DNA from: Onchidella celtica | Lineage: Eukaryota > Mollusca > Gastropoda > Systellommatophora > Onchidiidae | DNA: 64,000 nt | Reading direction: 5' to 3' | NCBI GenBank assembly: GCA_963931925.1 | Contig: OZ007574.1 | Span: forward strand, 34,334,461-34,398,460 | Shown: positions 1 to 64,000 of the stretch, piece by piece | Numbering within the stretch: the first letter of the stretch is position 1 | Layout: every line of letters begins with the position of its first letter | Made by a program: the position numbers and the translations under genes | Notes under the pieces: generated by a model | Database searches by the model: none | Told to the model about the DNA's origin: nothing | What the model saw: only the letters and a program-made list of their open reading frames with translations

Positions 1-1832
1 TTATACTTCTGACTCACTAGCAATCTAAGTACTAATTATATATATCTCAGATCTGGTCTGCCTACTATATATCAATCAATACACTAATATGGTCTCTGGC
101 GACAATGTCATCTCAGCCATTTGTGCCTAACGCTTATAATAATCGAGCCCGTCAATACAAACTGACGTAGTTAAGTCTAGAGATCTACTCTAGGATGGGC
201 TGGCAATGCCCAGCCTCATCCAGACAAATCAATCACAATTCACAGATGTGTATGCCATACATTCATACTAGTTGCAAGTCTATATATATCTGTATCTTGC
301 ATTCTTGGGTAGCACTCCTAGTATATGCGGCAATCCTGTCCTACTGGATAACTTATGTTCAGCTCCTCGTTCATGGTTGAGTCATCAATAGACAAACACT
401 TACGATTAGTCCCTGGTGGACACCAGGGAACGATGGACAATAGCGGTGGGCATATCTCATTCAGGCATATGGATTCATCTCAAATGTCTATAGTGGACTA
501 GACATGAGTCGTACAACGCTTTATGATTCTTCAGGCAGAATCGTGCCGACGCCTGCACAGATTGGAGTTTTCTGTATGGAGTGCAGGATATATGTCTGGG
601 CTGACTTTTATACTGTCTAGCCACCTGCAACTACCGTCCAAATCCCTAGATTTCATTGGTGCGGTCAGCTCCGAGCTGAGCTCGCAGTATAATTTATTCT
701 ATTGTATAAGTCGGTTACGGCCTTGCACTAATACAGACAAGGTCAATTTAAAATGACAAAACAACTACTGAAATCTTTAAACCCTCGTGCTTTCTACATT
801 TTATGCACGAATTTCTGAACGCGACTAAGCGTCTTAAACTATCTATCCTTATTCGCCCCTTCTCTTCCCTTCTAAGTGTTCATCAAAATCACGGGGTCGA
901 GAACGGCTCTGTCACTCCTAGCTATACATTTATTCTATCTCGCCCCACTTTCTTTCCATCTCTAAAACAAAAGTGTTTCAAACAAACTGTTCACGAGAAC
1001 AGCTCAAGGACAAATTACGCTGGTTAGAATTAACAAGTCGTGAAAATTTACTCACTGAACTCGTGACCTAGCACGGCATTTATGGACTTAATCTGTTCTT
1101 GACACTAAGCCCTGAACGGCACAGTTAGCTGCTGGCAGACAAGAAGTGCTCACCGTAATTTCCCACATTTTCTTTGTAAATCAGGAAAGACTCTATCATG
1201 CTAAGCTCGGTCAGACACAGCCAGCTTCTGCCATTATTTCTTGGGTGTGTATTTCCCTGGCAACAACTGGTTGTTGCGTTCCATGCTCCCCAACAGCATT
1301 AGGCTGAGGTCCCTGAAAAGCAAAAGATATCGGCTGTGGCGTTCCTGGCTTGGTATGAGCAAAAGTATAGAATTTGTGTTGCCTTCAATAGAATGACTTA
1401 TCATTTAAGCAAGACATAAAAATTGTGCATACATAAATATGTGAGATTGTTTAGTATTTCTGGTGCTCAAGGCCCATTTCATCCGGTAACATTTTATGTA
1501 AAATAAGCTTCCTTTGGAAAAAGACTGAGTAACTGATTGATTAATGTTAACTTCCTCAAAATCTCTTTGTAAAACCTCAGCCAAGGTTTTCAATGCTAGT
1601 AGACTTTCTTTTCAGTTCGTCCATGAAATGTGATAGATTTTGTACTTGCAATCTAAACATGGTTTAGAACTGGCAACCAAATTTCAGGGCAAAAGGGGTT
1701 GATCCAGTAAAATCAGTTAAGTCTGTTTGCCGGTTCCAAAAAAAAAAAAAAATAGCATTTTGAAAAAACCTGTGTTATTATTTCCAGGACCGCATGATAA
1801 ATTATCGTAAGTCGACTTTTAAAAAAAAAAAT
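1..1832. other. Left flank with no supported gene
   Basis: Only short open frames of about 60-77 codons occur here, with no recognisable domain, signal peptide or splice-site-bounded reading frame. Near 1796-1816 there is a short stretch resembling, in direct orientation, part of the repeat arm at 2388-2408. Otherwise I see nothing that supports a gene or element. Confidence 0.5.
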
Positions 1833-2580
1833 TGAGATATTTGGCATGCTTATAGACCTTGACAACCTGCAGGTTGTGTTATAATTGGGAATTAAGTTCT
1901 GAAAACCGCGGGTTAAATAACGCTTTTTAAAAAGATTTTAACTATTAAATCTGATAAAGGAAGTTAATTAAGTATTTAGCTTCATTTGAAGAATTTGTAA
2001 AAACTGAGTTGCGAAAGTCTACCGTGCGGTTCTCGATTTGTGCCATTTGGCAAATGTGGTTTTTTATTGTGCGGGGAATTTTTCTTGTTTAGTTCCAGGG
2101 TCATGAATAGGGTAAGGGTCTAGTATGAGGTTTAGTTAATTGGCCAAAAAAACATTTTCGGAAACTGCCCACAAGTCAGTAACAAATACCCTATAATGAA
2201 TGTTCTGGTTACCAAAAAGCCTCTACCCAATACCAAACCTGGGGATCTTAACTTAAAAACAGATTTGACATCAAGGGTATGGTTATTGTGTGCCGTGCAG
2301 TTTTTGTCACTTTGAAGTCTCATTAGGTTTCACTGGGAGCGACCTATTCTCTTTGACTTCCCCAAATCTTTATTTCGAGGGCTGCTTGATAAATTATCGC
2401 AACTCGAATTTTACAATTTTTCGAGGGAGTTAAAAAAAAACCAAAAAAAACACTTTCTTTATCAGACTTAATAATAAATACTGTAACAAACAAACAAAAA
2501 ACAACGTTATTTGACCCTTAGTTTTCAGAAGTTACCTCCAACCCGCGGGCTGTGAAGGGCTGCAAGCATACCAATGTCTC
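1833..2580. repeat. Large diverged inverted repeat upstream of the secreted repeat-protein gene
   Basis: The arm at about 1833-2017 resembles the reverse complement of about 2395-2580. Shared landmarks in order are GAGAYATTTGGYATGCTT-like sequence, a CCCGCGGGTT-like block followed by (A)AATAACG, an AARTCTGATAAAG block and AATTTGTAAAA..GAGTTGCGA. A further short piece of the same sequence lies in direct orientation at 1796-1816. The arms are diverged with several indels, so this looks like an old foldback or two inverted copies of one repeat. It ends about 115 bp before the proposed start codon of the next gene and could lie within its promoter. Confidence 0.55.
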
Positions 2581-2694
2581 GGTTACAAAAAAAAAAGAAA
2601 AGTTCAACACACGATCCTTTACGTTGAGGCTCTCGATTTGTGGCATAAATATATTGTGCCGTTTGTTATCATCGTAGTGGCCGCGGCTGTGCTA

Positions 2695-2757
2695 ATGTCA
2701 CGATCGTTATTATTTTTATTATTGTACCTGGCATGGCTGGTTTCATTACAAGGAAAG
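2695..2757 (+). other. Exon 1 of the repeat-protein gene: signal peptide
   Basis: The 21 codons run from ATG to AAG|GT. The basic Arg near the start, the run of Leu residues and the end in VSLQG|K fit a secretory signal peptide. An in-frame TTG/GTG-rich hydrophobic stretch continues upstream to about 2638 but has no ATG, so the ATG at 2695 is the natural start. Confidence 0.55.
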
Positions 2758-5700
2758 GTGATAACAGTTGATTTCTGTCTTTTTTTTTTTTTTTCTCTTT
2801 TTCAGAGAAAAATATGCATACCCGTATTGACGTGCGGAGCTCAACAAAAGGCCTGTCGTGATGTATGCAAATCACTTTGTGACTTGCAAGATCAGCTCAA
2901 AGAGGTGATAGGAAGAATATTTCCCGGTGCAGCTGGAGGAGCCCAGAAGGAAAACCCTGGTTTTCTCTCCGGCGGTGGGGACAAAAGTGGAAACGATAAT
3001 GGCTTTCTTCTTTCGGCCGGCGCCGGCGGTTCACGGAAAGGAGCCTCCGGCGGTTTTATATCTGCGGGTGGCAAAGCACCAGGTGGTGGAGCATCAGTTA
3101 GCACTGGCGGACAACCTGCTGGGAAATTTCTAGGCGGCCTATTATCGGGAGGAGGAGCGGGAGAGGCAGCTAAGCCTTCTGGACAGGCTGGAGGATCTGC
3201 AGGCCCGGGTATTGGTAATGAAAGTGGGGAAGCTGTATAGAAAACCACTAGTCAGAGGAAGGCAGGCTTGCCGGACCTTGGAAATCTGTCACAGTGACTC
3301 TAGCTAATACAGAGTATTCATAGCTGCAGTCGGTATTAAATGAGGACGAGCTGGCCTAGTATCTTTTAATGAACATTAGCTTCGGGAGTTTCAGAAGGCG
3401 AAAATGATTTGGAATCTCAGATTGTAGTTTGAATCTGCCCATACTACCTTTGTTAGAATGATTAATCAATGTAAATTTCCATAGGAAATCTGGATATATC
3501 TCTATCTTTTGGCCTTTCGTAAACTTTATAACTATGTTTGAAGAATTAAAACTGACTTACTCATTCATTTCTCCAAGAAGTTTTAATTGAATTAATTTCG
3601 TTTTCACATTATATCCCAGCTTGTACCCATTATCTTTCTCTCCCATCTTCCTCACACACCATCTCAAGTTACTGTGATGCGATCGGCTACATTATTGCAT
3701 GAGATCTTTGTGTCTCGGCGGGCTCACCCTAAGGGTATAGGGCCCGTACAATACTGCACCCACAAGCTTTCTTAGTTTATCAGGTCCTGAAAGTAATCGA
3801 AACAACAGCAACAACAAAGTGCCAAAGTTCACATTGCTGTTCTTTACAATTCAGACTCAATTTTGTCTATATGGAGCCGGAATGTGAACGTGTAAGAACC
3901 TAAAACTTCATAATTACGTGACCAAAAATAATGAAATTCAATGCTCAGCCTTAATTTTTGACAACAAGTTACGTGGACAAATCTTTTTGGACAAAAATCA
4001 GTCTTAATATTATTTGTTTACGACGCTTTTTGAGCCGCCAAAAAAAAGGGGGGGGGAGGGGGTGGCCATTTTCGCAAGTAAAGTCGAGAAGTATGATAGG
4101 AAATTTCGTTCTTGGTCTCTCACTGCTGGCCGAACATCAACAGCACATAAAATATTACACCTCTGTGTTCTCCAAGTTAACGGGCTAAGTAGTATCAACT
4201 ACATGTTTTTCATTAGATGACACTGAATACCTTCAGTAGAACATTTGGAGTTTTAGTTTAGCCCCAATAAACAGATTCGTCTTTCATGAGCGCAGGATTT
4301 GAATGACATGATTCCATAATTTTCTGGTCTCTGAATTATGCACTAAACATTTCACGCAGCAGCATGATGAACGTATTCGGGCGATGCATCCAGAGTTACA
4401 AGTGATACGTCAGCCAAACCAATACCCCAAAAACTTTACATTTAAAACTATCTACTGTCACTTAAAATACCAAGTTACTTCCAATATGAATGTTGCCAAT
4501 GTGAGCTACTGAATGAGAAATACTTAATATTCTTCTCAGACTGACACACAACACCACTCATTCAGTTTACTCATATTTCTCGGAATTATTACAGACCACC
4601 AAAATTTGATGATCTCGGTAGCAAAGGTGAAAGATACCAATTAATGGAAGGTAATAGATGATATCACAATAGGTATAAAATGCATTCAGGAGATTCTGGA
4701 TGAAATCGGAACTACTAGAACGGTGCTGAACAAGTACTGAAATGTCAACTCTCGAAGAATAGTTGACATTTTTTTTAAAATCCTGACAGATATAACATTA
4801 ATACACATGCATTTACACATTGTAATGGGGGGAGGTGGGGGGATAAGTTAGTATTAATTGCAAATAATCATATGCGAAGTTTATACGATACAAAGTAAAC
4901 GTTTTTATTTCCAAAATCTGTCAGCACACACCAGCATGTCTAAACTAAATAGATAATATTGAAAATAAGGTTAGAAATGAATGGGTAAGCAGTATTTTAA
5001 TAACTAATTTTTTAAGTTTATTTAGAAAAACAAAGGTATTATGGACAAATTCAATTTCCATTTTTTGGAAAATCATTATGGGATATTTAATTTTGTTACC
5101 CTAAAAGTCCAGTTTTAAACGACACTGCAGTACAAATGGTCACAGTCAATATACAGTTCTAAAGGAAGGCATAGCCTTATCATTAAAAGACTTCTACAAA
5201 AATCAAGATCAAATTTCAGTGCAAGGGCTGAATATAATATCTAGCGGAAACCTGCAATGCTGACGGGTCCAAAACGCCGGTGCACCGAACATCATCGATT
5301 GCCTCCCTTACAGAGTACTTAGCCTGCATGCACAATGCATTTCCCATAATACTAAGTATTGTCGTTAAGTAACAATTAACTGTCTTAATAGATAAGTAAA
5401 ACTGTGTTGCATTTATTAATTTTCAGATCAAGGACTAAATTTGCTATGTCACGTTAAATGATGAGGAAAAGGCATGTACATGAAATACGGATACAAAACA
5501 ACAACAAAAATAACAAAAGAGTTATAACTGGCACGAAGCGAAAACAGCAAAAAACACTAACCAACATAAACTCCAAAAGTAAAAAACAAAACAAAACACG
5601 AAACCGAAGAACGAAGAACCGAATGGATCAACAGAAGATCACAAATTCTTGATGTCAGGTAATATTAGACCGTTTTCCATGTGTATTTTTACTATAGGTA

Positions 5701-8700
5701 TCACGCTCGCGATATATCATTAGCATTATGAATGTAAGAAACGAATTATATCAGCCTTAAGGCCGCTCTCCATGCAGGGTATTTTTGTACGGACTAATTT
5801 CTGCGTTTTGCAGAAGTCGTGCGGTACTTTTCACTTCTATGGTGCGTTTTTCCATGGAAAATGCCAACTATGGCATAATAGGAGTGCTTATATTAAAACT
5901 AAGCAGGTCTTCTGCACTTCCGGAATCGGTCCGTAGTAGTATGTAAAACGCATGAAAATTACGAACCATTGGAATGGGGCTTTTAGACACCGATGGTTTT
6001 TTCTGTCCGGCAAAAGAGCATTATAATGTAGAAAAACGGACCATGGGAATGACAAGTACGCACGGCTTCTGCAAAACGTATGTGTGAAAGAAAACACGCA
6101 GGCCTACCCTACCTAAAAAATACGCTTCATGGAAAGCGGCCATTAGGCTAATGTAATTATTCATTTCTTACGTCTATTTTACTAGTGATATTATATCTCG
6201 AGTGTGATACCTATAGTAACGCAGTTTGTAATATGTAAATTAAGCCATAATTACGGTTCTGTTCCAGAGCAAGGCGCGGGACAGCAACCGTCTAACAGTC
6301 AAAGCGGAAGAGATGAGGGGTTTTGGGGATCGCTTTTATCAAGCATAACCAAAACGATTTCAGACATTTGGGATTGCTTGACTGGAAGACAAAAAACAGA
6401 TAAGAATACTGAACCAGGTACAGGAAAACAAGTAGATAGCACTGGAAATGATAAAAAATTTATTTTCGGTGGAAAACAAGAGGGATTCTTCCTGAACAGA
6501 GGTGGAAAATCAGACACTACTAAACAGCCAGCTACAGATAAACAGCCTACACGGAAAGAAAATGACGAAAGTGCTGGATTCTTGACATTTGGTGGTTTAT
6601 TTAATGCTGACAAGGAAACTGACAATATTACACAGCCTGAAAATGGTATTAATCCTGGGTTCTTGTCACTTGGTGGTTTATTGAATGCTGACAGAGAAAC
6701 AGATAATACCACACGGCCTGAAAATGGTATAAATCCTGGGTTCTTGTCACTGGGTGGTTTATTGAACCCTGATCGAGAAACAGATAATACCACACAGCCT
6801 GAAAATGATATAAATCCTGGATTCTTGTCATTGGGTGGTTTATTGAATGCTGACAGAGAAACAGGTAATACCACACAGCCTGAAAATGATATAAATCCTG
6901 GATTCTTGTCATTGGGTGGTTTATTGAATGCTGACAGAGAAACAGATAATACCACACGGCCTGAAAATGGCGTAAATCCTGGATTCTTGTCATTGGGTGG
7001 TTTATTCAATGCTGACAGAGAAACGGATAATACCACACGGCCTGAAAATGGTGTAAATCCTGGATTCTTGTCATTGGGTGGTTTATTGAACCCTGATCGA
7101 AGAACAGATAATACTACACAGTCTGAAAATGGTATAAATCCTGGATTTTTGTCACTGGGTGGTTTATTGAATACTGATTTAGAAACAGATACAACAACAC
7201 AACATAAAAATGACAAAAGTTCTGGGTTTTTGACATTTGGAAGTGTATCCAAGGCCGACACGGAAGTAGACAATGGTACTAAGTCTAAAAGTGACGAAAA
7301 TTCTGGATTCTTGAAAATTACTCAAGATGGGTTTTTATTAGGAGGTGAAGAAAACGACAGTGCTACTCGGTCCGGTTTATCGAACACCGACAGTGAAACT
7401 GGTAATGCTACACAGCTTCAAGAGAAATCTGAATCAGAATTGTCAAAAGTCGCCAGTGGTGGATTTTTGAAGGATGCTAGTGGAGCAGTCAGCAGTTCGC
7501 AACGTGGAAATGGTGGCAATTCTGGTCTTTTAAACTCCGTAGCTGGTGGATTTTTGAAAGATCAAAAAACAACTGACAAAGCAACAGAGCCAGAGACAAA
7601 AGAAAAGACTGGATTCTTGAAAACTCCCAGCAGTGAAAGTGCCGGAGAAACAGCAAGTTCTACTGAGCCGGAAAAAGAGACAAAACCTGGACTATTACAA
7701 TCTCAAACTGATGGACTTTTAAATGGCCGATTTTTAAGTGGCAAGGCAACAGGGCCGGAGACGAAACAAAAATCTGTTATCTTGAAAAACCCCAGTAGCC
7801 AAACTGTTAACAAAGCAGGGGCTACAGCTAGTTCTACTGAGCCTGAAAAGGAAACAAAACCTGGACTGTTACATTCTCTAATAAGTGGACTTTTAAAAGG
7901 CTCCCTAACCAGTGGCAAAGCAACAGAGCCAGAGACGAAACAAATATCTGAAATGTTGAAAACTCCCAGTAATGAAACTGTTAACAATGCCGGAGAAGGG
8001 GCTAGTTCCACCCAGCCTGAAAAGGGGACAAATTCTGGACTATTACATTCTTTAACTGGTGGGTTTTTGAAAGACCACCAAATAACTGACAAGACAACAG
8101 AGCCAGTGACAAAAATAAAATCTGGAGTACTGAAAACTCCCAGTGACATTGGGGAAGAGACGGCTAGCTCTACTCAGCATGAAAAGGAGGTAAACTCTGG
8201 ACTACTGCACTCTCTAACTAGTGGACTTTTAAAAGCTCCCCTAACAAGTGGCCAATCAACAGAGCCAGAGATGAAACAAAAATCTGAAGTCTTGAAAACT
8301 CCCGATAGTGAAATTGTTAACAAGGAAGGAGAAACAGCTAGTTCTACTCAGCATGAAAAGAAGACAAAACCTGGACTGTTACATTCTCTAACTAGTGGAC
8401 TTTTAAATGGCCGCTTAATAAGTGGCAAAGCAACAGAGCCAGAACCGAAAACAACATCTGGAGTCTTGAAAACTCCCAGTAGTGAAAGTGTTACTGGAGA
8501 AACAGCTATTTCCACTGAGCCTGAAAAGGGAACAAAATCTGGACTATTACACTCTCTAACTAACGGAGTTTTAACTGACTTCGTAACAAATGGCAAAGGA
8601 ACAGAGCCGGAGGCTGAGGAAAAATCTGGATTATTGAAAACGCCCAGCAGTGAAACACTTAATGAAGCAGGTAAAAAAGCTAGTCCTGCTGAGACTGAAA

Positions 8701-10616
8701 AGGAGACAAAACCTGGATTTTTACACTCTCTAACCGGTGGATTTTTGAAAGACCACCAAACAAATGACAAAGCAACAGAGCCTAACTCTGAAGGAAAATC
8801 TGGATTCTTGAAAACTCCCAGTAGTGAAACTGTTAGCAAGGCCGATGAAGGAGTCATCTCTACGGAAACTGAAAAGAAGACAAACTCTGGTCTCTTAATC
8901 TCTACAGCTGGTGCTCCTTTGAGCAGCCACCAAACAATTCACGAAGAAACAGAGCAAGAACAGAAAACAAAATCTGAAATCTTGAAAAACCCCAGTAGTG
9001 AAACTGTTAACAAGGCAGGTAAAACAGCTAGCTCTGGACAACTTGAAAAGGAGACAAAACCTGGATTTTTACACTCTCTAACTAGTGGGCTTGGCCACCT
9101 TTTACGTGGCAAACCAACAGAGCCGGTGGCGAACGAAACAACTGGATTCTTGAAAACTTTCAGTGGTAAAACTATTGCCGGGGAAACAGCTAGTTCTACT
9201 GAGCCTGAAAAGAAGACAAACTCTGGTCTCTTAAGCTCCACAACTGGTGCTCTTTTGAACGGCCATCAAACAACTGATAAAGAAGCAGTGCCGGAATCGA
9301 AAACGAAATCTGAAATCTTGAAAACTCTCAGTGGTGAAACTGTTAACAAGGCCGGTGAAACGACTAGTTCTGGGCAGCCAGAAAAGAAGACAAACTCTGG
9401 TTCCTTAAGCTCCACAGCTGGTGTTCTTTTGAATGGTCACCAAACAAATACCAACGAAACAGAGCCAGAACCGAAAACAAACTCTGAGATCTTGAAAACT
9501 CCAAGTGGTGAAACTGTTAACATGGCAGGAGAAACAACTAGCTCTGGGCAGCCTGAAGATGAGACAAAACCTGGATTTTTACACTCTCCAACTAGTGGAC
9601 TTGGCCACCTTTTACGTGGCAAAGCAACAGAGCCAGAGGCGAAAGAAAAATCTGGATTCTTGAAAACTTCCAGTAGTGAAAGTGTTGCCGAAGAAACAGC
9701 TAGTTCTACTGAGCCTGAAAAGAAAACAAATTCTGGTCTCTTAAGCTCCACAACTTCTGCTCTTTTCAAGGGCCCTCAAACAATTGAGAAAGAAACAGAA
9801 CCGGAACCGAAAACACAATCTGGAATCTTGAAAACACCAAGTAGTGAAACTGTTAACATGGCAGGAGAAACAACTAGCTCTGGGCAGCCTGAAAAGGAGA
9901 CAAAACCTGGATTTTTACACTCTCTAACTAGTGGACTTGGCCACCTTTTACGTGGCAAAGCAACAGAGCCAGAGGAGACAGAAAAATCTGGATTCTTGAA
10001 AACTTCCAGTAGTGAAAGTGTTGCCGGAGAAACAGCCAGTTCTACTGAGCCTGAAAAGAAAACAAATTCTGGTCTCTTAAGCTCCACAACTTCTGCTCTT
10101 TTCAAGGGCCCTCAAACAATTGAGAAAGAAACAGAACCGGAACCGAAAACACAATCTGGAATCTTGAAAACTCCAAGTAGTGAAACTGTTAACATGGCAG
10201 GAGAAACAACTAGCTCTGGGCAGCCTGAAAAGGAGACAAAACCTGGATTTTTACACTCTCTAACTAGTGGACTTGACCACCTTTTAAATGACAAAGCAAC
10301 AGAGCCAGGGGCGAAAGAAAAAACAGGATTCTTGAAAACTTCCAGCAATGAAAGTGTTGCCGGAGAAACAGCAATTTCCATAGGGCTTGAAAAAGAGACA
10401 AAACCTGGACAGTTACAATCTCAAACCGGTGGACTTTTAAATGGCCGCTTTTTAAGTGGCACAGCTACAAATCCAGAGACGAAAGAAAAATCTGGATTCT
10501 TGAAAACTCCCAGTAGTGAAACTGTTAACACAGCAGGACAAACTTCCAGTTCTACACAACCTGAAAAGGAGACAAAACCTGGACTATTGCACTCGGTAAT
10601 TGGTGGACTTTTCTAG
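2695..10616 (+). CDS. Secreted tandem-repeat protein, family unrecognised (three-exon model)
   Basis: Model: exon 1 2695-2757, exon 2 2806-3214, exon 3 6268-10616, about 1606 residues. Exon 1 encodes 21 residues starting MSRSLLFLLLYLAWL, a typical signal peptide. It ends AAG|GTGATA; the 48-bp intron ends in a long T tract and CAG. Exon 2 has five early cysteines (CGAQQKACRDVCKSLC region) and then a Gly-rich part with GFLSGGG, GFLLSAG and GFISAGG. A donor inside ATT G|GTAATG (3214) joins in phase to AG|AG-CAA at 6268. Exon 3 encodes IWDCLTGRQ and then about 1400 residues of tandem repeats with the core NPGFLSLGGLL, the same core as in exon 2, which supports one gene. The composition is Ser/Thr/Glu/Lys/Gly-rich and probably disordered. 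An extracellular, matrix-like or adhesive role is inference only. Alternatives: exon 2 could read on to its own TAG at 3238-3240 and be a separate small gene, or the short intron could be retained, since it is open in frame. Confidence 0.6.
3215..5689. other. Proposed intron 2 of the repeat-protein gene, first part
   Basis: If the exon 2-3 junction is right, the intron spans 3215-6267. This first 2.5 kb is AT-rich with no recognisable coding sequence. A reading frame at 5458-5652 is Asn/Lys/Arg-rich because of A-rich sequence and is not credible. Poly-G-like tracts lie near 4046-4063 and 4828-4842. The foldback element at 5690-6218 occupies the end of the intron. Confidence 0.4.
5690..6218. 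mobile_element. Foldback/MITE-like element with ~145-bp terminal inverted repeats
   Basis: The outer ends are TACTATAGGTATCAC (5690-5704) and GTGATACCTATAGTA (6204-6218). The arms keep pairing inwards through GTAAGAAA.GAAT, the GGCCGCT.TCCATG block (about 5761-5772 against 6129-6140) and CTTCTGCAAAACG (about 5805-5817 against 6064-6080). The arms are therefore roughly 145 bp around a ~220-bp centre with no coding capacity. TA at both ends may be a TA target duplication, as in Tc1/mariner-type elements, but TA is also inside the palindrome, so this is weak. It ends 48 bp before the acceptor of the giant repeat exon. Confidence 0.8.
6268..10616 (+). other. Giant repeat exon (exon 3) of the secreted repeat protein
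   Basis: The exon has 1448 uninterrupted sense codons. Block A (about 6575-7300) has nine units spaced exactly 81 bp apart (27 residues), with GFLSLGGLLNADRETDNTTQ as core. Block B (about 7540-10616) has longer units of about 55-58 residues containing ETKPGLLHSLTSGLL, KATEPETK and LKTPSSETVN. Within block B, three segments near 9560, 9900 and 10235 are almost identical and about 336-340 bp apart, which points to recent unequal crossing-over or conversion. All length changes keep the frame, and third-position variation is frequent between units. Both favour a translated exon over a neutral satellite. Confidence 0.7.
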
Positions 10617-11395
10617 GATCAAGGGGCAAAGCAACAGAGCCAGAGACGAAACATAAATCTGAAATCTTGAAACCTCCTAGTAGTGGAACTGTTAACATGG
10701 CCTGAGAAGGTGCTAGTTCTACGCAGCCTAAAAAGGTGTCAAATTGTGGACCGTTACAAACGTTAACAACAACAACCAAAAAAAAAAAAAAAACCAACAA
10801 GTGGTGCCAGAGACGAAATAAATATCTGAAATCTTGGAAAATCTCATCGGTGAAACTGTCAACAACGCCGGCGAAAGAGTTAGTTCTACGTAGCCTGAAA
10901 AGAAGGCTAATTCTGATCTCTTAAGATGCACAATTGGTGCTCTTTTGCATGGCCATCAAACAACTGCCGAAGAAACAGAACCAGAACCGAGAATAAAATC
11001 TGGAATCTTGAAAACTTCGAGCAGTGAAATTTTAAATTAGGGAGAAGAAGGGGCAAGTTCTAATTTAGCCTAAAAAAAGAGAGACAAATTCTGAGACAGA
11101 CAAGAGACACTCTTTTTAACTGGTGGCTTTTTGAAAGACCACCAAATGACTGACAAAGCACCAGAGACAGTGACGGAAGTAAAATCTGGATCTTTGAAAA
11201 CTCCCAGTGACATTGGGGAAGAAAAAAACTCGTCCTGCTGTGTCTGAAATGGAGACAAATTCTGGACTGTTACACTCTCTAAATGGTGGACTTTTAAACG
11301 CCCCTTTAACAAGCGGTAAAGCAACAAAATCAGAAACGAAAGAAATGTCTGGAAACTTTAAAACTCCCATTAGCATGTTTGAGTTTGAGTTTTAA
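10617..11395 (+). pseudogene. Decayed continuation of the block B repeats
   Basis: Right after the TAG at 10614-10616 the same repeat text continues (GGCAAAGCAACAGAGCCAGA at 10624-10643, then AAATCTGAAATCTTGAAA, GGTGGACTTTTAAA and similar) but in shifted frames, with stops (e.g. TGA in ATGGCCTGAGAAG) and an A-rich insertion near 10778-10795. It reads as former coding repeats cut off by a nonsense or frameshift mutation, now probably 3' UTR. The last recognisable unit ends near 11370. Confidence 0.7.
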
Positions 11396-11732
11396 TTTGG
11401 ATCAAGAACTTCCACAAGATGACGGCTGTAATGCCAGAAAGAAGCAAGACAATAGACAGAATATAGCAAGGATGTTAGGACAAAAGGAGATCCTACCAGA
11501 AGCCCCCAACAAACCCCGGAAATGTGATGTTAAAGGTTTACTGAAGATTACTGAAATTAATGATTTTTTTTTTTTCGAACTGTTATCGTATTCACAAACG
11601 AACATTGACACAAAAACCACATTGCTTTGTACAAAAATAGTAAATTGCTTATTACATGTTCGTTTCATCATGCCACCTCCTGATACATGTAGCTTATTTG
11701 CTTCCTTATCATGTCAATACAATTTGCATACA

Positions 11733-11738
11733 AATAAA
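11733..11738 (+). terminator. Candidate poly(A) signal of the repeat-protein gene
   Basis: AATAAA lies in CAAATAAAATG. It is the first canonical hexamer in a plausible position after the decayed repeat tail. The assignment is positional only. Confidence 0.35.
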
Positions 11739-12426
11739 ATGTAAATAGCTAGAAGCATTTTCAAATGGGAAAGGAAAAGGCCAATTTGGAAAATTTCAGA
11801 ACAATAATTATTCGGTTTGTCCATCGGCCATTTAAGCAACTCACCTATTATCGACTGTTATTATGCGTCCTATATTTATATGCTTTGGGGGGCTATCTCC
11901 TTGCCTTTCATTGCAATTTAAATGAAAATTTTTGTTTTAACTGACAAAATGCTTTACACGTAGAAGGCCATGTCCAATTTGGATACACGGATTTACCAAA
12001 GTCAAAATGTGGCAAGGTTATGTGCACCAAAGCCTCGAGTAAGAAATAATGCAGAAACGATACAATAAAAACAGAACAGGAAAGACAAATCAAGCTTTCC
12101 AAATATCGGTCTTCTTTGGCAAAAAACTGTAACAGGATAGAAAATTCCCCCCCCCCCCCCAAATAAAGTAGAACGTTTAACATATGCCGGTATTTAAAAT
12201 CTACGAGTCCCAAACTTGGATTCTTGAAGCGCAGCAGGTCCGGCAAAAATACATGTAAAATGGTGTCCCGAGGCTTTAAATTGCCACATTTTGTCTTTGT
12301 TTCAAGCCTTGCTGCGACCCCACAGATTTTCTGAGGTGTTTTTTTTTTTTGCATTTTGACAGATTTATGCGATGTTATCTTGAAAAAAGTTTGTTCCTTT
12401 ATATCAGCGGGGACTGTAGAAGTGTA
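11739..12426. other. Intergenic, nothing supported
   Basis: There is a C homopolymer near 12148-12161. A 177-codon minus-strand frame (12441-11908) overlaps the next transposon end, has no recognisable domain and is not supported as a gene. Confidence 0.4.
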
Positions 12427-12610
12427 AAGCTGGGTTCTCATGCATACGGGAACGGAAACGGCAAAAAATCCCTCATATAGTCATATGAAAGAGTGCTGCT
12501 TCCATGTGTACGGAAATGGCGTACGGAAACATTCTTTCTATTTCACTATTTGAAGGCTCTTTGACGTTTCCGTTGCCGTTTCAGTTTCCGTATACATGAG
12601 AACCCAGCTT
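12427..12610. mobile_element. Foldback MITE, copy 1
   Basis: The left end AAGCTGGGTTCTCATG and right end CATGAGAACCCAGCTT are perfect reverse complements for 16 bp, followed by ATACGG.AACGGAAACG pairing with GTTTCAGTTTCCGTAT. The element is 184 bp with no coding capacity. It abuts copy 2 head to tail with one base between them. Confidence 0.85.
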
Positions 12611-12611
12611 G

Positions 12612-12792
12612 AAGCTGAGTTTTCGTGTATACGGAAACGGAAACGTCAAAAGCTCTTGAAGTACCGGTTGTGAAATTCTAATGTTTTTATGTGTACGGAA
12701 GCGCCGTACACATGGAAACACTCTTCCTGTTTACCACTTGATGAAATTTTTGCTTTTCCGTTTCCCTTTCCGCACACAGGAAAACGCAGCTT
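12612..12792. mobile_element. Foldback MITE, copy 2
   Basis: The left end is AAGCTGAGTTTTCGTGTATA and the right end CACACAGGAAAACGCAGCTT. It is the same family as the element just upstream, about 181 bp, with the shared interior motifs GTGTACGGAA, GAAACACTCTT and CTTGATG. It is more diverged between arms than copy 1. Confidence 0.8.
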
Positions 12793-14061
12793 AAGCCTAT
12801 TTATACATGTATATAATTTATGTTGGCTGAAGGGATTCTGTCTTTTACAACTTTAATCATTCATTTGGCGACGTTAGTCACATTTATAAACTAATTATTT
12901 CCGTTTCTAATATATGAGCACAATTTTGCCTTTAACCCAGTGATTGACAACGGGGGCCCATTTTGATTTCCAGGAGGGACAAAAACGAAGAAAAGGACGA
13001 TGGGGGCGAAAACGATGAAAAGAGGCGGGGGTGGGGGCGATTTGGGGCAAAAGCGGGGCAGCTACTGACGTTCAACAGCAAGCGAAGATGGATTCTAGTT
13101 GTTGTTGTTGTTTTATAAAGAATGCTTGTTTTTTTTACTGCATATTCAGAAAGGGTTTGAAAAACTTATCGTGATAATTTGTGTGTGGACTGTCCTCTTG
13201 TGAAATGTAACTGTTGGGTTTGAGTAGGGATTTTTTTTTTTTCGGGGGTGGTGGGGATGGAGAGAGAACGGGGCGATGACAGAAAATTTGGTGCCCAAGA
13301 GGACGATTGCCTGAAAAAAGGTTGAGAACCGCTGTTTTAACCGAAGGGTGCTTAATTCTACATCGTACCTGAGAAACAATGAGTTAAAACTGACATACGA
13401 AGCAGAAAGTGACTCTGAAAACGTCAGCCCTTTTTTAGGTCCTCACTCTAGTTACAACCGTCCCAGACTTTTAATTCATTGTCCTTTACGCAGAAGAGAG
13501 TATTTTTGCTTATTTTTTATACATAACTATACGGGTTTTTTTGGTTAATGTTTTTTGTTAGCTCAAGTGGACAGAATTAACCCCTTAAATTTAAATTTTT
13601 ACTTATCTGACACTCACTTGTTAATCAAGAATGTATTTCTCACTGTTTCATTAAATTTGTGAATTAAAACATTTTGCAAAATCAACATTCCCAATTCTTT
13701 ATCAGTCTGTGTGATAAACAGTTTGGGAATTGTGTGAAAGTGAGGTTGAATTATCAGTGGCATTGTGTTTCGAAGCAGTCAGACAACAACTACAACGATT
13801 TGTGTTTTGTTTTTTTTTAATTTTTTTCCCCAGAATTTTTTTTTTTAAATTCTTTCCACATGCGCATATGGCTTGCTCAATGGGGAAAAAAGACAACAAC
13901 GGTGGTTACCAGGAAAATGAGAAAAGAAGTACCACCCAACCACAGTCATTTTGCTATGATGGATTTGAAGAAATGGGTTCTTATAAGTAACGGACATTCA
14001 GGGTCTGGTTTAGGAGAGCACTTTCTTCACTGACAAATGACTTAGGGGTGAAACAGACCAA
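12793..14061. other. Intergenic, nothing supported
   Basis: The sequence is AT-rich with several T and A homopolymers (near 13227-13240, 13812-13850) and a G-rich stretch near 13025-13045. No coding or RNA feature could be supported. Confidence 0.4.
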
Positions 14062-14184
14062 GGCTCACAGCCTATAAATTTTGCTTCACGAGCACAATAG
14101 GCACTGCCCGCTGCATCCTGCTGGGTCGCGGTGGGGACAGTGCCTATTGTGTAAGTGTAAAGCAAAATTTATGGGCGGCGAGCC
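14062..14184. repeat. Near-palindromic hairpin element
   Basis: GGCTCACAGCCTATAAATTT, continuing through TTGC..CACAATAGGCACTG (14062 onward), pairs with CAGTGCCTATTGTG, then AAAGCAAAATTTAT and GGC..GAGCC up to 14184. The stem is about 48 bp with a small loop. There is no coding capacity. It is probably a small foldback transposon, seen once in this window. Confidence 0.75.
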
Positions 14185-14360
14185 ACCGATCTGGCGCCCT
14201 TTCTGTATCTTTGTTGGGTCAAGGGGAAATTATTGCCAACATTGAACTATCAATCGACCCCTGCCCTGCGTCTCTGTCTATATTCAGCATGTTCGTCCCT
14301 CGGACTTTTCATCCATACGGTATGAGAGTAATGGGCAAACTTTAATATCCATTTATTTTG

Positions 14361-14381
14361 AGAGAGAGAGAGAGAGAGAGA
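14361..14381. repeat. (AG)n microsatellite
   Basis: About ten AG units in a row. Confidence 0.9.
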
Positions 14382-14734
14382 TGCGTGCAGTAACCATTAC
14401 AAAAGAAAAGAAAATTCCCACTCTGTGCAAACCATTTAAAAAATTAAAAAATTAATCAGTCGGGGGACAAGCGAGCATCGATCTAGGACTGGACACGTCA
14501 TTTAAGTACTTTGGAGGAAAGGAATCATAAGTAATGGCACATTCGTTTGAAGTTTATCATTCTTGCATGATATGATACAAATAAAAACACGAACCTAAAT
14601 GGACGCACCGGGAACCATAATTATGTACCCTGTCGTTCTTCCTCCTCTCCCCCAATCCCTCCACTCCAATTCCCCAAAGATATTTTTACTGAGCCAGATG
14701 CAAATTGGGCTGTAGAAGGCCAGTACGGACAGGA

Positions 14735-14894
14735 AAGTTGGGTTTTCGTGAGAAGGGAAATGTCAAAAATCCGTCAAGTGTCGAAATAGAAAGAACGACG
14801 TTTTCGTACACATTGAAACACTCTTTTTACTGCTTGATGGATTTTTTACCTTTCCGTTGCCCTTTTCGTTTCCGTACTCATGAAGATACAGCTT
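14735..14894. mobile_element. Foldback MITE, copy 3 of the 12.4-kb family
   Basis: It starts AAGTTGGGTTTTCGTG and ends CATGAAGATACAGCTT. The interior carries GAAACACTCTTTTTACTGC and CTTGATGGA, and TTTCCGTT..TTTCGTTTCCGTA precedes the right end, as in copies 1 and 2. At about 160 bp with poorer end pairing it is an older or partly deleted copy. Confidence 0.7.
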
Positions 14895-14949
14895 AAGACT
14901 CTTCCTCCAAGATTATCTTAAATTAAGCACAGTCCTACGAGCATGATAA

Positions 14950-16890
14950 TTTATACGGAAAATTGGCCCAAAAATCCGACAAGATTGACGAAGAAGTCCA
15001 ATAAGTTGGCCCAAAAATCCAACAAGCCTGGGGCACAAGTTCAACAAGTTGGCCAAAAATTTTTTGACAAGTCTGATGCACAAATGCAACAAGGTGGCCG
15101 AAAAAAGTCTGACAAGCCCGGCACACAAGTCCGATAAGTTGGCCAAAAAATTTTGAAAGTTTGACTAACAAGTCCAATAAGTTAGCTGAAAAATTCCAAC
15201 AAGTCTGACAAGTTGGCCAAGAAATCCAACAAGACCGACACACAAGTCCAATAAGTTGGCCCAAAAATCCGACAAGTCTGACACACAAGTTCAACAAGTT
15301 GGCCGAAAAAAGTCTGACAAGTTGGATGCACAAATTCAACAAGTTGGACAAAAAATTCTGACATGTCTGATGCCCAAATCCGACCAGTTGGCCAAAAAGT
15401 TTTGACAAGTCTGACGCACAAATCCAACAATTTGGCCAAAAAAGGTCTGACAAGTCCAATGCACAAGTCCAACAAGTTGGACGAAAAATTCCGACAAGTC
15501 TGACGCCCAAGTCCGACAAGTTGGCCAAAAATATCCAAACAAGTGTGACACACGAATCCGATAAGTTGGCCAAAACGTTTTGATAAGTCTGACGCACAAG
15601 TCCAACATATTGGTCAAAAAGATTCCGAACGGTCGAATGTACAAGTATGACAATTTGACCAAAAAATAAATCCGACAAAACCAACACACAAGTCCAATCA
15701 GCTGGCCCAAAAATCCCACAAGCCTGACGCACAAGTTCAACAAGTTGGCCAGAAAAAATTTGACAAGTCTGACGCACAAATCCAAAAAGTTGGCTGAAAA
15801 CTGTCTAACAAGCCCGGCACACAAGTCCGATAAGTTGGCCAAAAAATTTGGAAAGTTTGACTAACAAGTCCAATAAGTTAGCTGAAAAATTCCAACAAGT
15901 CTGACAAGTTGGCCCAAAAATCCAACAAGACCGACACACAAGTTCAACAAGTTGGCCGAAAAAAGTCTGACAATTTGGATGCACAAATTCAACAAGTTGG
16001 ACAAAAAATTCTGACATGTCTGATGCCCAAATCCGACCAGTTGGCCAAAAAGTTTTGACAAGTCTGACGCACCAATCCAACAATTTGGCAGAAAAAATTT
16101 TGACGAGTCCGATGCCAAAGTCCAAAAGAGTGGCCGAAAAATTCCGGCAAGTCTGACACACAATTCTGACAAGTTGCCCAAAAAAATTTGACAAGTCTGA
16201 TGCACAAATCCAACAAGTTGGCCAAAACTGTCCGATAAGTTGGCCAAAAAGTTTTGACAAGTGTGACGCACAAGTCTAACATGTTGGTCGAAAAAATTCC
16301 GACAAGTCGAATGCACAAGTCTGACGAGTTGGCCCAAAAATCCGACAAGACTGACACACAAGTCCAATCAGTTGGCCCAAACATCCGGCAAGACTGATGC
16401 ATAAGTTCAACAAGTTGGCCAAAAAAATGTTGACAAGACTGACACACAAATCCAACAAGTTGGCCAAAAAAATCTGACAAGTCTGTCGCACGAATCCAAC
16501 AAGTTTACTGAAAAATTCTGACAAGTCTGACGGCACGGGTCCAACAAGTTGGCCAAAAAATTTTGAAAAGTCCAATACACAAGTCCAACAAGTTGGCCGA
16601 AAAAGTCTGACAAGACCGGGGCACAAGTCTGACAAGCCCAACAACTTTGCTGCAGAAGTCCAACAAGTGCGTCACACAAATCCGACAAAGCCACACTGGT
16701 GCGACAAATCCGACAAGTCATTCGCACAAATCCTACAAGTTTGACAAGTCCACCTCACAAGTCTGACAAGTTAGTGAAGTCCGACAAGCTTGTCAAAGAT
16801 ATTCAACAAGTCCGCTGCAAAGGTTCGACAAGTCTGAGAAATCCGTTGCACAAGTCCGACAAGTCTGATAAGTCTTTCGTAAAGCTTTGT
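14950..16890. repeat. ~41-bp satellite array with higher-order duplication
   Basis: About 45 diverged units have a consensus close to GACAAGTCTGACGCACAAGT followed by CCAACAAGTTGGCCAAAAA; unit length is mostly 38-44 bp. AACAAGTT and TTGGCCAA give partial inner symmetry. Near 15109-15430 and 15806-16085 a run of about seven units is nearly identical (start offset 697, end offset 653), so a block was duplicated and one unit was lost or gained. The minus strand is open over long stretches in more than one frame because the unit carries few stops. Unit length varies without keeping the frame, so I do not call it coding. Confidence 0.85.
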
Positions 16891-17118
16891 TTCCATGAGA
16901 TAAATGGTTTGACCATGACATCGACGTTGTATATTACAATTTAGAGGTTATAGGATTTTTAATCTTAAGGGTGGTAAGGTCTGGCAAGTCCGACAACTTT
17001 TTCCCTTCTACTGTAAAATTTTGTTTTCATGAGATAGGCGGTTTGGCCACAACACCAACGACATATATCATAATTTAAAAGTTATGGGATTTTTAGTGGT
17101 AAGGGTGGTGAGGTCATC
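16877..17118. repeat. Two tandem ~135-bp units bordering the satellite
   Basis: The first copy (about 16877-16975) and the second (about 17012-17115) share TTTGTTT(T)CATGAGATA, GGTTTG(A/G)CCA, RTATATYATAATTTA, GTTAT.GGATTTTTA and AAGGGTGGT(A/G)AGGTC. CAAGTCCGACAA between them links this unit to the 41-bp satellite. Confidence 0.65.
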
Positions 17119-17639
17119 TCTTTGGTAATGGATGTGTCTATTTGGTATGGAATTTTGAATCCTAAATAGGGACTTTCTTATAATGTCAGACATAAAACTA
17201 TTATGAAATCATTTCAATATTTTGTTACGCCTATTTTATCTTTATTCAAACCTGTAAAACAGAGGAAGAAAAACCCTCATGTAAATGCTTGTGAAAAGTT
17301 TCACAGTTTCAAGAAAGTAAGAGAAAGTATTCAATCTGTTGTGACATTTACTTTAAGGAGAATATATAATGGTATCGATTCTCACTTCTTTTTTCGGTTT
17401 GTAGATAAAAGTCAAGAAGACGTCAAGGGCAAAGGAAGGTAATCATGTGTGTAGTTTACATTTTTTGCAAAAAAGGATATTTATTGCCCTATTTCCAATA
17501 GAAGGGTTGTATCTTTGGCTTATGGTGTTAATCGAATGTGTTTGAATGAAAACCATGTATTTTAAGTAAGTTTTGTACAGAAATGGATTTAATATCTGAC
17601 TGTATGCATAATGAGGTCAAACCCATAACGGCAGACAAT

Positions 17640-17815
17640 TTATGGATCGAGGATAGGATCGGGTAGGATCGAGTACCTAGTCTTCTCGGATAAGGACGAA
17701 AAAATTCGGAGGGCCCGTGTGCACGTTGCGCACGTTAAAGATACCTTGGCAGTTGGAAATCGTAAAGAGCAGGCCGAAAGGCCGCTGCCCGGGCAAAATT
17801 GAAATTAATAGATTA
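17640..17815. repeat. Candidate dispersed repeat (SINE-like)
   Basis: TCTTCTCGGATAAGGACG, GGCCCGTGTGCACGTTGC and CACGTTAAAGATACCTTGGC resemble sequence I associate with high-copy short repeats in marine invertebrate genomes. No A/B box or tail was found here, so the call rests on familiarity only. Confidence 0.25.
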
Positions 17816-19855
17816 AAATTTATCCATATCATCTCCCCCCCCACCCCCCGCCAGAACAAGAAATAATAAAACAAGTAAAGTGAGGTGTAAATGCCAACGG
17901 CAGCGAACCTCCTAAAATAAAGACCTCAAATCCATTTATAGTACAGAACAGCCACTGGCGAGATTCCTCCCTTGAGACGCTTACTGAGGGACTGAGAGTT
18001 GGGGTGGAGTTTGGTCGGGGGTAGGCGGGACAAAACATACGGATTAGAACCTACTTCCTCAGATCTTAAGGGGCAACTGGTACTTTAGTGTATTAGACTT
18101 AGGGTCGTCCATGTCATGGGAAAAGTGCTCTCGCAACCACATTGTCACACGGCACATCTGTGCTAGGTAGGGTAGTGTGTGCTGGAGTCCCCATGCCACT
18201 ATTTTTTGTTTGTTTTTGATTCACTTATTTTAATTTCTCTAAACAGAATTTATTGCGCAACAACAAAAACTGCTGGGCATTTTCAAAGTTCACAAGCGAG
18301 TGGGGTGTATTATCTATACTGTGTCTGTTACGGGATTTCTTATTGCTGTAGCAAATAAAAATTTAATGTTTCAGTTGTGAAATGCCAGGTTTTGTTTATT
18401 GACTTGTCGAAACACAGCATGTCAAAACACATATTGTTGACAGCAGGATTGGTTGTATGAAAGATGGCGAAAAGTGTAGATTTTGAGTTGTAGCGGAATA
18501 GGATGGCATTGTACTCTTGATTTATACAACAATAGAATTACAGCTATCATCAGGGAGAAAATATAGAGAAAACTCTTCAAGGGCGAGAAAGCTAGCACTT
18601 CAAGACAAGCGCTTTACAACTTCGTGTAATATTCCACTCAAACTCTTTTGACACACATGGAAAACGCACCTTTTATAAAGCTTGCTACGTAGAGCGCCAC
18701 TTGTAAAATCAAGATTGTTTTGAAATAATGAAAGCGAATTCTTTTTCAGGCTTTGAAACGACTTGCTGTGTAATGCAGTTTGTAGTTACTTGCACTTTTC
18801 GATCCTCTGGTGCAACAAAATGGATGTCTACTCCCATCTTAAAACACGAGAGAGTGTTATGACTGGTGAAACGCTTGCTTTTCCGGGCTTCGTCTATGTG
18901 CATCCTCGGCAGCAGCGTGCGCTCTTAAAATGCGCTTGTCTGAAGGCGCTAACTTCCTTGCGCTTGAAGTGTTCTGTCTGTTCTCTCCCTCACGTACAGT
19001 GGCGTAGCGTGGGTTGCAAGGGCCGATGTAAGGCAGATATTGCGCCCTCTGAACTGTGGACTGTTTTCACTCCCTGAGTCTCTTTCACCAGTTCAATATT
19101 GACCCCCCTCACCCCCCCCCCACCCCTTCCCCAAGCACATGTACTATATTTTAAGAAAAATGTAATTAAAATAAAATGCATTTAATCCTAGCATACTCAA
19201 ATACATTTGAAATCGCCTGGTTTTAATTTGTGCAAACTTATGGAAATCTAAGTTGAAATCTCTCTCAAGTGACAGTATTGTTAGGTTACTCAGTCTTTGT
19301 TGGTTCATTGCAGATCTCTGATAAGTTTTGATTCATTTAAGTTTTGAGGAACTTCTTCTGCAATTGGCAGTTGAAACAGTGAGAGTTTCAAAATGTCAGA
19401 ACAAAGTTAATCAAACTCTCTTGCAGCTTCCACCTGTACACCCACTGATGCAAATGTAAAAGAATATCATAACAGTTGATAGTCCCAAAAATGTGACTCG
19501 ACAGGGGTTAGAAAATATTTTTCGAAAATACTTTGGATGCGTAAGTCATTAAATGTTTTTGAGACAATGTTTAGAAATGGTTTAATATGCCACTTATGGC
19601 CAGAACTCAGTTTTAACGCAGTGTCATTTTGTTACCGTTTTTGCCGTTTCTTTTGAAGCTTGACCCTCGAATGTCATAACTGCCTTATTTTAGCAAGACA
19701 CTTGTCACAAAAAAATACAACAACAACAAAACCCACGTAAACTAACCTGTTGACCCCCCCTGAACAAAAAAATTCAACAAACGATCGAACTCCTAACGAC
19801 ATACGCACACACTTGCAAGACAAGTCCAACAAGTCCGACCAAATATATATTTATC

Positions 19856-19874
19856 ACACACACACACACACGCG

Positions 19875-19909
<35 letters not shown>
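19856..19909. repeat. (CA)n microsatellite with GC interruptions
   Basis: CA/CG dinucleotide run, interrupted by CGCGCACG, followed by a short GAGAGA run. Confidence 0.95.
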
Positions 19910-19912
<3 letters not shown>

Positions 19913-20812
19913 GAGAGAGAAAATATGTAGGATCGCCGTAGGGCTAGGAACAAAGAAAAATTTAGCAAAAAGAAAAGGTTGTATGTTGCAAAGCTTGTAT
20001 CTTTTCTACATGAATTCTCGCATGAGGCTTTTAAAGATGGGGGTGTGTGTGCGCGCGCATGCGCATGTGTGTCTGTCTATGTGCGTGCCTTGGAAAAGGG
20101 GGGGGGGGAAGAGGTGGGGTGGGTAGGCCCTATTTTCTTGGTTTGATTTGGAGAAACTGAGCCCAGTCATCCCTTAACGATAGATTCTCCAGTCAGCCTT
20201 ATATACGACCAAAAAAAAAAAAAATGGCCACCACCACCACCACCCCCGACTCAGTGTCGGTAAAATTTATGAACGTGAAGAAGCTATCGCTATCATCATC
20301 AAGGACATTTGACACTGGCAATGCTTGATGACAAGATCAGATATCTAGACAGTCCATGTGAAACAATGTTTATCAGATAAAACAAGTCTCAACTTAAAAT
20401 TGTAAATGGCATTGGTTTATCTGTTAAATTAATACGAGTTCAGTGGCATGACTGATTGCTGTTGGAGGCTGGGTAGGGGTTGCCCCGTTCTACACTAGTA
20501 CAGCGTGGCACACCTCTATAGGTTCTTTTTGTGTGTGTGTGTGTGGTGTTCTAAGTTGCTCAGAGGAATGGGTGTATTTCGCAGATTATAGATTCAGTTC
20601 CCAAACCTCCGAAACCCACCGAGATAACCTTCACTTTGAAGCACCAGTTTTTGACATGCACCAGAGGTAACTGCCATGCACTGATGTTCAGAGAGAGAAA
20701 ATGTTCTCCGAAAAGTTTTCCTGTAAAACCACGAATAATTGTTATGACGATGGGAAGGATAAAGTAACCGATAAACGAACGCATAAATATCGATAAAAAA
20801 GTTATAACCAAC

Positions 20813-20839
20813 ATGGCAGCGCACATGGATGTGTTACAG
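20813..20839 (+). other. BOP1: Proposed BOP1 first coding exon
   Basis: ATG with AAC before it and G after it opens nine codons ending CAG|GTGATG. This joins in phase 0 to exon 2, which is itself open upstream of its own ATG. The poorly conserved N-terminus cannot confirm it. Without this exon, translation would start at 22937 and give 744 residues. Confidence 0.5.
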
Positions 20840-23800
20840 GTGATGTGTGTGGAACAGTTGCAAGCATTAACAATTAGATCTATACTACTTAATAATTAAG
20901 CGATGAAAAATGTTAATCTGGTCAGTATGTTACAAGTGTTATTGTGAATATGAAGTGATAATTGGTCATAAGGTTGGGAACAATGTGTAACAGTGAGCTT
21001 TACTTAATAACGGTAAAAATTACATGTAACGCATACGGAACTCCTCCCCTAGATTCTGTATCTTGTCAGTTTCTTAAGATCAAACATTTTTAAATTTGTT
21101 TTTGTCTTTAATGTGCTGTTCAATATGGACAGTTTTCTTGCAATTTTTTAACTGGGAATATGCCATTGCCATCCAGCTGAAATCAGAAAGAAATTATAGG
21201 CCTAATTGTAACAACTAACATGGCATAATGACTGGATGATGTCAGGCTACGATGAGACCAGCTTTTCTAAATTTCTTATAAACGCTCACCCTGCGCACTA
21301 CCTGTAAAGCCCACTGCCCAGTCAGTGACCTTACTCATGGAAAATCTTATCTGGGGTCACTGACCCGTGCCGCTATACGATGACCACATACGCTGTCCAC
21401 GTGGTTCGGTTTTTATTGATAGGTATGAAAACATGATAGTGAATTAACCAGCAAAACCTTAGTCTGTCAGTCTCTAACCAATGATCTGACTTATGATTCC
21501 AAACTGGCAGAGCCCTGCAGTTTTCGTGAGAACGAAGCATGATAACTAGCCACACCCTCCCAAGCCCTACACAAATGGTTTCATCCTGATTGACACACAC
21601 TAATAAACCAATGTGGGCATTTGGGGCAAAGATTATTTCAGAGCTTGTTTCTGATTGGTTCTTAGATACAGACAACTCCAGATGGTGGTCAGCTTGTGAG
21701 AAAATGTTCACACATTGCAATAGATAATATTGCAAATTTGTTGAGCAACAGTTCGCATGTCTATGTTACATCTTTTGAAAATGTGGGGAGAGCCTTTGAA
21801 AGCTTAGTCTTTGTGATTCCGACCAGTGGTTCACTGGTTAACATGTCCATGTCACAATGCCTTTGATTTAGAAGAGATACAGTGAACAATAACACGGTGG
21901 TTACGTCTCAAAAAGGTCAGTGACCTGATGCGTAAAAATATGGCTTGCGCGTGGCACGGTCAGCTTGACCTTGCTGACTTTAGCCACCCGTGTGGCGTGA
22001 GCGCTTGCGAAACATGGGCAGCATTTGCCGCCCTGCGCAGGGTGAGGGTTAAAAACACACAGTTTTTGGGTGGACAGTAAGCCTATTGCCTTTGTTGCGT
22101 GAAGGGATAGGTGTAGATTAGTAATAAAGTGTTACCCTACAAGCACATTAATGTTTAAACGAAGATGAGCCAGCCATAATGGTTTTCTTATTCTGTGAGT
22201 ATCCTGTCAAGTTGTTTTTAATTCTTTGTGTTATCAGCTTTCAGTAAGCAGCTGTTGTCTCGGTCAGAGGGCTTTCTGCACTTGACTTTTTGATGAGATG
22301 CGAGATTCTACTTAAATATGGGATGCTTTCATCTAACAAGATCAAAAAGAAGATAAAGAATTAATTTCATCCTCTCTTTTCGTTCTATATGACATTGTAA
22401 CGATTGTTAATTGCAAGTTTCATTAATTATCCATAAAGTAAACATTTATTTTAATACCAAAACTAACATTGTATGTGGGCTCGAGCTGAATTTTGGTATC
22501 TAAATGTTAGTTAGCTTGTTGTCTCAATTATTCAGATGGAGATGTTAAAAACTTTAAAATTTTACAGCATTTAAATTTTGATAAATAATAATAATAAAAT
22601 ATAGGCATTTTGGTGGCAGTTCTTACTTTGCAAATTGTGTAAACAAATGAATGGTTTTGGCTCTTATTGGTGGATGATTTTGGCTTAGGTGAGTTCTGAT
22701 TGCTCACCCTGACTTCTGAAGCATGGGGGTTCCTTGTATTGAATACAAGACATAAAGAAAATGTTTAGCCCATTTCCTTGGAAAAGCTATCCTAATATCC
22801 CATAACCAGAGTACCAGACTCCTACACACAATACCTGCATAGATTTTTATTCTCTTAATATTGTGAAGAAAAACGTGGAAAAGAAACATTTTTTGTTCAC
22901 TCCTTTTTTCTTTTTTTTTGTTTGTAGGTGAAAGATATGCCTAAAGGCAAAAGTGGCAAACGAAAAGTGGATTTGTTTGAGGAAGAAGAGGAAACCGAGG
23001 ACACACCAGACTTATCCACTGTAAGTCTGACCATGGGAGTATGTAATTATAAAAGTATTTATTGACTTCAGTCAGGCAGATCAGTTGTATTCTTTAGTTT
23101 GTCATTCATTTCAGTAAGAAGTCAGTTTCGTAAATTTTATGTTAACAGTTTTGGATCAAGTAGAATCAAACTCAAAGCTCATGATTTGGAGCTTTAACTA
23201 AATTTTCCATCACAGGAAAAGTTTTCCATTAAATTAAAATCTCAATCCAGTTTCTAGTGACTAGTGATTTACTTTCCCAGAACTTAATCACTGAAAGAGA
23301 CATTTCTTTCCCCTCCTTTTTTTTTTGTGTGTGTCTGCATAGCTGTTAATGCTATAGTCGATAAATTTAAAAAATAATTGGTCTGCAAGACAATTTGAGA
23401 TTTCAGCTGATTTGTGAATTACGTGTAACATAAATTTGTACAGGGAAATAAAAATGGCATCACAGGAGATGATGTCTCAGATGATGCGGAGGGTGACAAT
23501 ACTGATGATGATACTGAAGATGGAGAAGAAGAAGACAGCAGCAGTCAAGATGAAGAATACATTGAAGATGAGGAGAGTGATGATAGTGATGATGATGGTG
23601 ACAGTATAGATGAGAAACAGAATGAAGAGAAGACATCTGAGGCCAAAGAAAAAGCAGAGTCTGGTGATGGAGAACAGAAGGATGAATATGAGTATGATTC
23701 ATCAGATGAAGAGGTAAGAGACTTCATATATTTTGTTCAGAAAGAGTGTTCATTAAGGGTAATTAAAAATGAGGTGTCTTTACTGTGATGATAGGTTTAT

Positions 23801-26800
23801 ACTGTAAAGAATGCAAAGTTTTTACTTTTGTTTAATTGTAGAGACAAATTTTCTTACAAGCATAATGAATATGAAAGCGTATCACTGTGACAATGTGATA
23901 AATTAAATGTAAACAATATAGCGTCGAAATTATAATTATGTTTTGTATTATACTATTAATAAATTTTATTTTCCAGACAAGGCATCATTGTGAGAAAAAG
24001 AGCATTTCAAAGTGTAAATTCAAATGCTTTCTGGATTTTGTTATAATTTTTCTTTGACTTTTTAAGAAGATCTTGTTACAAATGTTAGTCTCATTTTGAT
24101 AGATGAACTGTTGATTTATCTTAGCATATTAAATAGCACTGGAGCACCCAATACATTAGAATGTACAATACACAAGTATAGTTATAATGTTTCAAGAGAG
24201 GTGGCATGTCAGATTCAGTGTCTAAGTGATATGAGCATGTTCCTTTTTTGATATTTTAATGATTTTGATTGATTTTCTGTGACCAGGATGTTCGCAACAC
24301 AGTTGGCAACATTCCATTAGAATGGTACAATGACTATCCTCATATAGGATATGATGTTGAAGGAAGGAAGCTCATCAAACCTTTACAAGGAGATGCTCTA
24401 GATGAATTCTTGGAGAAAGCTGATGATCCAAATTATTGGTGAGAAATTACTGATATTATATAGCTGTCTTTCCTGCCACCAGATGCACTGCTAATGCATT
24501 TAATCAGAGCAGATGATACAGATTTTGTTTTTTGTCAGTGAGAAAGACCAAATCTAGTTCTCTATAACTTAGTTATGTGATAGTACAGTACAGTTCGAAC
24601 ATAATATACAGTCTCGATAACTGCCATACTTTTCTCTGCATGATATTTATGTGCAGTTAATACTTAGTTGCAAAGGTTTTTGGTATGGGATAACTATTTT
24701 CATTTGTCAAGGTTTACTGTGCATATTTTATGTACAGTATTGGTCATCTCAGGAAATCTGTAAGGACAGCATTAGTCTGTGACACTATGGCAGTGCCACC
24801 CTTAAGTTCGCATGTCTTGTATTTTGTATATGCAGTATAAATGAAAATCACACAGTTACTATGCTAATTTATTTCCCCAGGCGTACCGTCAAGAATAAGT
24901 TGACAGGTCAGAAGGTTCTCCTCAGTGATGAAGATGTGAAGCAGATCCTGAGAATTCAGTCTTCGGTGCATCCTGAAGGGTCTGGTGACATATATGCTGT
25001 AAGCTGATTTTCTGGTTCACGAAGTGTTTAGTTTTATTGGGAAGGCGTAATACCTGTTTATAAGCAATTGTTACATCGTATGAATTTACAGTATATTACC
25101 TTTTTCACCATTCAGTAAACATGATCGGCCTTGCAACTTTTGCAGAAGTGGCTGCAAAACTTTTCATTGAAGACATAATTCTCACATTTGAATAGTTTAG
25201 TTGCAGCTTTTACATGTCAAATTTCACTTCTCAGGAGTTAGAAATGAACTGGAGATCTGAAGACACCGTGGAATATAATTTTATGGACTTTCATTTGTGG
25301 TGAGAAAACTCACCATTTTTGTTTTCATGCAATTATAACAAACTATTCTTTTTGCTCTCTTTCAGCCATGGGAAGATATTTTTTCCCATGAAGTTTTGGA
25401 CATGCCAGTTACTGGCAGGCCTCCTGACAAGCGAAGTTTTATCCCTTCCAAGTGGGAACGTCAAAGAGTAAGAGAGATTATTCATGATAAGATACTAGAA
25501 TTCCTTGATCAAGAATTATTTGCAATACTAGAAAAAATCTGAAACTGTTGATGTAAATGACAGGAGGTTGGAGAGGATTATAAGAATTAGTTATGCCTTC
25601 CAAAAGTCCCTATAATTTGCCTGACAAAACCACTTCAATATGTAATCTCGACACGGTGGGGGGGGGGGGGGGTGTGAATTGTTCTTGTTAATCATGATTT
25701 GCTCCACATAAAAGATTTGATTATATTATATATTGTTTGATTTCAAGAGCCAGAGGACACAAAGTCTAAATTTTTAATAAATCATCCACGATAAATGAAG
25801 GTATGTGTCTGTCATAGTTAACAGGTTTCTGATTGGATTTTTATTGTCTTTTTTTTATGAAGGTGGGTCAAATGGTCCATGCTTTGAAGATGGGCTGGAT
25901 GAAACCCAGAGGAGAGATCAGGAAGATGAAATTGGCAGCAGATCCAAATGCTCCATCACTGGACTTGTGGAAAGATGACAATGAGGTGATAATGTCATCT
26001 GTGCTTTTTTGTTTTTGTCAGTGGTTTTTTTTTATAAAAATAGTATTATCAAATATGAACATACCATATTTTTTTTTTTAGTAACATTTGTTTTTGTCAC
26101 TACATTGTAATATCTATTTTCTTTTGTTATTTGGAAAAGACTGTTGACCTTCATTGTTGACACCTGAATTGTTCGTGCTTCACAGATTTAAGATATTAGA
26201 GCCATTATCACAGGAAGTGAAGAGTTCAGAAAGTAAGAATAAGACTGAAAAATTGATTACTATGATAATGAAATCTTCTTTTTATACAGCCGGAAATTAC
26301 GAAAAGGTACAGAATGCATATTCCAGCACCTAAAGAGCCTTTACCCGGACATGCAGAATCGTACAACCCACCAGAAGAATATATTTTTGATGAGGAAGAG
26401 GTAAAATGTTCATGCTTATGTGTTGAGACCAACTGATAAATAGACAGACAGTGGCAGATTGATTTACTCAGTCATACTTTGCCTTGTCATAGACCCCGAA
26501 TTCTTTATTTAAACATGGATTTTTTAACTGGGTTTTTGGTCATTTTGCATAATTTGAATAGAGATGTCGCTATTTTGTATGACTTTAAATGCCATTATTG
26601 ACTTATATAGATGGATTTCACCTCAGTTATTATAGGTTTGCACATTGTGGATCCATGTTCAATCTTGAGACACTTAAGTTGTTTTTAACTACTAATATTT
26701 GTACATTATCCCTTGAGGGAGATACTGCTCTGCTGGCTGGGTCAGTCTCTTTGGTCTGTGAGGTTTTCTGCCAGTTTTTGTTACTCAAAATTAAAAAAAA

Positions 26801-29800
26801 AATTTTTACAGTGAAATTTACAGAATTTAATCAAACCAACTCATTAACACCACACATCATTTTTATTTAAAGGAGAGAAACTGAATTATTTGGCTGATTG
26901 ATTATTGCTTTTAGGCATCTCAGACACAATAGTCATTTGCTTGTGACAGTTCCATGAAAGTTACTCTCCAATGTACTTTAAAACTTAAGTTATTGTATTG
27001 TATCATCTGTAACCCACTTGTCTTCACTGGTAAGATTTGGCAATCACTGTAACCTCACTGGGGTTAAGTGGCTCATTTGGGTTAATGTTTGACCACCCTG
27101 ATTTGCAGTGTCAGTTCTGATCATATTCTTTTGTATCTGTTCTCCACCAGCAAGCCAAATGGGAGAGTCAAGAGCCAGAGGAGAGAAGACTGAATTTCAA
27201 GCCCCAGAAATTTTCAGCTTACAGATCAGTTCCTAAATACAGCAAGTTTATCAATGAAAGATTTTCTAGGCTTTTGGATTTATATCTGGCTTCAAGGCAA
27301 AGAAAAATGAAAGTAAGCTCCTGTTATTCTTACTGACTTCATTTCTTTGCCCCATGTTTTTGACATTGTTCTTTCCCGGAAATAACTCAGTGAATTGCTA
27401 ACTTTTTCTCAGAAGAAGAAGAAAAAGAAAACACATTTCTGAATGAAAGGCTGCTGAGTGCCTACTGTTACTTCACAAAATGTAAGGAGTGATACTAAGA
27501 GTGATGAATCGGTTTGTGTTATGAAGTGAACTGTTTGTTTCACCTTTTTTTTTTGAGCTTTTTATTTTTATTTTCATGATAATGTTTAGTAAAACTGAAT
27601 TGAAATCTCCTATAGTAATGGGCCACAAATTATTTGTAGAAAATATTAAGTGTTAAATAATTCAACATGATGAATTCATGAAAAAGGCACCAGTGTAGAA
27701 GTATTCATACATTTGCAAGAATTTACACCATATTTCCATGTACATCGTGTCATTTCTCAGATGAATGTGAACCCAGAAGATCTGATACCGAAGAGACCAG
27801 ACAAGAAAGACTTGCAACCTTATCCAACACGAGAAGGCATGGTAAGACTTGTAGAAGACACTGTCAAACCCAATGTGGTGTGGCTGAACAGAAAATTTAT
27901 CACTGTTCTATGTAATTATTGCGATCTCTTCCACAATGGAAAGTCAATTGTATCATAATTTCAGATGTGTAAAAAATTGCTTTCTCTACATATTTCATAC
28001 TTTCGGTCAGGTAGGATTCGTGTAATTTGCATTTTTTTTACCTTAGCATTAGTTTCTGACGTTAATATTAATTGAATAAATTTAGTTATTCCAGTGTAAG
28101 ACAATATAATTTTTTGTTCCTGGTGAAAGTGGTGAAAAATAACAGACTGTTTTCAAGAAGGTCACCATCTTAGGTTATAGTGCAAATCATCTCAGCAAGC
28201 TGCAGTTTAGTGAATTGTGTAGGTAAAATAAATGAGGAATAGTGATATTATGAATATTGATATTATACATTATCACATTTTTTAAATTTTTTTTACAGAT
28301 TTACAAAGGACACACAGACATGGTCAGAAGTATTTCTCCAGATCCATCAGGACAGTGGCTAGCTTCAGGTTTGTGGACAGCATTTTTCATTCAAGAAATG
28401 TCCATTTCTCTGTCTTTATTGGCTTGAGTCGTAGACACTACAAACACCAGTTTTCAGAATATATCAATCCTCTGGTTTGTCCTTAGTGCTCAAGAATGTG
28501 GATTAAATTTTTCAGTATCTTTTCTTCCCATCAAATATTTCTCACTCTGCATCAAAGATGCATGTGATGATGCCAGGTGAATATTAAGAGAAATAGACAA
28601 CTAAAGTACTAGATAAATTATGGGAAAGTCATTATGTTTGTACCACTTTTTTTAAGTTTCTCATGCAGTAGTGCTGATATCACATTTTTTCTGATAATTC
28701 ACCTGTTTTTGTGCACCGTGTGAATGTTTTTTGATTTTTTTTAGTATGAAAGCTGTTCAATGGAAGTTCTGTAAATTGCAATCTCATGGTATAAAAACAG
28801 ACCACATGCAAAAAAAAATACAGCAGTGATTTAAAAAAAATGAGAAACTGGTAGCCATTTCAAGGTTTTTGGATGGCCTTAAATGCCTGAGCTTTGCACA
28901 GATATGATCCTTAGAACTTTCAGAATTATATATGTTGCCAAGTGAACTTTAAAAGCTTAATGAATATTGTCACTGAAGACATAGCTCACTTTTATTTTCT
29001 TCATTGAATTTAATTTGTAGATGTTTGTTATGGTTTTATGGCCCGTGGTCCATGTGTGGTATTTGCTTGAAATGCTAGGAATGTAAACCTCTTTTTTCCC
29101 TGAAATTTCAGGCTCAGATGACCAAACCATCAAATTATGGGAAGTTGCAACTGGTCGTTGCATGAAAACACTGAAAATGGAAAGTAAAGTCATGTATGTG
29201 GCCTGGAACCCCAACCCTTCTGTCAACCTCATAGCTGCCATTGTGTAAGTGCTGAACTCAGACTCAGACAGTCACTGACATGCATAAACACAAACTGTGA
29301 TGCATAGATGACTGACAGTCCTACCATTAGATGACCCGACACATGGACGGTAATTGTGTTGACAAACTATTAACTCAGTCCATTCGCTAATGGGAAACAA
29401 ACAAGATGTCACGTGAATGAACGAGTTTGAGCACTTCCATTTGCATTTTGATGTTTTTGGGGTTTTTGTTTTGGTTCATAAATATCAGTATGGTCAATAT
29501 GGAGACTTTCAGTTTAGGCGGATGGGTATCAGATTAATTCTTGAAGTTATTTTCGTTCCTGTTCATCAGAGGCTCCAGTGTCATTGTCCTAAACCCTGGT
29601 CTTGGAGACAAACTTTTGTGCTCTAACACAGATAAAACTCTGAACAAATACGAGGACAGTGGAGAAAGCAGCGGTGAGTCAATTATACAGAAATACAACA
29701 TTAATGAAATGAATCAGTGAACAAAAATTATTTTTCAGTTTTCAATTTACATTTAGTTTCAGAATGAATGTTTTTACGGCTCTTGCCGTTTAAGTTTAAA

Positions 29801-32800
29801 TTAATGGCCCATGTTATATTATGGAATTGATCATAAATTTTCTTTTATCTTTGAATGATTTCTTTCATCGTTCTTGACATAGTTTAGCAAACAGTAATAC
29901 CATGATATCTTTTCTTTTTTGTCATGGCTCTTTTACACTTACTACACTCAAATAACTAGTTATTAATGGTAACTTCTCAGAAATGTGATATGGCACAGTG
30001 CTGATAATGATTTTTTGTAAACTCTTCTTTTTAAAATTTATTCTTATGTCTTTCTTAGAAGGGAATAAATCCTTGGTGGACTGGTTTACTTATGAAGATT
30101 TGGCAGACCTTGACAGGGGATTGAGGCTCAAAGTCACCCACACAAAGGTAGCAATCTTAATTTTGCAGAAATCAGCCTGTCGATTCTCAGTCACCTGAGT
30201 GAATTACATATATTCAAAAGTACTGAATTACTATAAAATGATTTTTAAAATAGTATTTGCAGATACATTGCTTCAGACATTAACTTCTAACTATTCTGTG
30301 TAGATCAGCTTATGTCTGTGAGAACTCGTCACCCTGCTGATTTATCTGTGTCTCTGGAGGAGTATTAAATTTCACCGTGAATAGTGTTGAAATTCAAGAA
30401 ATATTGGATTCAAATTGAAGTTAAGTCTTTGGAATTTTGGAAATTAACGCTGTTCATTTGAAGAAACTTGATTTTTGGAAAGAAACAAAAATCTCTAACT
30501 TTAAAACTGTTGATTGCAGTTATCACTATTTAGTTAGTACTTAGCCGATACATTATTGACTTATAAGAGAAGCTGAACATTATAAATTTATATGAAGAAT
30601 TTAGTGCCCTAGAAGAAAAAAAATCATGATAATCTGAATTAAGTAAAATACCTTGTTTGATTGACATCTTTCTGTATTTGTTACTGAAGGACATGTCCCA
30701 GATAACATGGCATGCAAAAGGAGATTATTTTGCCACAGTCCAAAAAGACAGCAAAAGCCAAGCGGTTCTCATACATCAGCTTTCACGGCGTCAAACACAG
30801 GTGTGTGCTTATGTATTATTTGTTAAATTACTAATTAATGTTCCATTCTGTGGGAGACAGCATTGTACAAGTAAATAATGTTAATCATTCAAACAAAATT
30901 TCATCAAGTCATACCATATTGATTCCAAATGGTAGTATCTTTGAAGAAAGCTGCACCAGTTGTCTAGTTACTTGTATTTTTCACATGTATGACGATTATA
31001 TCCTCCTTCATCTTCACTTTTTTTCACTTCCTCCATCCTGCCTGAGCAGGACTGCTGTTCTGTACTGGTGGAAAAAATAATTAAATGTTACATTTTATGG
31101 AAATGGTTACGGCTAAAAAATGTTATTTACTGAGAAATTGCTTGTCCTTATTTTTGCAGGCCCCATTCTCAAAGCCAAAAGGATTGGTTCAACGTGTTTG
31201 TTTTCATCCTGTTCATCCATACTTCTTTGTGGCTGTAAGTTTTCTTTGAACACATTTCCAAGTACGTATGTATAGAGGTGCTTAACTACATGTTGAGCAG
31301 CAAGCACAATTTTGCTGGAGATTAAGGATCAGAATGATTTTAATTTGGAATAAATGTCAATAATGTGATTTGGGTATACAATCGAGCACGGGAAACTCGA
31401 ATTCCTCGGGGTGGCTTCATTTTGTTCGAGTTTGCCGAATTTCGAGGAATGCATGAAGCATTAATCATGAAATATTTTTGTTGTATATATTCAAGGAAAA
31501 TAATACAGCTGACATGTGCCATGGATTACCTCCCTTAACCCCCCCCCCCCCCCCCCATTCCATGGTCAGTTGAAAGACAAACTAATAATGCATGCACACT
31601 GCGGTACGCAACCTTGTGCACAAGTGCTTTTTTTTCTTTTTCTCTTTTTTGGAAGTCCCTTGGTAAGGACAGTTTCCAAGACAAGCCGAATAGGGAAAAT
31701 AAAGGGTGAACACAACTCACCATTTTTTTCTATTCGGCTTGGCTACCGTTCTAACCGCAAAGTTTCCTTTCTTTTTTTTTTTCTTTTTTCCTATTAGTAT
31801 TACCGTATATGAGTGCGGGACAAAAAAACAAAACGGTATTTCCTGCCTGAATCAGTCGTCTCAGGTATTGTAATTGCTGTCCTTTTTTGGGGGGGGGGGG
31901 GGGAAGATGAGACTAGCCACACTGTCGCCCGCCACTGGGCTATGCTACGGCTAGCCGAGTGGTTTGATTATGGTTCTGGCGTTTTTTGTTGTTTTTTTTC
32001 TTGGCTAGTGGGCTCACACTCGCATCAGGAAAACTGGTTCGACGAATCCGTGTCACAGTTGGAGGTTCACGTGAAATACCTACAAAGAAGATTGAGAAAT
32101 AAATTCGGGACTTTGATCTTTGTTCGTGGGATCCGTGATTTCGACTGATCCGTATTTTTGAGTTTCTCGTGCTCAGCTGTACTTTACATAAAGAAATTAG
32201 ATACTGCACAAAGAATGAGATGCACATATGATAAAACAAATTAACTACAGAATTATCATCTTGTGCAATTTTTTTAATAAATATGCACTGAGCATTTGAG
32301 AATAGCAATTCCTTACAAGTGGATATAATTTGGAATGAATGGTACTTCCATCTGAGAATGTTACCACTTCTCAATGCTGAGATGCCAAAAGCTTTGCTGG
32401 GCAGTATTTCATTTCTGCTTTTTTTTTTTTTTTTTCAGACACAGCAACACATAAGAATTTATAACCTTGTTAAACAAGAATTACACAAGAAATTGCAGGC
32501 AAACTGCAAATACATCTCATCAATAGACATTCACCCAGGAGGTAAGTTGCTTTATAGTTGATGTAGCTTTGTTCTTTTTTGTATGTGTGTTTCTACTAAA
32601 ACAATTGCAGGAATTTTCAAAAAATTTTGCTTACAATATACAGCACAATTTTGAAAATGCAAATTTGTTTTTATTATCCTAGATAATATAGATAATATTT
32701 CTTCCCCATTATATTAGCAATCCTAACTTAAAGAATGAAAAAAAAAAAAAGAAAAATTCCAAGAACTAAAATTTGTTCAGTTTTGTTTTGTACATAAAGT

Positions 32801-35800
32801 ATCATTTGATCATGTCCTGCGCTCAGGTCTGTATTTCTAGAGATCAAGAATTATTTGGACATTGTGATGTGAAATTGATTTTATTGAAGCTTTAACTGGT
32901 GATGAAAGATATGTAGTATGCCTTTTCCTGTAGTCACAGTTAAGTAAGTTTTATTCCCTACCTTAATTGCAGGTGACAACATTATCATTGGAAGCTACGA
33001 CAGCAGGCTGTGTTGGTTTGATCTTGACCTTTCAACCAAACCCTATCAGACTTTGAAGTAAGTAAGATTGTACATCTTATCCATGGAGGCAATCACTTCT
33101 TTTTTCTAAACATGAAAATTTGCATAATTTAAGGAAACCTCTTCAGAGTAAAGCAGTGTGAAGAAAATACTTTATTTATTGTGCTGTATATGTTCATGAA
33201 CTGTCAGGACCATTCTCTTTCACAAATTGTGGAGGCAGCATGGACATCTTTTGTAGACCTTCATTTGCTTTGTTGTAGGCAAAAGGTCGTGTCTTCTATA
33301 AGAAACTTTAATGCAGAACAACTACTAGCTAACAATTGTCCATATTTTTTCATCATGCCCATTCAGTTGGTCTACAGGGCAGGCACTCTTTACATTCAGT
33401 TTTACTACTGTGATCTGATTTCAAAATTAGTGTTAACTCACTGAAGACCAGCCCGCCAGGGCGGAACAACTCTTAAAGACCAGGGGTTTTGGGGGGTATT
33501 TCAAAAAATTCCCACAACCACATTTATTCACCAATCCATTCCATATTTTGACACATAACAGGTTTTAAATTGAACAATGCAAAAAACAAAACTTGAATAA
33601 ATTTATTCAGATAGTTTTTTTCATGAATTTTCAAAATTTGGCAAGTTTCTTTGTTTCGCAAAAATTTCTGGCCTTTGTGTATGGTACTGATGACCTAATA
33701 AAAATGTCAAAAAAATTGCATGAAAGTGTCACAAGTGTTTGAAAGTAGTGTTATTATTCACCTTAGTCAACAAGAACAAGACCTACTACTGGCTTTCAGT
33801 GCACTGGCCTTAGCCTTAGCACGATCGCTGGTACTGAGAGGGCTAGATCTAGAATCTGAGTCAGAATTTCCCTTCCCAGGCACGAATTCAGGATCTAGAT
33901 CTGAATTATAGGCTACATCTACCTCAGATTCATCACTGGTGTCTTCAAACAGCTGGAAAATGTTCGTTTTCTTGCGTTTTGAAGCCATTGTCTTGACTGG
34001 ATCTAGCGATCAGCTGTGACAGATCGCGCAACTGACGGAAGTTCTTATTTCGACCCGACATAGAGTGATAGTTTTTAAAAAATCGTTTTTAAAAAAGTTG
34101 CCAGCCGAACCCGGTGAAACTTTCAACGAAACAAGTCAAGATGTTAAACTGCCGCAGAGAACCAATCCCGTAAGCGTTGCGGGAACAGTGCAGGGGTTAG
34201 AAATTTTATTCATGTATCCTGCAGGCAACTCACATGGAATTCTCCAAATGGAAGAGACAAGAACCAAATAGACCATTTGATGATCAACGGTATGTGGAGA
34301 CGATCCCTTCTAGATGTGAAAGTGAAAAGAGGAGCTGACGTAGCCAGCGACCACCATCTAGTGGCAGCACTTATCAAAATTAAACTGAACAAGACCGGAA
34401 TCAAGACATCAAAGCAAAGACACCTTAATATTCAGAAACTGAGAGATGCAAGTGTTAGAAATGCCTTCAACATTAAAGTTAAGAACCGATTCCAGGCTCT
34501 ACGAGAGTCTGATAAGAACAACCCTAAAGAAAGAGGAATCGATTCAGAGTGGAAAAGAGTAACTACAGTGTACACAGAGAGCAGTGTAGCCTGCCTTGGA
34601 TTTAATGAGAAAGGGAAAAGCAAGGAGTGGATCCAACAAAGAACATGGGATGTGATCGAGGAGAGGAAAGTCATGAAAAAGAAACTCCTACAAGTGAAAT
34701 CGGAAAGGCTGAAAGAGAGGTACCAACATAGCTACACAGAGTTAAATAAGAAAGTGAAGAGACTAGTAAAGAAAGATAAACGAGAAGCCATGGAACAGCT
34801 AGCGGCAGATGCGGAGGAGGCAGTAGCAAGAGGAGAACAGGGTAAGCTCCACAAGATCACTAAGCGCATTTGTGGCAAGTACGGTGGAAGACCAAGTGTT
34901 CCAATCAAAGACAAGAATGGGAAACTACTGACTACAGAACGAGAACAGGATACACGCTGGACAGAGCACTTTCAGGAATTACTAAACCGGCCACCACCTG
35001 AAGATAGAATAATAATACAAGATGCTGCTGAAGACCTTGACATCAACATAGATCCACCAAAGAAAGAAGAGATAGTGGCAGCAATAAAGAGCCTAAAAAA
35101 CAGCAAAGCCCCAGGAAAAGACAACTTGACTGCAGAACTGTTCAAAGCAGATCCGGATCAGTCAGCCACCATCCTTCAGCCACTGTTCACAGCTATCTGG
35201 GAAGCAGAAGCAGTACCAAAGAGCTGGAATGAAGGCAGAATAGTGAAAATACCCAAGAAAGGAGCACTCAGCGATTGCAACAACTGGCGTGGTATCACTC
35301 TCCTTTCTATACCCAGCAAAATCCTTGCCAAGATCATTGTGCAACTTATGTCAGATGCTGTGGACAAGACACTGAGAAAGGAACAGGCCGGATTCCGAAA
35401 GGGGAAAGGATGCATTGACCAGATCTTCACACTCCGAAACATCATAGAACAGTGTTCAGAATGGCAAAGGCAGCTCTATGTGAACTTCGTTGACTTCGAA
35501 AAGGCCTTTGACAGCATCCACAGAGAGAGTATATGGCGCATTCTTCGGCACTATGGGATTCCCAGCAAGCTTGTTGAACTCATCAAAAGCTTTTACAAGA
35601 ACTTCAGTTGCAGTGTCGGAAACAGTGATGCATCCTTTGAAGTGAAAACTGGTGTACGGCAAGGATGTGTGATGTCAACAATTTTGTTTAACCTCGTAAT
35701 CGACTGGATTATGCGGAAAACTACAGAGGATGCACCAAGAGGCATCAGATGGACACTCTTCGACAACCTAGAGGATTTGGACTTTGCGGATGACCTTGCG

Positions 35801-38530
35801 CTATTGTCACATAGTCACCAACACATGCAAGATAAGACGCAGAGACTACATAATTTTGGATGCAAAGTAGGCCTTCGGATTAGCCAGAAGAAGACAGAGA
35901 TTATGACCCTAAATGTAGACACTCCAGCACCAGTGCAAGTAGATGACAAGAACCTCACCACGACGGACAAATTTAAATACCTTGGTAGCATTATCAGACC
36001 AGAGGGTGGCACAAAGGAGGACATCCAAAGTAGGCTGGGAAATGCAAGGGCTGTCTTTCAAAGTATGAGCAACATCTGGAAATCGACGCAATACGGCATC
36101 AACACCAAGATCAGACTGTACCAAAGCTGTGTCCTATCCACACTCCTGTATGGATCAGAGTGTTGGCGAATGACAGAAGGTGACCTCGCCAAGTTGTCTT
36201 CCTTCCACACCACATGTCTTCGTAGGATTCTCCGCATCTTTTGGCCAAACAAGATTTCTAATCAGGAACTACTAAGGCGATGCAAGCAAGAAGAAATAGC
36301 CAACATCATCACGAAGAGACGATGGAGATGGCTTGGACACGTGCTGCGAAAGGAAGCAAATTCTATAACCAAAACAGCACTTCAGTGGACACCGGAGGGA
36401 CGGCGCAAGCGAGGCAGACCCAAGGCAACCTGGCGGAGAACAATCGAGGCAGAGATGAAATCCTTCAATCACTCATGGGGAACTCTCGCAAAGATGGCCC
36501 AGGACAGACAGGGCTGGAGATCCTTTGTTGCTGCCCTAAGCACCAGTGGGTGCAACAGGAAATAGTAGTAGTAATCCTGCAGGCGGTGCGGGATTGGGCT
36601 TATGCGTCGATTCAGGTATCCCGCAACTTGTGCGGGAACGGGCGTCAGTGAGTTAAAGTTTAGTAATAAAATATCAGTTTAAGAAATATACAGAAAAGCA
36701 TTTTCTTTTTTCTGCATTTGTACATGAAAGTCCTTAATTTTCTCAAAACTGATTTTAAAGCATTAGAAAGTTCTTAATATTCAAAATTTGTCCAAAAGGT
36801 TTATAAAAAATCCTTAAAATACCAGATTGTCATGACTCCCTCTGCTATATTGCAGTATGGCTAGGTTTGCAATTTTTTTTTTTAAGTCTCGCCTTTATCA
36901 ATTTTCAATTCTTTAAAAATCTATTATTTCTGTCCCAAAAGCCTGCGGCAAGCCTGTTACAGAATTTTTTAAAGAAAATGCAATGAATGAACACTACTGC
37001 ATATATGTATTTACTGGTACTTATAGTTTATGTGTGTCACATCTTTCTCATTTATAGATAAATAATGATGACCCATCTTATAGGACTACACTTTTTATAT
37101 GGCATTATTGATTGCAGTGATGGTCAGTTTTGTTTGATTTATGTTCAAATCAATTTGTATTTAATTTTCCAGATACCATAAGAAAGCTTTGAGACAGGTG
37201 GCCTACCACAAACACTACCCATTGTTTGCCTCAGCTTCAGATGATGGTTCTGTTATTGTTAGCCATGGAAAAGTGTACAGGTGAGTTTTTGTGACATCTG
37301 AGGCCAGGCCGTATTAAGATGCAGCTGGCTATTTTTGGAAGGTTGGAATGATGTGTGGAAAATGTGGTATCTGACTGAAATTGTGTAATTAACCTGCGCT
37401 GTACGTTGCTGAAAACTAAGCATGGCATACGTTGTGTTATCTAGTTGACACCACACTCCTAAAAAACAATTATAATATTAGGGCACTCTCTAGTCTCTTT
37501 AAAGTCATGGTGTCTGTCAGACCCCAGACTGATGAATAGGGATATAACAATAAAATCCTCTTCAGACATGGGGCAGACTCACCCAATGTTTAATTTTGTC
37601 ACCTTTGTCCGACACTCAATGCTAAGTCAATGGTGACATGGTTGACCTCCTTTTCAATTAAAAAAATAAAACACATTATTTTTGTCTTGCTCGTAAGAGT
37701 TCACAAAGAATTGATATCGGACGAAGTTTGATGACTAAAAAAAGGAAAATGAGATGCTTGCATTATATTTATACCCCTCGAAAAAAAATTGAGCATAAGG
37801 TACGCCTACTTGACCTGAAAACTAAGAATTTTCAATGCCGTGACTCAATAAACCGTCATTTTATGGGTGGTCAAAGTTGGGGGTGTTGTGCAGTTTGCAA
37901 ATGGTAGCAAATTCGAGGTGTTTTTTTACTTTTGAAAATGCCATAACTTTCAAAGACTTTAAGACAGAATAATAAATTTGGTATCAAACTTCTTAGAAAA
38001 GTAAGCTCCATCACATTGGACAATGACTGGTGAGTTCAGATAAAAAGTAAAAATCAGTTTGGACTACCATTTTTAGAAAGTTGGAATCATGTGTGGAAAA
38101 TTTGATAATGAATGCTGTAATTAATACTAAACCTATTATGTTCTAGGGATGGGAATCTCAGAAAATTTGCCAATTTTCATATACTTTACATTCTTGGTCC
38201 CTAAGGTAAAAATATATCGGTGTTTGCTGTTGGCACTGATGCAGTACATCAAAATTCAGGAAATTTTTCTGTCAGTGGGTAACTAGTTCCCATCGCTGAT
38301 ATCGGTGGAGGAATTTCAGAATATCAGTACTATGAGGGAAATTATTTCAACTATTTTTTTGTTCGTAAATTTGCAGTGACCAGCTATTGAACCCACTTCT
38401 GGTGACGGTAAAGGTCTTGCGAGGACACAAGACAGCCAGCCATTTGTCTGTGCTAGATTGCAAATTTCATCCGACACAACCATGGGTTTTCTCCAGTGGA
38501 GCTGACAGTACAGTCAGGTTATTTGTCTGA
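20813..38530 (+). CDS. BOP1: BOP1, ribosome biogenesis WD40 protein (20 exons)
   Basis: BOP1 is the scaffold of the nucleolar PeBoW complex (with PES1 and WDR12; Erb1 in yeast), needed for 28S/5.8S rRNA maturation. Exons: 20813-20839, 22928-23020, 23444-23713, 24287-24438, 24881-24998, 25366-25467, 25863-25985, 26290-26400, 27151-27312, 27761-27841, 28299-28368, 29112-29244, 29570-29673, 30059-30147, 30690-30800, 31160-31234, 32439-32541, 32973-33057, 37173-37280, 38377-38530. All donors are GT, all acceptors AG, and all phases agree. The product is 756 residues, close to the usual ~750. Diagnostic strings are [66 protein letters not shown] and [13 protein letters not shown]. The start in exon 1 (AACATGGC, strong Kozak context) is inferred; the fallback is the in-frame ATG at 22937. 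It is intact, with no stop or frameshift. Confidence 0.96.
20840..22927. other. BOP1 intron 1
   Basis: The intron is 2.1 kb and ends in a long T-rich tract before AG at 22926-22927. Apart from the possible inverted-repeat element at 21281-22050, no feature could be supported. Confidence 0.45.
21281..22050. mobile_element. Possible transposon with short terminal inverted repeats in BOP1 intron 1
   Basis: The left end AACGCTCACCCTGCGCA with GCCCACTGCCC inside (21281-21319) pairs with GGGCAG and GCGCAGGGTGAGGGTT at the right (22016-22050), 16 of 17 bases over the outer part. The ~770-bp interior is non-coding and carries a smaller GTCAGTGACC/GGTCACTGAC pair. No clear target duplication is visible, so chance or an older rearrangement cannot be excluded. 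Confidence 0.4.
23444..27841 (+). other. BOP1: BOP1 N-terminal half: acidic region and BOP1NT domain
   Basis: Exon 3 (residues 41-130) is an acidic Asp/Glu/Ser stretch ending EYDSSDEE, as in other BOP1 proteins. Exons 4-10 (residues 131-413) form the BOP1NT domain that contacts pre-60S particles and partners. Its conserved blocks are [44 protein letters not shown] and [15 protein letters not shown]. Confidence 0.93.
31382..32176. mobile_element. Possible transposon in BOP1 intron 16
   Basis: CGAGCACGGGAAACTCGAA (31383-31401) pairs with TTGAGTTTCTCGTGCTCA (32158-32175) with two or three mismatches. A second small palindrome, AAACTCGAATTCCTCGG against GCCGAATTTCGAGGAAT, lies in the left arm. 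The interior has C, T and G homopolymers and a tRNA-like segment. No transposase frame or convincing target duplication is visible. It may be a composite of more than one insertion. Confidence 0.4.
31952..32049 (+). promoter_or_regulatory. tRNA-like A and B boxes (SINE head or tRNA relic)
   Basis: TAGCCGAGTGG at 31952-31962 fits the polymerase III A box (TRGYNNARYGG), and GGTTCGACGAATCC at 32036-32049 is a B box (GGTTCGAATCC) with a 3-base insertion. The spacing would suit a Leu/Ser-type tRNA ancestor. The rest does not fold as a tRNA by eye, so I read it as a degenerate SINE head. Confidence 0.35.
33767..33988 (-). pseudogene. N-terminal remnant of a piggyBac-like transposase
   Basis: The 73 codons start [20 protein letters not shown] and continue with an acidic Ser/Asp stretch containing DLDPEFVP. 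This style is typical of the disordered N-terminus of piggyBac transposases (PGBD family). The catalytic DDE/D region and the C-terminal Cys-rich finger are absent. It lies inside TTAA-flanked terminal repeats in the expected orientation. Confidence 0.6.
34216..34226. repeat. 5' target-site duplication of the LINE
   Basis: ATCCTGCAGGC is repeated exactly at 36574-36584, directly after the TAG-repeat tail of the LINE. Confidence 0.85.
34227..36565 (+). CDS. LINE polyprotein fragment: endonuclease tail plus reverse transcriptase
   Basis: The fragment is open from about 34232 ([15 protein letters not shown] in frame) to TAG at 36563-36565. The end of the APE-type endonuclease is visible as SDHHLV (34346-34363). 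Reverse transcriptase blocks follow: [28 protein letters not shown] (35487-35516), GVRQGCVMS (35651-35677) and the catalytic FADD in [10 protein letters not shown] (about 35780-35810). The C-terminal part has [13 protein letters not shown] and GRPKATWRR (about 36414-36440), common in invertebrate endonuclease/reverse-transcriptase proteins. No RNase H is seen. The start Met and most of the endonuclease are missing, so this copy cannot be autonomous. It lies in sense orientation within BOP1 intron 18. Confidence 0.9.
34227..36573 (+). mobile_element. 5'-truncated non-LTR retrotransposon (LINE) inside the piggyBac element
   Basis: The 2347-bp element begins within the endonuclease domain and ends in a short TAG/GTA repeat tail. 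It is flanked by 11-bp direct repeats (34216-34226 and 36574-36584). 5' truncation plus a simple-repeat 3' tail and target duplication is the hallmark of target-primed reverse transcription. The reading frame is still open from the truncation point to its stop, so the insertion is young. The clade (RTE-, Ingi- or CR1-like) is not settled by eye. Confidence 0.9.
36574..36584. repeat. 3' target-site duplication of the LINE
   Basis: Exact copy of ATCCTGCAGGC at 34216-34226. The sequence after it (GGTGCGGG and on) continues the interrupted piggyBac element to its right TTAA. Confidence 0.85.
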
Positions 38531-40153
38531 TAACAGTCCAAGGAAATTTTGAATTTTTTGCTGTTTACTTTGATGCATGTATTTTATCAGACATGAAAGT
38601 GAAAAAATAAAGAAAAAGTATGGTGATGAGACAACACAATGCACACATATTGAACTGTACAGTGCAAAGAAACAATGAATAATTGGAGGGATATGGGTTG
38701 GCTGAAAGTGAAAATCTGAAAGAAGTGAGCACCTACTTGTATTATATGGCAAATGTATTTTGGGGACTGTTTCCAGTTATGTAAAAGCTTTTATTTTTGA
38801 CCTAGAAGAAAAAGGTGCAGAACTATGCTAAAGAGATAAATGACTTGCAATTTCAGTGGTTTTATAGCAAACACAAAAAGCATGGTATGTTTTGAGACTG
38901 ACCGAGAGCTGTATGGCATGTCTGAGAAACAGCTATAAATCAACTGTATCTCTACATAGCAGTATGGCTTTGTCTATAAGTGGAAACACTGGAATGTCAT
39001 GTCAGTATGTCTGCATTGGAGGGACATATTTGGCTTTCTAGCATGTTGGTTAAAAGACCGTAACCTCATATAATGACTCATGTCTTTTACAATTGCCAAT
39101 AAAATAGATGATGTTTCATCAATCTGCAGACTGTCAAATGCAGTTTTATTTATTTTTCTGAAGGTTGTTGTTAGTTAGGGGACCATAGTCTGATTACAAA
39201 GCCAGATAGAGAAAATACTGAGTTGTGTTCAGCTATCATATAATAATGGAGCTTGGGCCCAACTTTGTTCCCGCAAAGGCTTTTTTACTACGCAACGTAG
39301 AGAAATGAAACCTGGCACATGTATGTAAAATTTATCAAGCCTGTGCGTGTCGTGCTTATTTTTTCCCGAAACTCTTGACTTTTTCCAGAAATTCAGTTAT
39401 AATTATCAGTTATCAATTCATGATTGCGAATACGACGTGATAATGTACTTCCGTCAATTTCATCATTTCCGCCTCTTACCGGAAATGTAAACTAGAGTTC
39501 ACGATCCAGCCACGCCAAGAAAACTTTGATACCGAGTATAGTGTTATACAGATGAGGTGAGTGCCATTCATTCATACCAAGAAAACTGTGTATAAATATT
39601 TAGAGTGTGCTTCAAGCTCAGAAGGAAATATTTTTATTATCGATCTCGGAGTGTCAGACATGCCAAGAAAACTTTGTCGAAAGGCTAGATCTAGATAATA
39701 TTTTTTTAAAAACCACGTGATTTTTAATAAGACCTAGATCTACTGCCACTCACACAGCTCGGATTTGCCTGACATTTTACATGTGCCTGCCCTTCGACCC
39801 GCAAAAGTTCTTTTTTTAGATTTGGAGTCTTGAAAAGGTGGGGAAGTATTTTTTTGAGTTTGAGTTTGCTTTATGCCGCTAATTGACTACCTCCGATCCT
39901 TCATTTTTTACGAACACATGAGCCCATGAAAAATTCTCGGTGCGCACTACTGTGTACTGTGTACTACTGTAATATTATCCTATCTATCTATTGATCGCCG
40001 ATTATATGTGGATGACCCAAAGTGTCTCGATATCAATGTCTTTGTGCTGATTCCTTTCGGTCTTGAGTGGCGAGTTTTATTTTTTACCATTCGAAGAATG
40101 GGGCAGTTACTAGTAGATACAATGCGCATACCCGCCATCTTTAGTGTCCGGAC
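38531..40153. other. BOP1 3' UTR and intergenic
   Basis: No coding feature. CCAAGAAAACT recurs at about 39510, 39580 and 39663 with different flanks, suggesting fragments of a repeat. The rest is unassigned AT-rich sequence. Confidence 0.4.
38606..38611 (+). terminator. BOP1: BOP1 poly(A) signal candidate
   Basis: AATAAA is 76 bp after the TGA. A second AATAAA at 39098-39103 is an alternative distal site. Confidence 0.5.
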
Positions 40154-40426
40154 TCACACATCACCATGGCGAGTGTGGCATTGATTTTGATTCGTTAGCT
40201 GATTTGCACTGCGAGCACGGAAGGTGTCGCGAACCAACCGGCAGCGAGCTAAATGTAGTTCGCTACAGTAAACAATTACACGTGTGAATAAGTTCAATGA
40301 GAGACGTTCAGTCAATTCTTTCACTTCCTTTCCCTTGTTTACACGGATGGTAGGGAATCTGTCCAGCTTGAATCTATCTTCTACACTCTTGTCATGACAC
40401 TCAGCTACAATGCAACCAGCAGGCAT
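40154..40426 (-). pseudogene. THAP-like zinc finger fragment
   Basis: The 90-codon frame starts MPAGCIVAECHDKSVEDRF and continues LDRFPTIRVNKGKEVKELTER. This fits the start of a THAP DNA-binding domain: Met-Pro, paired Cys a few residues apart, a (F/H)RxP motif, and the N-x-G-x-E-x-x-E-L-x-x-R segment seen in many invertebrate THAP proteins. The expected Trp-Leu after that and the normal Cys-x2-His near the end are absent or altered (YCSELH), so it is a degenerate or partial copy, or a first exon whose splice site I cannot place. THAP domains occur in transcription factors and P-element-type transposases. Confidence 0.4.
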
Positions 40427-40675
40427 TTTAAAGCTTAGATATATCTCGAAGTTACACTAATCAGCTGATCCACCAGCCATCTTTAGCGGCGGAAGAACAA
40501 AACAAAAACACTCTGTGACGTCATGTACGTTCTACCTATAGCATATAATGTATACAGTGCCCTACCAACAGAGCTATCTCCATTTTACAAGGATGAAACA
40601 GCCATTTCTGGTGCCTCAGCTGTCATGCTCAGTATTCTTAATACAAATCCAATGCTACACTTTATGCATTAAATA

Positions 40676-40842
40676 ATGGGAGTGTTTATTGGGGCTACAC
40701 CATGTAGCCTTCTAACCAAAGCCCACACCTGAAACATTATTTAGGCTACCCCTTTCTCGCTACGGCAATACTGATACCCCAAATGTTTCAGGGGTGGGCT
40801 TTGGTTATGAAGGCTACATGTAACCCCTATAAACACTCCCAT
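40676..40842. mobile_element. Foldback MITE with ~60-bp arms
   Basis: ATGGGAGTGTTTAT at the left and ATAAACACTCCCAT at the right are perfect inverse complements. Pairing continues through GGGGCTACA.CATGTAGCCTTC, AACCAAAGCCCAC and CCTGAAACATT. The element is about 167 bp with a ~45-bp loop and no coding capacity. Confidence 0.85.
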
Positions 40843-40843
40843 A

Positions 40844-40915
40844 GGGTGACTTAAGGGGGTTTTGATTATTAAGGCTATATGTAGCCTATATAAGGTCACC
40901 CTTAAATAATAAGAC
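40844..40915. repeat. Small hairpin element abutting the MITE
   Basis: AGGGTGACTTAAGG at the left pairs with CCTATATAAGGTCACCCT at the right end, with the self-complementary AGGCTATATGTAGCCT in the middle. It follows the previous element by one or two bases, possibly a nested or relic insertion of a related family. Confidence 0.55.
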
Positions 40916-41139
40916 ATGTATACATCCTCATTACACTCATATACATGTATTGCAAATCAGACATACATTAGTAAGCAGCCAACATTAAGACCACTGTGAA
41001 TAACTTTCAATAGTTTCATTTTTATTCAAACACAATTTCGGATGGCCTGAATATTTTTCTGATAGACCAATGCCATAGGCAAAATCTACAAAATCTCACC
41101 TTACTAATCAAGCATCTTGCATATGATAATACAAGTACT

Positions 41140-41530
41140 AATGAATTGAATATGATTTCAGAAACTCGTACTTGTATTAAATGAAGCTGCAAAAAAATTG
41201 TGCATTGAATCAACATTTATGAATAGATGAATGCCTGTGAGATGGAAAATAGTACAGTACATATATTTTAAGGCAGTCGTTTTACCCCATCAATTACAAG
41301 CAACTGAAGAAATGTATGCTTGACGACCTTTGTCAGTGAGTCATTTTAATCTCTCTATTTAATAAAATTACTACATTGTATTATTGCAGGACAAAACAAT
41401 TATATAATAGCCAAGTCCTTGATTGTATTTAAACCAAAATAAAAAATTCATTTGGAATACTAACCGGAAAGTTTCCATTAATTTTATGAGAAAAATAACA
41501 AAGACACTGTGAAAAAACTTTCTCTTCCAT
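41140..41530. repeat. Diverged direct repeat, copy 1
   Basis: It shares, in order, TTCAGAAAC..GTACT, GATGAATGCCTGTGAG, CATCA.TTACA.GCAACTGAAG, AAATGTATG, GACAGTGAGTCATT-like sequence and ACTAACCGG with 42610-42950, offset about 1480 bp. It is probably an old local duplication or two copies of one dispersed repeat. Confidence 0.6.
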
Positions 41531-41718
41531 GGTAACTGGTCCAAATCATTGGGTATATCAATACTGTATACAAATAACCAAATTCAACAGAAATACATGT
41601 ACTTAAAAGGATTGCTTGTCCATCAGCCATTTCACAAAACCCAAGAAAGCAGAAAGGGTAACATTTTCACCATTTTTCTAGTGTATGCTGACATCAAAAT
41701 ACATACATGTACATATGT

Positions 41719-41938
41719 ATATCAAGGGCTGGTAACCAGAATGTTTTATGTCCAAACTAGTCAAATTGGGTAAAACAAAAATTCAAATGACTGCAATAGC
41801 TTCAACATGGCACGCGATTGTACTTTTATTGGTGGGTTATGAAATAAAGTCACACACTTGTGTCTTGGATATCTACAGGCATTTAAGAGCAATGAATTAA
41901 ATAGAACATAACACATTCTGGTTGATAACCCTTGATAT
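41719..41938. repeat. Inverted repeat pair
   Basis: ATATCAAGGGCTGGTAACCA then GAATGTTTTATGT (41719-41751) is the reverse complement, with four or five mismatches, of ACATAACACATTCTGG then TTGATAACCCTTGATAT (41906-41938). The arms are about 33 bp around ~155 bp of spacer. It may be a small foldback element. Confidence 0.5.
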
Positions 41939-42609
41939 GTTTCAAAAATGCATGCCAAATTGATTTGCTGACAAGACATGGTCAAAAGTCACAGTCTGAT
42001 TCTGAATGAGAGAGAAGACAATATAATTTGTAAAATAAAACAAATAATCATTGTGGTTACCCACTGAGACCTTCACACCATCATATTCGAAGAAGATTGC
42101 ACAGACATGGTATGAAATAGTAAAAAAAAAAACAAAAGAAAATTGTAACACTAAGTGAAATAAATGGTGCTTTGTTTTATTCATCTTGAGAGTTGTGGAT
42201 GCTAAGGCAAAAATTAGGGTCTGTATCTGCTTTTAACAAATTAAACTTATTATATTACTTATGTCATGACAATAGGTAGAGTAGACATATACACACATAA
42301 AATGACAAAAATTTCAAAAAATATCCAGTTGTCCCTTTATCATGAATTTAAAGCAGCACTCTATGACACTTTGTGTTAATTCAGCATGTGGGCCCTGGAA
42401 ATACATGTAATTTACTTCATAAACTTGTAAAAAGCAAGGTAGACAACTGAAAAAAAGAAAAATTCAAATCCAAAAATGCATTAATTATGCATAAATTTTG
42501 TAACTGGCATATGAAAATCTTCTCACCAGTGAGTCAACTTCGGTAGGTTTTTTAGGTCATTTAAGTAAGTAATCTATGATTAAACATCCCGCTTAGTACT
42601 AATACACCT

Positions 42610-42950
42610 GCATGTAGATTCAACATGATGTCAGAAACCCTTTGTACTACAGGAAAATGATCAAGCCACCCCCAAAAATTACGTATACAGTAAAAAATAA
42701 AGAGTAGATGAATGCCTGTGAGGTGCATCACAGTAAAAAGTCATTTTACTTCATCAGTTACATGCAACTGAAGAAATGTATGATCTTTGACAGTGAGTCA
42801 TTCCTAATCTCATCGAAAACATGATTATTAAGTTCTAAACGGCAATATTGCCTGTCTGACAAAATGATCAGTGTAAAAGTCATTCAACATATCTATGGTG
42901 TCAGGCACTAACCGGCCAAGTCCAAAAATTTCATATTACTTTATATTGTA
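42610..42950. repeat. Diverged direct repeat, copy 2
   Basis: Partner of 41140-41530 (shared blocks listed there). A weaker third echo with ACCGG and TTCATTTCCCATTAGTTTTA lies near 43040-43072. Confidence 0.55.
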
Positions 42951-43277
42951 CCAATTTATGAAGCCTAGAATCCTGCATCATATGTAAAAGTACCTGTTCC
43001 CATTATCCAGTAGAAATACTCAGAATAAGCATGTGATCAAACCGGCTAGGTTCATTTCCCATTAGTTTTAGCGGCAATTTTTTGTTTCTCCTGTAAAATT
43101 TGCTTATTTCGACTTGGCCAGTTTGCTCCTGACACCACTGATATGCTGCATGAATAACATTATCCATTTTGGAAGAATGTGTGTGGTGCTCTAAGAAAAC
43201 CCTTCACATGGGTCAAATTTCATCTTTTGAGATATACAACTATTATGAAAGAGGGACATTTTCTGGGTATTTTGCTT

Positions 43278-43283
43278 TTTATT
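43278..43283 (-). terminator. Candidate poly(A) signal of the giant zinc-finger gene
   Basis: TTTATT on the plus strand reads AATAAA on the minus strand, about 590 bp after the stop codon. Its assignment is positional only. Confidence 0.3.
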
Positions 43284-43868
43284 TGAAGTCAATATCTCAA
43301 ATAGTTTTTTAGATATGGCCGTTTAAAGTGTCAGGGGTAGTAACCGGAGAAACTGAGAAAAATGACCTTTTAGGCCTGTATCTCAAAAGCAGCCTGTGCG
43401 TCATCCACCGCATTTTCCTGGAGCGCCACACATGTAATTTCTTGAAATCTATCATAAATGATGTACAAGAGAAAGAGAACAAAAAATATACATAATTATA
43501 TCTGACTCCTGCACCTGAGGATAAAACCACAAAATATAATTAGTGTATTCTGCTATATACCACTATGTGTATCCCACTGATAATGCTTCCTGTAATGAAC
43601 AAAATGAGATAAGAAGACAAAAGTATCTTGCTAGCAAGGTTTACCATTCTCAAGCAGTCTCCTGAAAAGACTGAAGTCTTAATTATCCTGACAAAGTGGC
43701 TCCAGTTCGTTTGTTTTTGTTTTTGTTTGCTGTTTTTTTTTTTTCCATTACTGTTTTCTGCTTCAAAAAAAGGAGGCTTCAGTCATGCAATACACTATTC
43801 TGTCTTCCCAAATCTGGAATTCTACAAGACAATCACAATAACATGTGAAGAATGTAAGAATTGCTTTC

Positions 43869-46800
43869 TTACAACTGTTTTTCTGATGCTGCTAATGTTT
43901 TAGAACTTGAAATGGATGCAGCTCTTGTCTTTTTCACAATACATCCAGATTCTGTAAAAATGTATCCCTCTGGGAGACTGTCTGAGAGATGTGACAGATT
44001 GGTTGGTAATGTGAAAAATTTGTTCAGTTTGCCACTTTGTAATTTATTTCTTGCTGATGATCTCAATGCAAACTGAGCCCTGCTTTTGCATGAACTGCCT
44101 GGTATAAATGAGGATAGGTTAAGGCTTGTCCCACCTTCTTTGGCCGTTTCCCTCCCTGAATATTTCACTTGTGACATATCAGTTTCCATGTTTTGCTTTG
44201 GAATTTGATTCTTGCCTGCTCTTTTAAGATTAATCTTCTTGACTTGAGAAATGTGACTTTCACTATCAATAGCTCTTCCACTGATATTTTCAGCCTTGAT
44301 GATTTCCCCTCTCTGTGAGACAGAGTAGCCCAGGTGTCCCAGGCTTTGAAAGAAAGTAGATATCTCATCATTTTCCAGATCAAAATCAGAGCATTTTTGT
44401 AGCAGTGGGCCAGTCCTTTTACTCAAACTATCATCAGCTAGTTCTGCACACTGATCATAACATCTCAGAGTTTTATTACTGCATGTGTGAATAGAGGACC
44501 CATTAGAATACGAGGTGTGAGGGCTGGTAAGTGATTTACGCCTGAGCCTGTTGCCTTGTAAACATTCTTGATTTGCCATTTTACACTCATGAGAGACAGT
44601 TTTCTCTTCCAAGTTTCCAAATGATAATGATTCCCCTAGTCTGGAAACAGCCACTGCAGGACTTTCATGGACAACTTGAAAGTCAGGTTTCTCTGCAGCA
44701 ACAGACCCCCTTCCGTTTGATGTTTGTTTGACAATACACCAGTCTTGACCCAAAGTGTAACCATGCTTGTCCAAAACCTGCGCAATTTCATTTTGTAATG
44801 TGATCTCCTTTGCATTTTGTCTCAGATTGATGCTCACTCTATCAGGTTCTGAATGTTCCAGAGGTTTTATGACCTCTGATCTTCCTTGGGGTATTCTTGG
44901 TATGCTATTCTGACTAACATCACCATGGCTTGAACATGAATATGCAGAAGTAATGTCCAAGTTTAAACTAGGAGTCTGACTTTGAAAATGATGTTCCTCA
45001 ATTGAGCTTGCTGCTGTCTGAGGCATGTGCTGTTCTGCCTCATTGTTTTGCGTAAAACAATTTTTTAAGTTAGGATGTGACGATGAATCTTCCGAGGGGG
45101 CAGATCCTGCATCAAACAATGATTCCTGATGGCCATGGTTCTGTTCCTGATTGGAAAGCAATGTGGGATCACTACCCTCATCAACATTTATGCTCCCCAT
45201 TTCTCTGCAGGCACACTCAGAGGTAGATACTGAAATATCCATAAAATCTTCAATCATGGGCATAGAAAGCATAATATCTTCAATCATGGGCACAGGTGAT
45301 GTATTATAAATTTGTGGACAATCATTACTGGTAGCTGAAAGGTCAGTTCTCTGTTTCTCTAACTCACAAGGAAATGGTAAAATCCATGAATAACCAGGCC
45401 CAGGCATGGCCCTGGCTTTACAGAATTTATTGATAAAATAAGGATTGTTCTCCCATCTCTTTTCTTCACTAAGCTGGCTCTGTTGAGCTTTCAGAGCAGC
45501 AAAACTTGTTGATACATCCATGCTGGCTAGAACTGGACCCTTTTGTGTCCTTGCTTTACTCGGGTTTGCTTTTAATTCAGTCCCCAGTTTAGGCTTCCAT
45601 TTTTTCTTTATCTTGATACTGCTTGCATTCTTTCTGTGTAACATACGTTGTCTTTTTTTTTTCATCTGCTGAATGCCAGCAATTGTACAACTTGTGTTGT
45701 CAGTGACTGTCACTTTGGCCAGTACTTGTGGTCTTTGACTGAGACTGTGTTCAAATTCTTCCAAAGACATTACAGTGACACACTGGTCATTGGTTGGATT
45801 TTCCATACTTGTCTCTAACACCTTCAGAGGTGGCAGTTTGGAAGGCCTCCCTCGTTTTTTGACAGGAATAGTATGGGAAATCTGTGTTGGTTTTACTCCC
45901 TGTTGTGTCTGGACTGTGGGCATGAGTTCTACATCATCATGAACAGAGGCCACAGTAAACGAATTGCTAGAGATGGCATTGGTAATACATGTATTTGCAA
46001 AAGAAGGATCAGATGTTTGTGGTTCCAAATTTGGTGATATGTTTGATTTCTGTTGAATTGTTGCTGACAACACTGCTATGGGTAAAGGTCTTGACAACAC
46101 TGTTGTGGGTAAAGGTCTTGACAACACTGTTGTGGGTAAAGGTCTTGACAACACTGTTGTGGGTAAAGGACTTGACAACACTGCTATGGGTAAAGGTCTT
46201 GACAATACTGTTGTGGGTAAAGGTCTTGACAACACTGGTGTGGGTAAAGGACTTGTCAACACTGTTGTGGGTAAAGGACTTGGCAATACCGATGTGGGTA
46301 AAGGACTTGAAAACACTGTTGTGGGAAAAAGACTCGACAATGCCAAAATAGATGATGCTTCAGGCTCTGCCAGTTTAGTTAGTACTGGTACAGGATCTTG
46401 GATTTGCTTTTCTACTGCTGTCACTTCCCTTGTTGTACTTGGAGTTGTTTGACAAAGTGCTGCCAGATCCGAATCTGAAGGGACTATTTGGTAATCTAAA
46501 CTGGATGAAGATGTCACTGAAGACACACAAGATAGGTCAGTTGAATCAGAAACTGTGGGCGTAGGTGGTGCCACCTCTGGGTTTCCAAGTGCTATCAGGT
46601 GATCAAAAGTTGGAAATTCTCCATCATCTGTATTATTATCTCCACTCTCTTCATGATTACTGATCTTACTGAAATGAACAGACAGATCTGCAGTCTCTGT
46701 ACAAGGATTTTCGACCGAAGCATTGTGAGTAGAAACACCTTCCACTGAAGCTTCAAGACTCCCGCAGCCACTATTGAAATTTCTTACACAGCCTTCAAGT

Positions 46801-49800
46801 GATCTCTCTTTGGATATCACATATGTGTCATCGGTGAGCATGTGGCCCACATCAGTGAGTTTAACAAAGCAGTCTTTGAACGTGAAATGTTCACAGTGTT
46901 CAGGAAGTTTAATATGATGGGGAATAAATCCTTTACTAGATTTCTTGATCCTAGATTTCAAATACCATTCACGTGATAACTTGTTCTCTAGGATTTTAGA
47001 AACAGGCAAGTGATGCTGCAAGCGCATTTTACTTGTTATTATCTTAATACTTGATTTTCTTTTGTTAGTATTTTGACCAGCTGGACAGACAGGATGCCTG
47101 TGACCAGGATTCTCATCACTTTTTACAGGAGATTTTGTCCTTCTGCTGCTTTCCTCATTACTACCCACACTTGCATCCTCATTAGCCAAAGCTTCCTTTG
47201 TCACATTTACTTGAGTCGGTCCTGTGCGGAGAAGATCCTGACCCAAATGCAACAGATTATCCTGGGGCTTCGGTGTCTCAAGCTCCACTATAGAGCGATC
47301 ACGAACAGGACTTTTAGTCTTCCAAACAACTTTGAATGGAGATTTAGAAATCTGCTCCATGACGACCACACTATCTGGTTTCAATTCAGAGGGGTCAAAT
47401 TGTGGATATAATCTCTCTTCCACTTTGTCACTGGTCACATTGTCTGTGGGATAATCAATGCTATTACAGTTTGTCATCTGCGTCTCTACGTCGTCAAGAA
47501 TCACTGAAGTATTGTTACATGTATATGTTTGGTCAAGTGCTGTGGATTGAGAGTATTTGAGTGCTGTGGGTTGTGAATGGTTGAGTACTGTGGATTGTGG
47601 CTGGTAGAGTGCTGTGGATTGTGGCTGGTAGAATGCTGTGGATTGCAGGTAGTGGAGTTCTGTGGATTTTGGGTGGTTATGTGCCCTGGATTGAGGGTGG
47701 TTGAGTGATGTGGATAGTGGGTGATATTGTTCCATGAATTGTGGCTGGTTGAGTGCTGTGGATCTTGGGTGTTCGAATACTGTCGATTGCAAGTTGCAGA
47801 GTGCTGTGGATTGTGGGCAGTTGAGTGCTGTGGACTGCGGGTGATCAAGTGATGTGGATAGTGGGTGGTCAAATGCTGTGCATTGCTGGTGGTCGAGAGC
47901 TGTGGGTGGCTGAAGATGACAAACATCCATGCCAGTGTTTGTCAGGCTGGTGGAAAAGCTATAACCTGTATCCAAGTCTGCATACATGAGAGCATCAACA
48001 CATGACTCTGGGCAACTCATTGGTAGCTCCTGAAACATTTCCAAATCGCCTTCAATAACATTTCTCTGGTTGTCTCCTTTACGGATGCCAACTTCTGCCT
48101 CCCTTTCATTGTTACAGATAACCATTTGCTGTTGACGTTCTGATTCTGTGAGACTCGTTTGCCATTCAATATTTGCATCCATGGGATGCTCATGAAACAT
48201 TCTGATATATCCGTCCACATCATCATCATACATTTCAAAGTCACTTATGCTACAAATGGGCTTTGGCCTGTCGGCAGTAAGTTGCACATCACTGGTAAAA
48301 CTATTTGCATCTCTATTTTCATTAAGGGATTTCAAACTTGTTTCTGCATGTGCTATAGGCCATGAAGCACCAAAATTGATATCAGTGGTTAACCTGGGCA
48401 CAACACTGAAATGATTGCATGGTAGACTTGCGGCATAGTCAGACTGACTAACAGTCATACTTAAGTCTGTGAATGTTTTTTCATTAGTCTTCTGTCTGCC
48501 AACAACTGTCTCATCCACAAATGTTTGCCTAGTAAGTGTGTCCCCTCTAACATCTTTTTGATCATCAAAGGGTAATCTGACATTCTGCATCACACACAAC
48601 TCATGGATTTCTGAAGGGCAAAAATATGTATCTCTGCCAAATACTTCTTGATTTACAGCTGTTTCCATGTTCCTATCTATGCCATGAAGAGCAGGCTTTT
48701 CATTAGCAAATGAGTTACCAGTTTGAAAGACAGTTCGAGCCTCGTCAGGCATTATTTGCTCATTGGTATTTGTGTCATTGGTTTCATAGCTCAGGTAAGT
48801 ACCCTGCTGCATAAACGTCAAGTTTGTGTTAAAATCTCTGCGTTCTTCAGTGCTGTCATTATCTGAGTCTTTGTTGGTGTTATACAAATCTGTCAGGTTT
48901 TGTGAATTACATTCTGCACGAATCTCTTGTACTTCCTCTACACCTGCTGTGTAGCTCAAACTTTCAAATGCAAGATTTGTATGACCAATACAACTTTCCT
49001 TGTCAAAACTGGTTTCATTCTTATCTTGCACCTTGTCATCGTGTATTTTATCAATATTTGCATTCACATTGTTAGATGCCTGATGTTCAGGTTCTTCCCT
49101 GCTAATATCTGTTGGACAAACTGTCTTTTGTTTTTCGTAATCTGTGAACATCAGTGAAATTCCAGTGTTGACATCTGAGTGGATCACTGGGGTATCCTCA
49201 TCCAAGAGTGGATTATCAACCGGTATTTCTTGGTCAACATCAGAATGATCAAATGGCATGTCTTCCTTCATACCATTGGCAACATTCAACCTCTTGTCAA
49301 TATCTTCAAAATTACTTGACATTTCCCTATCAATAGAACTCTGACTTCTTGGTTTCACAAGTGAAATATCTATAGGACTATCAAGTACAACTTGCTCAGT
49401 ATCTGCATGTCTCAATGGGAAATTCTTATCCACATGACCAAGGGCACAATGTTTGTCTTCTTCAGTGAGCTTTGTCCTATTCACATCACTGGGACGAGGT
49501 CCCATGTCTGTGTGAAAGAGTTCTGAACATGCAGTTTCTGAGGAACTGATAGTTTCATCACTGCCATCTGACTCCAAATCTGACTGGGTTTTGTCCTCAT
49601 CTGTATTATTTGAATTAAGATCTATAATTTTATAATCTCGATCATCAACACTGCTATCCAAATCTGTTTGGAGTCTGTCTTGATCTATGCAATTTTGGTC
49701 TAGGTCTCTGATGAAGTGAGCTGCATCTAACTGGATATGATTTTCTTTAACACTGCAAGTTTCTAAGCCAGCTGAGATATTATTTTCTGTTTGAAAGTTT

Positions 49801-52800
49801 GCATCCATTTGGCCTAAGGCATTTTCTCTAACAATTGTTTCCGAGTAGATATACTTACATATTGTACCATTTGTTTCTTCACTTCTATCCATACAATCAT
49901 ACTGGATACCTGTACCTGCTTCTGAAAGAGCAAGCTGTTCATCTGCGACTGTATTAATATTTGTCTGGACATTACTTTTCTCAAAATTAATTTCTTGAGT
50001 CACACTTTGTACCAGAAGTCCTGTCTCCAAATTTGTCTGCACGCATTTGCCTTTATTATCCATCTTCTCCTTATGGCTCTTTATGACTGGTGTGTTAGAT
50101 ACACCTCTGTTTGAGTGTGTAACAGTAGTCACTGATGTATTAGTGTCCATATCAACAACAGGCATATTCGATTCATCATTGTTTGTCTGTTCACTGTTTG
50201 AGCATTCAAACAGAGTTGTACATGTATTTTTGTTCATACTTATGATCAGACCAGTGGATGAGTTACTGACTGAGTGAGTAACAAGGGTCACAGATGCATA
50301 ATTGTCCACTGAAAGTGTAACTGGTGCCTCAGAGAGGTTATAGTCTGGAGTCATAGATACATTACTGCCCACTGGGTGTGGGACAGGGATCATGGGTACA
50401 TGATTGTCCACTGAGTGGGTAAGAGAAACCTTAGGTATATTATTGTCCACCGAATGTGGAACAGGAGTCACAGGTACATTACTGTCCACTGGGTGTGGGA
50501 CAGGGGTCCCAGGCACATTATTGTCCACTGAGTGTGGAACAAGAGTTATGGGTACATTATTGCCCACTGGGTGTGTAACAAGAGTCTCTGGTTCATTGTT
50601 GTCCTCTGAGTGTGTAACAGGAGTCTGGAGTACAAAATTATCCACTGAGTTTATAACAGGAGTATCAGGTTCATTATTGTCCAATGAGCGTGTGACAGGA
50701 GTCACGGGTACACTAATGTTCATCGAGTGTGGAACAGGCATCTCAGATACATTACTGTCCTCTGGTGGTGTAATAGGTACATTAATGTCAACTGAGTGTG
50801 TAGCAGGAATCATGGGTGGATTATTGTCCTCTAAGTGTGGAGTCACACGTACATTATCATCCTCTGAGTGTGTAAGAGGAGTCACTGATATATTATTGTC
50901 CATTAAGTGTGTAAGAGGAGTCACTGATACATTAGTGTTCACTGAGTGTGTTACAGGAGTCACAAGTACATTATTGTCCACCAAGTGTGTAACAGGAGTC
51001 ACAGGTGCATTATTGTCCACCAAGTGTGTAACAGGAGTCACAGGTGCATTATTGTCCATCAAGTGTGTAACAGGAGTCAAGGGTACATTATTGGCCACCA
51101 AGTGTATAACAGGAGTCACAGGTACATTATTGTCCAAGTGTGTAACAGGAGTCACAGGTACATTATTGTCCACCAAGTGTGTAACAGGAGTCACAGGTGC
51201 ATTATTGTCCACCAAGTGTGTAACAGGAGTCACAAGTACATTATTGTCCACCAAGTGTGTAACAGGAGTCACAGGTGCATTATTGTCCACCAAGTGTGTA
51301 ACAAGAGTCACAAGTACATTATTGTCCACCAAGTGTGTAACAGGAGTCACAGGTACATTATTGTCCACCAAGTGTGTAACAGGAGTCACAGGTATATTAT
51401 TGTCCACCAAGTGTGTAACAGGAGTCACCGGTACATTATTGTCCACCAAGCGTGTAACAGGAGTCACAGGTGCATTATTGTCCACCAAGTGTGTAACAGG
51501 AGTCACAGGTACATTATTGTCCACCAAGTGTGTAACAGGAGTCACAGGTACATTATTGTCCACCAAGTGTGTAACAGGAGTCCCAGTAACATTGTCCATC
51601 AAGTGTGTAACAGCAGTTATAGGTACATTATTGTCTGCTGAATGTGTAACAGGAATCTCAGGTGCATTATTATCCACTGAGTTTATAACAGGAATCTCAG
51701 ATACATTACTGTCCAATAAGTGTGCAGCACGAATCTCAGGTATGTTATTGTCCACAGGACATGCAGCAAGAGTCACAGATACTTCACTGTTCTCTCCTGT
51801 GACTGGCTGGCTGGATGTGTAACTGTCTAAGTGTGTAACAAGACTCTCAGGTACATTGTTGTCCACAGACTGTGTATCAGGAGACACAGGCTTGCTACTG
51901 TCCACTCCTGTGTCTGGGCTATCAAATGTGTCTTTGATTGAGTGTGTATCAAGAGCCACTGGTATAGTACTGTCCAGTCCTGTATCTTGAAACCTGCACA
52001 TGTCATAGGCATAATGTGAAACAGTACTTACATGGATGCTACTTCCTTTATCTGTGCACGGAGTTTTGGGTGTGAATTTATTTCTTTGTGCATTTGGAGC
52101 CAATCCGTTGTCATGAACGTCATGTGTTACTAAAATTTTGGATGAGTCTGCACTCATGTCGTTGTCAGAGCCCCATAACTTAAATTTTAATGTCTCACTG
52201 TTATAGCTAACACATGTCTTCATATGTGGAAACAGATCTTCGGTTCGATTACTGTTGGTCACAGTTGTAGTATCTTTCACATTCAAATTTCCTGGTGTTC
52301 TATCTAAAGTTTGCAAAGAAGCTTCTCTTCCATCTTTCTGCATGGACAGGTTCTCCGAAGGTTTGTCACATTTCTGGGTTGGACTCGTGGTTGGCAGTGT
52401 AACATAGGGGTCCTGCTCTGAATATTCTAAAGTAAGATTCTTGGGTGCTTCATCATTCAGTACAATTGAACTACCTACAGTTTGTTCAACATCTTTTGAT
52501 ATAATAGGACTAGCCTCTGTTGCAAGTTTCTGTACAAATACTTCATCAGCTGACACCCGGAACTGAACAGAAGTGGAACTCGGATTTCCATTTTTCATAT
52601 AGTTAAGAGATTCCCGTCTTGTACCTATTACTCCAGCAGAAACCATCTGCTTGCCTGAATGCTGTACGTGGCATTCCTTGGATAGCTGACTTTTCATTTT
52701 CTCAGATGATGAACTTCTCCTTTTCCTAGACTTTACCTGATGCTTTCCAAGTTGCTGGCTTTCATGATCAGTTTTTGCTGAAACACAGCCTGAAGACACA

Positions 52801-55800
52801 GTAAAATTTCCTGGAACCCGAGAATTGGATCTAAGCTTCCTAGTCATCAAAGTCTCACAACTGTGTTGGAAATGCATTGATTCAATGCCCAGGCTTGGAT
52901 CAACTGCAGGACTTTGGAGTTTCCTAGAACGTGTGGTTCTCTGTGTGATGGATGAATGGCTTGGCATAAAATGTCCCCCTTCTGGTGTAACAGATTCCAC
53001 TGCGGTTGACTGAAGTGGGTAAGAATGCACGTAGCTTTTTGATGCAGTTTTCTGTCCTTTTATAGAAGGATTTTCCAAGATCTGCTGGTCAATCTTTTGT
53101 CCAACGGTGATGATTTCAGATTGTTTCTGGCATCCTGAATCTTGTGGTGGTGACAAATGAATCTTTCTAGGTCGATCCTCTTTCTTTCTTGTGATGAGGG
53201 TCTTAGGTCTTTCTGAGCTTTCCAAAGATGCATCAGTGAAATAATCATTGAAGTCAGCCTGATCAGTGAATTTTTGGTCAAACATGGATCTCAAAGGGGT
53301 CACCCCTAACCATTTTGAACTGCGGGTTTTCATAGCATGCTGTAAACTTGTGTATTGGTCTATATGGCATTGAAGTTTTTTCTTCCCTACTGAGGGCCTG
53401 GGCTCAAAAGTCCCAGCTGGAACTGTTGCATTATTGATAATCATTATATTTTCATCATTTCTAAATTGATGCTCAACCTTCCTTGGTCTCCCAACTCTCC
53501 TTTTCTGAGCACTAGTTTGATGTATTGCACTGGGTCTCTGCTGGCAATTTATCTTTTCTTTCTTGGGGGATAAACTTTTAGGCTCCCTAAAACTGTTTTT
53601 GGTTTTCTCTGGTTGTCCTTTGTTTCCATTAGCCGTAAATTTTGAAAGTTGCAAATGCCTCTGATCATTGCCTCCTTCTGTGGACTTTTCAAAGGGAAAA
53701 TGACTTTCCAAGACCTCCTTCTGACTTTTTCTTGGTCTTCCAACTTTTTTTTTAACTATTACATTATATGACTTTGTCCCAACATCTAAGGAATTTGATC
53801 CGTCTTTCAAAGTAACTGACTGCTGAGATGAAACTAAACTTTTAGATAAACACTTTTGTGTTTTCTTTGGTAATCCTGTTTTTCTCTGCCCAGTATCAGC
53901 TTTTTCATCTGAATGTTTTCCAGTGTTATTTCGCTCTTGGCAAGATTTGTTCTGTTTAATCCTCTTTGTTTGAGGATGTAAAAGACAATTATCCTGTGTT
54001 GTTTTTTGATGATTCCCTTGTGCTGATTTCTCTATGTTTCTACTGCCTTCCTTTGGCTGGCAGTCTTGCCATGTTTCAACATCTGACACTGCAGGAAATG
54101 CAATTTCAGCCTCAGAATTGAGTTCTGTACTCACGGTTTCACAGAATTCATACGACCTCTTTAGGGCATCATGCTGAACTTCTGGCACTTCTTTGCTTCT
54201 CTCTTCATTTTTCCTTCTCAAACTTCTACGAGGAACTTTTTCGTATGTACCTCTGTCACTCTTTTGCATTGTGCATGTCTCAGTTTCCACCACTTTCTGC
54301 ATTTCATCATGATATCTTTTTTTCAAGGAGGGCATTTGTTCATCATGGCTAGATGAGACATGCTTTCTTGCCAGAAATTTACTGATATTCTCCTTTTTTT
54401 CTGACAGGCTGGATGGCTCCAAGAAGCAACCTTTTACTTTCTTGCCAGTCTTTTCTAAATTAAATGTTATCCCAGAATCTTTACTGACTAGACAAACGCC
54501 GATGCCAAATATGGTCCCAAGTTTAATGACTTTTGGAGCTGGCGACTTTCCATCTTTTCCCATAATCATACATGAATCAAACTGTTCATGCTCAAATGCG
54601 TCTTTTAGTTCTGGCTGACCAGTGAAGTTTTTGGGATGCTTATCAACAATATCAGCACCAATAGTTGGGGCACTGGAAACACTCAAATCTTTATGCTGCT
54701 CTCTGTCCCTTCCATCTAAATCTGTAGACACCTGGTGACTCTGAACTGAAGGCTGGTGCTCTGTATTTTTCAGGCTGGTAATATCTTGGTAAACATTTGC
54801 TTCTTCAACTTGGCTGCCCAATAAAATTAGGTGGGGACTCTGCTCTATTTCCTGAGAGGTTAAGGAATGTTCTTGGCTATCCGATGACAAAGAAGCAATA
54901 GTAGTACATGTATTTATATGACTTCTTATGGTTGAGTCATCTTGAGTTCCATCTTGATGACTGGCATATACATTAGAATACCACTCTTGATGACTAGGGG
55001 TGTCGGCGGTACTCTGTGGACTGCAAGTATCTCTGTGATACGAGTCATTTGGATGAACATGCAGATGCTTGTCCTGATGACTGCCCTGTTGTAAACCTGG
55101 GTTTGAACTTACAGCAGAGCCAATAAATTTGGTTCTGCTTGTGAGCAACTCTGAAAAGTCACTATACAAATAGTCACATAATTTTTTTAGTTTCGTGTCC
55201 AGGGTGCTGTCAGGCAAATTTTGATGCATAACCGATTCCCCATGCATACAAGTCTGCCCACTTTTGCTTGTTTGAAAACTTTCTGCGTTCCTTTCGGAAT
55301 CATTTGACGTCTGTTTGTACAAAAAGTTACAATAAGCCTCGTCCTGAGATGACACTATATGAACATTTACAGCTGTAGATGATTCACATTGGTTCACTTC
55401 CTGTAAGTTACAACTATTGGAGTTTGAATTTTGGGTCTGATGCCACCTTGTAGTTGTACATCGTGGATTATCATGGCTCATGTTGCTATTGAAGGTATTA
55501 TCATTTTTGTTTCTCGACTCATAAAAGAAATGCTCTGCAGAAAGGGCATGTAAGCCTGACACTTGCTCCCTATTAATTCCTGAGAAAGCTGTAATGTGAG
55601 GATATCCTGACTGGCAAGACTGACTTGTATTTCTATTTGGTTTTCTCATGTGCATAATTTCCACTGAACCTTCACCGTTGGAAAATTTGTCCCGTTGCTC
55701 ATGCAAAAGAGTAGATTCTTGTGGATACAATCCTTTCTCATTAGTGAATTCTGAAGGACTATAATCAGTTCCCAAAACCAGAAGACGATGATCACTGAAA

Positions 55801-58159
55801 GGGCTCTGAGGATCTCTTTGTGCCTCTTTTTCACCATATACTGGCTGTGCATCAGTTGCACATTCAATGTTGGTCTGATGGTCCGACTCAATAATACTGT
55901 GCAACAAGACCTCTGCAAAAGACTCCTCATTATTGGCCCTTATGGAAGTATTGCTGTGGTCCTGAATCTCATTTGTAGTATGAAATTCAGTTTTGTTATC
56001 CTGCTGTTCGTTGGCCACGGAATCCAATTCTTTTTCCACATGTTGCAAGGCAGTAACTTCATAACTTGCTCTCTTGTCACCTGCTGGGTCAGAAGTAGTT
56101 CCCATGTAATTTCCTGTTATTTCTGGGAAATGTGGAAAGTGGTCTGGATTATAAATAAACTCTGAAGTACCATCAGTTTTCAGCCCTTTGTGGCAACGCT
56201 GAATGTGTAACCGTATATGTGTATATTTTCTAAAAGACTTTTTACACAGTTCACAAACATATGTGTAAAAATCTGAATGATATATCCCAATGTGAGTCAA
56301 AAGGTGGTCCAGTTCTTTCAACCGAAATGAGCATATAGGACAAGGAAATGTGCGTGTAACATCATGAACTTTCGTATGATTTTTCAGATTACCTGCTGTT
56401 TGAAAAACATTTCCACAAATTGTGCATGAGTATTTCTTGCTATTTCTGTGTTTGCTCATATGCTGTCTATAACCTGTTTTGCTACTCAGCACTTTGCCAC
56501 ACACAGAACAGGGAGGTATGGTGCCCCTTTCTCTGTGTTCCCTCAAATGTTTTGTAAGACGATATTTATCTTTGTAACTTCTTTGGCAGGTATCACATTT
56601 ATATTTGGGTGAAATCACATGCACAGCCATGTGTTTCAGGAGATCTGAGTTGGTTTTGCATTTCTGTTGACAATTTGGGAACGTACAAGGATATTTTCGC
56701 ACATCTGAATGGCTAAGCTCATGGTTTTTAATTTCAAACTTTGTTCTTGCCTTGAAACCACAGGAGTCACAGGTGAAATTTTTCTGACAATCATGAGTTC
56801 CTGCATGACTTTTGAGGGTGAATTTACATTTAAATCTTTTATCACAAAGTGAGCATGAAAATGGTCTGTTTTCTGTATGAGATTTCAGATGTTTATCCAG
56901 ATTACTTTTCCATTTACTGCGAAAGGGACAAAGGTGGCAGCTGTATTTTTTATAAGAAGAGTGCACACGTGCATGTTTGATGACATCAACTTGATGTCTT
57001 GCTGTAAAGGAACACTCATCACAACTGAATGGTTTCTCCCCTGTATGTTTTGTTTCATGTTCCAAAACTCTGAGCATGGAACAATGCTTAAAAGAGCAAA
57101 ACTGACATGTGTAATTGTCTCTTTTCAGATTCTCATGGGCAGCTTCATGTTCTATGACAATGTCGACATGCTTGAATTTGAGGCAGCAATACTTGCATCT
57201 ATAGGATGGGATGAATAAAAGATGAATTAGACATGATAACTCACTTTAAGGAGTTTTTCTTTCAAAATAAAATTTAATAATTTGAAATTAACAACTGATG
57301 CTATCCTGTGTTGGCACTGAAGAATGGGATACTAGTTCACACAGAAAAGTTTATTGTCAAATATAGAAGTATATATTATTATTTACTTGTAAAAACCTTT
57401 TCATTATGCCACAGAATTATGTAGTTCTGTGTGTGCAAACAGAAGGCTCCCATTAAGAAAAAAAGTTATCAGACCAAAAACCTTCTTTGGAATGTTAGCA
57501 CTTTCATAAATGTTCAAATATCAAATACAATGAGGCACCAGTATTGTCTTGTTTCTCCCAATATCTACATATTTTTTAATAATATTTAACAAAATTAATT
57601 TGTTTAAACTGTATAATTTATGTTGTGCAAGAAGACATTCATTAATGACTGACCAAAAAAAAAAACTGCTTTATCTCTCAGATTTACCCACTTGCATGCC
57701 CAAGTAGCTAGAATGTAGAAATACGGAGAGTAAAATGTATACATCTTGGAGATGAGTGCACATTTACCACAATCATAACATTCAGGCTATTCAAACCCCT
57801 AAGGTATCTGTTAACGAATGTGGAAAATTTTTTTAACAAACAATGAACCTGTAAAATAGCTGCCCTGTACTGTCCTCATCCTGCTTCTGACTGAGTGCAT
57901 CTCCATCTTTCTCATCCCTCTGCGAAGCTCCAACACTTCTCCCACCCTCAGTACTGGCAATGGGATTCAAAAGTCTATCTGCTGTGCTGGTTCCATTACA
58001 AGCCACTTCAAGGTTTGGATTCCCTTCTTCATTGTCAGTCCCATTGTTGATTTCATCACTGTTATCATCACTACTATCTTCTGATGAAGAAAGGGGCTCA
58101 GATTTGACATGAGTCGAAAGTTCCTCCCTTGACAGTGTTGCCAAATGTTCCTCATCCAT
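43869..58159 (-). CDS. Giant C2H2 zinc-finger and AT-hook protein, ortholog not recognised
   Basis: Model: coding exon 1 58159-57849, 650-bp intron 57848-57199, exon 2 57198-43869; about 4546 residues. The junction TAC AG|GT...AG|A TGC restores an Arg codon and completes the first finger (YRCKYCCLKFKH). Exon 1 is acidic and Ser-rich (SEPLSSSEDSSDD). Residues about 103-441 hold 12 C2H2 fingers, some with TGEKPF-type linkers and one with the wider C-x4-C spacing (CTFPNC). AT-hooks follow: VGRPRK at about 1257 and 1339, a weak DRPRK between them and 1500, and KKRGRPSK at about 3887. The rest is a long polar tail with three tandem-repeat arrays. A nuclear DNA-binding, probably regulatory role is inferred from fingers and hooks. 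The ATG (58159) has A at -3 and G at +4. An acceptor-like AG at 58170-58169 suggests an untranslated exon further upstream. Confidence 0.85.
43900..44800 (-). other. Threefold GY..G-IVK motif at the C-terminus of the giant protein
   Basis: Three segments look related: HGYTLGQDWCIVKQ (residue about 4254), LGYSVSQRGEIIKAE (about 4394) and EGYIFTESGCIVKKT (about 4521). Each has Gly-Tyr, a short variable stretch, Gly or Asp-Trp, then a hydrophobic-hydrophobic-Lys end. The first two are preceded by a helical-looking EI..(V/F)(L/Q) segment. This may be a small repeated fold. I do not recognise it. Confidence 0.35.
46070..46345 (-). repeat. 27-bp (9-residue) tandem repeat in the giant protein
   Basis: About ten units of PLPTTVLSR with substitutions (SSPLPTSVLP, RPLPIAVLS), at residues about 3722-3814. 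On DNA the unit reads GGTAAAGGTCTTGACAACAC on the plus strand, then TGTTGTG. Confidence 0.9.
47520..47900 (-). repeat. 30-bp (10-residue) tandem repeat in the giant protein
   Basis: About a dozen diverged units around LNHPQSTALY (variants LNQPQFMEQY, LYQPQSTVLN, LKYSQSTALD), at residues about 3207-3331. It is rich in Gln, Ser, Thr, His and Pro. Units are more diverged than in the 9- and 13-residue arrays, so this array is older or under less homogenisation. Confidence 0.85.
50290..51720 (-). repeat. 39-bp (13-residue) tandem repeat in the giant protein
   Basis: About 35 units of THLVDNNVPVTPV, at residues about 1940-2410. The central units (about 50940-51600) are almost identical; the flanks are diverged (HSVDNNVPGTPVP, NSVDNNAPEIPVT). 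The array is a multiple of three and the complement lacks stops, so the plus strand shows a spurious 472-codon frame across the same DNA. Confidence 0.95.
56178..57198 (-). other. Twelve-finger C2H2 block
   Basis: Fingers run in order from CKYC...HEAAH to CELC...HIQRCH. Most have C-x2-C-x12-H-x3-H; finger 7 has C-x4-C and fingers 11 and 12 have H-x4-H or similar. The linker HTGEKPFSC occurs between fingers 2 and 3, HTENRPFSC between 4 and 5. The lack of KRAB, SCAN or BTB sequence in the visible exons fits a lineage-specific invertebrate factor. Confidence 0.92.
57199..57848 (-). other. Intron of the giant zinc-finger gene
   Basis: On the minus strand the intron begins AG|GTTCATTG and ends CATCCTATAG|A. 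It is AT-rich and holds nothing else I can support. Confidence 0.7.
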
Positions 58160-58776
58160 TCTCAAGTTCTGTCAGCTTAAAAGATACGATTAATAATGTA
58201 ATAAAAATATATACAAAAATTTTCAAAAAGAAATCACAACTATGCTTTCAATCACAAATCTCTGCACAAGCAAATTTTGAAAGGTTATGAATATTTATCC
58301 ATTTCTGTCGTATCTCCCTATTGGAAGAAAGTCTCTTTGGGTCATAAGTGGAAAATTTTAAAAATGAAGACAAAATTTTTTATTTTTTTTAATCTGTATG
58401 GGAAATGCAGCAAACTGTCCAGCCAAGGATAAAGTGACTATTTTCATCAAAAGTCAACTGAATGAGTTTTTGAAAGATACTCCTAGTGTCATAATAATAC
58501 ACACCTTTCATTCAATAGTTTCATTTTAATCTTCAACCACAGTTTAATGATGAAAAAACAAAACAACAATATTGTAGCTTACAAAATGATATATGATTAT
58601 TATGCTGGTGACACAATCATACTGTATGAAATAAAGTTATCGTGCCTGGTGAATTCTTTATTTCCCTCATGAGAGCTGTCAAAGGCAGGGAAGACTATTT
58701 TAAAAGCTGTGAAGGATTAGCCAATCTCGTTATCAGAAAACAAATCTAATGAGAGTTCCGTTATAATTCGTTTATG

Positions 58777-58845
58777 AATGTTAATCGCCAAGCTGCTCAT
58801 TAAGTATACTAACATCCATCTGGAGGATTAACTTAACAGGGGGGA
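58777..58845. repeat. Dispersed repeat, copy 1
   Basis: AATGTTAATCGCCAAGC, TACTAACATCCATCTGGAGG and TTAACTTAACAGGGGGG match the copy at 61722-61792 in the same orientation, with indels between blocks. Confidence 0.6.
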
Positions 58846-61721
58846 GGGAGAGTGGTGGCACAGATCTGGTGCTATTCAGTTTAATTACCAAGGACATCAA
58901 CAAAAACAGTCCCATGCATGCTTTTTCAACAAGCAAACAACGAACGTACTAGGGTATTTTGAAATGTAGAATTTAGATTTAGACTACATAATACAGTCAA
59001 CATTGCTTAATATGATGTCCGGGGGACATAATAAATAACAATCCACTATCCATCAAATCATGTTAAGCATAGGCAATATATTTTTTTTTTACAAGAAGGA
59101 GGGGGATTTTTTTGTGTGTAGGGCTACATGTATTAGGGTATGTGAAGGGTTACTGTTTAAAAAATGTGATACATGTATATTTATTCACAGCGATGGTTAT
59201 GAAACATTTTAAAAGAGAATGCTGTTTCATTATACAACCAAGCAATAATACATTAGTAGATCAGGGCTGCCACTCAACTGAGAGAAAAACATCTGAAATC
59301 TATGCGCGGCACCTATGCAGAGTGTAAATCTATACTATAATATTTGTGGACTTTTTCGTTGCAAAAGGTTCTGAACCTCTGAACACTCAGCCTTCAAATT
59401 TTATATGGTGCATCAGAATGGATGTAAGGGTGCGCAGTTTTTAATAGAAGTCTCAAATCGGTGTAGTTTTTTTTTTATTGGAAATTTGTTTCGCCATCAT
59501 TTAGATCTATTTCAAGTCATGGTTCGTCATTTTAAGGTTTCGTTATCACTTCCTGCAATGTGTTCACCATCAAACACACTAACCCGTGTGCAAATCATGC
59601 TGATGTACGGGATGCGCAGGGTGTCAGCTCACAAAGGCAGAGCAGTAAGACTTATTTTTTTAAACAAACAAACAAAAATAAAATAAACAAATAGGAACAG
59701 GCCAGATGAAGCAGGTCCATAATAACCACCCAAAGCTGAAACCAATATTCAAACCGATTTATCCCGGGAAGGGCCGGGGACCCCAGCTAGTTTTAAATGA
59801 TATTCTGCGCATAAATTTGATATAATGGACCATACATTACACCTACACACAGAAACACACAACAAAATACTTAAATAAAAGTAATAAATACAGATTCTAT
59901 GTTGCACTACGTCTAATAATTGGAATGTCTCTTAAGTCCCGGTAAAGGCAGAGTTGGTTTACGATCTGTGGGAGATGAGCCAATCCCACAAAATACCTCC
60001 AAAAAGAGTGCTTAAAGCATTACTTATTGTATTTGTGGCCTCATTTCACTGTCTATTCCTCCTCCTCCCACCCGATCCCCTTTTCTCACTTTTGCAACGC
60101 CCAAAGTGCCCACTTAAATTACACTGTTTGTGTTTTGGCGTGATTTAATGGGCCGAGGTATCGCATCAGTAGGCAATTTTCCCCGACCCTTCTCCAGTCT
60201 GATCACGGACCGAAACAAAAAAAAGGAACATAGGACCAGGGCATTGGATATATGTACAACCCTGAAAATCACCACGGAGTGCAGAAGAAAAAAAAACGGG
60301 ACATCGGAAAAATTACAGCTGATCTCTTCCACCGCGGAAAGGTGGCAGCCCTGTAGATCCATCTAGATGAAAATTGAAAGTCAACATAAAGACATCAAAC
60401 CCAAAGACACACTTTACATGTAGATCTAGTGCTGGATCCAGACCTCCCATCTACATGAGGGTAAAAATGCTACTCTTGTGTATAATGCGATCCCGAACTT
60501 TGTAAGACCTGGGCAGGTGTATGTAGAACAGTTTCAACAGAGCTGTATAAAACTAAAAGCTAAAGATAATTTTCACGTTAATTCTTAAGCAGTCTGGTCA
60601 GCCCAATCTGGCATTTCAATGTCATGTTCAGAAAGTCGCGTTAATGTTCGCCTGACACCTATTAAAGACAAGTATCCCTCCTTTCTTCACCCTCCCACTG
60701 GTCACACTCGCATCATGGGGCACTGAGCCTAAACTAACACAATAAATCTCGCCCATCCACGGTGACCGGGTGAGCATAGTATTTGACACCTTCGTGGACT
60801 TGCTGGTGCCGACTGTCTTTGCTCCGTGTCCCGTGAAAACGATTGAATGTGTATTGCTTACTTTAAAAAAAAAGAAGTAAAAAAATGGTGGCCACGCGTG
60901 TTACAGTACCTCCACGTGGGTAACCCATTTGCTCTTTCTCCCTATCGTAACCTCCGCTCTCAATGCCCGACCCAAGTAAAATCTGTGGTCCTGTGGATTT
61001 TATGACATCTGATGCATCATTTACTATTACACTGCATTACCGATCCACCTGATGAATAACACATAGCAACATATTTGAGCTCGCATGAGTGCTAGGAGTC
61101 AATGAAGCTAGCAGAATAAAATTTGTAAAATCCTACACTCAAGGACAAAGCGACCACATCCAGTCGTACGCATGGCGCCATGGTCACAGACTAGGTAGGT
61201 GATGTAACAGGTGTATGCATGGTGAGGCAGACACAGAACAATGGCAGGTACGAGCTGTAGCGAAACAGCGATTATGAAAGATGACGGCGTGCATTTGACC
61301 ATGACACGGATTACGAAAATTATGCAAAGCATTTTTTTCCTCTATCAGTCTTGAAAATGAGATCGTACAAAAAGTAAAGATGGATTCCAAGATGTCATGC
61401 TATGCGTTTTTTTCCTTTGGAAATGAGGCATTGGAAAGGGGATTTAACATTGCACAAAAAGGAGATCACATAAAGTGACTTCATGTTATGTGGAGTCGAC
61501 TGTACATTAGATCTACGTTTATACTTTCTCAAAAAGAAAATATGTGACTCAGATTTTCATTTTTTTTTCCTTGTCGCCTTCATTTGATATCAGCACACGA
61601 TTAGATCTACAGGTAAAAGATGTTTGGACCAGTAGGAAGGCCTATTCATGAGGGTGTTCAGTTTTTGGGGAGGAGTTCCATATGAGTTACAGCACTTTAG
61701 TTGGAGACATATTTCATGTTC

Positions 61722-61792
61722 TGAGTGTTAATCACCAAGCCCCGTATTTACTATAAAAACATCCATCTAGAGGACTAACTTGTCAGGGGGGT
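61722..61792. repeat. Dispersed repeat, copy 2
   Basis: GAGTGTTAATCACCAAGC, AAACATCCATCTAGAGGACT and AACTTGTCAGGGGGG match 58777-58845. Both copies are followed by G-rich or GT-rich sequence. Confidence 0.6.
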
Positions 61793-62978
61793 GTGTGTGC
61801 TGCTGCCCCCCCCTCCCCACCCACCCCCCCCCCCCCCCCCCCGCAGACGCTCCTGAAGTTGCGCCCTTGTATCCCTATTGATCATGTAACTCATGGAATT
61901 CCTTCCAATTTCTGTACCTGCCTAGCTAACTTGCTATTGTGAAGTCAAAATATCTTTGCCATTAGATATCTGCCCAGGACTCATATGCAAAGGGCCTCCC
62001 AGTCTCACTATTAGTATTTCCAGCACTGGACAAGAAATGTTTGGAAGCCTGTAAAACAAAACGAGAAAGGTCAATGATATTGAAACACTATGCAAATTAA
62101 CATCAATAGATCAAATAGAATTTTAAAACTTGTCTATTAACCCCCCCCCCCCCCCCCCCCACACACACACACATTCATGCCCGGCTTACAGCCCAGCCTC
62201 GCCCAGATCCTGTAACACTTATACAAAACTGAACGTGTGTGGGCGATTTCATACAGCCGGGCTCGGAGTCAGAACTTAAGCCAAAATATCAGGAGGCGCC
62301 TAAAAATTCTCTCAGCCAATGGCTTGACTAGGTAAACTCCAAATTAAAATAAACATGAAAAGCTTTTTTTGGCCATTTTGATGACAAAATTGGGAAAGGC
62401 CGTAAATTTACCATCAATTTGATACCAAACACTATTCTCGTGCAATGGATAGAACGGTTTTTATTATAAATTACTGACTTTTCATCAATTCTCGCACGTC
62501 ACCCCATTCCTTTCTCTCTCTGTATCCCTCTCTTGCTCTGCATATATATATGTGTGTTTGGTGGGGATAAAAAGAGAACTGGAAAGAGAGATAAGATTGA
62601 TAGAGACGCGTGCATCCCAGAGAAAACGACAGTGAGGCCGTACCGATAAACAAAGTAAACTCATTGTGTCTGAGGTGGCTTCATATTCTACAGGTGCCTC
62701 CAGCGTTTCTTCATTTCATACCAGTGCTTCTGATCTTCACAGAGGTCACCAGTACTGAAACTTCATAACGACCGTATGACTGATACTCGTCTTCACTGAT
62801 TAGAGCAAAGAGAGCTCTTGTGGGAAACTATTCCTTTCGCTTTCACTGTCAATGTCGTAATCACTGTGTATTGTTCTCATAATCTTATTTGTTCCTTTTC
62901 ATTCTACTCATATCTAATCCTCGTAACATAATATGACATATATCGATAATTTTATGTGTCAATAAGACAGTGACTTTG

Positions 62979-63095
62979 TTAACCCTAGTCCTGCGGGAGG
63001 CCACTATATTGGCCTCCCCGCGCAACACGCGAGACCATTATTTTGTCCGACACGCTTAACCGCGGGTCCTGCGGGAGGCCACATTTTTGTATAGC
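62979..63095. mobile_element. Two piggyBac-like terminal sequences in direct order
   Basis: TTAACCCTAGTCCTGCGGGA (62979 on) and TTAACCGCGGGTCCTGCGGG (63056 on) each start with TTAA, share TCCTGCGGGAGGCCAC, and lie 77 bp apart. The first continues into the perfect hairpin GGAGGCC-actatatt-GGCCTCC (62996-63017). TTAA followed by a GC-rich subterminal hairpin resembles the element in BOP1 intron 18. No opposite end was found before the window stops. Confidence 0.45.
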
Positions 63096-64000
63096 GCCTC
63101 GCGCTTTGGTTATTCGGTTGCCAAGGCTGTCGTTTTTCACGTTTTTTTTTCCACACAATTTTCGCGTGTTTATCTATCCTGTCATCCCTACTATATCTAA
63201 CAAAATGGTATCGTCCGATTACGTTTATTACGATGCAACTATTCGCAACTATTCGTCATACTCATGTAATAGTACTGACGGTCTGAAGTTTGAACTGGGG
63301 AAAATCTTGGGGAAACTTTTACTTTGATGCTGTTTGTCGTCTACATGTGAAATGAGAAGAAAGGGGCCATGTGCGTATTTGAGACGCCGTTCTACGTCTG
63401 TAATTATGAATTCCGATGTAATATTAGGGCATGCTGCATAAGGGCGTCTGTCAGTAGGTTTTTCATCAGGGAAAACTGGGAGAAAATGACCGACTCTGTT
63501 GTTGGTCGTTGTCTTTATTTGATGTGGTAATTAGAGAGATATTGTGTTCCTTTGATTAAACCGCTTTTCAGTACATGTATGTGCTCTACGACCTGGAACT
63601 GGAAATCAAATCTCTCGCTAAAACTAACATTATAGTAAGTGGACGCTTTACATAGTAGAGGAGAGAGAAGGCAATGTCACGATACATGTGGTTAGTAAAT
63701 TAAGCGAATGGCTTAAAAAATAATTTGTTCACCTGAATGGCCTGACATAGGGACAGAAAAAGCGCAGGGGTCTTGGGAAAATGATAAAACGTGTGTTAAA
63801 CGGCATGTAAATTTAATGCAGAAAATTCTTAATTTGGGGCCTTCCATTTCACAATAAAACCTACTGCATATCATCACAAGTACTTTATCCAAATATCATA
63901 GGGGTCCCTTACGATTTATCCACCACCATTGTTGTTATTGCGTCCTGAAGTATACGCGATACAGGTGTTCACAAAGACCCGATTGACCCGACCGCCGAGG
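63096..64000. other. Right edge, unassigned
   Basis: A short plus-strand frame starts ATGGTATCGTCCGATTACG near 63205 and encodes about 40 residues (MVSSDYVYYDATIRN...) before TGA. It is not recognisable; it could be a first exon or the start of an element entering from beyond the window. Otherwise nothing is supported. Confidence 0.3.

What the first reader, a model, noticed from the sequence alone, without database searches (positions are those of the whole stretch)
43869..58159. A ~4546-residue zinc-finger protein encoded almost entirely by one 13.3-kb exon
Very large single coding exons are rare. The open frame runs 13,209 bases from its first internal ATG without a stop and joins cleanly by an in-phase splice to an acidic first exon. 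Twelve C2H2 fingers and AT-hooks sit on a long polar tail built partly of tandem repeats. I cannot match it to a known family, so it may be a lineage-specific giant regulator or chromatin factor.
Basis: partly seen in the sequence, partly recalled or inferred. Interest (0 to 1): 0.8.

Follow-up and report, generated by a model that had tools for sequence, protein, structure and literature searches.

The report
Giant single-exon zinc-finger regulator gene
An animal genome carries an apparently intact gene for a very large DNA-binding protein, almost all of it in one unbroken 13.3-kb exon; genes built this way are already known, so it is a striking but probably ordinary member of a known kind.

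Summary
On the minus strand, a 311-nt acidic coding exon (58159-57849) joins by a predicted GT-AG, phase-2 splice over 650 bp to a 13,330-nt exon (57198-43869). Together they encode 4546 aa with no internal stop. Codon bias favours this frame in 19 of 22 windows. There are 12 C2H2 fingers in one tandem block (aa 105-440), three exact AT-hook cores, and a long Ser/Thr-rich tail with three in-frame tandem arrays. I add a feature not in the finding: a GY-x(7)-[IV][IV]K motif present three times near the C-terminus.

Most likely it is a nuclear, sequence-specific DNA-binding regulator of chromatin or transcription with a largely flexible tail. Function is inferred, and no transcript data exist here. 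A finger array on one large exon behind small N-terminal exons is the usual poly-zinc-finger plan (PMC2604467). Human ZNF469 (3953 aa, single exon) and SACS exon 10 (11,487 bp) show that exons of this size occur.

Family membership and lineage-specificity could not be tested: no animal proteome was searchable, and the genome and structure machines did not complete. I file it as a new member of a known kind.

The parts
57849..58159 (-). Coding part of the first coding exon (aa 1-103 plus two bases of codon 104). Acidic: 25 D+E and 7 K+R in 103 aa; holds a VKSE site fitting the SUMO consensus
   Evidence: ATG at 58159. A CAG acceptor-like sequence 9 nt upstream (read by eye) hints at a non-coding exon before it. 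No Pfam match above cut-off
57199..57848 (-). Predicted intron, 650 bp, GT...AG, phase 2; G+C 0.300, stops in all three frames (15, 12, 18)
   Evidence: no cDNA
43869..57198 (-). Giant exon, 13,330 nt including the TAA stop; last base of codon 104 to aa 4546
56190..57197 (-). 12 tandem C2H2 zinc fingers, aa 105-440; 9 of 11 inter-finger linkers have 7 residues (others 9 and 8), one is TGEKP
   Evidence: Pfam PF00096 1.4e-15, PF13465 8.9e-14
53718..53744 (-). AT-hook core VGRPRKSQK (GRP at aa 1257)
53469..53495 (-). AT-hook core VGRPRKVEH (GRP at aa 1340)
53160..53180 (-). Degenerate AT-hook-like DRPRK (about aa 1445)
   Evidence: lacks the G of GRP
50347..51755 (-). 39-bp tandem array, about 36.7 units of 13 aa, consensus VDNNVPVTPVTHL; diverged copies reach upstream to about aa 1869
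47536..47905 (-). 24-bp tandem array, about 15.4 units of 8 aa of the type HPQSTALN
46065..46340 (-). 27-bp tandem array, about 10.2 units of 9 aa of the type PLPTTVLSR
45831..45860 (-). AT-hook core KKRGRPSKLP (GRP at aa 3887)
44727..44762 (-). C-terminal motif copy 1, GYTLGQDWCIVK, aa 4250-4261
44295..44330 (-). C-terminal motif copy 2, GYSVSQRGEIIK, aa 4394-4405; an IKAE overlapping its end fits the SUMO consensus
43932..43967 (-). C-terminal motif copy 3, GYIFTESGCIVK, aa 4515-4526

Best explanation
It is an apparently intact animal gene for a giant nuclear C2H2 protein that regulates transcription or chromatin. Shown by sequence: a small acidic exon that joins in phase to one 13.3-kb exon, 12 tandem fingers with mostly canonical spacing, three AT-hook cores and a long Ser/Thr-rich tail with in-frame repeats. 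Inferred: the finger block reads a long, specific major-groove site; the AT-hooks add grip on A/T-rich minor groove; the acidic N-terminus, the tail and the three C-terminal GY...IVK motifs recruit partners; and the tandem arrays are loosely constrained spacers that grew by unit duplication inside an exon with no domain boundary to stop them.
For: Open frame and codon bias along the exon. 12 of 12 pattern matches lie in one block, with 9 of 11 linkers of 7 residues. Finger block strongly basic, 63 K+R against 29 D+E; exon 1 acidic, 25 D+E against 7 K+R. Three GRP cores against a shuffle mean of 0.0035. FoldIndex negative in 2882 of 4496 windows. 7 of 7 repeat rows in the exon have periods divisible by 3, against 2 of 12 rows in the minisatellite at 14963-16636. 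Uncorrected pN 0.171 and pS 0.205 between 27 repeat units, i.e. weak constraint. [quoted passage not shown] Genes with long internal exons are enriched for nuclear functions (PMC9825244, abstract and section 6), though the exon here is the last coding one, not an internal one.
Against: No expression, binding or orthologue evidence. C2H2 arrays can also bind RNA or protein. Short motifs (AT-hook, SUMO) in a 4,106-residue tail can be non-functional. 1614 of 4496 FoldIndex windows are not negative, and these include most of the 13-aa array (aa 1904-2207) and the stretch holding the 9-aa array (3651-3879), so 'disordered spacer' is not shown by that crude measure. No WRPW, eh1 or NuRD-type motif was found; 2 CtBP-like and 4 HP1-like matches were found and not tested against chance.
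Confidence: 0.72

Rival explanations
1. A CTCF-like or su(Hw)-like insulator/architectural protein: the multi-finger block marks boundaries and the tail scaffolds loops.
For: CTCF is the best PDB hit of the exon 2 product (1.1e-27); similar number of fingers (CTCF 11 and su(Hw) 12 are recalled).
Against: The CTCF match has no fixed register: a piece from finger 4 on aligns about as well to CTCF 266-353 (44.1 bits) as to 351-456 (42.9 bits), so it reflects general C2H2 likeness.
Confidence: 0.1
2. A mobile-element silencer: a fast-evolving poly-zinc-finger repressor that binds transposon sequences, as KRAB zinc-finger proteins do in tetrapods (recalled).
For: Long tandem array on one exon; poly-ZF genes are described as putative transcriptional repressors (PMC2604467, start of abstract, passages).
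Against: The fingers differ from one another and only 1 of 11 linkers is TGEKP, unlike young KRAB arrays (recalled); no other C2H2 pattern in six frames of the window, so no cluster within 64 kb. Copy number in the genome could not be tested.
Confidence: 0.1
3. The frame is not one exon: one or more of the repeat arrays is an unrecognised in-frame intron, or the gene is only transcribed as smaller units.
For: No cDNA here; [quoted passage not shown] The codon model does not favour the frame in 3 of 22 windows.
Against: Codon bias in the coding frame in 19 of 22 windows and 0 stops in 22 of 22; repeat unit lengths divisible by three.
Confidence: 0.06

Closest known systems
ZNF469 (human)
   Same: Giant C2H2 protein (3953 aa) from a single exon; about 74% disordered with many low-complexity stretches (PMC12226416, abstract and passages; PMC3925994, passages)
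   Different: 7-8 fingers mainly near the C-terminus; here 12 in one N-terminal tandem block. No relationship tested by sequence.
ZNF292 (human)
   Same: 16 fingers, 2723 aa, the last of 8 exons is the largest; transcription factor (PMC12329236, passages)
   Different: 8 exons; size about 60%; finger layout differs (recalled)
Poly-zinc-finger (KRAB/SCAN/BTB) genes
   Same: Fingers on a single large exon behind small exons with N-terminal domains (PMC2604467, passages)
   Different: No KRAB, SCAN or BTB domain by Pfam; a 4106-residue tail after the fingers
CTCF
   Same: Long tandem C2H2 array, best PDB hit
   Different: No common finger register
ZFAT
   Same: Zinc fingers plus AT-hook (recalled)
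   Different: A ZFAT chain is only the 35th row for fingers 11-12 (best 60 of 183 shown) and is absent from the best 60 of 211 for finger 5
SACS exon 10
   Same: Comparable exon and protein size: 11,487 bp, 4579 aa, called the longest exon among vertebrates in PMC8745260 (passages)
   Different: Unrelated multidomain protein, sacsin

Membership tests
C2H2 (Krueppel-type) zinc-finger proteins | C-x2-4-C-x12-H-x3-5-H repeats in tandem | tested here: met
   12 matches, aa 105-440; PF00096 57.2 bits against a cut-off of 25.2
C2H2 (Krueppel-type) zinc-finger proteins | Sequence-specific nucleic-acid binding | not testable with these tools
   Needs a binding assay
Poly-ZF genes with single large finger exon | Fingers in one large exon, small N-terminal exon(s) | tested here: met
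   plan described in PMC2604467; splicing predicted only
KRAB/SCAN/BTB poly-ZF | KRAB, SCAN or BTB domain | tested here: not met
   No such Pfam match at E<=1 in aa 104-4546 or aa 1-103 (only RPC5_C at E 0.081, 13 bits, below its cut-off of 27); an unseen upstream exon is not excluded
CTCF | Collinear match of the finger array | tested here: not met
   Near-equal scores in two registers for a four-finger piece
ZFAT | Best match to ZFAT fingers | tested here: inconclusive
   Row 35 of 60 shown, none of 60 shown; that PDB holds only pieces of ZFAT is recalled
ZNF469 | Sequence homology outside the fingers | not testable with these tools
   No ZNF469 hit among the PDB rows shown and no Pfam family for it; finger number and place differ from the papers
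AT-hook proteins | GRP core flanked by basic residues | tested here: met
   3 exact GRP[RKS]K cores; DNA binding not tested

The most novel reading that the evidence does not exclude
A lineage-specific giant architectural DNA-binding protein whose 12-finger block reads a composite site of up to about 36 bp (3 bp per finger, established rule), and whose triplicated C-terminal GY-x(7)-[IV][IV]K element is an undescribed partner-binding module, so that one protein could bridge distant sites.
Probability: 0.12. Interest if true: 0.55.

Novelty: new member of a known kind. Interest (0 to 1): 0.3.

Why it matters
If it is expressed as predicted, its coding exon is longer than the precedents met here (SACS exon 10, 11,487 bp; ZNF469, 3953 aa), and it is a clean natural example of exon growth through in-frame tandem repeats in the tail of a DNA-binding protein. 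Gene predictors may break such exons, so the gene may be mis-annotated (inference). It does not change the understanding of zinc-finger genes by itself.

Tried and rejected
Orthologues: the search for related loci with the finger block in viral contigs (20 pattern matches, 0 confirmed) and genome contigs (37, 0 confirmed); both collections are viral or prokaryotic, so this says nothing about animals. Family by PDB sequence: the best hit changes with the fragment used. CTCF leads for the exon 2 product and for fingers 4-7, HIC2 for finger 5 alone, and Aart for fingers 11-12 (Aart is recalled as a designed protein). I therefore rejected any family assignment from these. Those tables show the best 60 of 98, 220, 211 and 183 sequences. 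The C-terminal 997 aa gave nothing below E 0.84 in PDB.

The C-terminal motif was found by eye first, so its shuffle count (GY.{6,8}[IV][IV]K: 3 observed, mean 0.0065 and maximum 1 in 2000 shuffles) is post hoc. Single-copy phmmer links copies 1 and 3 only weakly (i-E 0.13 and 0.32) and does not link copy 2, which prefers an unrelated stretch at i-E 1; the profile built from all three matches them by construction.

The antisense frame 50404-51822 (472 aa) was set aside as a mirror of the 39-bp array. A self-BLAST returned no usable rows and was replaced by tile-against-tile phmmer, which outside the arrays showed only further copies of the 13-aa unit. For the pN/pS count, 3 of 30 inter-anchor intervals not 13 residues long were dropped.

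Literature: the listings (the best 7-15 rows each) gave precedents and did not show this protein; no claim is made that it is absent from print.

Full report
What was checked. The finding names 43869-58159. On the minus strand an ATG-initiated frame runs 57077-43869, 4402 codons. The same frame is open upstream to a splice acceptor at 57199/57198 (CATCCTATAG|ATG). It joins in phase 2 to a donor at 57849/57848 (TTTTACAG|GTTCAT) of an exon with ATG at 58159. The joined CDS is 13,641 nt and gives 4546 aa. Exon 2 carries one stop, its own TAA, against 440 and 206 in the other frames of the strand and 218, 167 and 259 on the other strand. Among 100 first-order Markov sequences trained on the exon, the longest open stretch was 215 codons. 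Codon usage learnt from the rest of the exon puts this frame first in 19 of 22 windows of 600 nt. The three exceptions are the window with most of the fingers (a near tie), a stretch with part of the 8-aa repeats and the last window, each without a stop in frame. Downstream of the stop all three frames fill with stops (29, 30, 28 in 1.5 kb), and AATAAA occurs at 43283 and 42181. This is a real and apparently intact coding exon. Its transcription was not tested.

Anatomy. The exon 1 product is acidic (25 D+E, 7 K+R in 103 aa) and holds a VKSE site that fits the SUMO consensus. Twelve C2H2 fingers follow at aa 105-440; they are the only matches to the pattern in six frames of the 64-kb window. 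Linkers are 7 residues in 9 of 11 cases and 9 and 8 in the others; only one is TGEKP. Finger 7 has four residues between its cysteines. The block is strongly basic (63 K+R, 29 D+E). No further finger lies in the 4106-residue tail, one fifth of which is Ser or Thr (821 residues). Three exact AT-hook cores lie at aa 1257, 1340 and 3887, and a degenerate DRPRK at about 1445. FoldIndex is negative in 2882 of 4496 windows of the whole protein. This is a crude measure: it lists only two foldable runs in the finger block, which is certainly folded, and of its 21 foldable runs several cover most of the 13-aa array (1904-2207), 3651-3879 with the 9-aa array, and 969-1030, 3539-3582 and 4043-4098. Disorder of the tail is therefore likely but not shown.

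Repeats. Three tandem arrays lie in the exon: 39 bp x 36.7, 24 bp x 15.4 and 27 bp x 10.2. All 7 rows for them have periods divisible by three, and the frame stays open through them. In contrast, 2 of the 12 rows for the minisatellite at 14963-16636 have such periods. Between 27 units of the 39-bp array the uncorrected pN is 0.171 and pS is 0.205. So the unit is at most weakly constrained at the protein level, as expected for a spacer; homogenisation of the array makes this a rough figure.

A feature not in the finding. The last 300 residues carry three copies of GY-x(7)-[IV][IV]K: GYTLGQDWCIVK (4250), GYSVSQRGEIIK (4394) and GYIFTESGCIVK (4515). Composition shuffles give 0.0065 on average for the slightly looser pattern tested, but the pattern was written after seeing the copies. 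Single-copy profile searches do not link them significantly (best i-E 0.13; copy 2 is not linked at all). I regard it as a probable short linear motif. No PDB relative was found for the 997-residue C-terminal part (best E 0.84).

Family. Pfam finds only C2H2 models above their cut-offs in the exon 2 product; a REST-type finger model scores 17.5 bits, below its cut-off of 27. The exon 1 product has nothing above a cut-off. PDB hits are generic. CTCF leads for the exon 2 product, but a four-finger piece fits CTCF about equally in two registers. A single finger prefers HIC2, and fingers 11-12 prefer Aart. ZFAT, a zinc-finger/AT-hook protein (recalled), is only the 35th row and absent from the 60 rows. 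No eukaryotic proteome was available. The searches of viral and prokaryotic contigs found no relative, as expected. The search of the window's own genome did not complete (10 attempts), nor was structure prediction (6 attempts).

How ordinary it is. [quoted passage not shown] ZNF469 is a single-exon human gene for 3953 aa, about 74% disordered, with 7-8 fingers (PMC12226416, PMC3925994, passages). ZNF292 has 16 fingers in 2723 aa, and the last of its 8 exons is the largest (PMC12329236, passages); that this exon holds all the fingers is recalled, the passage does not say so plainly. SACS exon 10 has 11,487 bp (PMC8745260, passages). Long internal exons tend to encode disorder and nuclear proteins (PMC9825244, abstract and section 6); the exon here is the last coding exon, so that comparison is indirect. 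The present exon is at or above the upper end of these examples in length, not outside them in kind.

Mechanism. Most likely (0.72) a nuclear regulator: the finger block gives site specificity, the AT-hooks add affinity for A/T-rich DNA, and the acidic N-terminus and long tail recruit partners; the arrays are spacers. The DNA-binding modules are shown by sequence; binding, nuclear location and partners are inferred. Rivals are an insulator role (0.1), a transposon-silencing role (0.1) and a wrong exon model (0.06).

Surroundings. On the plus strand at about 25.8-28.0 kb lie pieces of BOP1 (BOP1NT fragments in two frames, both below the cut-off; PDB BOP1 at 6e-5 for one of them), so that BOP1 and the giant gene point towards each other, with a LINE-type reverse transcriptase frame between them. 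Other genes between them are not excluded.

Noticed in passing
6204-10616 (+): A second long open frame (1470 aa) made of 27-aa (81 bp) and about 58-aa (174 bp) tandem repeats of the type NPGFLSLGGLLNADRETDNTTQPENG; periods are divisible by three and the codon score is best in this frame (0.225, next 0.193 on the other strand). Pfam lists PDCD10_N at 22.4 bits (cut-off 19.8) but with no stretch that passes on its own, probably a repeat effect. Possibly a large exon of a repetitive protein.
   Followed up: partly
25833-27955 (+), possibly on to about 32.6 kb: Pieces of BOP1, the ribosome biogenesis factor: BOP1NT fragments in two frames below Pfam's cut-off, PDB BOP1 E 6e-5. Frames at 30633-30875 and 32292-32558 look like its WD part by eye, but Pfam found nothing in them.
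   Followed up: partly
34148-36562 (+): 805-codon open frame of a LINE-type reverse transcriptase (RVT_1, E 1.3e-39), without internal stop.
   Followed up: partly
14963-16636: Large minisatellite of 44-45-bp units with 89- and 133-bp higher-order periods; open frames there are probably repeat artefacts.
   Followed up: no
50404-51822 (+): 472-codon open frame antisense to the 39-bp array of the giant exon; probably a by-product of a stop-free repeat unit.
   Followed up: partly
44295-44762 and 43932-43967 (-): Triplicated GY-x(7)-[IV][IV]K motif in the C-terminal 300 residues of the giant protein; no match to a known motif was looked up beyond Pfam and PDB.
   Followed up: partly
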